From contig CM043800.1 of NCBI GenBank assembly GCA_023974075.1, positions 35,466,459-35,530,458 of the forward strand: 64,000 bases of DNA. The letters are read 5' to 3'. Shown one piece after another: positions 1 through 64,000 of the stretch. Within the stretch, counting starts at the first letter, position 1, and each line of letters begins with the position of its first letter. The translations under genes were made by a program, and so were the position numbers. Under the pieces are notes generated by a model. That model saw only the letters and a list, made by a program, of their open reading frames with translations, was not told the origin of the DNA and ran no database searches. The stretch is from Chaenocephalus aceratus. Taxonomy: Eukaryota > Chordata > Actinopteri > Perciformes > Channichthyidae.

Positions 1-51
1 AGCATGAAAAGTGTGAAATGTAGGTTTCATGTAGAGATATTTTTGGTTTAC

Positions 52-1322
52 CTTGGCGTAGACACCGGGGTGGTCCCTATCAGCACATCCGTAGCCCCAG
101 GACACAACACCCTGCAGCTCTCCGTTACACACGACGGGTCCACCAGAGTCTCCCTGAGAGAGAATTAATTTGTGAAGGAATGTACACATTTTCTGTATAT
201 GCAACTAAGATGCATTGTTATAGGAAAAGGAATCCTGCAGAGTTGTTTTGTTACACACCTGGCAGGAGTCCTTGCCTCCCTCCAGGTATCCAGCGCAGAA
301 CATAGCATCAGTGATCATGCCGGGGTAAGAGTTATCACAGTCCCTGTCGGACAGGATGGGGATGTTCAGGCACTGCAGTTTGTTGCCGTCAGCAGCTGTA
401 ATTTAGTAAAACAGGGTTAGAATAGCACAAATAACACAGACATAAAGTGGAACTCGAGCTGTTAAAATGCAGGTGTTACTTACTGGAGCTCTGGGTGCTT
501 CCCCAGCCGGAGACGGTGCACATGGTGCCAGCAGGGGCACAGCTGCTGGGCAGAGCCACGGCCTGAACGTACTGGTTGAGGGTGGCGGGCTTGCTCAGCT
601 TGATCAGCATGATGTCATTGTCGATGTTGTAGGGGTTGTAGTTGGGGTGACGGATGACACGGGAGGAGCTGATGAACTGCTCGTTTCCCTCGGTGACCCT
701 GATGTGGTGCTCTCCCATACGAACCTCCACACGGCTAAAAGAAAATGGAAATGACTGGATTAGTAACAAAATACAGACAACTGATCATCAAATATTAATG
801 TGCATGCCCCACGGGTTAGTAAATCAATCCTATGACCCTGGAAAACATGAGGAATGTGCTTACGACTTGTAGCAGTGAGCAGCAGACACCACCCAGTTCT
901 CGTTGACCAGGGAGCCTCCACAGAAGTGGTAGCCAGAGTTCAGAGACACCTGATGGGGCTGGGAGTGGGGAGTGCACTCCTTCCCTCCGACAATCTTGTC
1001 CTCCTCCGTGGCAACTGAGAAAACACACATCAGCATCAAGTTAGTTGTTTGATACTACTCTTTAAAAAAAGTTACAATATAACAGACATCTATTTGAATG
1101 TAGAACCAGTGTACATTGTTCATTTGAGAACTTTGGGTGGTTAAAGATCAATCAGTTGTTCAAATTAAAATCCTTGGCTTTAGGCACATGCTCTGGTTAT
1201 TCTGCACTAAGTTTTGGGATAAAGGCCCACAGACTGTCTGCAGAAAGGAAGGCAATCGACTCGATAGGAGCTTCACACTCACAGGCAGCTCCGATGAGCA
1301 GAATGAAGACCAGAGACATCAT
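52..1322 (-). CDS. prss1: Trypsinogen, copy 1 (3' end outside window)
   Basis: Secreted pancreatic serine protease zymogen that cleaves after Lys/Arg in the gut once its acidic activation peptide is removed. Five coding exons are visible with GT-AG borders: 1283-1322, 864-1014, 484-734, 259-395 and 52-153. The last 48 nt exon lies left of the window. The protein starts [15 protein letters not shown] (signal peptide), then TEEDK and the mature start IVGG. Catalytic His60 is in SAAHC, Asp104 in NDIMLIKL and Ser196 in GDSGGP; Asp190 in KDSCQ gives trypsin rather than chymotrypsin specificity. The calcium loop (E72 to E82) is present. The exons match copy 2, so the gene is probably intact. Family identity is secure; which teleost paralogue it is cannot be told here. 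Confidence 0.95.
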
Positions 1323-1460
1323 GGTTGCTGTGTGATTCTGTCGATGATAGCCTTCACCTGCAGACCTGGTTTATATCCTCAGTCAGGAGGGCTGCCCTGC
1401 TGTCCAGCCTTCCTCATTGGTCAGCAAGGAGCCAATCTCTGCTGCAGGAGGTTGGAGTTA
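1323..1460 (-). promoter_or_regulatory. Trypsinogen copy 1 promoter
   Basis: On the minus strand a TATAAACC box lies at 1368-1375, about 46 bp upstream of the ATG. A CACCTG E-box lies between the box and the ATG, and a CCAAT-type motif at about 1415-1420. E-boxes of this kind bind PTF1 in pancreatic genes; its use here is inferred. The same arrangement recurs before every trypsinogen in the window. Confidence 0.7.
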
Positions 1461-2610
1461 GGTGATTCATTTAAAGAATTACAGAACAAATATCTTTATT
1501 GAAGTAAGGATAGCTTTCTTGTTAGAAAATTGGGGAAATTAAAAGGGGAAAGTATGGATAATATTGGGTCCTTTTATTATTTATTTATTACTTTATGACA
1601 ATACAAGTCCAAATAATTCTTATACGATCTCTAATATCGACACAATGTAATAGTTGAACCTGTTTGTTGTTGTTTTGGGTGGTTAGGCCAAAGGACCCTG
1701 ACCAAGCGTCGGTTTTTGAAACACAGGGAGTGATCTTGTAAAGTTATTGTAAAAAACGACATTATTACCACATATTTTTATATGCCACATTTGACATAAG
1801 ATTCAACACTCACAGACCAATGTATTGCTAGGAATGGCTTTTGTCTTGACTGTCAGGATGACACAGAAATTGAGGGTAAAATGCAGTTTTTTTAATCCAC
1901 TTCACTTATCTATAAGCTATAAATACACAATATAATTATGGTTTGGATGTCAAATAAAGGATATAGCCCTAGAAAAGTATTATTGGTAAGAAGTCGAACA
2001 GGATGCTTGATATAGCACCACTTTGTCAAACTCATCTCTGAATAAAAACATAAATCCTTTAAATTAGTTTGCTATGGAATCATTTCTCACAGTGAGTGTT
2101 TCTGCTCCTTCTTTTATTTTTCCTAAAAATATTTGTTTGCGACTCATAACTTTTGTAAAGGTTTGAATCCACCTCTTAAAGTTGGCTTGTGTTTCTCGGT
2201 CACATTGCACAGGTAAACAGGTCCCCTCTATATTGTGTGCTCACTGTATCTCACAGCTGTGTGTTTCTCAGCATCTGCAAGCTACGTTTAAATTATGATA
2301 CAAGGGATGGGGAAATTATAATTAATTAAGAAGAATCTTTTATTCGCTTTATTTCTTTGGCAGCCTGTGTCCTTTATATCAATGGATATGATAACAAAAA
2401 AAAATATTATCTTAATATTTAATGACATTTGTAATTTCTTATACAAATTATGGCAAGGTTCAAATTGCATCAACTAGAAATACCATTTAAATTAAAGGAA
2501 CAAAATATTGCAAAGACAAAACAATGATTCATTTCAATCAATTTATTTATTTCACTATAAATCCAGCAAAGACAGTTAGCATTAGGATAGACAGTATATG
2601 TGTGTCTGAT
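1461..2610. other. AT-rich intergenic spacer
   Basis: Upstream spacer of trypsinogen copy 1. It is AT-rich and I see no coding signal. Related, more diverged sequence lies at 34400-34770 and 45117-45580, so it is old trypsinogen-cluster spacer rather than a mobile element. Confidence 0.7.
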
Positions 2611-2822
2611 GTCTCGCTTTATTCCAGCGTCGCAAACATGTTCTCTTCAGAACATGCCTGCGGTTGATGGGGCTCATGGCGTCAGCCATGCTGGTCGTAC
2701 GACTAGGACGCTTACACATGAGGGAGTTTCAGCGCTGGGTAGCCGCCTTAAAACTAAACCCCGCGCGTCATGGCGCGCGGAGGGTAATGGTTACTGTGAA
2801 ATGCGTAACGGCACTGCGCCAC
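2611..2822 (+). repeat. Misplaced duplicate of internal RT/RNase H segment
   Basis: These 212 bp repeat 4509-4720 of the same element with one base difference. They sit outside the left terminal repeat. The copy joins the repeat at CTGCGCCAC (2814-2822), which is both the end of the internal segment (4712-4720) and, reverse-complemented, part of the right terminal repeat (6393-6401). The junction thus shows 9 bp of microhomology. Confidence 0.85.
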
Positions 2823-3146
2823 GACGCATGCGTCATTCAAACACCTCTTCTCGCTTCAGAGCACATCTCGAACGGTAGCCGGGCTAGCTTAACAGTCCAC
2901 AGACTGAACCCAAGCAACAGCGACCCTTCGCCCAAGCTGCTCCGAACCCTGCTGGATCTAGAGTACCAGATCAGCAGAGGTCGCAGCCCGCCCCGAGTCC
3001 CCAGCCCAGGCAGGAGACGAGGGCGAGTTGGTCTAGAAAATCTCCGGTCCCGGCTGCAGCCCAGGCGCAGCCAACCCAAAATCTCGGCCAGCAATCAAGG
3101 AGGAAGAAGCGAGCGGCATGACAGCCCCTCCTTCTCCCCTCTGTGA
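2667..3146 (+). pseudogene. Short gag-like frame of DIRS copy 1
   Basis: Open frame that runs out of the misplaced RT fragment through the left terminal repeat into a Pro/Arg/Ser-rich region (for example SPPRVPSPGRRRGR), a composition common in DIRS gag proteins. It ends at TGA 3144-3146, where the next frame (the RT frame) is already open. It is far shorter than a usual gag and its first 50 residues are misplaced RT sequence, so it is probably a truncated gag. Confidence 0.5.
2814..2859 (+). repeat. DIRS left inverted terminal repeat
   Basis: Pairs in reverse complement with 6352-6401 over about 45 bases with a 5 base gap. The core is ACGACGCATGCGTCATTC, which is itself partly palindromic. 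Confidence 0.85.
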
Positions 3147-3199
3147 CAGAGCTGGAAGTTCCTTCTCCGGCTCGAATTGTGTTCCCGCTGCCTCGAGAG

Positions 3200-5578
3200 A
3201 TGCCTCAACGCCATCCTCAAGTCCGCACAAAACACATGTCACATCATTATTGTTTGAATAAACCATTTTTCGCTGACGCATCCAGGCTTCGGCCAAGGGC
3301 GCAGCTCAAAAAAATGAAAAGAAAAACAATAAACAGTCCGTTAACCATAAATCCCCTTCTGAGAGCAGCTACGGCCTCTCTCAAAAGGCGGATAATAAAC
3401 GGGTCTGTGAAGGCACCACCGCCACGCGCATGCGCAGTGCCGGTTGGGGCTTTAAGGGCTCTACCGCCACGTGCGCACGCAGTGCCGGCTAGAGCTGTAA
3501 AGAACGGCCCGTCAATCCTTTCCCTTTCGAGAGCAGCTACAGCATCTCTCAAAGGACGGATTATTGACGGGTCCGTGAAGCCACCGCCACGTGCGTGCGC
3601 AGTGACGGTGGGGACTGTTGAAATGGGGTACCACCGTGTTCAGACACTAGAGGGCCCCATGACACAACAAACAGAGTCTCAGAGGGCAGGAGATGTGACA
3701 TCTCCGCTGGCTCTAAGGAGCACACAGTGGAAGATGCTCACAACATCTGCTTGGGTTTTCAAGACAGTAACACGGGGTTACAGACTCCAATTCGCTGTCA
3801 CCCCCCCTCGTTTCTCGGGCATTTTGTATTCACAAGCCCGAGGAGAGTCAGCCCATATTCTAGAGAGAGAGATCCTCTCACTTCTAGAAAAGAGAGCTAT
3901 ATCTGTTGTACCTGCCGAGCAGAGTCAGAGTGGTTTTTATTCCAAGTACTTCCTCGTCCCCAAACGAGGAGGGAACGGAATCCGGCCAATACTGGATTTG
4001 AGGGTTCTGAACAGATATCTAAAAAGATATAAATTCAGAATGCTCACTCACACATCTCTGCTGCGTCTCGTGCGACAAGATGATTGGTTTACATCAGTCG
4101 ACCTGAAAGATGCGTATTTCCACGTCCCAGTATATTATCCACACAGGAAATATCTGAGATTCGCATTTCAGGGGATCTGTTACGAATACAGAGTACTTCC
4201 CTTTGGTCTGTCTCTCAGTCCAAGGGTGTTTGTACGATGTACGGAAGCCGCGATAGCCCCGTTAAGACAACAGGGTATTCGCTTGGCGACCTACCTGGAC
4301 GACTGGCTGCTTCTCGCACAGTCGGAGCACGAGGCTATTACGCAGACAAATGTTCTCGTAAAGCACCTGCTCAACCTGGGGTTCATAATAAACACAGAGA
4401 AGAGCATGTTGTGCCCCGCGCAGACTATACTCTTCCTAGGGTTACACCTGAACTCGGTGCCCTTTTCAGCTCGCCTGTCAGCGGAAAGAGTGAAAGCTTT
4501 CAGAGCTTGTCTCGCTTTATTCCAGCGTCGCAAACATGTTCTCTTCAGAACATGCCTGCGGTTGATGGGGCTCATGGCGTCAGCCATCCTGGTCGTACGA
4601 CTAGGACGCTTACACATGAGGGAGTTTCAGCGCTGGGTAGCCGCCTTAAAACTAAACCCCGCGCGTCATGGCGCGCGGAGGGTAATGGTTACTGTGAAAT
4701 GCGTAACGGCACTGCGCCACTGGCTGCACCCGACTTTTCTAGTACGGGGCGTGCCTATGGGTGCTGTCCTTTCACGAAGGGTGGTCACCACAGACGCATG
4801 TCTGACAGATTGGGGAGGTATTTATGAAGGCCGCCCGGTGAGGGGTCTCTGGAACAGAGACCTCCAGCGGGCACACATAAATTACCTGGAGCTTTTAGCG
4901 GTGTGCCTCACCCTAAAGCACTTCCTGCCTTTTCTCAGAGGACACCATGTCCTCGTGAGGACAGACAATACGACGACAATATCGTATATAAACCGCCAAG
5001 GGGGTTTGCGTTCTCTCCAGTTACACATGCTGGCACGCAAACTGATCCTATGGTGCAGCGGGTGTCTCCTCTCCCTGAGAGCGACGCACGTACCGGGTGT
5101 GTCGAACCTCGGGGCAGATCTGCTGTCCAGAGGTACACCACTTTATGCAGACTGGACTTTACATCCAAGGATTGTGAGCCAGCTGTGGGTGCGTTATGGC
5201 AGAGCCACGGTGGATCTGTTCGGATCAAGAGAAAATGCTCAGTGTCAGCTGTTCTTTTCGATGCGCGACCTAAACGCACCGTTAGGCGTGGACGCACTCG
5301 CACACGTTTGGCCTTCGGGCCTTCTGTACGCGTTCCCACCCTTGGCTCTGATTCCCCAGACTCTGGCAAGAGTGAGGGAACAACGCCACACACTTATTCT
5401 GATAGCTCCGCACTGGCCAGCTATGTACTGGCTGGCGGAGATTTATCAGCTGCTGTGCGGGCAGCCATGGCGGCTCCCACTACACAGGGACATACTGTCC
5501 CAGGCGGGGGGTGAGTTTTTTCACCCACACCCAGAGCGCTTGGCCTTATGGGCCTGGCCCGTGAGTGGTACAACCTGA
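3200..5578 (+). CDS. DIRS polyprotein: reverse transcriptase, RNase H, methyltransferase-like domain (copy 1)
   Basis: The frame is open from 3143, but only a GTG stands there; the first ATG is at 3200. Numbering residues from 3143, the N-terminal 230 residues are basic and hold two related repeats (RAATASLK at about 74 and 131). The reverse transcriptase spans about 250-430, with the catalytic motif YLDDW at 384-388. RNase H follows, with acidic residues D551 (TTDA), E583 (YLELL) and D608 (RTDN). From about 685 comes the DLFGSRENAQC domain typical of the C-terminal methyltransferase-like part of fish DIRS pol. There is no stop or frameshift across 811 codons. It would copy element RNA into DNA. 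Pol may be reached by frameshift from gag. Confidence 0.9.
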   Translation: MPQRHPQVRTKHMSHHYCLNKPFFADASRLRPRAQLKKMKRKTINSPLTINPLLRAATASLKRRIINGSVKAPPPRACAVPVGALRALPPRAHAVPARAVKNGPSILSLSRAATASLKGRIIDGSVKPPPRACAVTVGTVEMGYHRVQTLEGPMTQQTESQRAGDVTSPLALRSTQWKMLTTSAWVFKTVTRGYRLQFAVTPPRFSGILYSQARGESAHILEREILSLLEKRAISVVPAEQSQSGFYSKYFLVPKRGGNGIRPILDLRVLNRYLKRYKFRMLTHTSLLRLVRQDDWFTSVDLKDAYFHVPVYYPHRKYLRFAFQGICYEYRVLPFGLSLSPRVFVRCTEAAIAPLRQQGIRLATYLDDWLLLAQSEHEAITQTNVLVKHLLNLGFIINTEKSMLCPAQTILFLGLHLNSVPFSARLSAERVKAFRACLALFQRRKHVLFRTCLRLMGLMASAILVVRLGRLHMREFQRWVAALKLNPARHGARRVMVTVKCVTALRHWLHPTFLVRGVPMGAVLSRRVVTTDACLTDWGGIYEGRPVRGLWNRDLQRAHINYLELLAVCLTLKHFLPFLRGHHVLVRTDNTTTISYINRQGGLRSLQLHMLARKLILWCSGCLLSLRATHVPGVSNLGADLLSRGTPLYADWTLHPRIVSQLWVRYGRATVDLFGSRENAQCQLFFSMRDLNAPLGVDALAHVWPSGLLYAFPPLALIPQTLARVREQRHTLILIAPHWPAMYWLAEIYQLLCGQPWRLPLHRDILSQAGGEFFHPHPERLALWAWPVSGTT

Positions 5579-6173
5579 ATATAGTGAAACTCCCTCATAG
5601 GGTGTTGACACTATTCAGAGTGCGAGAGATTCCTACACCAAGTCTCTCTAACATAGTGCTGTTACTGACCCTGGCTTCCGCCAGGCGAGCCAGTAATGTT
5701 TTCAGACACTGTCTGTACATGTACCCAATGGATATTGAGACATTTCCTCAGCCGCTGGGTCCCTACGGGGAACAGCAGCGGGATTTGCTGTGTCCAGTTT
5801 GTGCTTACGCACCTGTATGGACAGATCAGGGGTGTTTGTCATAATGACCAACTCCTGGTGTCCTGGGCTAACCCTTAAAGGGGGGCAAGCCGGTTACTAA
5901 GCAACGGCTCTCCCACTGTTGTGTGGAGGCTATTGCTTTGAGACCCTTACGAGTCAGAGTTTGCAGGCACCTTCGGGTCCGCGAGCTCTTTCAAATCAGG
6001 GTCTGGCTGCATCCTGGGCTCTGTCCAGGATGTCTCCCATCCAAGACATCTGTGCAGCGGCAAGCGGGTCTTCGCCGCTCACTGTTGTCTGCTTTTACAG
6101 GCTGGGCGTATCCGCTCCAAGCGTGGCCCGAGCTGTGCTGGGCACCTTGTTGAGTCGGGACTCCACCTGTTAA
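5548..6173 (+). pseudogene. Broken DIRS tyrosine recombinase (copy 1)
   Basis: Overlaps the end of pol in another frame, as usual in DIRS elements. The first part (5548-5844) has LLLTLASARRASNVF, the box carrying the first catalytic Arg. The frame then stops, and recombinase-like sequence resumes in other frames at 5919-6173 (IQDICAAAS, FYRLGV). Where active elements have a His-x-x-Arg box I read SNQGLAASWAL, so that box seems lost. With a frame break and a missing catalytic box, integration activity is unlikely. Confidence 0.75.
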
Positions 6174-6271
6174 ATTCCGGTTGGTCGGTGGTCTTCGAGA
6201 TAAGCTCGTCTGGCAATACGGGAGCTACAATATCCCATAGTGAGACATCGAACGGAGTGTTATGAATGAGA

Positions 6272-6573
6272 ACTATAGGTTACTTACGTAACCCCAGCAC
6301 TCAGAGTAACATGAAGTGAGATGTCTCACCAGACGGCCCTCCTTGCTATGGTGAAGCGAGAAGAGGTGCTTATTTTGAATGACGCATGCGTCGTGGCGCA
6401 GGCTACTTATAGGGGGTGATTTCCCCTGACGTTGACGTCAAGAATCACCGGCCAATCAGGATTGGCGTATTGAGATTGATGCTTCTGTTTGCTCCGCGAT
6501 GAGGCGCATCCCATAGTGAGACATCTCACTTCATGTTACTCTGAAACCTGGGGTTACGTAAGTGACCTATAGT
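6272..6573. repeat. DIRS 3' inverted repeat pair (6272-6329 / 6516-6573)
   Basis: Two 58 bp arms, nearly perfect reverse complements (GTGAGACATCTCACTTCATG and its complement), enclose the right terminal repeat. A direct repeat CCCATAGTGAGACATC also occurs at about 6234 and 6510. A second DIRS family at 43248-43577 has the same architecture. Confidence 0.85.
6352..6401 (-). repeat. DIRS right inverted terminal repeat
   Basis: Reverse complement of 2814-2859. It lies in the loop of the larger inverted repeat 6272-6329 / 6516-6573. Confidence 0.85.
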
Positions 6574-7041
6574 TTTCCCCTGACGGGAGCGAGCAGGGCT
6601 GGAGCACTGGACGCGCACAGCAGGTTGCAACTGGATCAGCTCAAAGAGGTGTGTGATGAAGCTAAAGTCTCAAGTGGAAATGGCATTACAAGGCGAGCAT
6701 TAATAAGACTAATAACAGAATCCGTGGATAATGTAATAAATTATGAAGAAGAGGATATTTCAATGTATCATCTAAGGAAATTGCTAAAACTCATTGAGCA
6801 AATAATGAAAAATACTGGCAACAGTGATGATATGGATACAACACAGAGCAAAGCACAGAACAGCCAGCAAACAGCTGAAGAGTTGAGTTTGGCTGAAAAA
6901 TATTCACAGCTTCAGCTAAACAGTCAAGCGCTGCATGATGAGGTTAGAAGACTGAGTGAGAGAGTGAACAGCACACCATTAAGTCAGGCTTTTAGTGCAC
7001 ATGGCTTTCATGTGGCACTTCTCTTTTTAAAAGTGGTGTAA
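6562..7041 (+). pseudogene. Exon-like ORF of unknown multi-exon protein (159 codons)
   Basis: Open frame next to the DIRS 3' end. It opens at a GTG inside the DIRS repeat and has no early in-frame ATG, so it cannot be a complete eukaryotic gene. It reads like an internal exon: QLDQLKEVCDEAK, RALIRLITESVDN and a helical Leu-rich stretch LRKLLKLIEQIMKN, then a Gln/Ser-rich coiled-coil-like tail. Exon-like pieces follow at 7272-7369 and 9951-10163 on the same strand. Function unknown. Confidence 0.5.
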
Positions 7042-7271
7042 ATAATACATAATATTGTACCTTCTTAGCCAGAGAACGTAAGCTAGCTATTAACTTTCTT
7101 ATTCAATTAAGTTGGGATAACATTAGCTTCAATAAGTTATGTGACAATGGTCATCATTAAACATCAGAATGACTGAACTGACTTGACACTACTGTGAACC
7201 TGCTAACATTGAAATATCCTGAACAGGATCAGGGTGTAATTAATAATAAAGGCTATTCTTCTGTCTAACAG

Positions 7272-7369
7272 GTGAGATGGCTGACAATTAAGAAAACAGA
7301 GTTCAGTGAGGAAGAGAGCCGGCTTGGTCTTCAACAGGATGCCAGGATCACATTTGATCCTGTTTAAAG
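7272..7369 (+). pseudogene. Exon-like segment
   Basis: Preceded by a pyrimidine-rich stretch ending TCTAACAG and followed by GGTAAGTG. It encodes 31 codons beginning VRWLTIKKTEFSEEESR, then a TAA two bases before the donor. It is on the same strand as the ORF at 6562-7041 and probably belongs with it. Confidence 0.4.
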
Positions 7370-7675
7370 GTAAGTGCTTACAATTTTGTATGTTTTAAAT
7401 AAACACAAGCAAATAGTGCAAATTAAATCACAATATCTTAATTTATAATCCCAACATTGCTTCCCATGGGAATCTTAACTCCAAAAAGTTACTTTTTACT
7501 GGCAGTATTAACATTTAAAGCTAGGGGGGGGGAAAAGCTATGCAATTATTTAAGATAAGATAATTTTGTAATATTTGGTAACATTTTCTAAATATTTATT
7601 CATCAATAAATAAGCCACTTACAAAAGTCAAATGTGAGTGTTTAAAACAAAAGAAGTCTGTAACAGGCATATGCC

Positions 7676-7720
7676 AGAGTCTGTAACAGGCATATGGTGT
7701 ATATGCCTGTTACAGACTCT
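7676..7720. repeat. Perfect 20 bp hairpin
   Basis: Arms 7676-7695 and 7701-7720 are perfect complements around the 5 base loop GGTGT. A third, direct copy of the arm core (GTCTGTAACAGGCATAT) lies just upstream at 7655-7671. The sequence is conserved in unit 2 (22388-22432). Confidence 0.85.
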
Positions 7721-8583
7721 GGGCATCATATAAATGGGCCACATGGAAGTTGAGCATGTTCCCATATAATAATACAAAGTTACCCCAATCACTGTTTTAG
7801 TCAAAAAGTTATTATTCAGAATAAATCATATATAATTAAATAAGCATCTCTGGGGCCAATTGGGTTATTATTTCTTATTTTTTGTTTACATTGTTTTACA
7901 ACAGTTGTGATGATTTAAAGATAACCCTTTGGATGTTTAAATCAAACTTTGTTGATAAACATTTGAATGTAATGTGTCTCAGACACAGGTGAGTGAATAT
8001 GTAAACATAGCATTCTAACCGGTAACATGACCGTGGTTTATTCATAATAATGTGTAGTCAAAGAGATTTCACACTGTTCTCTCCTGCATTGTCTATTGCT
8101 AGTATAAAATGAATTGCTCTAGTTTGAATCTCACATAAGAATAATCAATAATAATACTGACCATGTCTGTCAAACAAATTTTTAAATGTTACTTTCAACA
8201 CTGTATCCAATCCAAGTATGCAAATTCTACTACTAACATTCAATCTCTATTTAAGTCTTGACCCCTTGATGCATCTCTTGAAGACAAGTTACTGGGCAAA
8301 CACCAAACTGCAAGATGAAAACTATTGTCATTGATTGGATGCCACATCTCTGCCTGTTTGCAGAGACAACTCCCCAGAAGAAGAAATAACCTGCAGTTAC
8401 AGGGATGCTGACTGGCCTTTGCGCAAACAGGTACATTTACACATATAACTCAACAATAACATGTGATTCAACACATTTGATTGTTTCCGTCCAAATAATT
8501 ATAGTACGTGATTAATTTGTTTATCATTGGATATCTATACCTTTTGAGATCTTCTCTTAGTGCATTCTTGTTTTATAGGTTCA

Positions 8584-9112
8584 TTGTACGTATAATTCTA
8601 CACTTCCTAAGCCTGTGCATGTTTGAAAAGGTAATTTGAAAGCAGTCCATTGCAACCCCTTTTTGAAGAAACTAAATTGAACATATGTTTAGACTAGCTA
8701 TAATGGGATTTGTTACTTAAACCTGTCACACACAATGGTTTCTAGTCTTGTCCTTATGGGGCCCTCCCGTTTTGGTAATTTTAAAACATTTGTGCAACAC
8801 CTTTTAGAATCTAAACTCTAGTTGTTGTAGGCGTAAGTTAACACTTTGTGAGCATAAGCATGGTTAAAAGGGTTATCATTTACCTTAGCCTCGATGGGAG
8901 TAGTTACTTAAACCTGTCACACACACTGGTTTCTAGTCTTGTCCTTATGGGGCCCTCCCGTTTGGTTAGGACCTAAAATGAATGAAATTATTTCTAAAGT
9001 ACCTTTATCACATCTAATAGTAGGTCCTTGTATGTATAATTCTACACTTCCTGAGCCTGTGCATGTTTGAAAGGGTAATTTGAAAGCAGTCCATTGCAAC
9101 CCCTTTTTGATA
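8584..9112. repeat. Duplicated segments in swapped order
   Basis: A 75 bp segment at 8590-8664 (TACACTTCCTAAGCCTGTGC core) recurs at 9034-9108. A 64 bp segment at 8712-8775 (core TAAACCTGTCACACACA) recurs at 8903-8966. Order in the window is A-B-B'-A'. Both pairs are direct repeats. No coding function is seen. Confidence 0.8.
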
Positions 9113-9950
9113 TTGTAAAATGTATTGAGACCACAGGACTAAATAATGCCATGCTTTTGTTTTGATCCAAATCCAGTTTCAGATAGTTTGTCATTTAGCG
9201 AACTTCAGCAACTAATGAGTATATGCATGGTTACTATATTCTTAGTGCATTCTTGTTGTATCTCAGTTCCAGGTGACAAACGGGCAGACTAATCCAGGGA
9301 GGGAGTTGAGGACGAGACTCTCTCCTTGGAACTTTATGTCCACATAAGCATCAAACAGTGACTGTGCTACTACCGAGGTAATTCAGTAATATGGAGCCGT
9401 CTCCATAATATGTTTATTCTTTCCTTTTCACTATGTACCAAGATAAGACCTTTTACATTTACAATGTTTACATGTATTATTATGTACATTTAAGTAAGTA
9501 TTCTGTCTGTAATACATTAAGTGTATTCATTTACTCTGCAACATAGCAGGAGACATAACAGATTTAATTAGACATTTTCAAGTATTTGGCTTGGATGTCA
9601 CAAACTACACTGGAGCAGGACTGTAAATGAGCCACACGGACATCTTCTGGAATACCATTTTGCAACTTTGATAAATTCTATAAATTATGCCAGACGCTAG
9701 TTTGTATCTGCACAATGAATGGGAGCTTACAGATAAATTGACCAATCACTTTGTTGATAATCAAACTCTTAGTAGCAAACTAAATGGCGTGTCTGATTGT
9801 GATGGAATAAAGTGATCAGAAGGTGTCGCACCATTAACATTCTTTCAGATCTGCAATATACTTTTTAAATTGTTTATAAGATTCTTAACTGTATGATAAC
9901 TGGCTCTTAAACTTCTTAAACCTATGACATGTTATTATTTGTCCACCTAG

Positions 9951-10163
9951 GGAAACAAACGTTTGTGAAACGCAGCTGGACGTCGGCGGAAAGTGCTGCT
10001 GTGGAACAACACTTGGGTTACGAAATGGACAATCAAGAACCAGGTTCCAGGGAAAGATGCATGTGAGGATTGTATCTCTGCCGAACCTCAAGCCCTAACA
10101 AATAGGGACTGGGGAGCCGTTAAGTATTACATGAACATTACAATTTCTGCTCTCCGAATGTAA
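9951..10163 (+). pseudogene. Frameshifted C-terminal domain of a widespread fish multi-exon ORF family
   Basis: Follows an acceptor-like GTCCACCTAG. One frame reads KRSWTSAESAAVEQHLG. After a one-base shift a second frame reads QVPGKDACEDCISAEP, then NRDWGAVKYYM and a stop at 10161. From general knowledge this pattern (K/R-x-W...AV...L, then VPGK..C..C...P.L..R.W..VK.YV) ends many uncharacterised, often transposon-associated teleost proteins. The shift near 10020 makes this copy a pseudogene. Confidence in the family rests on memory of the motif, not on a search. Confidence 0.6.
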
Positions 10164-10780
10164 ATGAAATAAAATTGAACCAAGGAAAAATACGTTCAAT
10201 GTTGAAAGAAGGATTTCAAGTACCACTACCAAAACTAGGGGCTTTACCTAAACCAAACCAAATTCTCATCTTTAAATCGTCAACTAATATAAATTAAAGG
10301 GAAATCAATTGCATTCCGATTATGCTGCTAGAAAGAATCATCCATGTTTTCAAAGATTTCCTATTTTGCTTTTAGGGTTTTCCCTCTCCTGTAGTGTAGA
10401 ACATATCTTTTTGTGCATGTAAATGTTTTTCAAAGTCTAAAATCCCTCATTGAAGCATGGAAACATTTCACAGGAGAGAAACTTTATACAAATTTGAACC
10501 TCAAAATGACCAGAATATGTCCTTGTTAAATGTAACTCAAAAGGAGGTAAAAGTCTACTGAGTTGTTAGGCCTGTTTGTTTTGTTTTTTGGGTCATGGGA
10601 TTGGTCAAGTTGTACATTTTGTTTTAACGATATAGAAACACCCCAATAATATACAAATAAATATTTATTGCATTAAAAGAATGTTGTAGAGAGTTTATAT
10701 TAATTATACTTTTTTCTCAAGAATTACTAATAGTTGCCTCTAAGAAAAAACAATGTTGAACGAAAAGGATCTTTAGGGGA

Positions 10781-10891
10781 TTTTACTCAGTGAGCACTCA
10801 TTTGCATTTGCATTGGTGGCAATGAGTGCTCAGTGAGTAAAAAAACTTTGGGGGGGAGCCACCCATAAATGATACTTTGGGGGGAGCCATT
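10781..10891. mobile_element. Truncated palindromic MITE (unit 1)
   Basis: Contains an 18 bp inverted pair ACTCAGTGAGCACTCATT / AATGAGTGCTCAGTGAGT and one terminal repeat GGGGGGAGCCATT. The opposite terminal repeat, present in unit 2 at 25924-25945, is missing. The left side was therefore deleted in unit 1. Confidence 0.75.
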
Positions 10892-11715
10892 ACACTGGTA
10901 AACAGCCTCTATGGGCGCGAGTCCAGACCCACTTTTGGAATCAAATGATGACGTCAGTGGGATTATCTCCTTTATCAACTCCTAAGCATCCCCGGGACAA
11001 CATCACTAGCCCCACACCTAAAAAGGTGTGAACTTGAGCCAATCAAGGACTACTACTACTAGGTCGTCCTTAGGCGAGTTTGCCAACGGGTTCGCCAATC
11101 CTCACGGTCCTCCATACACCCGGCCAGCTCTGTGGAGCTTTCACAGAGCTTATCCATAGATGGACCGGAATCGGAACACTTTCATAACTCAGTAATTACA
11201 CTACAGTTACTAACATTGCCCCGACACGCGTTACTTCGTTACTTACTAAAACAGTCATAATCAAACCTCAACAAACACCTGCAAAGAACACGTGCTAAGG
11301 TGAAGCTAACGCACAGCTATTTGTTGTTTGTTTATATCACGTAGTCTGTTCTTCTTCTCTGTTTTCCGGTTGTTGCCTGTTTTGAATGACGAATACACAC
11401 TACCGCCGCCTTCTGGTAAGGAGAGTTATTGCCACTCACGCATGCGCAGTTCGTAAGTGCTCGCCTGAAGTCTTTGCGGCGTCTGGTTCCAGTGCAACAC
11501 ATGGCCAACACGCAGGAGAACACGCCGACGCAACAGCGTGAGCAGAGATAGACTGCGCAAAATATACAGATACCAGGAGACAGAGGACAGCCATGGTCAG
11601 ATAGGAAAACATTCAGGATCTGGATCAGTCTTATGCGACAACTGAACTAAAGAGAACATTTGAAACTTTAGCAGTCTGCGTGATCTGCCTGCAGGGAGGG
11701 GCGGTCCGGCCCTGC

Positions 11716-11842
11716 GAGTAAAGCAACAAGTAAAGTAACGAGTTACTTTATGTAGAGAGTAACGAAGTAGTGTAATATATTACTTTTTTTTAATGTAATA
11801 TGTAATATATTACTTTTTTTTTAGTAACGACCCCATCTCTGG
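11716..11842. mobile_element. hAT-like MITE end (unit 1)
   Basis: Ends in TAACGACCCCATCTCTG, whose complement CAGAGATGGGG is typical of hAT-type termini, and holds repeated TAATATATTAC motifs. The same stretch is at about 26900-27030 in unit 2. The other end could not be fixed (candidate near 11200). Confidence 0.4.
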
Positions 11843-11950
11843 TTATAGGTATGCATAGTTTTCTATGCATTTTGAGGGTTTGGGGGGGTTTGACCCCCAA
11901 AAACATTTTCGAACCCTAGGGGCTGGCTCCCCCAAAAGAATTAAAAAACA

Positions 11951-11980
11951 TAACCCTAACCTGACCCTAACCCTAAAACC
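11951..11980. repeat. Short interstitial telomere-like stretch
   Basis: Contains TAACCCTAACC, then TGACCCTAACCCTAAAACC. This is three to four degenerate CCCTAA units. Unit 2 lost it in a deletion ending at the same motif. Confidence 0.6.
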
Positions 11981-12060
11981 GAAATAAAGTAACAAAAAAA
12001 AGTTAGTAAATCTTTGCGCGCACATGTCCGTTTCTCCATTTCTGGAAGTTGGCAACCCTA

Positions 12061-13330
12061 CTCACATCTCACATCACATCGTCATAAACAAATAGCGGAA
12101 ACAGACCGAAAACACTTTATTCCGAGTGTGCTTGCTTTTCTCTTTGAACGTCATCGCATAACGGCATTGTAATACACGGTTCGGCTGCATTCAATATTAC
12201 ATATCTGCCGTAGTTCTCTATGTATAGAGCCCTGAAGAGAAGACTTCTATAGACAAACATGAGGAACTGCCGCCAACACTGAAAACGTGACATGGATCAT
12301 AAATATATCAGCCATTAAACAACATCTTACATTTCTTTTCACACAATACGTCTCCTTGCAGTATCAACACTAATTCGGCTGACTTTTATATTTGATCCAA
12401 TTGGTAGATAGGCTGTATTTACACCATAAAGGTGCACAGCTGATATAAAGGGACACCTGGTGGTTAAAGCATGTTATTGGATTTCATTATTTTTATTATT
12501 AGATATTAATAGGATCCCTATAAAGTATATTCATTACTTGTTATTCTCTACTAATAGTTAATTAAAGACTGTATATAATGACTATTTTGCACATCCCTTT
12601 CAAGATTTCAAGATTTTCTAAGGTTTATTGACATATCATATTCACAAACGGTGTAGTTATGCAATGAATGAAAAACTTTGTGTATACCTCCAGCAATGTT
12701 AACTATGTTGAAGCACTTATTTTAACTGATATTATACTTATGTATTATACTCTTATATAAGATGGATGTAGATAGTATAAGAAATGTGCAGAATATGACA
12801 ATTTAATGGTGGAGGTACACACATATTGATAGATGTCTTGTAATGCACTGTTGAGGAACCTGCGACCAAAGTTTTTCATCTCCGGCCTTGTCAGGTATTG
12901 AACAATCGATAAATAAAGATAAATAAACACAGAATTATTAAATATAAAACACAGAATTTGTGTGATTATACTAAATGATTTACAAATAAACACCACTGCA
13001 TATTTACAACTGTTACACATGCTGATGTAACGCAAATGTTTCCAACTTGGGATCAATAAAGTATATCTTATCTTAAGCTGATCGATGGCTACTGCCATAT
13101 TTGTAAAATGTGCCTCTGAACCTTGACAAGTGCATGTTTCAGGCTCATCAATTAACAACAGGAGGGCTCACAGACATAAGACCAGCTGTTAAATAAAGCT
13201 CGTTCAAATCCAGTTTTGGACAGTCTGCCGTGGTTCCATCCCATTTCAAGTGCTGTTCGACGCTCGGCACACTCTCCAATCACAGAGCTTGAGGACTATC
13301 ACAGGGTTTATCCAGTCTATAGGTTTGTCA
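12061..13330. repeat. Dispersed repeat family A (unit 1 copy)
   Basis: The same sequence, with small indels, is found at about 27146-28405 and 40707-42195, and inverted in part at 44300-44640. It contains TGGGATCAATAAAGTATATC, a retroposon-like tail. No significant ORF. Confidence 0.75.
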
Positions 13331-14060
13331 AGCGAAGCGGAGAGAATACTTACTTCCGGGTGTAATATTCTGTAAAGCAAATGAGCTGCTCCGACCCTCG
13401 GTCCTGACGGACTCCAACTTGTGTTTATTAATCAAACAAATAAATAAACACAAGGATAATTATGTGTTATTGTTGAGTAAATGGAGAATTGCACAGGGGA
13501 AAATAACGTATGCCACAATTTTAGATGCGGATTTTGTTAAACTAATACGTTTGCGCTGTGGACCAACACTATACATTGACGGGGAAGGGGGTAGCAATAA
13601 AGATAACACCATTAAACAGTTACACAACATAACAGAAATAATATTGATAGCAGCATCCCTAGCAACCACCTTGGTGACAATGAAAACGTTGTATAGACAC
13701 AATTTCCTGAAGTAATCTTCGTAATAACTAGCAAACTAAAGATCATGTGCATCCACTGCACACATAATCTGAAATAACAACTCATATTTCTCGCATCAAA
13801 TGACATCAAAACGCATTTTAATGGCCAAACTAACTTTAAAATAGGCATTTTACACCGAGAATAAAACGAAGTTCGGCCATGTTTTTTTTTCTGCAGGGAG
13901 AAATTTGAAGATCACGTGACATAGACGCCTACCGTTGGAATGAATGGTGAAAAAAAACATAGGGATCTTACAATTTCAGAGGCGTTTTTGTAGAAATACT
14001 ACGTCCTACGTTGTGGACCAACGTAGTTATTACATGTTTTTTTGTGAGACTGGGTTGAAA
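13331..14060. repeat. Dispersed long-TIR repeat family B (unit 1 copy)
   Basis: Shares blocks such as TAATGGCCAAACTAACTTTA, and the stretch around 13560-13800, with the reverse complement of 40240-40690. Family A and B blocks are adjacent in both places, so they may be one non-autonomous element. Confidence 0.65.
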
Positions 14061-14518
14061 TATCTGAGACAATAATATATTGATGAAAAACAGTATAATA
14101 GGGGACCTTTAAGATATTACATTCAACTCTATCTTAAAAGTCACATTATTTAATAAAAAGTTGGATCTAATGGGATTTACATTTTATACATTCTATAAAT
14201 CAACTGATCGGTGTTCTTTATCATATTTCCTGTTTATTTGTTAAGGACTTTGCTGCACTGCACAAATATGTATTGGTGTTTATAAATAGAAACAATTAAA
14301 TTCTAATGTTTTACATTCAACACATTGTGTAGCATATCTTTGTAATGTAATTGAGTGCTACACCAACATTATGGATTTTATACTGAGAAGTAGGAAATAG
14401 TTCACACCTTCATGGAAGAATGAGTGAAGATATGATGAGGCAAACAAAGGCAAACAACGAAGGGAATCATTATTTGAAAGTCAAGGTGTAGGACTTTATT
14501 TACTCAGATTGCACATTA

Positions 14519-16035
<1,517 letters not shown>

Positions 16036-16173
16036 GGTTGCTGTGTGATTCTGTCGATGATAGCCTTCACCTGCAGACCTGGTTTATATCCTCAGTCAGG
16101 AGGGCTGCCCTGCTGTCCAGCCTTCCTCATTGGTCAGCAAGGAGCCAATCTCTGCTGCAGGAGGTTGGAGTTA
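16036..16173 (-). promoter_or_regulatory. Trypsinogen copy 2 promoter
   Basis: TATAAACC (minus strand) at 16081-16088, 46 bp upstream of the ATG, with a CACCTG E-box between TATA and ATG and a CCAAT-type motif at about 16128-16134. Confidence 0.7.
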
Positions 16174-17323
16174 GGTGATTCATTTAAAGAATTACATAAC
16201 AAATATCTTTATTGAAGTAAGGATAGCTTTCTTGTTAGAAAATTGGGGAAATTAAAAGGGGAAAGTATGGATAATATTGGGTCCTTTTATTATTTATTTA
16301 TTACTTTATGACAATACAAGTCCAAATAATTCTTATACGATCTCTAATATCGACACAATGTAATAGTTGAACCTGTTTGTTGTTGTTTTGGGTGGTTAGG
16401 CCAAAGGACCCTGACCAAGCGTCGGTTTTTGAAACACAGGGAGTGATCTTGTAAAGTTATTGTAAAAAACGACATTATTACCACATATTTTTATATGCCA
16501 CATTTGACATAAGATTCAACACTCACAGACCAATGTATTGCTAGGAATGGCTTTTGTCTTGACTGTCAGGATGACACAGAAATTGAGGGTAAAATGCAGT
16601 TTTTTTAATCCACTTCACTTATCTATAAGCTATAAATACACAATATAATTATGGTTTGGATGTCAAATAAAGGATATAGCCCTAGAAAAGTATTATTGGT
16701 AAGAAGTCGAACAGGATGCTTGATATAGCACCACTTTGTCAAACTCATCTCTGAATAAAAACATAAATCCTTTAAATTAGTTTGCTATGGAATCATTTCT
16801 CACAGTGAGTGTTTCTGCTCCTTCTTTTATTTTTCCTAAAAATATTTGTTTGCGACTCATAACTTTTGTAAAGGTTTGAATCCACCTCTTAAAGTTGGCT
16901 TGTGTTTCTCGGTCACATTGCACAGGTAAACAGGTCCCCTCTATATTGTGTGCTCACTGTATCTCACAGCTGTGTGTTTCTCAGCATCTGCAAGCTACGT
17001 TTAAATTATGATACAAGGGATGGGGAAATTATAATTAATTAAGAAGAATCTTTTATTCGCTTTATTTCTTTGGCAGCCTGTGTCCTTTATATCAATGGAT
17101 ATGATAACAAAAAAAAATATTATCTTAATATTTAATGACATTTGTAATTTCTTATACAAATTATGGCAAGGTTCAAATTGCATCAACTAGAAATACCATT
17201 TAAATTAAAGGAACAAAATATTGCAAAGACAAAACAATGATTCATTTCAATCAATTTATTTATTTCACTATAAATCCAGCAAAGACAGTTAGCATTAGGA
17301 TAGACAGTATATGTGTGTCTGAT
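16174..17323. other. AT-rich spacer (unit 2)
   Basis: Same sequence as 1461-2610. No gene seen. Confidence 0.7.
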
Positions 17324-17379
17324 GTCTCGCTTTATTCCAGCGTCGCAAACATGTTCTCTTCAGAACATGCCTGCGGTTG

Positions 17380-17859
17380 ATGGGGCTCATGGCGTCAGCC
17401 ATGCTGGTCGTACGACTAGGACGCTTACACATGAGGGAGTTTCAGCGCTGGGTAGCCGCCTTAAAACTAAACCCCGCGCGTCATGGCGCGCGGAGGGTAA
17501 TGGTTACTGTGAAATGCGTAACGGCACTGCGCCACGACGCATGCGTCATTCAAACACCTCTTCTCGCTTCAGAGCACATCTCGAACGGTAGCCGGGCTAG
17601 CTTAACAGTCCACAGACTGAACCCAAGCAACAGCGACCCTTCGCCCAAGCTGCTCCGAACCCTGCTGGATCTAGAGTACCAGATCAGCAGAGGTCGCAGC
17701 CCGCCCCGAGTCCCCAGCCCAGGCAGGAGACGAGGGCGAGTTGGTCTAGAAAATCTCCGGTCCCGGCTGCAGCCCAGGCGCAGCCAACCCAAAATCTCGG
17801 CCAGCAATCAAGGAGGAAGAAGCGAGCGGCATGACAGCCCCTCCTTCTCCCCTCTGTGA
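17380..17859 (+). pseudogene. Short gag-like frame of DIRS copy 2
   Basis: Same translation as 2667-3146: misplaced RT fragment fused to a Pro/Arg-rich gag-like tail, stopping where the pol frame opens. Confidence 0.5.
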
Positions 17860-17912
17860 CAGAGCTGGAAGTTCCTTCTCCGGCTCGAATTGTGTTCCCG
17901 CTGCCTCGAGAG

Positions 17913-20291
17913 ATGCCTCAACGCCATCCTCAAGTCCGCACAAAACACATGTCACATCATTATTGTTTGAATAAACCATTTTTCGCTGACGCATCCAGGC
18001 TTCGGCCAAGGGCGCAGCTCAAAAAAATGAAAAGAAAAACAATAAACAGTCCGTTAACCATAAATCCCCTTCTGAGAGCAGCTACGGCCTCTCTCAAAAG
18101 GCGGATAATAAACGGGTCTGTGAAGGCACCACCGCCACGCGCATGCGCAGTGCCGGTTGGGGCTTTAAGGGCTCTACCGCCACGTGCGCACGCAGTGCCG
18201 GCTAGAGCTGTAAAGAACGGCCCGTCAATCCTTTCCCTTTCGAGAGCAGCTACAGCATCTCTCAAAGGACGGATTATTGACGGGTCCGTGAAGCCACCGC
18301 CACGTGCGTGCGCAGTGACGGTGGGGACTGTTGAAATGGGGTACCACCGTGTTCAGACACTAGAGGGCCCCATGACACAACAAACAGAGTCTCAGAGGGC
18401 AGGAGATGTGACATCTCCGCTGGCTCTAAGGAGCACACAGTGGAAGATGCTCACAACATCTGCTTGGGTTTTCAAGACAGTAACACGGGGTTACAGACTC
18501 CAATTCGCTGTCACCCCCCCTCGTTTCTCGGGCATTTTGTATTCACAAGCCCGAGGAGAGTCAGCCCATATTCTAGAGAGAGAGATCCTCTCACTTCTAG
18601 AAAAGAGAGCTATATCTGTTGTACCTGCCGAGCAGAGTCAGAGTGGTTTTTATTCCAAGTACTTCCTCGTCCCCAAACGAGGAGGGAACGGAATCCGGCC
18701 AATACTGGATTTGAGGGTTCTGAACAGATATCTAAAAAGATATAAATTCAGAATGCTCACTCACACATCTCTGCTGCGTCTCGTGCGACAAGATGATTGG
18801 TTTACATCAGTCGACCTGAAAGATGCGTATTTCCACGTCCCAGTATATTATCCACACAGGAAATATCTGAGATTCGCATTTCAGGGGATCTGTTACGAAT
18901 ACAGAGTACTTCCCTTTGGTCTGTCTCTCAGTCCAAGGGTGTTTGTACGATGTACGGAAGCCGCGATAGCCCCGTTAAGACAACAGGGTATTCGCTTGGC
19001 GACCTACCTGGACGACTGGCTGCTTCTCGCACAGTCGGAGCACGAGGCTATTACGCAGACAAATGTTCTCGTAAAGCACCTGCTCAACCTGGGGTTCATA
19101 ATAAACACAGAGAAGAGCATGTTGTGCCCCGCGCAGACTATACTCTTCCTAGGGTTACACCTGAACTCGGTGCCCTTTTCAGCTCGCCTGTCAGCGGAAA
19201 GAGTGAAAGCTTTCAGAGCTTGTCTCGCTTTATTCCAGCGTCGCAAACATGTTCTCTTCAGAACATGCCTGCGGTTGATGGGGCTCATGGCGTCAGCCAT
19301 CCTGGTCGTACGACTAGGACGCTTACACATGAGGGAGTTTCAGCGCTGGGTAGCCGCCTTAAAACTAAACCCCGCGCGTCATGGCGCGCGGAGGGTAATG
19401 GTTACTGTGAAATGCGTAACGGCACTGCGCCACTGGCTGCACCCGACTTTTCTAGTACGGGGCGTGCCTATGGGTGCTGTCCTTTCACGAAGGGTGGTCA
19501 CCACAGACGCATGTCTGACAGATTGGGGAGGTATTTATGAAGGCCGCCCGGTGAGGGGTCTCTGGAACAGAGACCTCCAGCGGGCACACATAAATTACCT
19601 GGAGCTTTTAGCGGTGTGCCTCACCCTAAAGCACTTCCTGCCTTTTCTCAGAGGACACCATGTCCTCGTGAGGACAGACAATACGACGACAATATCGTAT
19701 ATAAACCGCCAAGGGGGTTTGCGTTCTCTCCAGTTACACATGCTGGCACGCAAACTGATCCTATGGTGCAGCGGGTGTCTCCTCTCCCTGAGAGCGACGC
19801 ACGTACCGGGTGTGTCGAACCTCGGGGCAGATCTGCTGTCCAGAGGTACACCACTTTATGCAGACTGGACTTTACATCCAAGGATTGTGAGCCAGCTGTG
19901 GGTGCGTTATGGCAGAGCCACGGTGGATCTGTTCGGATCAAGAGAAAATGCTCAGTGTCAGCTGTTCTTTTCGATGCGCGACCTAAACGCACCGTTAGGC
20001 GTGGACGCACTCGCACACGTTTGGCCTTCGGGCCTTCTGTACGCGTTCCCACCCTTGGCTCTGATTCCCCAGACTCTGGCAAGAGTGAGGGAACAACGCC
20101 ACACACTTATTCTGATAGCTCCGCACTGGCCAGCTATGTACTGGCTGGCGGAGATTTATCAGCTGCTGTGCGGGCAGCCATGGCGGCTCCCACTACACAG
20201 GGACATACTGTCCCAGGCGGGGGGTGAGTTTTTTCACCCACACCCAGAGCGCTTGGCCTTATGGGCCTGGCCCGTGAGTGGTACAACCTGA
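17913..20291 (+). CDS. DIRS polyprotein: RT, RNase H, methyltransferase-like domain (copy 2)
   Basis: Translation identical to copy 1 over 811 codons counted from the GTG at 17856; the first ATG is at 17913. The RT motif YLDDW, RNase H residues D/E/D and the DLFGSRENAQC domain are all kept. Identity of a 2.4 kb coding frame in a non-autonomous element reflects the youth of the duplication or gene conversion, not selection on each copy. Confidence 0.9.
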   Translation: MPQRHPQVRTKHMSHHYCLNKPFFADASRLRPRAQLKKMKRKTINSPLTINPLLRAATASLKRRIINGSVKAPPPRACAVPVGALRALPPRAHAVPARAVKNGPSILSLSRAATASLKGRIIDGSVKPPPRACAVTVGTVEMGYHRVQTLEGPMTQQTESQRAGDVTSPLALRSTQWKMLTTSAWVFKTVTRGYRLQFAVTPPRFSGILYSQARGESAHILEREILSLLEKRAISVVPAEQSQSGFYSKYFLVPKRGGNGIRPILDLRVLNRYLKRYKFRMLTHTSLLRLVRQDDWFTSVDLKDAYFHVPVYYPHRKYLRFAFQGICYEYRVLPFGLSLSPRVFVRCTEAAIAPLRQQGIRLATYLDDWLLLAQSEHEAITQTNVLVKHLLNLGFIINTEKSMLCPAQTILFLGLHLNSVPFSARLSAERVKAFRACLALFQRRKHVLFRTCLRLMGLMASAILVVRLGRLHMREFQRWVAALKLNPARHGARRVMVTVKCVTALRHWLHPTFLVRGVPMGAVLSRRVVTTDACLTDWGGIYEGRPVRGLWNRDLQRAHINYLELLAVCLTLKHFLPFLRGHHVLVRTDNTTTISYINRQGGLRSLQLHMLARKLILWCSGCLLSLRATHVPGVSNLGADLLSRGTPLYADWTLHPRIVSQLWVRYGRATVDLFGSRENAQCQLFFSMRDLNAPLGVDALAHVWPSGLLYAFPPLALIPQTLARVREQRHTLILIAPHWPAMYWLAEIYQLLCGQPWRLPLHRDILSQAGGEFFHPHPERLALWAWPVSGTT

Positions 20292-20886
20292 ATATAGTGA
20301 AACTCCCTCATAGGGTGTTGACACTATTCAGAGTGCGAGAGATTCCTACACCAAGTCTCTCTAACATAGTGCTGTTACTGACCCTGGCTTCCGCCAGGCG
20401 AGCCAGTAATGTTTTCAGACACTGTCTGTACATGTACCCAATGGATATTGAGACATTTCCTCAGCCGCTGGGTCCCTACGGGGAACAGCAGCGGGATTTG
20501 CTGTGTCCAGTTTGTGCTTACGCACCTGTATGGACAGATCAGGGGTGTTTGTCATAATGACCAACTCCTGGTGTCCTGGGCTAACCCTTAAAGGGGGGCA
20601 AGCCGGTTACTAAGCAACGGCTCTCCCACTGTTGTGTGGAGGCTATTGCTTTGAGACCCTTACGAGTCAGAGTTTGCAGGCACCTTCGGGTCCGCGAGCT
20701 CTTTCAAATCAGGGTCTGGCTGCATCCTGGGCTCTGTCCAGGATGTCTCCCATCCAAGACATCTGTGCAGCGGCAAGCGGGTCTTCGCCGCTCACTGTTG
20801 TCTGCTTTTACAGGCTGGGCGTATCCGCTCCAAGCGTGGCCCGAGCTGTGCTGGGCACCTTGTTGAGTCGGGACTCCACCTGTTAA
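20261..20886 (+). pseudogene. Broken DIRS tyrosine recombinase (copy 2)
   Basis: Same frame breaks and missing His-x-x-Arg box as at 5548-6173, so the damage predates the duplication. Confidence 0.75.
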
Positions 20887-21274
20887 ATTCCGGTTGGTCG
20901 GTGGTCTTCGAGATAAGCTCGTCTGGCAATACGGGAGCTACAATATCCCATAGTGAGACATCGAACGGAGTGTTATGAATGAGAACTATAGGTTACTTAC
21001 GTAACCCCAGCACTCAGAGTAACATGAAGTGAGATGTCTCACCAGACGGCCCTCCTTGCTATGGTGAAGCGAGAAGAGGTGCTTATTTTGAATGACGCAT
21101 GCGTCGTGGCGCAGGCTACTTATAGGGGGTGATTTCCCCTGACGTTGACGTCAAGAATCACCGGCCAATCAGGATTGGCGTATTGAGATTGATGCTTCTG
21201 TTTGCTCCGCGATGAGGCGCATCCCATAGTGAGACATCTCACTTCATGTTACTCTGAAACCTGGGGTTACGTAA

Positions 21275-21754
21275 GTGACCTATAGTTTTCCCCTGACGGG
21301 AGCGAGCAGGGCTGGAGCACTGGACGCGCACAGCAGGTTGCAACTGGATCAGCTCAAAGAGGTGTGTGATGAAGCTAAAGTCTCAAGTGGAAATGGCATT
21401 ACAAGGCGAGCATTAATAAGACTAATAACAGAATCCGTGGATAATGTAATAAATTATGAAGAAGAGGATATTTCAATGTATCATCTAAGGAAATTGCTAA
21501 AACTCATTGAGCAAATAATGAAAAATACTGGCAACAGTGATGATATGGATACAACACAGAGCAAAGCACAGAACAGCCAGCAAACAGCTGAAGAGTTGAG
21601 TTTGGCTGAAAAATATTCACAGCTTCAGCTAAACAGTCAAGCGCTGCATGATGAGGTTAGAAGACTGAGTGAGAGAGTGAACAGCACACCATTAAGTCAG
21701 GCTTTTAGTGCACATGGCTTTCATGTGGCACTTCTCTTTTTAAAAGTGGTGTAA
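21275..21754 (+). pseudogene. Exon-like ORF of unknown protein (unit 2)
   Basis: Same 159 codons as 6562-7041, opening at a GTG within the DIRS repeat. Downstream exon-like pieces are again at 21985-22082 and 24663-24875. Confidence 0.5.
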
Positions 21755-21984
21755 ATAATACATAATATTGTACCTTCTTAGCCAGAGAACGTAAGCTAGC
21801 TATTAACTTTCTTATTCAATTAAGTTGGGATAACATTAGCTTCAATAAGTTATGTGACAATGGTCATCATTAAACATCAGAATGACTGAACTGACTTGAC
21901 ACTACTGTGAACCTGCTAACATTGAAATATCCTGAACAGGATCAGGGTGTAATTAATAATAAAGGCTATTCTTCTGTCTAACAG

Positions 21985-22082
21985 GTGAGATGGCTGACAA
22001 TTAAGAAAACAGAGTTCAGTGAGGAAGAGAGCCGGCTTGGTCTTCAACAGGATGCCAGGATCACATTTGATCCTGTTTAAAG
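21985..22082 (+). pseudogene. Exon-like segment (unit 2)
   Basis: Counterpart of 7272-7369 with the same AG/GT borders and 31 codon frame ending in TAA. Confidence 0.4.
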
Positions 22083-22387
22083 GTAAGTGCTTACAATTTT
22101 GTATGTTTTAAATAAACACAAGCAAATAGTGCAAATTAAATCACAATATCTTAATTTATAATCCCAACATTGCTTCCCATGGGAATCTTAACTCCAAAAA
22201 GTTACTTTTTACTGGCAGTATTAACATTTAAAGCTAGGGGGGGGAAAAGCTATGCAATTATTTAAGATAAGATAATTTTGTAATATTTGGTAACATTTTC
22301 TAAATATTTATTCATCAATAAATAAGCCACTTACAAAAGTCAAATGTGAGTGTTTAAAACAAAAGAAGTCTGTAACAGGCATATGCC

Positions 22388-22432
22388 AGAGTCTGTAACA
22401 GGCATATGGTGTATATGCCTGTTACAGACTCT
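22388..22432. repeat. Perfect 20 bp hairpin (unit 2)
   Basis: Counterpart of 7676-7720; both arms unchanged. Confidence 0.85.
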
Positions 22433-24662
22433 GGGCATCATATAAATGGGCCACATGGAAGTTGAGCATGTTCCCATATAATAATACAAAGTTACCCCAA
22501 TCACTGTTTTAGTCAAAAAGTTATTATTCAGAATAAATCATATATAATTAAATAAGCATCTCTGGGGCCAATTGGGTTATTATTTCTTATTTTTTGTTTA
22601 CATTGTTTTACAACAGTTGTGATGATTTAAAGATAACCCTTTGGATGTTTAAATCAAACTTTGTTGATAAACATTTGAATGTAATGTGTCTCAGACACAG
22701 GTGAGTGAATATGTAAACATAGCATTCTAACCGGTAACATGACCGTGGTTTATTCATAATAATGTGTAGTCAAAGAGATTTCACACTGTTCTCTCCTGCA
22801 TTGTCTATTGCTAGTATAAAATGAATTGCTCTAGTTTGAATCTCACATAAGAATAATCAATAATAATACTGACCATGTCTGTCAAACAAATTTTTAAATG
22901 TTACTTTCAACACTGTATCCAATCCAAGTATGCAAATTCTACTACTAACATTCAATCTCTATTTAAGTCTTGACCCCTTGATGCATCTCTTGAAGACAAG
23001 TTACTGGGCAAACACCAAACTGCAAGATGAAAACTATTGTCATTGATTGGATGCCACATCTCTGCCTGTTTGCAGAGACAACTCCCCAGAAGAAGAAATA
23101 ACCTGCAGTTACAGGGATGCTGACTGGCCTTTGCGCAAACAGGTACATTTACACATATAACTCAACAATAACATGTGATTCAACACATTTGATTGTTTCC
23201 GTCCAAATAATTATAGTACGTGATTAATTTGTTTATCATTGGATATCTATACCTTTTGAGATCTTCTCTTAGTGCATTCTTGTTTTATAGGTTCATTGTA
23301 CGTATAATTCTACACTTCCTAAGCCTGTGCATGTTTGAAAAGGTAATTTGAAAGCAGTCCATTGCAACCCCTTTTTGAAGAAACTAAATTGAACATATGT
23401 TTAGACTAGCTATAATGGGATTTGTTACTTAAACCTGTCACACACAATGGTTTCTAGTCTTGTCCTTATGGGGCCCTCCCGTTTTGGTAATTTTAAAATA
23501 TTTGTGCAACACCTTTTAGAATCTAAACTCTAGTTGTTGTAGGCGTAAGTTAACACTTTGTGAGCATAAGCATGGTTAAAAGGGTTATCATTTACCTTAG
23601 CCTCGATGGGAGTAGTTACTTAAACCTGTCACACACACTGGTTTCTAGTCTTGTCCTTATGGGGCCCTCCCGTTTGGTTAGGACCTAAAATGAATGAAAT
23701 TATTTCTAAAGTACCTTTATCACATCTAATAGTAGGTCCTTGTATGTATAATTCTACACTTCCTGAGCCTGTGCATGTTTGAAAGGGTAATTTGAAAGCA
23801 GTCCATTGCAACCCCTTTTTGATATTGTAAAATGTATTGAGACCACAGGACTAAATAATGCCATGCTTTTGTTTTGATCCAAATCCAGTTTCAGATAGTT
23901 TGTCATTTAGCGAACTTCAGCAACTAATGAGTATATGCATGGTTACTATATTCTTAGTGCATTCTTGTTGTATCTCAGTTCCAGGTGACAAACGGGCAGA
24001 CTAATCCAGGGAGGGAGTTGAGGACGAGACTCTCTCCTTGGAACTTTATGTCCACATAAGCATCAAACAGTGACTGTGCTACTACCGAGGTAATTCAGTA
24101 ATATGGAGCCGTCTCCATAATATGTTTATTCTTTCCTTTTCACTATGTACCAAGATAAGACCTTTTACATTTACAATGTTTACATGTATTATTATGTACA
24201 TTTAAGTAAGTATTCTGTCTGTAATACATTAAGTGTATTCATTTACTCTGCAACATAGCAGGAGACATAACAGATTTAATTAGACATTTTCAAGTATTTG
24301 GCTTGGATGTCACAAACTACACTGGAGCAGGACTGTAAATGAGCCACACGGACATCTTCTGGAATACCATTTTGCAACTTTGATAAATTCTATAAATTAT
24401 GCCAGACGCTAGTTTGTATCTGCACAATGAATGGGAGCTTACAGATAAATTGACCAATCACTTTGTTGATAATCAAACTCTTAGTAGCAAACTAAATGGC
24501 GTGTCTGATTGTGATGGAATAAAGTGATCAGAAGGTGTCGCACCATTAACATTCTTTCAGATCTGCAATATACTTTTTAAATTGTTTATAAGATTCTTAA
24601 CTGTATGATAACTGGCTCTTAAACTTCTTAAACCTATGACATGTTATTATTTGTCCACCTAG

Positions 24663-24875
24663 GGAAACAAACGTTTGTGAAACGCAGCTGGACGTCGGCG
24701 GAAAGTGCTGCTGTGGAACAACACTTGGGTTACGAAATGGACAATCAAGAACCAGGTTCCAGGGAAAGATGCATGTGAGGATTGTATCTCTGCCGAACCT
24801 CAAGCCCTAACAAATAGGGACTGGGGAGCCGTTAAGTATTACATGAACATTACAATTTCTGCTCTCCGAATGTAA
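24663..24875 (+). pseudogene. Frameshifted fish-family C-terminal domain (unit 2)
   Basis: Counterpart of 9951-10163 with the same one-base frame shift between KRSWTSAESAAVEQHLG and QVPGKDACEDC. Confidence 0.6.
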
Positions 24876-25790
24876 ATGAAATAAAATTGAACCAAGGAAA
24901 AATACGTTCAATGTTGAAAGAAGGATTTCAAGTACCACTACCAAAACTAGGGGCTTTACCTAAACCAAACCAAATTCTCATCTTTAAATCGTCAACTAAT
25001 ATAAATTAAAGGGAAATCAATTGCATTCCGATTATGCTGCTAGAAAAAATCATCCATGTTTTCAAAGATTTCCTATTTTGCTTTTAGGGTTTTCCCTCTC
25101 CTGTAGTGTAGAACATATCTTTTTGTGCATGTAAATGTTTTTCAAAGTCTAAAATCCCTCATTGAAGCATGGAAACATTTCACAGGAGAGAAACTTTATA
25201 CAAATTTGAACCTCAAAATGACCAGAATATGTCCTTGTTAAATGTAACTCAAAAGGAGGTAAAAGTCTACTGAGTTGTTAGGCCTGTTTGTTTTGTTTTT
25301 TGGGTCATGGGATTGGTCAAGTTGTACATTTTGTTTTAACGATATAGAAACACCCCAATAATATACAAATAAATATTTATTGCATTAAAAGAATGTTGTA
25401 GAGAGTTTATATTAATTATACTTTTTTCTCAAGAATTACTAATAGTTGCCTCTAAGAAAAAACAATGTTGAACGAAAAGGATCTTTAGGGGATTATTGAT
25501 TTGGTCTCCATGGTGTTTCAATGTTACTGCCATGTCTACTGTCTAGTTATATTCTATGTTAAGATGAGGCTAATCACCTAAGTAATGACTTATCTTACCA
25601 GAAATGTGAATTTGTTGGTGTAAAAAATATCAAAGTAGAATGTAAATGTTCATGATGCTGTTCTGCAGTTTCTTTGGTAACAAGGAAAGTCCATTCAACT
25701 CAATAATGTCTCTAGTAACTCTGATCCCTTCCAAGATATGAAAACTAGAAATATGTGTGTGTCTGATCCCTTCCAAGATATGAAAACTAG

Positions 25791-25900
<110 letters not shown>

Positions 25901-25923
25901 TTGTGACAGTGATTCCCAAAGTA

Positions 25924-26073
25924 TAATGGCTCCCCCCAAAGTATAATTTGTGTGTTTTTTTTTTTACTCAGTGAGCACTCATTTGCATTTGCATTGGTGG
26001 CAATGAGTGCTCAGTGAGTAAAAAAACTTTGGGGGGGAGCCACCCATAAATTATACTTTGGGGGGAGCCATTA
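25924..26073. mobile_element. Complete palindromic MITE (unit 2)
   Basis: Terminal inverted repeats TAATGGCTCCCCCCAAAGTA and its complement lie at the two ends of about 150 bp. Inside is the 18 bp hairpin ACTCAGTGAGCACTCATT and complement. No ORF. TA-type flanks suggest a Tc1/mariner- or Harbinger-like MITE, but this is not certain. Confidence 0.7.
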
Positions 26074-29000
26074 TACTGGTAAACAGCCTCTATGGGCGCG
26101 AGTCCAGACCCACTTTTGGAATCAAATGATGACGTCAGTGGGATTATCTCCTTTATCAACTCCTAAGCATCCCCGGGACAACATCACTAGCCCCGCACCT
26201 AAAAAGGTGTGAACTTGAGCCAATCAAGGACTACTACTACTAGGTCGTCCTTAGGCGAGTTTGCCAACGGGTTCGCCAATCCTCACGGTCCTCCATACAC
26301 CCGGCCAGCTCTGTGGAGCTTTCACAGAGCTTATCCATAGATGGACCGGAATCGGAACACTTTCATAACTCAGTAATTACACTACAGTTACTAACATTGC
26401 CCCGACACGCGTTACTTCGTTACTTACTAAAACAGTCATAATCAAACCTCAACAAACACCTGCAAAGAACACGTGCTAAGGTGAAGCTAACGCACAGCTA
26501 TTTGTTGTTTGTTTATATCACGTAGTCTGTTCTTCTTCTCTGTTTTCCGGTTGTTGCCTGTTTTGAATGACGAATACACACTACCGCCGCCTTCTGGTAA
26601 GGAGAGTTATTGCCACTCACGCATGCGCAGTTCGTAAGTGCTCGGCTGAAGTCTTTGCGGCGTCTGGTTCCAGTGCAACACATGGCCAACACGCAGGAGA
26701 ACACGCCGACGCAACAGCGTGAGCAGAGATAGACTGCACAAAATATACAGATACCAGGAGACAGAGGACAGCCATGGTCAGATAGGAAAACATTCAGGAT
26801 CTGGATCAGTCTTATGCGACAATGGAAACTGAACTAAAGAGAACATTTAAAACTTTAGCAGTCTGCGTGATCTGCCTGCAGGGAGGGGCGGTCCGGCCCT
26901 GCGAGTAAAGCAACAAGTAAAGTAACGAGTTACTTTATGTAGAGAGTAACGAAGTAGTGTAATATATTACTTTTTTTTTATGTAATATGTAATATATTAC
27001 TTTTTTTTTAGTAACGACCCCATCTCTGGTTATAGGTATGCATAGTTTTCTATGCATTTTGAGGGTTTGGGGGGGTTTGACCCCCAAAAACATTTTCGAA
27101 CCCTAGGGGCTGGCTCCCCCAAAAGAATTAAATAACATAACCCTAACATCACATCGTCATAAACAAATAGCGGAAACAGACCGAAAACACTTTATTCCGA
27201 GTGTGCTTGCTTTTCTCTTTGAACGTCATCGCATAACGGCATTGTAATACACGGTTCGGCTGCATTCAATATTACATATCTGCCGTAGTTCTCTATTTAT
27301 AGAGCCCTGAAGAGAAGACTTCTATAGACAAACATGAGGAACTGCCGCCAACACTGAAAACGTGACATGGATCATAAATATATCAGCCATTAAACAACAT
27401 CTTACATTTCTTTTCACACAATACGTCTCCTTGCAGTATCAACACTAATTCGGCTGACTTTTATATTTGATCCAATTGGTAGATAGGCTGTATTTACACC
27501 ATAAAGGTGCACAGATGATATAAAGGGACACCTGGTGGTTAAAGCATGTTATTGGATTTCATTATTTTTATTATTAGATATTAATAGGATCCCTATAAAG
27601 TATATTCATTACTTGTTATTCTCTACTAATAGTTAATTAAAGACTGTATATAATGACTATTTTGCACATCCCTTTCAAGATTTCAAGATTTTCTAAGGTT
27701 TATTGACATATCATATTGCACAAACGGTGTAGTTATGCAATGAATGAAAAACTTTGTGTATACCTCCAGCAATGTTAACTATGTTGAAGCACTTATTTTA
27801 ACTGATATTATACTTATGTATTATACTCTTATATAAGATGGATGTAGATAGTATAAGAAATGTGCAGAATATGACAATTTAATGGTGGAGGTACACACAT
27901 ATTGATAGATGTCTTGTAATGCACTGTTGAGGAACCTGCGACCAAAGTTTTTCATCTCCGGCCTTGTCAGGTATTGAACAATCGATAAATAAAGAAAACA
28001 CAGAATTATTAAATATAAAACACAGAATTTGTGTGATTATACTAAATGATTTACAAATAAACACCACTGCATATTTACAACTGTTACACATGCTGATGTA
28101 ACGCAAATGTTTCCAACTTGGGATCAATAAAGTATATCTTATCTTAAGCTGATCGATGGCTACTGCCATATTTGTAAAATGTGCCTCTGAACCTTGACAA
28201 GTGCATGTTTCAGGCTCATCAATTAACAACAGGAGGGCTCACAGACATAAGACCAGCTGTTAAATAAAGCTCGTTCAAATCCAGTTTTGGACAGTCTGCC
28301 GTGGTTCCATCCCATTTCAAGTGCTGTTCGACGCTCGGCACACTCTCCAATCACAGAGCTTGAGGACTATCACAGGGTTTATCCAGTCTATAGGTTTGTC
28401 AAGCGAAGCGGAGAGAATACTTACTTCCGGGTGTAATATTCTGTAAAGCAAATGAGCTGCTCCGACCCTCGGTCCTGACGGACTCCAACTTGTGTTTATT
28501 AATCAAACAAATAAATAAACACAAGGATACTTATGTGTTATTGTTGAGTAAATGGAGAATTGCACAGGGGAAAATAACGTATGCCACAATTTTAGATGCG
28601 GATTTTGTTAAACTAATACGTTTGCGCTGTGGACCAACACTAAACATTGACGGGGAAGGGGGGTAGCAATAAAGATAACACCATTAAACAGTTACACAAC
28701 ATAACAGAAATAATATCGATAGCAGCATCCCTAGCAACCACCTTGGTGACAATGAAAACGTTGTATAGACACAATTTCCTGAAGTAATCTTCGTAATAAC
28801 TAGCAAACTAAAGATCATGTGCATCCACTGCACACATAATCTGAAATAACAACTCATATTTCTCGCATCAAATGACATCAAAACGCATTTTAATGGCCAA
28901 AGTAACTTTAAAATAGGCATTTTACACCGAGAATAAAACGAAGTTCGGCCATGTTTTTTTTTCTGCAGGGAGAAATTTGAAGATCACGTGACATAGACGC

Positions 29001-29590
29001 CAGCCATTGGAATGAATGGTGAAAAAAAACATAGGGATCTTACAATTTCAGAGGCGTTTTTGTAGAAATACTACGTCCTACGTTGTGGACCAACGTAGTT
29101 ATTACATGTTTTTTTGTGAGACTGGGTTGAAATATCTGAGACAATAATATATTGATGAAAAACAGTATAATAGGGGACCTTTAAGATATTACATTCAACT
29201 CCATCTTAAAAGTCACATTATTTAATAAAAAGTTGGATCTAATGGGATTTACATTTTATACATTCTATAAATCAACTGATCGGTGTTCTTTATCATATTT
29301 CCTGTTTATTTGTTAAGGACTTTGCTGCACTGCACAAATATGTATTGGTGTTTATAAATAGAAACAATTCAATTCTAATGTTTTACATTCAACACATTGT
29401 GTAGCATATCTTTGTAATGTAATTGAGTGCTACACCAACATTATGGATTTTATACTGAGGAGTAGGAAATAGTTCACACCTTCATGGAAGAATGAGTGAA
29501 GATATGATGAGGCAAACAAAGGCAAACAACAAAGGGAATCATTATTTGAAAGTCAAGGTGTAGGACTTTATTTACTCAGATTGCACATTA

Positions 29591-32382
<2,792 letters not shown>

Positions 32383-32919
32383 CATTATTACATAAAACAT
32401 AATTTTGAAGGGGTTATTACCAGGTACTACTTAAGATATTGCATTCAACTCTATCTTAAAGGTCACATTATTTAATAAAAAGTTGTATGTAATGGGATTG
32501 ACTTTTTATATATTCTATACATCAACTGATCGGTGTTCTTTATCATATTTCCTGTTTATTTGTTGCACTGCACACATATTTATTGGTGTTGATAAAAAAA
32601 ACTATTACACATTGTGTAACATATCTTTGTAATGACAAAAGTGCTACACCAACATTATGGATGCAAAATAAGGAGCAATTGATTGTATGTTATACTGAGG
32701 AGCAGGAAATAGGTTCACACCTTCATGAAAGAATGAGTATGTAATGAAGATATGATGAGGGCAAACAAAGGAAAAAAACGGAGGGAATCATTATTTGAAA
32801 GTCAAGGTGTAGGACTTTATTTACTCAGATTGCACATTATTTAAAACTCAACAATAACAACAGTGGAGAGGATGATGGAAGAAAGGCAGCAGAGTGAGAT
32901 GGTGACCGCAGGATCAGAC

Positions 32920-34229
<1,310 letters not shown>

Positions 34230-34345
34230 GGTTGCTGTGTGATTCTGTCGATGATAGCCTTCACCTGCAGACCTGGTTTATATCCTCAGTCAGGAGAGCT
34301 GCCCTGCTGTCCGGCCCTCCTCATTGGCCAGCAAGAAGCCAATCC
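34230..34345 (-). promoter_or_regulatory. Trypsinogen D promoter
   Basis: TATAAACC (minus strand) at 34275-34282, with an E-box between TATA and ATG as in the other copies and a CCAAT-like motif near 34325. Confidence 0.7.
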
Positions 34346-34960
34346 CTGCTGCAGGAGGTTGGAGTTAGGTGATTCATTTAAAGAACTACATACAAATTGT
34401 TGAAGTAAGAATGGTTTTCTTGTTAGAAAATTGGGGAAAGTAAAAACGGGGAGTATGGATATTATTGGGTCCTCTTATTATTTTTATATTACTTTATGAC
34501 AATACAAGTCAAAATAATTCTTATACGATCTCTAATATCTACACAATGTAATAGTTGAACCTGTTTTTTTGTTGTGTTGGGTGGTTAGGCCAAACCCTGA
34601 CCAAGTGTCGGTTTTTGACAGGCAGGGAGAGAGACTGTATTGGGTTAGGAGAAGACCAAGGGTCGACAATTGAGGACAAAAGAAAGGAACATGATCTGAA
34701 AAGGTTATTGTAAAAAACGAAAAAATTACACTAGTAGTATATATTTGTATATGCCACAATCGACCTAAGCAGCCTGTCCTCCTACAAAAAACGACCACAT
34801 AGGTCGATTGTTCAGCAGCTTATTACGACCCATAGTCACGTTTTAAAGTGTAGCCCCTCTAGTGGTCGTGTAAGAAACAACATGCTCCCGTTGATTGCAA
34901 ATGCTCCGGAGGGTCGTTTATTCACAAATAACCCTCTCTGGAAAATCCTAAATTGTGGAA

Positions 34961-35578
34961 TAGTTAGGCCATTAAAATGCTTTTTGATTAGATTCCTAGC
35001 AAGAAGTGTATATTTAAGCAATAGCTCACGACAGGCCGTGGTATATGCTCATTATATCACAGCTAAGGGGCGTGGTTCGGCCCGACGCGAAAAGCAAACT
35101 GCAAGCAGTTTGCTTTTCAGCCCAACGGTATACTGTTTTTCTCAGACGCGGAGGGATACTGATTTGTTGTGAAAAGTAACTTACAATTCTACCCGTGGTA
35201 TACGCTCAGTATATCACGGCTAAGAACCAATCAGATTGCTTGATTTGACTTGTCCGTTTTATAATGTACTTTTAGAATCTACGTCCAGTGGATGTGTAGG
35301 ATCTATAGTTAGATATTACGAAGATGATTTGAGGTCTCGCTAGGAGAATGTGTATATACCACGTCTTTCCGCAGCGTCCATGTTGGCGTCAACCCTCACG
35401 GGGTGAAAACATTATTTCCGGTCTCGAAGTTTTCATAATAAAATCGGAAGTATTCCCCTCACTGTCAAATTATTACACAGTGATATCTGTATTACTCATC
35501 CACTAAAAAGTGTATCCTTACACATCCTATCCTACACAATATTGATTGGTTTAAATGGTGTACAATGCTTTTGTGTTT
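34961..35578 (+). repeat. Outer inverted repeat, left arm
   Basis: Reverse-complement match to 44757-45116, starting TTAGGCCATTAAAATGC. The match is interrupted by an insertion of about 245 bp at 35012-35257. Confidence 0.8.
35012..35257. mobile_element. MITE-like insertion in the outer repeat
   Basis: Breaks the homology between the outer arms. Contains direct repeats CCGTGGTATATGCTCA (35035) and CCGTGGTATACGCTCA (35193) and a hairpin GCAAACTGC-AA-GCAGTTTGC. No ORF. Confidence 0.55.
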
Positions 35579-35708
35579 TTAACCTTCGATTCGGAGAAAC
35601 AAATAGTGTTTTCGGAGTTCAGACACTACAGAGTTTCCGAAGAAACTACACTACCCAGAATCCTCAGCTATCGTTTGGGACTACAACATCCGCTTTGCTT
35701 TACAAACC

Positions 35709-37071
35709 CTGTGATTAGTCCTCAGACAAACGTTTATCTGGGAGTGGAATTAAACTCAGCCAGCAGAGCGCGGCTCTCGCGGCACCGAGTGGAGGAACTG
35801 ACAGCTCTCCTCCGGCATGTCTAAACCCACACAGCCCTCTCCGTGACGCAGCTGCTCGGCGTTGGCGTCAGCTGGTCACGTGATGATCCCCTTGGGTCTC
35901 TTCCAACAGGGGGACACTCCAGAGGTGGTTCATTCGCTGCAGAAGCCTGCTGTTTTTAACCTATTGGTTTATAAACTGCAGAGCTCGCGGCATTCCTCTG
36001 TCCCAGATATGCCTCACACGGTCATAATAAATCCACGAGCACCGTTATAACGCCTCGTGTGGACAGCATACACACACCTCTCATCCTCTGGGCGTGTATG
36101 CGCCTCATGATGAGAGACGGAGTGAAATGCAGCGTGTGGAAACTCCCTCGCAGCCCTTTTGCCTCACGGGCAGCGGCGGCGATGGCGTGGCTCGTCACCA
36201 TGACGACCATTATGGCACATCACAGAGAAGCCTCTCCCCCAGCAGTTCCATGGGATACAAGAAACACTCCTGTCATCCCAGGAACAGTGTCTTGCGCGGT
36301 CTTTACTCCCGCTATTTTTCTAAATCTCGGAAAATAACGGGGGAGTCGCCCCGTTGCTTTACAATCAAACAAGTGTTGATTTGCACAGACAACAGGCCAC
36401 GGCTATGGAAGCAGCCTACCTCAATCGCCAGGGAGGAGTATGATCTGCGCAGCTTCTGAACGCAGCCAGGCGGCAGTAGTAGGCCTACTACTTTTGGCTC
36501 TAACAGCAGCGAGAAGGGTGAGTGATTTGTCTGCTCTCTCTGTGGCTCCGTCATGTCTCCGGATCCAAGGAGATGGCAGTTCAGCTGTTTTACGCCCTAA
36601 CCCGGCTTCATGCCTAAGGTCATCACAACTCTTTTAGGTCAAGAGTGATCACCCTGGCTGGCTTATTCCCCCCTACTTACAGGTCGGAGGAAGAAGCGAC
36701 GTCTCAACTCCTCTGTCCTGTGCGCGCGCTGTCTTGCTATGTGGCGCGCACGGCGGCCTGGCGCCGTTCTCAGCGCCTGGTTGTGCACTATAGAGAGCGC
36801 TCGATCGGGCAACCTCTGTCTGCACAACGGCTGTCACACTGGCTGTGTGAGGCTGTGTCACAGGCATATGTCTCCTCTGGACTGGAGCCCCCGGAGAACA
36901 TCAATGCGCACTCCACCAGAGGAATTTCCTCCTCCACGGCTTTGCACGGAGGAATGTCAGTGGAAGATATTTGCATCTTGGTCTTCCCCCTGTTCATTTA
37001 TTCATTTTTATTTGAGGGATGTCTCCCATTCCTCTCTGACACACCCTGTACTGGGTGTCCTGTCGAAGTGA
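35709..37071 (+). pseudogene. Decayed second DIRS element (RT end, RNase H, tyrosine recombinase)
   Basis: Pieces in several frames: TNVYLGVELNSASRARLS (35730 region) fits the RT thumb, LICTDNR near 36380 fits RNase H, and from 36440 comes a tyrosine recombinase with LLLALTAARRVSDLSAL. In contrast to the first DIRS element, the box with NAHSTRG (His-x-x-Arg type) at about 36905 is kept, and SFIHFYLRDV, holding the expected tyrosine, is at about 36990 in a shifted frame. Several stops and shifts make it non-functional. It is a different DIRS family from the one at 2611. Confidence 0.7.
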
Positions 37072-37088
37072 GTGACGTCAGGGAGCCA

Positions 37089-37395
37089 GCTGTGTATGGC
37101 GTTATATTTGTGCCTCTATCCTGAGCACGCAATGAAACATGTTGAGCATAGAAAATGCTATTGAGCGCGCACTTGAACATTTTTGAACACAGAGAAATAT
37201 ATTTTCTCTCATTAAACTCCTGCTCCGTGCGCAATCAGACCACTACACGCGCTCTCTCTCCCCCGCTCGCTCGACCTCTCCAGCCTGTTTGCGCTCAGCT
37301 TTGCCTGCGCTTGCTCAAGTTGTCACAGCGTTACAAATGTGCCACAAAAGCAACCAATCGGAGAACTCGAGAAGGTCAATTCTGATTGGCTGGTC
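37089..37395 (+). repeat. Middle inverted repeat, left arm
   Basis: Reverse complement of 42505-42830 over about 310 bases (cores GAGCACGCAATGAAACATG and AACTCGAGAAGGTCAATTCT). GC-rich with CTCTCTCCC runs. Confidence 0.85.
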
Positions 37396-37495
37396 GTCTC
37401 CAATCATATCTTCTATCTGAGATGAGAGAGGGATTTTCGGTTGCCATCAGGCTGTTGACGTTCTTATTACACATCTATCGTTGACATTTACAGGA

Positions 37496-38530
37496 CATGA
37501 CAGACTCGAATGAAGAGAATAGTACGCCACAGTGTCAGGTGAGTTATACATTTCTAGTTTTCTGATATCACGTTATTGTTTGCAATGCCTGAGTTTGCTA
37601 GCTGGCAACATAGCTATAGGGGTAGTTTAAGCAAACCTCTAACAAACCGTAGCCTACATGTACATGAACCCTTCGGAGGTATTGATTACTTGCTGTAAGC
37701 ATTAGAGGTGGCAGAATGACAACATGTTTCTCTCTCTATCACAATTTTGGGTTGACCAGAACCTGGACCAACTTCTGTTTCCTGTTCTACAATGGGCATA
37801 GAGCTTGCGTTAATTTTCAACCGGACAGATGAGGCTAGGATACCGGATAAAGTTAGCAACACACGTTAACTATGAACAGCCTATTAATCCGTTCTCTTAA
37901 TGTTATTTCTTCCAACGTTGTGGAATTAGTGAAAAGGGGCTTCTTAACGTGCTTTTATCTGGGGTGGAGGGAGTTACATATTAGTTAAATATAACATTGG
38001 GGCGTGTGATTGTAGTGGGTGGAGAAATGAGGATATCCATTTTGGAGTTCAAGCTAGTATAATATAGTTAACGAACGTTACACAATAATAAGGAAGAGAG
38101 CTATTTGTGTGATACATCGCTATTGATATGGATTTAGAGTGGATATTTGAGACTTCCAAACAGTAAACAAAAACATAACTTATGGGTGAGTGTTTTTAGC
38201 AGAGCCATATTGTCCTTGTGATTCTGTTGATTATTACCTCTCTGTATTATGTTGCAGCTCAGCTGATTTTGGATTGATGGCAAAGGGAGAGGGACTTAAG
38301 TGAGAGTGAAAACACAAGGTACGTTTCAAATAGATCATCAATATCCCATCCTATAGGTTGCTAGATGTATCTAACCCTTTCTCCTGTCTCCCTCTTTCAG
38401 CACAAGAACCCCAGGGGGATTCAATGGAGCCTGAAGACCTGCAATGAGACCCTCACCCGTCACCCTGCACCTGAGTCTCAACTCCCAGAGTTTAGCAAGC
38501 CTCTCCCTGTTCCTTATTTTTATTAAACAG
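37496..38530 (+). ncRNA. Possible small spliced transcript
   Basis: ATG at 37498 opens MTDSNEENSTPQCQ and runs to a good donor CAGGTGAGT at about 37538. An acceptor TTATGTTGCAG at about 38258 leads to an exon ending at CAAGGTACG (38320). A second strong acceptor TCCCTCTTTCAG (38400) leads to a last exon with ATTAAA at about 38523. Joining the first exons gives a stop two codons after the junction, so any peptide would be 16 residues. A non-coding RNA or transposon transcript is more likely. Evidence is splice-site appearance only. Confidence 0.3.
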
Positions 38531-39726
38531 ACATTAAGCTTCCCAATGGTGTGGTCTTCGTTTTGTGAAAAATATGATTACCTCACATATGTTGTTGCTG
38601 TTGTTGTATTTTGTGATAGTTAAATTGCTCCTGCTGACTTGAGTCAGACATTCTTTCCTCCTCTCTGTGTCAGTGGGGAAACTTTACATGTGTACTCCTT
38701 TCTCTGAGCGTTTGGCGTTTGGAGCATCCCCCGGCAGCACAGCAAACCATGGGGGAGACTATATGCCAGGACAACACGGAGGAAAAGGCACAGACAAACG
38801 GCATGATATGCTTTTCAATGTTTATTGAATTCCATTTATTTACAATGGATGTTCCTAAAACAACACATTTAACATCATCATCATGCCACTGCTGCTGCTG
38901 CTGCTAGTCCTTTGACTCATTGTGCTGTCAGTTGACAATCATTGATAGGCACCTGTGGGTCTCCTGTCCTTTCTGAAAGTCATAAAGATTACATTAGTAC
39001 TTTAGATTACTTGTGTCCTCAATTACCAGGGGATTACTGAAACCACCATGAATTAAAGAAATGGTAGAAATGCATCTAATCAGAATTTTGAAACCTTCCT
39101 TCCCTCCCTCTAAATATATCAATAAACATTAGGATGTGACGCTCCTGACTACCATACAGGTTTAAGAAGATAATATTTGTTTTAAAGAATTTAAAGCAAT
39201 AAACAACAGCAACAGGCTCTAACCAAGGCAACGTTAGCCTAACATGTATATGTTAACAGGTAAGATAGCTGTTCACACTATGTATATTTTCTATTTTCTA
39301 CGTTGTAATGCTATTTTATTTCTATTTAAGATGTTTACATTGTCGATTGTTTAATTCTAGTCTTTTAACTGTCTAATGTACAATGCCTTGTCTTTTGCTG
39401 CTGCAGCGTAAACATTTCCCCAATTGGTATCAATAAAGTACTTCTTATTTTATCTTAATCCTCAAATATTAGCACATTTTACTTTAAGAAAAACAAACAC
39501 ATTGATGTAACTACATACACATATCGATATGTTGTATACATATTGCAAATCAAAACCTTTATTGACCACTAACTACCAAAAATTGCATTTCTATCCTGTT
39601 ATTAATGCATTCAAATCGTGATTCAAATGGCCCGCCACGAACTTCCGGGAACTTTCTGAGTCTCCCTGAACCACGTGATGATCAAGCATTTTGGACTTCC
39701 GCTGTCGCAACTCTTCTCTCTACATG
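38531..39726. other. Non-coding stretch inside composite insertion
   Basis: AT-rich. A short CTG run lies at 38890-38903 and a retroposon-like tail ATCAATAAAGTACTTCTT at 39430. No gene seen. Confidence 0.5.
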
Positions 39727-40232
39727 GCCCTGGACAACACACTCTCACTCCCTAAGCGTCCAATAGCGACGTTTGGTCAGTGTCCGTGGCGTCCAATTGT
39801 GACGCTCCTAGGCTCCTTCAGCGTCATAAAGGGACGCAAATAGCTTTCAACTGATTGCAATGTATTCCCATCTGCGTCGGGATTTGACGCTCATGGAAGC
39901 ACGGCATTCGTTTATGTCGGCTGCCCTTAAAGGCAATGTGAGCGTCATTCCCATTGGATAACGGAGAATTGTACACCCGGAAGTAAGTATTCCTCTTACT
40001 GTCGATTGATTTTACAGTGATATCTGCACTACTCATCGACTAAAAAACACCAGATTATCCTTGTTAATTACACAACATTGATTGGTTTAAATTGTGTGCA
40101 ATGCTTTTGTATTTTTCCTCTTCGATTCGGAGAAACAAGTATTTTTTCTGAGTAAAGGATGGCAGAAGACACTACACTACCCAGAATCCCCAGCTATCGT
40201 TTGGACTACACCATGTGCTCTGTTTGACAAAC
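39727..40232 (+). repeat. Inner inverted repeat, left arm
   Basis: Matches the reverse complement of 42196-42503 in two blocks (39727-39960 and 40150-40232). The stretch 39963-40150 between them has no partner in the right arm but matches 35450-35600, showing that the same element family supplied both. Confidence 0.8.
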
Positions 40233-40706
40233 CCCGTTTTTTTCACCATTCATTCCGATGGCTGGCGTCTATGTCACATGATCTTCAAATTTCTCCCTGC
40301 AGAAAAAGAAAACATGGCCGAACTTCGTTTTATTCTAGGTGGAAAATGCCTATTTTAAAGTTAGTTTGGCCATTAAAATGCGTTTTGATGTCATTTGATG
40401 CGAGAAATATGAGTTGTTATTTCAGATTATGTGTGCAGTGGATGTACATGATCTTTAGTTTTGCTAGTTATTATGAAGATTACTTCAGGAAATCGCGACG
40501 TTTTCATTGTTACCAAGGTGGTTGCTAGGGACGCTGCTATCGATATTATTTCTGTTATGTTGTGTAACTGTTTAATGGTGTTATCTTTATTGCTACCCCC
40601 CCCCTTCCCCGTCAAGGTATAGTGTTGGTCCACAGCGCAAACATATTAGTTTAACAAAATCCGCATCTAAAGATAGCCTACATTATTTTCCCCCTGTGCA
40701 ATTCCA

Positions 40707-42195
40707 GTCTCACATCTCACAGCACATCGTCATTAACAAATACCGGAAACAGACCGAAAACATTTTTAAAAAATAATAATAATACTTTATTCCGAATGTG
40801 CTTGCTTTTCTCTTTGAAAGTCATCACATAACGGCTGCATTATATATTACATATCTGCCGTAGTTCTGTATTTATAGAGCCCTGATGAGAAGACAAACAT
40901 GAGGAACTGAAAACGTGACGTGGATCATAAATATATCAGCCATTAAACAACATCTTACATTTCTTTTCACACAATACGTCTCCTTGCAGTATCAACACTA
41001 ATTCGGCTCACTTTTATATTTGATCCAATTGGTAGATAGGCTGTATTTACACCATAAAGGTGCACAGCTGATATAAAGGGACACCTGGTGGTTAAAGCAT
41101 GTTATTGAATTTAATTATTTTATTATTAGATATTAATACGATCCCTATAAAGTATATTCATTACTCGTTATTCTCTACTAATAGTTAATTAAAGACTGTA
41201 TGTAATGACTATTTTGCACATCCCTTTCAAGATGTCAAGATTTTCTAAGGTTTATTGACATATCATATAGGCCTACACCACTGTGGTAGTTCTGCACTGA
41301 ATGAAAAACTTGGGTTGCAGGTTCCTCAATAGTGCATTACAAGACATATATCAATATTTGTGCATACCTCCAGCAATGTTAACTATGTTGAAGCACTTAT
41401 TTTAACTGATATTATACATAATGTATTATACTCTTATAAGATATATGTAGATATTTAATCTCCGGCCTTGTCAGGTATTGAACAATCAATAAATAAAGAA
41501 CACAGAATTGTTGAATATAAAACACAGAATTTGTGTGATTATACTAAATGATTTTCAAATAAACACAACTGCATATTTAACTGTTACACATGCTGATGTA
41601 ACGCAAATGTTCCAACTTGGGATCAATAAAGTATATCTTATCTTAAGCTGATCGATGGCTACTGCCATATTTGCAAAATGTGCCTCTGAACCTTGACAAG
41701 TGCATGTTTCAGGCTTATCAATTAATGTAATGTAATGTTATCACAGGGGTCACACACATAAAACCAGCTGTTAAATAAAGCTCTTCTGACCTTAGCTGGC
41801 ATGTGGGTATATATATTAATACTGCCCATAATGGGCACAAGCAATTTTCACCCATTTATTAATTATATGTTTTAAATGTGAGTGTTTCCTGTCCCCTAAA
41901 CCTCCAGGGATGTACACAGTTTAATACTGGCAACTTCTTATTATGGGAAATACGAAAACGTCTTTTAAAACTACAACTCCCAGTAGAGGACGGGCCATAG
42001 AAAACATGTTGCGAAACAGAATAGCCAGCATGTGTAGTTCTGGGGACGGGGTGGGGGAGGGGGGACGCGGTGGACCCGTTCAAATCCAGTTTTGGACAGT
42101 CTGCCGTGGTTCCATCCCATTTCAAGTGCTGTTCGAGAATCGGCTTAACCCTCGGAGCACACTCTCCAATCACAGAGCTTGAGGACTATCACGGG
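40707..42195. repeat. Dispersed repeat family A (third copy)
   Basis: About 85-95% similar by eye to 12061-13330, with an extra segment at about 41730-42070. Lies between the inner inverted repeats. Non-coding. Confidence 0.75.
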
Positions 42196-42503
42196 GTTTG
42201 TCAAACAGAGCACATGGTGTAGTCCAAACGATAGCTAGGGATTCTGGGTAGTGTAGTGTCTTCTGCCATCCTTTACTCCTGGGAATGGACGCTCACATTA
42301 CCTTTAAGGGCAGCCGACACAAACGAATGCCGTGCTTCCATTAGCGTCAAATCCCGACGCAGATGGGAATACATTGCAATCAGTTGAAAGCTATTTGCGT
42401 CCCTTTATGACGCTGAAGGAGCCTAGGAGCGTCACAATTGGACGCCACGGACACTGACCAAACGTCACTATTGGACGCTTAGGGAGTGAGAGTGTGTTGC
42501 CCT
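42196..42503 (-). repeat. Inner inverted repeat, right arm
   Basis: Pairs with 39727-40232 and directly abuts the middle repeat at 42505. Confidence 0.8.
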
Positions 42504-42504
42504 G

Positions 42505-42830
42505 GACCAGCCAATCAGAATTGACCTTCTCGAGTTCTCCGATTGGTTGGTTTTGTGGCACATTTGTAACGCTGTGACAACTTGAGCGAGCGAGCGCAGG
42601 CAAAGCTGAGCGCGCACAGGCTGGAGAGGTCGAGCGAGCGGGGGAGAGAGAGCGGGGGAGAGAGAGCGCATGCAGTGGTCTGCTTGCGCACGGAGCAGGA
42701 GTTTTATGAGAGAAAATATATTTCTCTGTGCTCAAAAATGTTCAAGTGCGCGCTCAATTGCATTTTCTATGCTCAACATGTTTCATTGCGTGCTCAGGAT
42801 AGAGGCACAAATATAACGCCATAGCTGTGC
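42505..42830 (-). repeat. Middle inverted repeat, right arm
   Basis: Pairs with 37089-37395. A GGGGGAGAGAGAGC unit is duplicated in this arm (42640-42670), so the arm is slightly longer. Confidence 0.85.
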
Positions 42831-43247
42831 GCCTCTCTCCTGCCTCTCGGCACGCAGAGAGCGGCCCTTTTTCCCTCTTATAGGAGGGATGTTCCTTTTT
42901 CCTCTGACACACTTTGTATAGAGTGCCTGGTCAGAGTGAGTAACGTCAGGGATCCAGCTGGGCGCTCTCCTACCTGTCTGACACGCAGAGAGCTGCTGTT
43001 CCCCCTCTATGATCGCTGGGCAAGGTGGGACCTTCGTCTCTACTTTCTCACAGCGGCTGGTATGTATTGTTCCCAGCCTTCACCCCGTCAGGGAAGATAG
43101 GCATGTTTTGCTATGTTCCAGGGACGGTGATGCGCCATTACGCATGGCACAACAGGCAGGGGGTGTTATTGAGCAGGTGTGTCTGTGCTTCTAGTGCCGG
43201 GCGGACCCAGTGGGGCGCAGGACTACATCATGCTTCGCCCTTAACCC

Positions 43248-43577
43248 AATAGCGATAGTCCTAGAGGGCGAAGCCATATACGAAATAGACGTGAGGTTAC
43301 CTACTGTAACCCAGCTTCTATGAGTAAATGGCGCAGCCCTCTAAGTGATGGCTCTACGAATAGCTGAAGAAAAGTTATGTTGTATGGGAGCAGATTGTCG
43401 GGCCTCCTTCCTATTTATACCGGAAGGAAGCCCGAGGGTGGGGCCCACCTTGCGTGTGGGCGTGGACTACAAGTGTTTCAGTGCTGCGCGGGGGTGCAGG
43501 GGGATTACCCAATAGCGATAGCCTTAGAGGGCTGCGCCATTTACTCATAGAAGCTGGGGTTACAGTAGGTAACCTCA
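43248..43577. mobile_element. 3' end of a second DIRS family
   Basis: Arms 43292-43344 and 43524-43577 are near-perfect inverted repeats (core TGAGGTTACCTACTGTAAC). A direct repeat AATAGCGATAG.CCT.AGAGGGC lies at 43248 and 43511. This is the same plan as the 3' end of the DIRS element at 6234-6573, with unrelated sequence. It probably belongs to the decayed element at 35709-37071. Confidence 0.7.
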
Positions 43578-43637
43578 GTATTCGAGCATATGCCTTGAGT
43601 TGCACATAGCTCCAACGATCCATCACAGTGTCTCTCT

Positions 43638-43689
<52 letters not shown>
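43638..43689. repeat. (CA)n microsatellite
   Basis: About 26 CA units without interruption. Confidence 0.95.
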
Positions 43690-43691
<2 letters not shown>

Positions 43692-43869
43692 TGTATTGTA
43701 TTATGATATTGTTGAATTGAGGCGAATATGTGTAATGTTCAGAGGTTGTTGTGTTTAATATTCATGAGAATATTTGTCATTGTTCAAATGATAATAAACA
43801 AACATTTGCATAAAGCATATTTGTCCACTCATATGTTGATAAGAGTATTAAAACTTGAAAAATATCCCT

Positions 43870-44095
43870 CCTAAGGTACATTTAGAACAGATAAAAAATG
43901 TGCGATTAATTTGCGATTAATCGCGATTATCTATGGACAATCATGCGATTAATCGCGATTAAATATTTTAATCGACTGACAGCCCTAATATATATATATA
44001 TGATATATATTACATTACATTGCATTTAGCTGACGCTTTTATCCAAAGCAACTTACAGTAAGTATATATATATATATATATATATTTATAATGTA
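43870..44095. mobile_element. Small transposon ends and AT microsatellite
   Basis: 43900-43989 carries repeated GCGATTAATCGCGATTA and ends GACAGCCCTA, a terminus common in fish hAT-like MITEs. At 44018-44066, GACGCTTTTATCCAAAGCA is a widespread teleost dispersed repeat. TA repeats flank both. Confidence 0.55.
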
Positions 44096-44299
44096 ATATA
44101 TCAGATATTAATTTGTATACACATTAATATCTGATTTGTAAAACATCACAGACAGAAAGGTATATCCGTCATTTAATGGTAAGCTATTGAAATTTTGATT
44201 CCATAGATGTGTCTCCCATCACCCAAAACCCCTGACTATTCTCTCAACTCAGTATTTACATTCTTATATTCAAAGAAAATCAGTAATATCTTTAAAAAC

Positions 44300-44640
44300 T
44301 ACAATTCCCTTTCGATCAGCTGTGCACCGTTATGGTGTAAATACAGCCTATTTAGCAATTGGGTCAAATATAAAAGTCAGCCGAATTAGTGTTGATACTG
44401 CAAGGAGACGTATTGTGTGAAGAGAAATTGAAGATGTTGTTTAATTGCTGATATATTGATGATACACGTCACATATTCAGTTTTGGCGGCAGTTCTCCTG
44501 TTTGTCTAGAAGTCTTCTCATCAGGGCTCTATAGATAAAGAACTACAGCAGATATGTAATATTTAATGCAGCCGAACCGTTGTATTACAATGCTGTTATG
44601 TGATGACTTCCAAAGAGAAAAGCAAGCAGCAAATGTTTTC
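44300..44640 (-). repeat. Fragment of family A, inverted
   Basis: Reverse complement of part of 12130-12450 (cores AGTGTTGATACTGCAAGGAG and CTTCTCATCAGGGCTCTATA). Confidence 0.7.
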
Positions 44641-44756
44641 GGATTCATATCGCATAAACACCATATCCCAACGTGCATTGCGGCTAAAACATCCAATCAC
44701 CGAGCTTCAAGTTCGATGTTTTAGCTATCAAAACCTCTGAAAAAAGAAATGTGAAA

Positions 44757-45116
44757 AAAACTAAAGCATTGTATACAATTTAAACCAATTCATTGTGTGT
44801 GATTAACAAGGATAAACTGATGTTTTTAGTGGATGAGTACTGCAGATATAGCTTTCAAATCATTTGACAGTGGGGGCAATACGGTTTTATTATGAAAACT
44901 TTGAGACCGGAAATACTGGTGTTTTCACCCCGTGAGGGTTGACGCTAACTTTACATGGACGCTTCCGTTACACGTTCTCCTGGCGAGACCTCAAATCATC
45001 TTGGTAATATCTATCAAACTATAGATCCTACACATCACTGGACGTGGATTATAAAAGTACAATATACACTTCTCGCTAGAAATCTAATCAAAAAGCATTT
45101 TAATGGCCAAACTAAC
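44757..45116 (-). repeat. Outer inverted repeat, right arm
   Basis: Reverse complement of the left arm, without its 245 bp insertion, ending GCATTTTAATGGCCAAACTA. Confidence 0.8.
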
Positions 45117-47140
45117 TTGACTGTCATGATGACAGAGAAGTTGAGGGTAAAATGTTAAACAGAAACATTTCCATTTTTGAATCCACTTAATTTATCTATA
45201 AGCTATAAATACACAATATAATTATGGTTTGGATGCCAAATAAAGGATTTAGCCCTAGAAATGATTTATTGGTATGAAGCTGTACAGTATATGATGCTTG
45301 ATATAGCACCACTTTGTCAAACTCATCTCTAAATAAAAACATCAATCATTTAAATTAGGTTGCTATGGAGTCATTTCTCACAGTGAGTGTTTCTGCTCCT
45401 TTTAGTTTGCCTAAAAAAACTAAAACATTTGCGACTCATAACTTTGTAAAGGTTTGAATCCACCTCTCAAAGTTGGCTTGTGTTTCTCGGTCAGATTGCA
45501 CAGGTAAACAGGTCCCCTCTATATTTAGATGTGTGCTCACAGTATCTCACAGCTGTGGGTTTCTCAGCATCTGTTACCTAAAAACTAAATTCAGATAGGA
45601 AGGGAGAGGCTGATCTGAAAAAAACAAGGTATCTTTATAAACATTTTTAAAAGTCGCTTTCAATAAATAGCTAGAAAGCAGTTGGAGGAAGTCCTCAGAT
45701 TCTTCACACAAAGGTATCAAAACAACAATGAAATAATACTGCTGTCAGTAACATTTAGTTTAAGTAGATAAGTATTTCTAGACAAATGAATGTAATGTAT
45801 CAAAAGTAAAAGGTACACATTGTACAGAATAGTCCATACTAGAGTATTAAGTTGAAGAGTCCAGAAATATAAAACTTTAGAGTTGTTGTGAGACAAGTTA
45901 CATCTTAATCCTTGTTATTAGTAAATGTTGATATCATGTGAATCCCAGCATATCTTTGCACAACTCTTCCCTAAATATAGTTTTGCAGCCATATGAAATA
46001 CGTTTGTGGTTAAGCATAGTGTTTTCATCTATAATAATGCAAAGTAAATAATTTTTGTAATACGAAATACAGTTAAATATTTAGTTTTTCAAATGTAGTG
46101 GATTAGAAGTATGAAGTAACATTAATGGTACATAATTAAATTAGGTTGATGTACATGTGGCTCTAACCCACAGCACCTCACACTCAGTGACATTGCACTC
46201 ATTTACAATGTCTTTATTTACTATCGATTACATCTGTATTTATCTATATATGTTTAAACCCTGCAACCACATATTGGTTCTGGAAATTAATTGAAACTAA
46301 TGCGCTTTGATTACTATGTATTTGCACTTTCTGGTTGGATTGCAAACTGTATTTCGTTGTACTCTGTGCAATGACAATAAGTTTAATCTAATATACATTA
46401 ACATTATCCTTAAGTACAGTATTTGAGTAAATGTCAGAAGTTAGAAAGCACTTTGCAACAGGAAAATGTAAGAGCTTATATATTATGCATTACTAAGAAC
46501 ATGTTAAAAATGATAATGGCACAAACTACTGCCGTCAATGCAATACAACACAAGTACTTATATTGGAAACAAGAGGCAAGGCAACCAAAACTAAATAAGT
46601 AAAACTAAACAATTATTAAAGAAATACCTAATAACACAAAAAGATACAAATTCACCAAGCCTGAGTTGTTTCACAGAACAGATATAATTTAGAATAATGG
46701 GTCATACATTGTTCAGCCCCCACTGGGCATATGAAGCAGCATTTTGTATTTTATTTAACCACTATTAATGGTCTTATATTTATAATATATATATATTGCA
46801 GAACTGTTTTTTTTGTTAATGCAGATAGAAGAGATGGTGAAGTGATGACTCATTTATCAAATTAATAATAATAACTTTATGGAAATACTTTTTGAAAGTT
46901 GCTTTCCTTGATATATTAATATTTTATAACTTTATTAATTGTCCATTCACAATTCTTATCTCCGAGACCTGCTGAAAACCTCAAAAGATTGTTTAGACAA
47001 GTCATCTAATTAAGTTCTATTAATTAGTCAAACCATATTTAATAGTGATACAATAATAATTGTAAAAACAAAACAATGGTTTATTTCAAACCCTTTTTCT
47101 TATTTTACTATAAAAATAAAACAATTGTTATAGAGAGTCC
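45117..47140. other. Old trypsinogen spacer, no gene
   Basis: 45117-45580 and 47041-47140 match the minus-gene spacers (1846-2280 and 2495-2570). The 1.45 kb between them is AT-rich, without a partner in the other spacers and without a convincing ORF. Confidence 0.65.
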
Positions 47141-47159
47141 ACATGAAAGAAATGTGTGC

Positions 47160-47530
47160 ATTTGTTTCTTTATTAGTCCACATTGGGTATAGCCAAAGTG
47201 CTTTACATAAAGTAAAATACTTTACAATAAGGACACTTTACAACAAATACAACAGCACAGTTTGTACAGAATATCAGTATGAGAAAACTACACCCTCTGT
47301 CCTTAGACCCTCACATCGTACAAGGGGAAAACTTCCAGAGAAAAACCCACAGTTTAAAGGGGAACATGGGAGAAACCTCAGGGAGAGCAACAGAGGAGGG
47401 ATCCCTCTCCCAGGACGGACAGACGTGCAATAGATGCCTTGTGTAAATCGAAGAGATAATACATTTTACAGCATATAGACCGAATGTTAGGAAATGCATG
47501 TGTCTATAATAAGAAGATGAATCCACGAGG
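47160..47530 (-). mobile_element. Teleost retroposon copy (inverted)
   Basis: Reverse complement of 50850-51200: shared cores GGGATCCCTCTCCCAGGACG, ACCCTCACATCGTACAAGG and GATGAATCCACGAGGAT. No coding capacity is visible; probably a 3' end of a non-LTR element. Confidence 0.65.
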
Positions 47531-48245
47531 ATGTCAACAATCCTGTGGGAAACCATCAGTCAACTAAAACACTGCCATTCAAGCACATCTTTTAAAACTG
47601 AGCATCCTATCACAAATGCCACCGTTCAACAACAACAACAACAACACACTCTAGTTTCCAAATCTTCCCAAACACAGCATGGATTTTGAATCTTCAGACT
47701 GCACCTGTTCTTGTTAATCTTCTTCATGTCACTCATGCATATTTATCATGTTAATTGAAGCTGCTCTGCTGTTACATCAAAGCAGCCAAATGTAACTCAG
47801 GTTGATTCAAGCTTCACCAGCAGCAGATTTGCACAGAATTCAACACACAATTGACTGCGTTATTGTGCAGAATTCTTCAATATTAAATGGTCTTTTATAC
47901 TTCCATGTAATGATCTTAATTGTTAAATAACACTTTTGACCCTACCATCTTTTATAATGCAAGTAAAATGCAGTTTTTTGAGTATATTTTCTGATAGTAA
48001 TTGTGATCGAGTGATTTAATTTTTTTTTGTGTTTGCATCTTGTCTCTTCACTTTATCAACATTTTGTTAGGGTCATTCTATCTAAAGACACGTGGTTTGG
48101 TTTTCTTGTGAAAGCCAAATCCAATAACTGTGGTTGTGAACCAAACCATCTGCACACCAGCAAATGTAAAAGTTGTATAAATAATACAATTTCCTGGCAG
48201 GCAGTATATCGACCACAATACCTGGAGTTACTTTTCCCAGAGCCC
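47531..48245. other. Upstream region of trypsinogen E, no gene
   Basis: AT-rich with a short CAA run (47627-47645). No gene seen. Not similar to the spacers of the minus-strand copies. Confidence 0.6.
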
Positions 48246-48349
48246 TGATTGGTCACAAAAAACCTTTGGGGCGTGTACAGGATGGAAAGATGAGCATATA
48301 AACCAGGTCTGCAGGTGAAGGCTATCATCGACAGAATCACTCAGCAACC
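48246..48349 (+). promoter_or_regulatory. Trypsinogen E promoter
   Basis: CCAAT-type GATTGGTC at 48247, TATAAA at 48297-48302, then the same leader as the other copies (CAGGTCTGCAGGTGAAGGC, with E-box) to the ATG at 48350. The promoter appears intact although the gene is damaged. Confidence 0.7.
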
Positions 48350-49572
<1,223 letters not shown>

Positions 49573-49689
49573 GTCTGATCCTGCGACCATTTTACTCTGC
49601 TGCCTTTCTTCCATCATTCCATCTTTCATCATAACTCCACCATTGTTGTTGAGTTTTGAATAATGTGCAATCTGAGTAAATAAAATCCT

Positions 49690-50440
49690 ATACCTTGACT
49701 TTTAAATCGTGTTTTCCTCAGTTTGTTGTTTGTGTTTGTGTACATCATATCTTCTTCGGAGTAGTATAATGTTTACTGGGATTTTTGGGATACAGTAAAA
49801 ACAAGGCAATTACTACTATCTTATATAGATACAAAGGTTTAACTCTCCTAAATTGATTTCTTTATCAACAACAATACATATTTGTCCAGTGTACCTTATT
49901 ATTAGATTTAGATATTCAGCAACTGGCTAGGGAACACAACTAAGGGATCCAAACAAGAAAATTCATTCCAACAGCTCAACATAATCTGGATCCATTAGTA
50001 ATATGACAAATTAACAATTTGGAATAATATCCAAGAATTAATTATAAAGCTGGAGTGTGAAAAAAACATCACGGTGGCCAATACCAGACCACCAACTGGT
50101 CCAATCCATCTCACTGGATGACTTGTGGCAGGTATTGTCGATAAGATTGTCGATAAGATCTCAAATGCTTAAGTACAGTTTACTGGACCCACTATCGTTG
50201 CAAATTGGACTGCATTTTTTTCAATGTTCGTGCTTTATTGCCATGCCATGCCGTGGGTTATTAACAGGATTGCAACAGTTCACATTGCGAGTATAATATT
50301 TCTCTCTCTCAGCAGGACTCACATTTCACCGCATGGAAATTGAAATTGAAATATCACATTCCTTAATGTATGTCATGTTAAATCTGTCGTTAAGCGAGAT
50401 CTAAAAAAGGGGGAGCAGGTCTGATTGGGGGTCAAATCGT
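49690..50440. other. Intergenic, no gene
   Basis: AT-rich. A retroposon-like stretch begins near 50400. No ORF with recognisable content. Confidence 0.6.
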
Positions 50441-51335
50441 ACCACAGCCTGGGAGCTGCTACAGCAAAAACCCTGTCCCCTACTGGTTCAACCTTGACCT
50501 CCAACTACAAGGAGAAATATCTCAGTAGACCTCAGTGACCTTGAGGATGTATAGGATTGTAGAAGTTTTGCCAGGTAAGGCAAGGCAAGGCAAGTTTATT
50601 TATATAGCACTTTTCCCCTAGTTTTGCTGATATAGGCTTAGTTTGTCGGGGGACATCTTACTTCTTCCTTCTCTCTGTCTATACCTGTGTACTCTCATGT
50701 TCCGATTAACCCACCTTCCCCAAATTTCTTTCTTTTGGTGTCTATATACGCCGGGATCCGGAGTCATGGATGATCCTGCGGTCCTGTGTCCTGGATCGCG
50801 AGCCCTTGATCGCGGTCGTGGCTGTGGTCCTGGATCATCGGTCCTGGATGGATATCCTCGTGGATTCATCTTCCTATTATACACACATGCATTTCCAAAC
50901 ATTTGGACTACCTATGTTGCAAATGTATTATCTTTTCAATTTACACACGGCATCTATTGCATGTCTGTCCGTCCTGGGAGAGGGATCCCTCCTCTGTTGC
51001 TCTCCCTGAGGTTCTCCCATTTTTCCCTTTAAACTGTGGGTTTTCTTCGGAAGTTTTTCCTTGTACGATGTGAGGGTCTAAGGACAGAGGGTGTCGTATT
51101 GTCATACTGATATTCTGTACACACTGTGAAGACCACTGAGACAAATGTAACATTTGTGATATTGGGCTATATAAATAAACATTGATTGATTGATTGATTT
51201 TCAACACAAGGCAATTCAAAGTGCTTTACAAAAAAAAAAGGTAAGGTGGGCCAAACCATTAAGAGCTTTGTAGGCAAACAATACCATTTTAAATTTGATT
51301 CTAAACTTTATCGTTAGCCAGTGTAGAGATGCGAG
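50441..51335. mobile_element. Nested retroposons
   Basis: A common teleost repeat (GGCAAGTTTATTTATATAGC at 50589 and its partner GGCAATTCAAAGTGCTTTAC at 51209) is split by a second repeat, 50640-51200, that matches 47160-47530 in reverse. The inner one ends in a TTGATTGAT run (51180-51200). Confidence 0.65.
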
Positions 51336-51414
51336 TACAGGTGAGTAGTGATACAAATGCCATGTCAATCTCATTAGTATGCAGAGAAAGTGACAGGTCG
51401 CCCCGCCCCTTTTT

Positions 51415-51523
51415 GACCGGAAGTCCCGCCTTTTTATTTTATTTTGAAAACCGGAAGTCCCGTCTCATTATACCGGAAGTCCCGAATCGTTCGACCGGAT
51501 GTACAGCCACCGCTTCCGGTTTA
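51415..51523. promoter_or_regulatory. Cluster of ACCGGAAGT (ETS-type) motifs
   Basis: ACCGGAAGTCCCG occurs at about 51417, 51450 and 51472, with a variant ACCGGATGT at 51495 and the inverse TTCCGGT at 51514. CCGGAAGT is the core of ETS/GABP sites. It lies about 400 bp upstream of the first small basic ORF. A regulatory role is inferred. Confidence 0.45.
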
Positions 51524-51782
51524 CAAAAAAAAATTAAAATTAAATTAAAATTAAAAAAATGAGAAAAATTAAATGCAGTTGTTTTCAATCAATTAATATA
51601 CATAGGATATATATCCCGCCTCCTAACCACTTCCTGTGTGGTTAATCCTGTATATAGTATTGAATGTAACTTGCAAATAACATGAAATTAATCTAAAGTA
51701 AAGCATCTAAAAAAATGTATATTTAAACCTCTCTATTTTTGCGAACAGGACAGGGGGGAGAAAACATATGGTGGAGGAGGGG

Positions 51783-51821
<39 letters not shown>

Positions 51822-51900
51822 TCCCCGCCCATCACCCCCTCTCCCTCTGTCTAAATAAAAAGCCAGCTTCACTCTTAAATATTTCTCAAGTCGAGAGAAA

Positions 51901-52065
51901 ATGGCCAAGAGACGTCTTGATATGAATTTAATCAGCGAGACACCGGTGACAACTTACAACCATCCGTTGGGTGCTCCAATCAAGAAACGAATGAAGTTTG
52001 TATGCCGGGTTCAGACGCCGACAGCCGAAGAACTTCGCCTCTCTGTTTTTGCGAACAGGACATGA
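51901..52065 (+). CDS. Small basic protein ORF, copy a (54 aa)
   Basis: ATG in the good context GAAAATGG, about 45 bp downstream of a TAAATAAAAAG box. Encodes MAKRRLDMNLISETPVTTY and then a basic KKRMKF stretch, a plausible nuclear localisation signal. The last residues run into the next repeat unit and are probably not original. The paralogue at 52193 shares about 80% of residues over 44 positions, and both third-position and replacement changes are seen, so the frame is probably real. Family unknown. Confidence 0.5.
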   Translation: MAKRRLDMNLISETPVTTYNHPLGAPIKKRMKFVCRVQTPTAEELRLSVFANRT

Positions 52066-52192
52066 GGGGAGAGACCATATGGTGGGCCGAGGGGAGGGGG
52101 AACACACACACACACACACACACACTTTCCCCACCCCTCACCCCATCTCCCCTTAGAGGTTGTTTAAATAAAAGCCAGCGTCTCTTGTGGCC

Positions 52193-52342
52193 ATGAGACG
52201 TCTTGATATGAGTTTAATCAGCGAGACACCGGTGACAACTTACAGCCATCCGTTGGATGCTCCAATCAAGAAACGAATGCAGTTTGTATGCCGGGTTGAG
52301 ACGCCTACAGCCGAAGATATGCTTCAGTCTCCTCTGTCTTGA
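52193..52342 (+). CDS. Small basic protein ORF, copy b (49 aa)
   Basis: Paralogue of 51901-52065, also beginning RRLDM and with PIKKRMQFVCRV. It ends in DMLQSPLS with its own stop. Possibly the first exon of a longer gene, because an acceptor-like site lies at 53339, but no clear donor is seen. Confidence 0.5.
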   Translation: MRRLDMSLISETPVTTYSHPLDAPIKKRMQFVCRVETPTAEDMLQSPLS

Positions 52343-53330
52343 AGGCATTCTTAAGCACATAAATGTAACATTAGGCTATGCATAAAATAACCAAACGATT
52401 ATTACATTAACTAATTTGAACAGTAATTCACATCATCATCTCATAACAAAATAAGCTAAGGCAACTACTTGCATTCACTGACTTGATTTTTTAAATGAAA
52501 ACCAGGGATATCTTTTGTTTTGCGGTCCATATCTCATTAAAAATATCTAATGTTAGTAACTATTAAAGAAAGAATGGGGACAATTCTGTGTTAATGTAGT
52601 TTGACCATTGTAACTGCTGTGCAGACATACTGATAAAATAGGGCTTCTAACTAATTACCTTAAATAAAATCACTAATTAATTAAACCAGTTCAATACGCA
52701 TTATTCTTATTCTTATCATTCTTTATGAGCGCAGTAACGGTAAGGTATCTAATTACTTATTTATCTAGTATTCCATCACATAATAACAGAGATGGTCAAA
52801 CTGAAGTAGAGACATGGCAGAAATCCTACAATGAAGCAGGACAGTGAAGGGGAAGTCTCTTTTGAAGAGGGTTTTAATAGTTTAAAGATCTTAATGCCCC
52901 CTTGATCATATCTTTTTTAAAAAGACTGTTTCTCTAAAAGGCAGGTTTTGTGATTTTTAAGACTTTTTACAGACACTCGGCAGATTTGTGTGTAATTCTC
53001 TCACAAAGGAACAGTAAGTCTCTTACTTTTTTGATAGCGTTTTTTATGTATGACAACTTTACAACTGGTAGAAAGTTAAGTACTTTTTTCTGAGCAGATT
53101 TTCTTTAAGACTGTGACTCTTAACACACCAACCCCCCGAGAGACAGACATACTCATCCCCTTTTCAACGTATTTTGTTTTTGTCTTTCTCGCTTTTTTTT
53201 TTTCCATTATATTTTTGGAAAAAACTACATAGTGATTGCTAGCAAAAAACAACATGCAACTAATACATTATACAATATTACGACTTTTGGCGATATTTTC
53301 AACACAATATACTTGTACCCTTTTTTTTTT
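52343..53330. other. AT-rich region entering the palindrome, no gene
   Basis: No convincing ORF. The palindrome is demonstrable from 52932 because the window ends at its partner base. Whether the arm continues leftward cannot be seen here. Confidence 0.6.
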
Positions 53331-53350
53331 TTTTTGTAGGACTTCAAGAT

Positions 53351-53491
53351 ATGTTGCATGTCATGCATAAACACGGTGTCATCTTTCTTGAAACTGACGT
53401 GCTGTCCGTTTATGTTTATGCTTCTTCATCCTCTGAATGTTCCTCCCCCGTCCCTCTTCACAATAACAATCAAGGTGGATCTGTGAAATGA
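53351..53491 (+). CDS. Possible terminal exon or small ORF (46 codons), left arm
   Basis: A 15-base T tract ending GTAG (53339) looks like a splice acceptor. The open frame then reads MLHVMHKHGVIFLETDVLSV and a Ser-rich tail before TGA. Composition is balanced, unlike the AT-rich surroundings. No family recognised and no matching donor was identified. Confidence 0.3.
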   Translation: MLHVMHKHGVIFLETDVLSVYVYASSSSECSSPVPLHNNNQGGSVK

Positions 53492-54486
53492 AACACCTCT
53501 TCCCAAAGCGTGACTACCCTATTGAGGGCATGCGTCTAAGGCAGTAGGGTCTAAATCGATGGGCCAGATATACTACCATGCAGAACGTACGGTATGTTTG
53601 AAAAAGACTAACCATTTATCCAGTTCAAGCTGTCTTTTAAGATGTGACATCGCGCTCTGACTATTTCCCATAAAATCGTGACAAACTATTACTTGTTCTT
53701 ACATTTGACCTCTTGCTGCTTGGTTGAAAATGATAGATGAAAAAGAACTTTTTTAAAAAGAGTCAAACCACAAATGTTTTTAAGATTGTTACAAAATGTA
53801 AAAAATAAAAAAGGTCTGGAGACAAAATTAATTCAGGTGACTCTGGCTTTATTAGGACAACAAACATATAATACAAATGGGTTAGGGGTTAAATATAACC
53901 ATCGTGGACTTAATAGTCTAACAAAATACTTTTATCTGAATAAATTGTTCTTTTTAAGAGCACTTTTTGAAATTATTTATTTATTATTTCAGTGGAACAA
54001 TCCAGTGTTTGTTAACATTAACGCTTTCTTCTCTTTTTCTTGTGTTACTAAGATACTTTTAAACACACTTTGGTGTATGCAACACTTGTTCAGATAAACA
54101 AGGTTTTTTCTTTTCTGATAAACTTACATATTTTAGTTATTTTATGTTACCAAGATACTTTGAGATACACCCTGATGTACGCAACACTTAACAAAGGGTA
54201 TAATATGAAGTAGTTGGTAAGGAAGGGGTTTTTCTTTAAGGGTGCAAAACTTTAGAACAGGGTAAAATATTCATTAATTTGTATTGAATTGAGTTTTTTT
54301 TTTTTTTGATTTTCAACATACTATATGACTTTTACATATTTCTGACGTACTATACTTTTTTGACTTTTTTCTGTAGAATCTTGACAAAACTATTACTTGT
54401 TCTTAAATGATGACCTATTGCTGGAGATGAGATGAAAAAGCTACAACGCTTAAAGAACTTTTTTCTAAAAACTCTCAATTCTACAC

Positions 54487-54578
54487 TGACTCCCCCCACT
54501 CAACGCAATAAGTCCCACCCCACTCAGCAAATCATCTAAAACGAAGGACCCCACCAAGACGACCGTTGAAAACTAGCC
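54487..54578 (+). promoter_or_regulatory. Shared promoter-like module 1
   Basis: CACTCAACGCAATAAG, CCCACC, CACTCAGCAAATCAT, then TAAAACGAAGGAC (TATA-like) and a leader ending AAACTAGCCATGG. The same blocks in the same order precede the ORFs at 55807 and 57554. Confidence 0.7.
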
Positions 54579-54776
54579 ATGGATCTGAGAAAAACCAAGT
54601 CTGATGTAGCCTACCTTTATTATCACCAGGATAATGGATATGGGCTTAATGACTGGATGGTACAAAGTAGGGGAGAGGATGTTCCCGAAGAAGAGCTCTC
54701 CTCTATATGTAATAGTATTGTAAACGAAACATTTAAAGTGGTCCAGGAATCTTCATTTTTCAGAAACATTCTGTAA
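54579..54776 (+). pseudogene. Chimeric 65 aa ORF, left arm
   Basis: The first about 46 codons copy the start of the 362 aa gene (MDLRKTKSDVA, then HQDNGYGLNDWM). From NSIVNETFKVV the sequence copies the middle of the 154 aa gene, stopping after SSFFRNIL. It is thus a fusion of two neighbours by recombination. It keeps an intact promoter module and good start context, and the identical copy in the right arm is also open, so a short product is possible. No known function. Confidence 0.6.
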
Positions 54777-55714
54777 CATTACCGAATAAATTACACTTAC
54801 TCTTTTTCTTGTGTTACCAAGATACTTTTAGATACAGTTTGGTGTCTGAAAACTGAAACTGGTTGAATATGAAGTACTTTATAAGGAATTCGGATTCTTT
54901 TAAAGGCAGATTTTGGCTTTTTTCTCTTTGCCAAGATACTTTTAGACACACTTTGAGGGATGCAAAACCTTAAAACTAGAAAATGAAGTACAGTCTGATT
55001 AGATTTTTTCTTAAAGACTGTTTCTCTAAAAGGTAAGTTTATGATTTTAACAATTTTCCCTGACACTTTAAGATTTGTGTGTAATTCTCTCACAACGGAA
55101 CTGTAAGATACACTTTTTATGTATGCAAAACCTTAAACTTTTTTTTTTTTTTTTTGAAAATAAAATACTTTGTCTGAATACATTTTTCTTTAAAGGCACT
55201 TTTTTTTATTTTAACGCTATTTCAGTGGAAAAATACAGTTTTGTTGACATCAAGGCTTTTTTCTCTTTTCTTGTGTTACTAAGATACTTTTAGACACACT
55301 TTGATGTATGCAACACTTGTTCAGTTAAATAATGGTTTTTTTTTTCTGATAAACTTACATATTTTAGTTATTTTATGTTACCAAGATACTTTGAGATACA
55401 CCCTGATGTACGCAACACTTAACAAAGGGTATAATATGAAGTACTTGGTAAGGAAGGGGTTTTTCCTTAAGGGTGCAAAACTTTAGAACAGGGTAAAATA
55501 TTCATTAAATTGTATTGAATTGAGTTTTCTTTTTTGATTTTCAACATACTATTTGTACACAATGACTTTTCCATATTTCTGATAAACTATACTTTTTCCG
55601 TAAAATCATGACAAACTATTACTTATTCTTAAATTTCACCTATTGCTGGAGATGAGATGAAAAAGCTACAACTCTTAAAGAACTTTTTTTCTAAAAACTA
55701 TCAATTCTATAATT

Positions 55715-55806
55715 GACTCCCCCATTCAACGCAATGAGCCCCACCCTCCACTCAGAAAATCATCTAAAACGAAGGACCTCGCTAAGACGATCATTGTAAA
55801 CTAGCC
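55715..55806 (+). promoter_or_regulatory. Shared promoter-like module 2
   Basis: ATTCAACGCAATGAG, CCCACC, CACTCAGAAAATCAT, TAAAACGAAGGACC and AAACTAGCCATGG, as in module 1 with about ten differences. Serves the 187/154 aa pair. Confidence 0.7.
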
Positions 55807-56370
55807 ATGGAGCAGAGAAAAGCCAAGACTCCCCCCGCGAGTTGCAGTCAGGAACAGCGTCTACCAGCAACACCACCATGTGGGAAACCCGAATCTTGCA
55901 GTACTACTGCTGCTGATGCTACTCCTCGGGTCAAGAAGTCTCGGTTTAGGGACACAGTGAAATCGGAGTTGTTTTATATTCTGGAGATGGTGATGTATCG
56001 GTACAGAAAAGAAATCTGCAAAGAATGCCGACGCAGTAACCCCGACCAGAGGCAACACGATTGTCGGAATGACATGCCCGATTTCTTCTTCAGAAACAAT
56101 TACAATGCGTTAATGAAAAGACTTTGGCTCGCCGACTTCGTTGCAGTGATTGACCAGAGTCTTATTGAAAAAGGCATTTGCGAGGATAAACTGAGGATAG
56201 GACGCGCTTCGGAAGCTTTTCTGCACAAGCTTGTAAAATGCAGATGCCTCAAGGAGAGACTTGAAATATCCATACAGAGTTGGATGGAGAAGAAGAAGAC
56301 TAACAAACAACAGTCGGATGGAGAAGAAGCCAGGGACTTGTTCAATGCAGTGACTTTTTTCTTTAAGTAA
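55807..56370 (+). CDS. Unknown 187 aa protein with Cys/His cluster, left arm
   Basis: Intron-less ORF starting at ATG in context GCCATGG just after a promoter module. Residues 1-45 are Pro/Ser/Thr-rich and probably disordered; 46-160 look helical. A cluster CKECRR...QRQHDC at about 73-88 (C-x2-C-x9-H-x-C) could bind zinc. The C-terminus is Lys-rich (MEKKKTNKQQ). The stop is 7 bases before the next ATG, and AATAAA overlaps the gap, so the pair could be one bicistronic mRNA. The mirror copy translates identically, which over 564 bases argues for recent copying or conversion. I do not recognise the family; no signal peptide or membrane helix. Confidence 0.65.
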   Translation: MEQRKAKTPPASCSQEQRLPATPPCGKPESCSTTAADATPRVKKSRFRDTVKSELFYILEMVMYRYRKEICKECRRSNPDQRQHDCRNDMPDFFFRNNYNALMKRLWLADFVAVIDQSLIEKGICEDKLRIGRASEAFLHKLVKCRCLKERLEISIQSWMEKKKTNKQQSDGEEARDLFNAVTFFFK

Positions 56371-56377
56371 AATAAAA

Positions 56378-56842
56378 ATGGGAAACTACTTTGCAAAACG
56401 CTCTGTATATATTGATCATAATGTAGTCATTACCCGTTTAATAAATGTGGTGATGGGGACGATTGAAAACAGAACGAGTAGTGACCCCTGTGTAAAAAGA
56501 ATGGCTGAAGTTTGTAAACTACAAGACATTTTGGATATCGTTCGTTCTGGCAGTACTATTCCGGGTCATTGGGAAACGCTTGTAAACGAAACATTTAAAG
56601 TGGTCCTGGAATCTTCATTTTCCGAAACATTCTGTAACATTATCTCAGAAATGAAACAAACATCAAAAGTGTATCATGTGCTCTCATTGTATGCTCTGTT
56701 TGTAGATGTAATGCATCTGTGTGTTGAAAACAGCATACACGTGAATATTTTGACTGAAGTGAAAAAACTCCATCACGATATCTCCAATAATATGGGGAAT
56801 TCTAAGCTGGAGACTGTCCTGGGGATGCTACAATCAGTATAA
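56378..56842 (+). CDS. Unknown 154 aa helical protein, left arm
   Basis: ATG follows the preceding stop by 7 bases. It begins MGNYFAKRS: Gly2 with a basic cluster is a possible N-myristoylation signal. The rest is predicted mainly helical, with NETFKVVLESSFSETF and a hydrophobic helix VYHVLSLYALFVDVMHLCVE near residues 107-126. An all-helical fold such as Bcl-2-like proteins could be compared, but I see no clear BH motif and make no such claim. AATAAA at about 56866 would end the transcript. The mirror copy is identical. Fragments occur in the 65 aa chimera and in the palindrome spacer, so this gene has been a recombination hot spot. Confidence 0.65.
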   Translation: MGNYFAKRSVYIDHNVVITRLINVVMGTIENRTSSDPCVKRMAEVCKLQDILDIVRSGSTIPGHWETLVNETFKVVLESSFSETFCNIISEMKQTSKVYHVLSLYALFVDVMHLCVENSIHVNILTEVKKLHHDISNNMGNSKLETVLGMLQSV

Positions 56843-57000
56843 CTATTGATTTTGTGGGTGAAAAAATAAAAAAAGTGTTCTTTACATCTAAAAACTGTTG
56901 TCATCAATAGCAAGGGGAGCGTATCTGATACATGTGTATTACAGTCCTTCTTGTTGTGTTTTTCAGTGTTTTCTGTGTGTCTGTACACACAAAGCACACT

Positions 57001-57430
57001 TCATTATCTACTTTTCAGCTTCTTTAAAAAGAAAAGTGTATCTTTCGGTAACTTTCTCAGAGAATTTAAGCATAAATATGTCAAATGTTCAAAACAGCCT
57101 TGTTTCACTGAAATACCCTCAAAATGACAAACTGCCATTAAGAGTCAGATTCTTAACCAAATCTACTGAAACAAAGTCCTTCATTATCTACTTTTCAGCT
57201 TTTAATACAAAAGTGTATCTTTCGGTAACCTTCTTGAGAGAATTAAGCATAAATCTGTCAAAGATTCTTAACGAAATCTACTGACACAAAGTCTACTTCA
57301 TTATCTACTTTTCAGCTTTTTTAAAAAGAAAGTGTATCTTTCGGTAACTTTCTCAGAGAATTTAAGCATAAATCTGTCAAATGTTCAAAACAGCCTTGTT
57401 TCACTGAAATACCCTCAAAATGACAAACTG
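57001..57430 (+). repeat. Three AT-rich tandem repeats, left arm
   Basis: TCATTATCTACTTTTCAGCT begins units at about 57000, 57180 and 57296. Each goes on to GTGTATCTTTCGGTAAC and a TTAAGCATAAAT.TGTCAAA block. The first and third share a further 70 bases (CAGCCTTGTTTCACTGAAAT). They lie just upstream of promoter module 3 and could be an enhancer or replication-related repeat. The mirror image is at 59502-59931. Confidence 0.8.
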
Positions 57431-57474
57431 CCATTATTACGAAATCTCCTCAAACAGAGTACTTTCTACAGATG

Positions 57475-57553
57475 AAGCCTTCCCACTCAACGCAATATGT
57501 CCCACCCACTCAGCAAATCATATAAAACTAAGGACGACCGTTAAAAACTAGCC
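57475..57553 (+). promoter_or_regulatory. Shared promoter-like module 3
   Basis: CACTCAACGCAATATG, CCCACC, CACTCAGCAAATCAT, ATAAAACTAAGGAC (the best TATA match of the three) and AAACTAGCCATGG. Confidence 0.75.
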
Positions 57554-58642
57554 ATGGATCTGAGAAAAACCAAGTCTGATGTAGCCTGCCCTTATTATCA
57601 CCAGGATAATGGATATGGGCTTAATGACTGGATGTTACAAAGTAGGGGAGAGGATGTTCCCGAAGAAGAGCTCTCGTGTATATCATATCCATGTAAGGTC
57701 TTTAGGACAAAAGAGGACCATGATAACATGACATATGAAGAATATCTTTCTTTAAAAGATGGTATTATAGATAACCTTTATAGAAACAGTATATCTCATG
57801 CCACTCGCCAAGATCGCAAACGACAATTAGCAGAAAAGAATAGAAAAAGTAAAGAAAAACGAAGAAAAAGCAACATGAAAAGGAGAAGAAAAATTAAAAG
57901 CAAACGCAGAATGCGAATGAAAAGAAAAGGGACCATAGGACGCAAAACTAAAAAGACAAAAAGAAGGAAGGTGAAAAGAAAAAGAAACAAAGTGAAGAAA
58001 TTTAAACTAGAGGATGATATTGTAGAGCCATTACCGGATCATAATAATCTTATAGATCATCTCCCGCTAACCGACTGCTGCGAATGTCTTGAACAAATAC
58101 CAAAAGCAATGGCAGAACTTTGCTTCAGTATAATGAGAGAAAAAGCGCGATACTGTGGAATTGCCCAAATTGGCGACAGTGCCAGAATATGTATTAAAAA
58201 ACTGTTGGAGGATCTCTATTCTAGTGTCGGTTGTCATTACAGCGAAGGATACGCCAAAACGTGTGACGACATAGACAAAGCTTTTGAAGACAATTATATG
58301 GTACCTGTCCTTACAGCTAAACAAATCCTACGCCAGGTATTCAACAGACCACAAGAAGCACAAGAAGTCCCAGAAAGGATTACATTCAGAGCTAATAATG
58401 GAGAAACCGAAGAAGAAGCAAAGCAGATTATAATCGTTGCGGGTGAAAGGATAGAGAATTTACATGTGATGTTAATGCATTTATCTGATATAAAAAATGC
58501 TTTCGTATACTTCCAAGAGACCCCTAAACATCTACTTGGGCTGTGTGAATTGAACGACAAACCGATCACTGTCAATGAAACGCGGAGAGAAGCAGCAGTG
58601 CAAATCGTTAAGTCTATTACCTTGTATGCACTACGACATTAA
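57554..58642 (+). CDS. Unknown 362 aa protein with long basic centre (only complete copy)
   Basis: Intron-less. Residues 1-85 are acidic to neutral (MDLRKTKSDVACPYY, EDVPEEELSC, TYEEYLSLKDG). Residues 89-152 are almost half Lys/Arg (for example NMKRRRKIKSKRRMRMKRKG), consistent with nuclear or nucleic-acid-binding function. A short acidic linker leads to a C-terminal domain from about 175 (CCECLEQIPK, then AELCFSIMREKARYCG and ENLHVMLMHLSDIKNAF), helical with several Cys. The palindrome arm ends at residue 186, so the C-terminal domain exists once. The right-arm copy is truncated and frameshifted. A TTAAA/poly(A)-like region follows at 58690. The family is unrecognised; a DNA-binding or virion-core-like role is only suggested by composition. 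Confidence 0.65.
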   Translation: MDLRKTKSDVACPYYHQDNGYGLNDWMLQSRGEDVPEEELSCISYPCKVFRTKEDHDNMTYEEYLSLKDGIIDNLYRNSISHATRQDRKRQLAEKNRKSKEKRRKSNMKRRRKIKSKRRMRMKRKGTIGRKTKKTKRRKVKRKRNKVKKFKLEDDIVEPLPDHNNLIDHLPLTDCCECLEQIPKAMAELCFSIMREKARYCGIAQIGDSARICIKKLLEDLYSSVGCHYSEGYAKTCDDIDKAFEDNYMVPVLTAKQILRQVFNRPQEAQEVPERITFRANNGETEEEAKQIIIVAGERIENLHVMLMHLSDIKNAFVYFQETPKHLLGLCELNDKPITVNETRREAAVQIVKSITLYALRH

Positions 58643-58821
58643 CTTGGTAAAATGTAATATGTTTTCTATGAATTGTGTTGAATGTTGTGTTTTTTCAATT
58701 AAACAACCATTACACAATGAAAATGTGTTTTATTTTTTTTGCTTTCATATATAGTAATAGTATTGTAAACGAAACATTTATAGTGTATCATGTGCTTTCA
58801 TTGTATGCTCTGTTTTTTTGA
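58112..58821. other. Palindrome spacer (710 bp, unique)
   Basis: Holds the last 176 codons of the 362 aa ORF (to 58642), an ATTAAA/poly(A)-like region (58690-58735), and at 58755-58812 a scrambled remnant of the 154 aa gene: TGTAAACGAAACATTTA joined to AGTGTATCATGTGC, which are 60 bp apart in the real gene. Confidence 0.85.
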
Positions 58822-59377
58822 CATTGCTTTTGGTATTTGTTCAAGACATTCGCAGCAGTCGGTTAGCGGGAGATGATCTATAAGATTATTATGATCCGGT
58901 AATGGCTCTACAATATCATCCTCTAGTTTAAATTTCTTCACTTTGTTTCTTTTTCTTTTCACCTTCCTTCTTTTTGTCTTTTTAGTTTTGCGTCCTATGG
59001 TCCCTTTTCTTTTCATTCGCATTCTGCGTTTGCTTTTAATTTTTCTTCTCCTTTTCATGTTGCTTTTTCTTCGTTTTTCTTTACTTTTTCTATTCTTTTC
59101 TGCTAATTGTCGTTTGCGATCTTGGCGAGTGGCATGAGATATACTGTTTCTATAAAGGTTATCTAAAACCATCTTTTAAAGAAAGATATTCTTCATATGT
59201 CATGTTATCATGGTCCTCTTTTGTCCTAAAGACCTTACATGGATATGATATACACGAGAGCTCTTCTTCGGGAACATCCTCTCCCCTACTTTGTAACATC
59301 CAGTCATTAAGCCCATATCCATTATCCTGGTGATAATAAGGGCAGGCTACATCAGACTTGGTTTTTCTCAGATCCAT
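58798..59377 (-). pseudogene. Truncated, frameshifted copy of the 362 aa gene, right arm
   Basis: Starts at 59377 with the same first residues. Two bases are missing at about 59162 (GGTTTTAGA against GGTATTATAGA), so the frame ends after LSLKDGFR. The remainder, open from 59172, keeps the basic centre and ends at the palindrome border with unrelated residues (SKKQSIQ). It lacks the whole C-terminal domain. Confidence 0.75.
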
Positions 59378-59378
59378 G

Positions 59379-59457
59379 GCTAGTTTTTAACGGTCGTCCT
59401 TAGTTTTATATGATTTGCTGAGTGGGTGGGACATATTGCGTTGAGTGGGAAGGCTTC
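59379..59457 (-). promoter_or_regulatory. Shared promoter-like module 3, right arm
   Basis: Mirror of 57475-57553, unchanged. It drives only a broken gene. Confidence 0.65.
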
Positions 59458-60091
59458 ATCTGTAGAAAGTACTCTGTTTGAGGAGATTTCGTAATAATGG
59501 CAGTTTGTCATTTTGAGGGTATTTCAGTGAAACAAGGCTGTTTTGAACATTTGACAGATTTATGCTTAAATTCTCTGAGAAAGTTACCGAAAGATACACT
59601 TTTCTTTTTAAAAAAGCTGAAAAGTAGATAATGAAGTAGACTTTGTGTCAGTAGATTTCGTTAAGAATCTTTGACAGATTTATGCTTAATTCTCTCAAGA
59701 AGGTTACCGAAAGATACACTTTTGTATTAAAAGCTGAAAAGTAGATAATGAAGGACTTTGTTTCAGTAGATTTGGTTAAGAATCTGACTCTTAATGGCAG
59801 TTTGTCATTTTGAGGGTATTTCAGTGAAACAAGGCTGTTTTGAACATTTGACATATTTATGCTTAAATTCTCTGAGAAAGTTACCGAAAGATACACTTTT
59901 CTTTTTAAAGAAGCTGAAAAGTAGATAATGAAGTGTGCTTTGTGTGTACAGACACACAGAAAACACTGAAAAACACAACAAGAAGGACTGTAATACACAT
60001 GTATCAGATACGCTCCCCTTGCTATAATGATGACAACAGTTTTTAGATGTAAAGAACACTTTTTTTATTTTTTCACCCACAAAATCAATAG

Positions 60092-60556
60092 TTATACTGA
60101 TTGTAGCATCCCCAGGACAGTCTCCAGCTTAGAATTCCCCATATTATTGGAGATATCGTGATGGAGTTTTTTCACTTCAGTCAAAATATTCACGTGTATG
60201 CTGTTTTCAACACACAGATGCATTACATCTACAAACAGAGCATACAATGAGAGCACATGATACACTTTTGATGTTTGTTTCATTTCTGAGATAATGTTAC
60301 AGAATGTTTCGGAAAATGAAGATTCCAGGACCACTTTAAATGTTTCGTTTACAAGCGTTTCCCAATGACCCGGAATAGTACTGCCAGAACGAACGATATC
60401 CAAAATGTCTTGTAGTTTACAAACTTCAGCCATTCTTTTTACACAGGGGTCACTACTCGTTCTGTTTTCAATCGTCCCCATCACCACATTTATTAAACGG
60501 GTAATGACTACATTATGATCAATATATACAGAGCGTTTTGCAAAGTAGTTTCCCAT
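60092..60556 (-). CDS. Unknown 154 aa helical protein, right arm
   Basis: Mirror copy of 56378-56842 with identical translation (MGNYFAKRS start, CVENSI helix end). Its start is 7 bases after the stop of the 187 aa gene. Confidence 0.65.
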   Translation of the reverse strand: MGNYFAKRSVYIDHNVVITRLINVVMGTIENRTSSDPCVKRMAEVCKLQDILDIVRSGSTIPGHWETLVNETFKVVLESSFSETFCNIISEMKQTSKVYHVLSLYALFVDVMHLCVENSIHVNILTEVKKLHHDISNNMGNSKLETVLGMLQSV

Positions 60557-60563
60557 TTTTATT

Positions 60564-61127
60564 TTACTTAAAGAAAAAAGTCACTGCATTGAACAAGTCC
60601 CTGGCTTCTTCTCCATCCGACTGTTGTTTGTTAGTCTTCTTCTTCTCCATCCAACTCTGTATGGATATTTCAAGTCTCTCCTTGAGGCATCTGCATTTTA
60701 CAAGCTTGTGCAGAAAAGCTTCCGAAGCGCGTCCTATCCTCAGTTTATCCTCGCAAATGCCTTTTTCAATAAGACTCTGGTCAATCACTGCAACGAAGTC
60801 GGCGAGCCAAAGTCTTTTCATTAACGCATTGTAATTGTTTCTGAAGAAGAAATCGGGCATGTCATTCCGACAATCGTGTTGCCTCTGGTCGGGGTTACTG
60901 CGTCGGCATTCTTTGCAGATTTCTTTTCTGTACCGATACATCACCATCTCCAGAATATAAAACAACTCCGATTTCACTGTGTCCCTAAACCGAGACTTCT
61001 TGACCCGAGGAGTAGCATCAGCAGCAGTAGTACTGCAAGATTCGGGTTTCCCACATGGTGGTGTTGCTGGTAGACGCTGTTCCTGACTGCAACTCGCGGG
61101 GGGAGTCTTGGCTTTTCTCTGCTCCAT
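60564..61127 (-). CDS. Unknown 187 aa Cys/His protein, right arm
   Basis: Mirror copy of 55807-56370 with identical translation, including CKECRR...QRQHDC. Followed at once by the 154 aa gene. Confidence 0.65.
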   Translation of the reverse strand: MEQRKAKTPPASCSQEQRLPATPPCGKPESCSTTAADATPRVKKSRFRDTVKSELFYILEMVMYRYRKEICKECRRSNPDQRQHDCRNDMPDFFFRNNYNALMKRLWLADFVAVIDQSLIEKGICEDKLRIGRASEAFLHKLVKCRCLKERLEISIQSWMEKKKTNKQQSDGEEARDLFNAVTFFFK

Positions 61128-61219
61128 GGCTAGTTTACAATGATCGTCTTAGCGAGGTCCTTCGTTTTAGATGATTTTCTGAGTGGAGGGTGGGGCTCAT
61201 TGCGTTGAATGGGGGAGTC
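61128..61219 (-). promoter_or_regulatory. Shared promoter-like module 2, right arm
   Basis: Mirror of 55715-55806; start context AAACTAGCCATGG kept. Confidence 0.65.
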
Positions 61220-62155
61220 AATTATAGAATTGATAGTTTTTAGAAAAAAAGTTCTTTAAGAGTTGTAGCTTTTTCATCTCATCTCCAGCAATAGGTGAAA
61301 TTTAAGAATAAGTAATAGTTTGTCATGATTTTACGGAAAAAGTATAGTTTATCAGAAATATGGAAAAGTCATTGTGTACAAATAGTATGTTGAAAATCAA
61401 AAAAGAAAACTCAATTCAATACAATTTAATGAATATTTTACCCTGTTCTAAAGTTTTGCACCCTTAAGGAAAAACCCCTTCCTTACCAAGTACTTCATAT
61501 TATACCCTTTGTTAAGTGTTGCGTACATCAGGGTGTATCTCAAAGTATCTTGGTAACATAAAATAACTAAAATATGTAAGTTTATCAGAAAAAAAAAACC
61601 ATTATTTAACTGAACAAGTGTTGCATACATCAAAGTGTGTCTAAAAGTATCTTAGTAACACAAGAAAAGAGAAAAAAGCCTTGATGTCAACAAAACTGTA
61701 TTTTTCCACTGAAATAGCGTTAAAATAAAAAAAAGTGCCTTTAAAGAAAATGTATTCAGACAAAGTATTTTATTTTCAAAAAAAAAAAAAAAAGTTTAAG
61801 GTTTTGCATACATAAAAAGTGTATCTTACAGTTCCGTTGTGAGAGAATTACACACAAATCTTAAAGTGTCAGGGAAAATTGTTAAAATCATAAACTTACC
61901 TTTTAGAGAAACAGTCTTTAAGAAAAAATCTAATCAGACTGTACTTCATTTTCTAGTTTTAAGGTTTTGCATCCCTCAAAGTGTGTCTAAAAGTATCTTG
62001 GCAAAGAGAAAAAAGCCAAAATCTGCCTTTAAAAGAATCCGAATTCCTTATAAAGTACTTCATATTCAACCAGTTTCAGTTTTCAGACACCAAACTGTAT
62101 CTAAAAGTATCTTGGTAACACAAGAAAAAGAGTAAGTGTAATTTATTCGGTAATG

Positions 62156-62353
62156 TTACAGAATGTTTCTGAAAAATGAAGATTCCTGGACCACTTTAAA
62201 TGTTTCGTTTACAATACTATTACATATAGAGGAGAGCTCTTCTTCGGGAACATCCTCTCCCCTACTTTGTACCATCCAGTCATTAAGCCCATATCCATTA
62301 TCCTGGTGATAATAAAGGTAGGCTACATCAGACTTGGTTTTTCTCAGATCCAT
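62156..62353 (-). pseudogene. Chimeric 65 aa ORF, right arm
   Basis: Mirror copy of 54579-54776 with identical translation, including the fusion point before NSIVNETFKVV. Confidence 0.6.
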
Positions 62354-62445
62354 GGCTAGTTTTCAACGGTCGTCTTGGTGGGGTCCTTCGTTTTAGATGA
62401 TTTGCTGAGTGGGGTGGGACTTATTGCGTTGAGTGGGGGGAGTCA
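62354..62445 (-). promoter_or_regulatory. Shared promoter-like module 1, right arm
   Basis: Mirror of 54487-54578. Confidence 0.65.
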
Positions 62446-63440
62446 GTGTAGAATTGAGAGTTTTTAGAAAAAAGTTCTTTAAGCGTTGTAGCTTTTTCAT
62501 CTCATCTCCAGCAATAGGTCATCATTTAAGAACAAGTAATAGTTTTGTCAAGATTCTACAGAAAAAAGTCAAAAAAGTATAGTACGTCAGAAATATGTAA
62601 AAGTCATATAGTATGTTGAAAATCAAAAAAAGAAAACTCAATTCAATACAAATTAATGAATATTTTACCCTGTTCTAAAGTTTTGCACCCTTAAAGAAAA
62701 ACCCCTTCCTTACCAACTACTTCATATTATACCCTTTGTTAAGTGTTGCGTACATCAGGGTGTATCTCAAAGTATCTTGGTAACATAAAATAACTAAAAT
62801 ATGTAAGTTTATCAGAAAAGAAAAAACCTTGTTTATCTGAACAAGTGTTGCATACACCAAAGTGTGTTTAAAAGTATCTTAGTAACACAAGAAAAAGAGA
62901 AGAAAGCGTTAATGTTAACAAACACTGGATTGTTCCACTGAAATAATAAATAAATAATTTCAAAAAGTGCTCTTAAAAAGAACACATTTATTCAGATAAA
63001 AGTATTTTGTTAGACTATTAAGTCCACGATGGTTATATTTAACCCCTAACCCATTTGTATTATATGTTTGTTGTCCTAATAAAGCCAGAGTCACCTGAAT
63101 TAATTTTGTCTCCAGACCTTTTTTATTTTTTACATTTTGTAACAATCTTAAAAACATTTGTGGTTTGACTCTTTTTAAAAAAGTTCTTTTTCATCTATCA
63201 TTTTCAACCAAGCAGCAAGAGGTCAAATGTAAGAACAAGTAATAGTTTGTCACGATTTTATGGGAAATAGTCAGAGCGCGATGTCACATCTTAAAAGACA
63301 GCTTGAACTGGATAAATGGTTAGTCTTTTTCAAACATACCGTACGTTCTGCATGGTAGTATATCTGGCCCATCGATTTAGACCCTACTGCCTTAGACGCA
63401 TGCCCTCAATAGGGTAGTCACGCTTTGGGAAGAGGTGTTT

Positions 63441-63581
63441 CATTTCACAGATCCACCTTGATTGTTATTGTGAAGAGGGACGGGGGAGGAACATTCAGAG
63501 GATGAAGAAGCATAAACATAAACGGACAGCACGTCAGTTTCAAGAAAGATGACACCGTGTTTATGCATGACATGCAACATA
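63441..63581 (-). CDS. Possible terminal exon or small ORF (46 codons), right arm
   Basis: Mirror of 53351-53491; the acceptor-like T tract is read as an A tract on the plus strand at 63593-63610. Confidence 0.3.
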
Positions 63582-64000
63582 TCTTGAAGTCCTACAAAAA
63601 AAAAAAAAAAGGGTACAAGTATATTGTGTTGAAAATATCGCCAAAAGTCGTAATATTGTATAATGTATTAGTTGCATGTTGTATTTTTGCTAGCAATCAC
63701 TATGTAGTTTTTTCCAAAAATATAATGGAAAAAAAAAAAGCGAGAAAGACAAAAACAAAATACGTTGAAAAGGGGATGAGTATGTCTGTCTCTCGGGGGG
63801 TTGGTGTGTTAAGAGTCACAGTCTTAAAGAAAATCTGCTCAGAAAAAAGTACTTAACTTTCTACCAGTTGTAAAGTTGTCATACATAAAAAACGCTATCA
63901 AAAAAGTAAGAGACTTACTGTTCCTTTGTGAGAGAATTACACACAAATCTGCCGAGTGTCTGTAAAAAGTCTTAAAAATCACAAAACCTGCCTTTTAGAG

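Follow-up and report, generated by a model that had tools for sequence, protein, structure and literature searches.

We find that the large palindrome at the right-hand end of a 64,000-nucleotide stretch of Chaenocephalus aceratus DNA (the whole of which is called the window here) is more likely a fold-back, whether introduced in assembly or by a duplication of very recent date, than one terminus of a new virus. We propose that the DNA between 52.9 and 58.8 kb (the block) would have been entered twice, first in the forward and then in the reverse direction. The folded DNA would itself be a fragment of an unnamed multi-copy fish family, one with intron-less orphan open reading frames (ORFs) behind a copied promoter and leader, in which fragments of the family's own genes and repeats have been shuffled. 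An artefact and a very young inverted duplication are about equally likely sources of the fold. The features on which this proposal draws are collected in Table 1.

Table 1. Coordinates in the window of the palindrome, its ORFs and its repeats.
Feature	Position	Strand	Basis or detail
Palindrome, left arm	52932..58117	+	BLASTN, 99.73% to reverse complement of 58816-64000
Palindrome, right arm	58816..64000	-	BLASTN; reaches window edge
Spacer	58118..58815	+	C-terminal half of 362-aa ORF, its 3' tail, mosaic at 58741-58815
Outermost element-like repeat detected	52903..53018	+	81% to 54996-55107
Segment joined in P0001 and P0008 (relatives) to pieces of other genes	53232..53641	+	tblastn of relatives
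Mostly non-coding stretch	53920..55535	+	degenerate ~100-bp repeats, core GTTACCAAGATACTTTTAGATACAC
Pseudogene mosaic	54495..54781	+	leader and 43 codons of 362-aa ORF fused to 64 bp of 154-aa ORF
Leader/promoter copy before 187-aa ORF	55721..55806	+	repeat D12
187-aa ORF	55807..56370	+	possible C-x2-C-x9-H-x-C motif (71-86); mirrored at 60564-61127
154-aa ORF	56378..56842	+	all-helical prediction of low confidence; mirrored at 60092-60556
Second repeat array	56987..57436	+	opposite unit orientation
Leader/promoter copy before 362-aa ORF	57482..57553	+	TATA box (57521)
362-aa ORF	57554..58642	+	Lys/Arg-rich stretch (about residues 85-150)
Right-arm copy of 362-aa ORF	58798..59172	-	frameshifted; ends abruptly at junction

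Geometry of the palindrome and differences between its arms

The two arms form a single minus-strand BLASTN alignment (52932-58117 against 64000-58816; 5191 columns, 99.73% identity), and the near-perfect palindrome with mirrored arms reported in an earlier note on this sequence is present as described there. A repeat finder splits it at indels into eight inverted pairs (I1-I8), each of 99-100% identity, and the arms extend right up to the window edge at 64000. The inner limits given previously, 58111 and 58822, are correct, the final six columns of our alignment (58112-58117) containing two mismatches. Between the arms lies a spacer of 698-710 bp that had been called unique. Compared with window positions 1-52950 and with the block itself, this holds for most of the spacer and fails for 58741-58815, which is repeated elsewhere in the block and copies the fused joint at 54695-54740 along with bits of the 154-aa ORF. 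Folding of the spacer's 3' part (58640-58821) is no better than that of shuffled sequence. To the left of 52300, the host DNA contains repeats spaced at 286 bp and a trypsin gene at 48.3-49.4 kb. The centre of symmetry cuts the 362-aa ORF, leaving its left copy intact and its right copy truncated, and about 700 bp separate the turning points (58821 and 58117).

Over the 5191 columns, the arms differ by four substitutions and eight indels. Among the substitutions, two (58112 and 58115) are mismatches at the alignment edge, one falls in a complex indel (57763-57767) and one in a T run; internal substitutions therefore number 0-2 against eight indels, a count consistent with both arms being the same molecule, separated by read errors and without true substitutions. 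As controls we used four of the 16 duplicated pairs listed outside the block, which partly overlap and hence are not independent, and obtained substitution to indel counts of 4:1, 8:1, 19:4 and 86:11 (total 117:17). Against these overlapping pairs, the 4:8 of the palindrome differs from the three youngest (31:6; p = 0.0019, Fisher) and from all four (p = 8e-5), and leaving out the two edge mismatches gives p = 3e-4 and 1e-5, respectively. Per kb, the palindrome has 1.5 indels, the 10.8-kb pair 0.09 and the three youngest pairs together 0.35. Four of the eight indel sites can be assessed against a third copy, a relative or the reading frame; at three of these (53249, weakly; 54298-54306; 57329) it is the left arm that deviates, and at one (57763) the right. 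This indel-type pattern has the look of one sequence read twice with long-read error, and it fits a very young inverted duplication as well as a fold-back artefact, the latter named by the earlier note as a finding that would overturn its own reading.

Artefact or young inverted duplication

Our tentative first choice is that the palindrome is a fold-back artefact of sequencing or assembly, in which a long read would have passed from one strand into its complement and been built into the repeat-rich trypsinogen locus. The cutting of a gene at the junction favours a fold-back, as do the indel-type differences between the arms. According to one survey, fold-back reads make up 0.55-0.6% of nanopore genomic reads, with virtually none in its few PacBio HiFi samples (PMC12870357). 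The same survey defines the artefact by both halves mapping within 200 bp of each other (PMC12870357); the offset of about 700 bp exceeds this distance, so the palindrome is not a typical read artefact. Furthermore, a simple contig-end artefact would confine errors to one arm, and their apparent presence in both, at the four sites assessed, may count against it. Nor does indel noise prove an artefact, because a true inverted duplication is reported to lower nanopore base-calling accuracy as well (PMC7229812).

Nearly as credible is a real, very recent inverted duplication within the fish chromosome. In this scenario, DNA that broke, or a fork that stalled, within the repeat-rich trypsinogen locus would have been mended through strand fold-back or template switching. 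Two head-to-head copies around a 0.7-kb spacer would result, and the indels would be sequencing noise added later. The widely spaced turning points, the apparent errors in both arms at the sites assessed and the poor nanopore base calls expected of such structures all favour this reading. The locus, a trypsinogen cluster, also does duplicate: the window contains other young duplications (1-10782 versus 14714-25494, at 99.95%), unless those copies are assembly duplicates too. However, two or fewer internal substitutions in 5.2 kb require a very young event or conversion, and the consensus would also have to be of lower quality than in the duplications used for comparison. With the 200-bp rule exceeded by the 700-bp offset, we therefore put artefact and real duplication at near equal odds.

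Should it be an artefact, the palindrome cautions anyone assembling trypsinogen clusters; should it be genuine, a large palindrome has newly arisen at a vertebrate locus. Trypsinogen is the gene family from which antifreeze glycoprotein genes arose; a regular expression found no antifreeze-type repeat in the window. The window also contains no tRNA, and positions 46000-64000 have no Rfam match up to E 1. The notothenioid antifreeze/trypsinogen region has been termed very challenging to assemble (PMC13131655), a statement that concerns that region and not necessarily this window.

Genes, repeats and relatives of the block

The largest ATG-initiated ORFs in 52903-58821 encode 362, 187, 154 and 107 aa, and they exceed chance: in 500 first-order Markov shuffles of this DNA, an ORF of at least 154 aa arose once and one of at least 187 aa never. 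The 187-, 154- and 362-aa proteins have no significant match in Pfam, PHROG, NCBIfam, PDB or IMG/VR and no detectable relationship to one another; the PDB sequence searches, in which the 362-aa protein was represented by its last 193 residues, returned only matches with E >= 0.26. The two AlphaFold models have mean pLDDT of 45 and 47, and Foldseek found nothing at E <= 0.001 for that of the 187-aa protein against viral models or for that of the 154-aa protein against the PDB, results that are uninformative at such model confidence. The idea that the 154-aa protein is Bcl-2-like found no support. Since none of the three largest ORFs has a significant Pfam match, we see no polymerase, capsid, ATPase, integrase or transposase in the roughly 5.9 kb of unique sequence in view, in agreement with the previous statement that no polymerase, capsid or integrase is visible here. 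The genes had also been described as unknown, compact, intron-less and unlike the spliced host genes nearby, here trypsin genes, which is supported, with relatives existing elsewhere. Their reported AT-richness applies to most of the block (GC 0.32-0.36) and not to the 187- and 154-aa ORFs (0.41 versus 0.417 in window positions 1-52317).

A single type of promoter/leader is present in three copies within the block. The element may start at 52903 or as much as about 590 bp to the left of it, there being a GC step near 52317. The pseudogene mosaic is 90% identical to 57482-57683 and 95% to 56580-56642. In two relatives, the segment 53232-53641 is joined to other genes, to the 362-aa ORF near codon 290 in P0001 and to the 187-aa ORF near codon 43 in P0008 (exact joints read by eye), and the two breakpoints nearly coincide. 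Judged by eye from translations, a GT-AG splicing event might account for the P0001 joint provided that small differences are tolerated; at the P0008 joint, splicing would run into a stop codon, and it was therefore not adopted as the cause of the joints.

The ORFs are not unique, with eight relatives identified. One lies on a chromosome of the icefish Champsocephalus esox (P0005; 94% identical across 66% of the 187-aa protein) and is annotated as a hypothetical protein; the other seven are on short contigs, with 59-93% protein identity, and overall the relatives cover 18-84% of the query. Homologous copies thus occur elsewhere in fish genomes, as expected of a repeated fish gene family, and the genes belong to a small family with further copies. 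Scans of IMG/VR found no relative, nor did a scan of prokaryote genomes with the 154-aa alignment. Whether the palindrome is real or an artefact, this is an orphan gene family to which the searched libraries offer no named relative.

Repeats and fragments of genes make up the block as a mosaic, a composition that would be expected of decaying mobile or viral DNA, with no hallmark gene found. We propose that the block probably derives from a virus or other mobile DNA and is in decay. As to origin rather than arrangement, it is unlikely that these are instead ordinary young host genes (lineage-specific orphans). The annotated relative on an icefish chromosome and the absence of a viral hallmark would suit such genes, but the lack of introns, the triplicated promoter/leader, the fused gene fragments and the relatives with different junctions speak against them.

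Possible viral inverted repeats and comparison with known systems

Gene-bearing inverted repeats occur in linear dsDNA viruses, and the earlier note had suggested that the arms could be terminal inverted repeats of such a virus or of a giant element. We consider it improbable that the inverted repeat is intrinsic to a virus or large transposon, be it terminal, internal or an integrated inverted dimer. Compact intron-less orphan ORFs, common promoters and mosaic repeats are in its favour. However, viral terminal repeats are disfavoured because the centre of symmetry falls inside a gene, the 362-aa ORF, and because the arms differ by indels where the control duplications differ mainly by substitutions. 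In addition, no hallmark gene was found among the ORFs searched and no relative in IMG/VR, and two relatives (P0001, P0008) have other junctions whereas none of the eight has the junction of this palindrome, a weak comparison given that it is made with protein sequences, of which seven come from short contigs. We give still less credence to a real gene-bearing inverted repeat of an undescribed virus-derived notothenioid element family that would have spread by self-recombination of promoter/gene modules and landed in the trypsinogen cluster. A poxvirus-type concatemer junction was set aside: such junctions are not known to have a 0.7-kb spacer like the one here, and there is a TATA box at the 362-aa ORF.

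Among known systems, Maverick/adintovirus elements are mid-size dsDNA elements with inverted ends in fish genomes and in this resemble the block; in contrast to them, the three ORFs searched, within about 5.9 kb in view, include no PolB, retroviral-type integrase, double-jelly-roll capsid or ATPase, though a larger element may continue past 64000. Fold-back inverted duplications in chromosomes, the subject of published work, likewise have head-to-head copies and a short spacer, whereas the present palindrome may not be a real chromosomal structure. Teratorn and related endogenous fish herpesviruses are comparable as virus-like genes resident in fish chromosomes (PMC5822658, PMC5601938), but neither a herpesvirus core gene nor a piggyBac transposase is among the ORFs searched here; in PMC5822658, the main text mentions neither "Notothenia" nor "icefish". 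Fold-back (inverted-duplex) read artefacts differ from the palindrome in that about 700 bp separate its turning points, more than the 200 bp allowed by the survey, and in that an artefact would here have entered an assembly. They share with it the mirrored halves, sometimes with intervening sequence (PMC12870357), and the arms differ by indels that resemble read errors.

Geometry and divergence of the inverted repeat

The inverted repeat reported in the earlier note proves exact in position, with 52932-58117 matching 58816-64000 at 99.73% identity over 5191 columns around a spacer of 698-710 bp. The right arm reaches the edge of the window, and because the window stops at this mirrored end (64000), position 52932 is no natural limit of the block of orphan genes. 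The block's repeat-like sequence extends leftward as far as 52903, and the adjoining stretch 52317-52903 has a low GC content (0.322) as well. The block's three ORFs (187, 154 and 362 aa) are well above chance expectation. Only in the left arm is the 362-aa ORF whole, extending into the spacer; its right copy ends at the junction and is frame-shifted by two bases missing near 59166.

We find 4 substitutions and 8 indel events between the arms. Overrun at the edge of the junction accounts for two of the substitutions; of the others, one lies in a complex indel and one in a T run. As controls we used 4 of the 16 duplicated pairs listed outside the block, which partly overlap one another and have substitution:indel counts of 4:1, 8:1, 19:4 and 86:11. 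The contrast remains when every count is included, at p = 0.0019 if only the three youngest pairs serve as controls and p = 8e-5 with all four. Given the few substitutions and the excess of indels, the arms have barely diverged and their differences are of the long-read-error kind. For four of the eight indel sites, a third copy, a relative or the reading frame indicates which arm deviates: at 53249 (weakly, by one residue of the relative P0001), 54298-54306 and 57329 it is the left arm, and at 57763 the right. That neither arm is free of errors makes the simplest picture of an artefact less likely.

Features of the window by position
Feature	Position	Strand	Detail
Trypsin coding motifs	~99-883	minus	motif scan
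Trypsin coding motifs	14812-15596	minus	motif scan
Trypsin coding motifs	29884-30668	minus	motif scan
Trypsin coding motifs	33137-34229	minus	motif scan
Trypsin coding motifs	48350-49363	plus	motif scan
Long ORF	3122-5578		reverse transcriptase, weak RNase H-like match (tests on first copy)
Second copy of long ORF	17835-20291		in next tandem unit
Inverted-repeat pair	47256-47466 / 50921-51128		flanks plus-strand trypsin gene; 113 bp at 89%, 75 bp at 92%
Direct repeat	51902-52031 / 52188-52317		130 bp, 95%, 286 bp apart; adjoins AC microsatellites just left of block
187-aa ORF	55807-56370	plus
154-aa ORF	56378-56842	plus
362-aa ORF	57554-58642	plus

Orphan proteins and the mosaic block

Among ~5.8 billion proteins, we obtained one match to the 362-aa protein (1967 candidates, E up to 0.01), three to the 154-aa protein (18 candidates, E up to 1) and four to the 187-aa protein (34 candidates, E up to 1). 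One of these eight relatives, P0005, lies in a fish chromosome (Champsocephalus esox, 94% to the 187-aa protein), and seven are on short contigs of 599-2120 bp. Most differ in parts from the window's proteins or are shorter, which may reflect decay or, for those on short contigs, contig ends. The ORF proteins have no significant match in Pfam (best E 0.57), PHROGs (0.16) or NCBIfam (0.056). The 187-aa protein carries a C-x2-C-x9-H-x-C pattern; a zinc site there is a guess, since the relative P0007 has lost the histidine. In a partial literature library, not searchable by protein sequence, neither these proteins nor a palindrome here was found described.

Degenerate ~100-bp repeats with a common core sit between the genes, oriented one way at 53.9-55.5 kb and the opposite way at 57.0-57.4 kb. 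A single leader/promoter is present in three copies. Two of them stand in front of the 187-aa and 362-aa ORFs; the third, at 54495, leads into a fusion of 43 codons from the 362-aa ORF with 64 bp from the 154-aa ORF. The spacer (58741-58815) repeats this fused joint together with another fragment of the 154-aa ORF. In P0001, part of the 53.2-53.6 kb segment runs directly into the terminal portion of the 362-aa ORF, and in a further relative, P0008, into the middle portion of the 187-aa ORF. The orphan family thus seems prone to internal rearrangement. The P0001 and P0008 breaks, with different gene pieces attached, fall within a few bases of 53641 (segment 53232-53652); a common recombination hot spot and an ancestral end are candidate explanations.

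Trypsinogen-bearing surroundings

In the single stretch put to Pfam, 48703-49047, the trypsin assignment was confirmed. Taken with the 94% match of the 187-aa protein to Champsocephalus esox, this makes a notothenioid the most likely host. The signal peptide MRSLVFVLL presumably resembles that of notothenioid trypsinogen. Trypsinogen-bearing tandem units of ~14.7 kb (1-10782 versus 14714-25494) are 99.95% identical over 10.8 kb, with 4 substitutions and 1 indel, reflecting either a very recent duplication or a haplotype duplicated in the assembly. The reverse-transcriptase ORF (3122-5575; RVT_1, E = 3.7e-27, Pfam) is probably DIRS-like. A pattern scan of the window found no antifreeze-type repeat. 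PMC13131655 describes the antifreeze locus, with its tandem trypsinogens and many transposable elements, as very challenging to assemble, and its reference list includes a paper on antifreeze gene origin from a trypsinogen gene.

Fold-back read or young inverted duplication

The differences between the arms are compatible with a fold-back read that was incorporated during assembly, and also with a true, very young inverted duplication. The mirror would in the first case record one molecule read on both strands and have nothing functional about it. In the second, we infer that a stalled or broken end may have folded back within AT-rich repeats, primed on itself ~700 bp inside and then been copied. 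No clear microhomology is seen at the junction, where the original sequence after 58821 is not in view for comparison. A real young duplication also fits the indel noise, because nanopores read true inverted duplications poorly (PMC7229812). According to PMC12870357, fold-backs make up 0.55-0.6% of nanopore genomic reads and are virtually absent from the small number of PacBio HiFi samples it covers; the sequencing platform would therefore matter. We hold artefact and real duplication about equal, because the offset of the turning points favours a real event over a read artefact: PMC12870357 defines the artefact by both halves mapping within 200 bp of each other, whereas the halves here turn ~700 bp apart.
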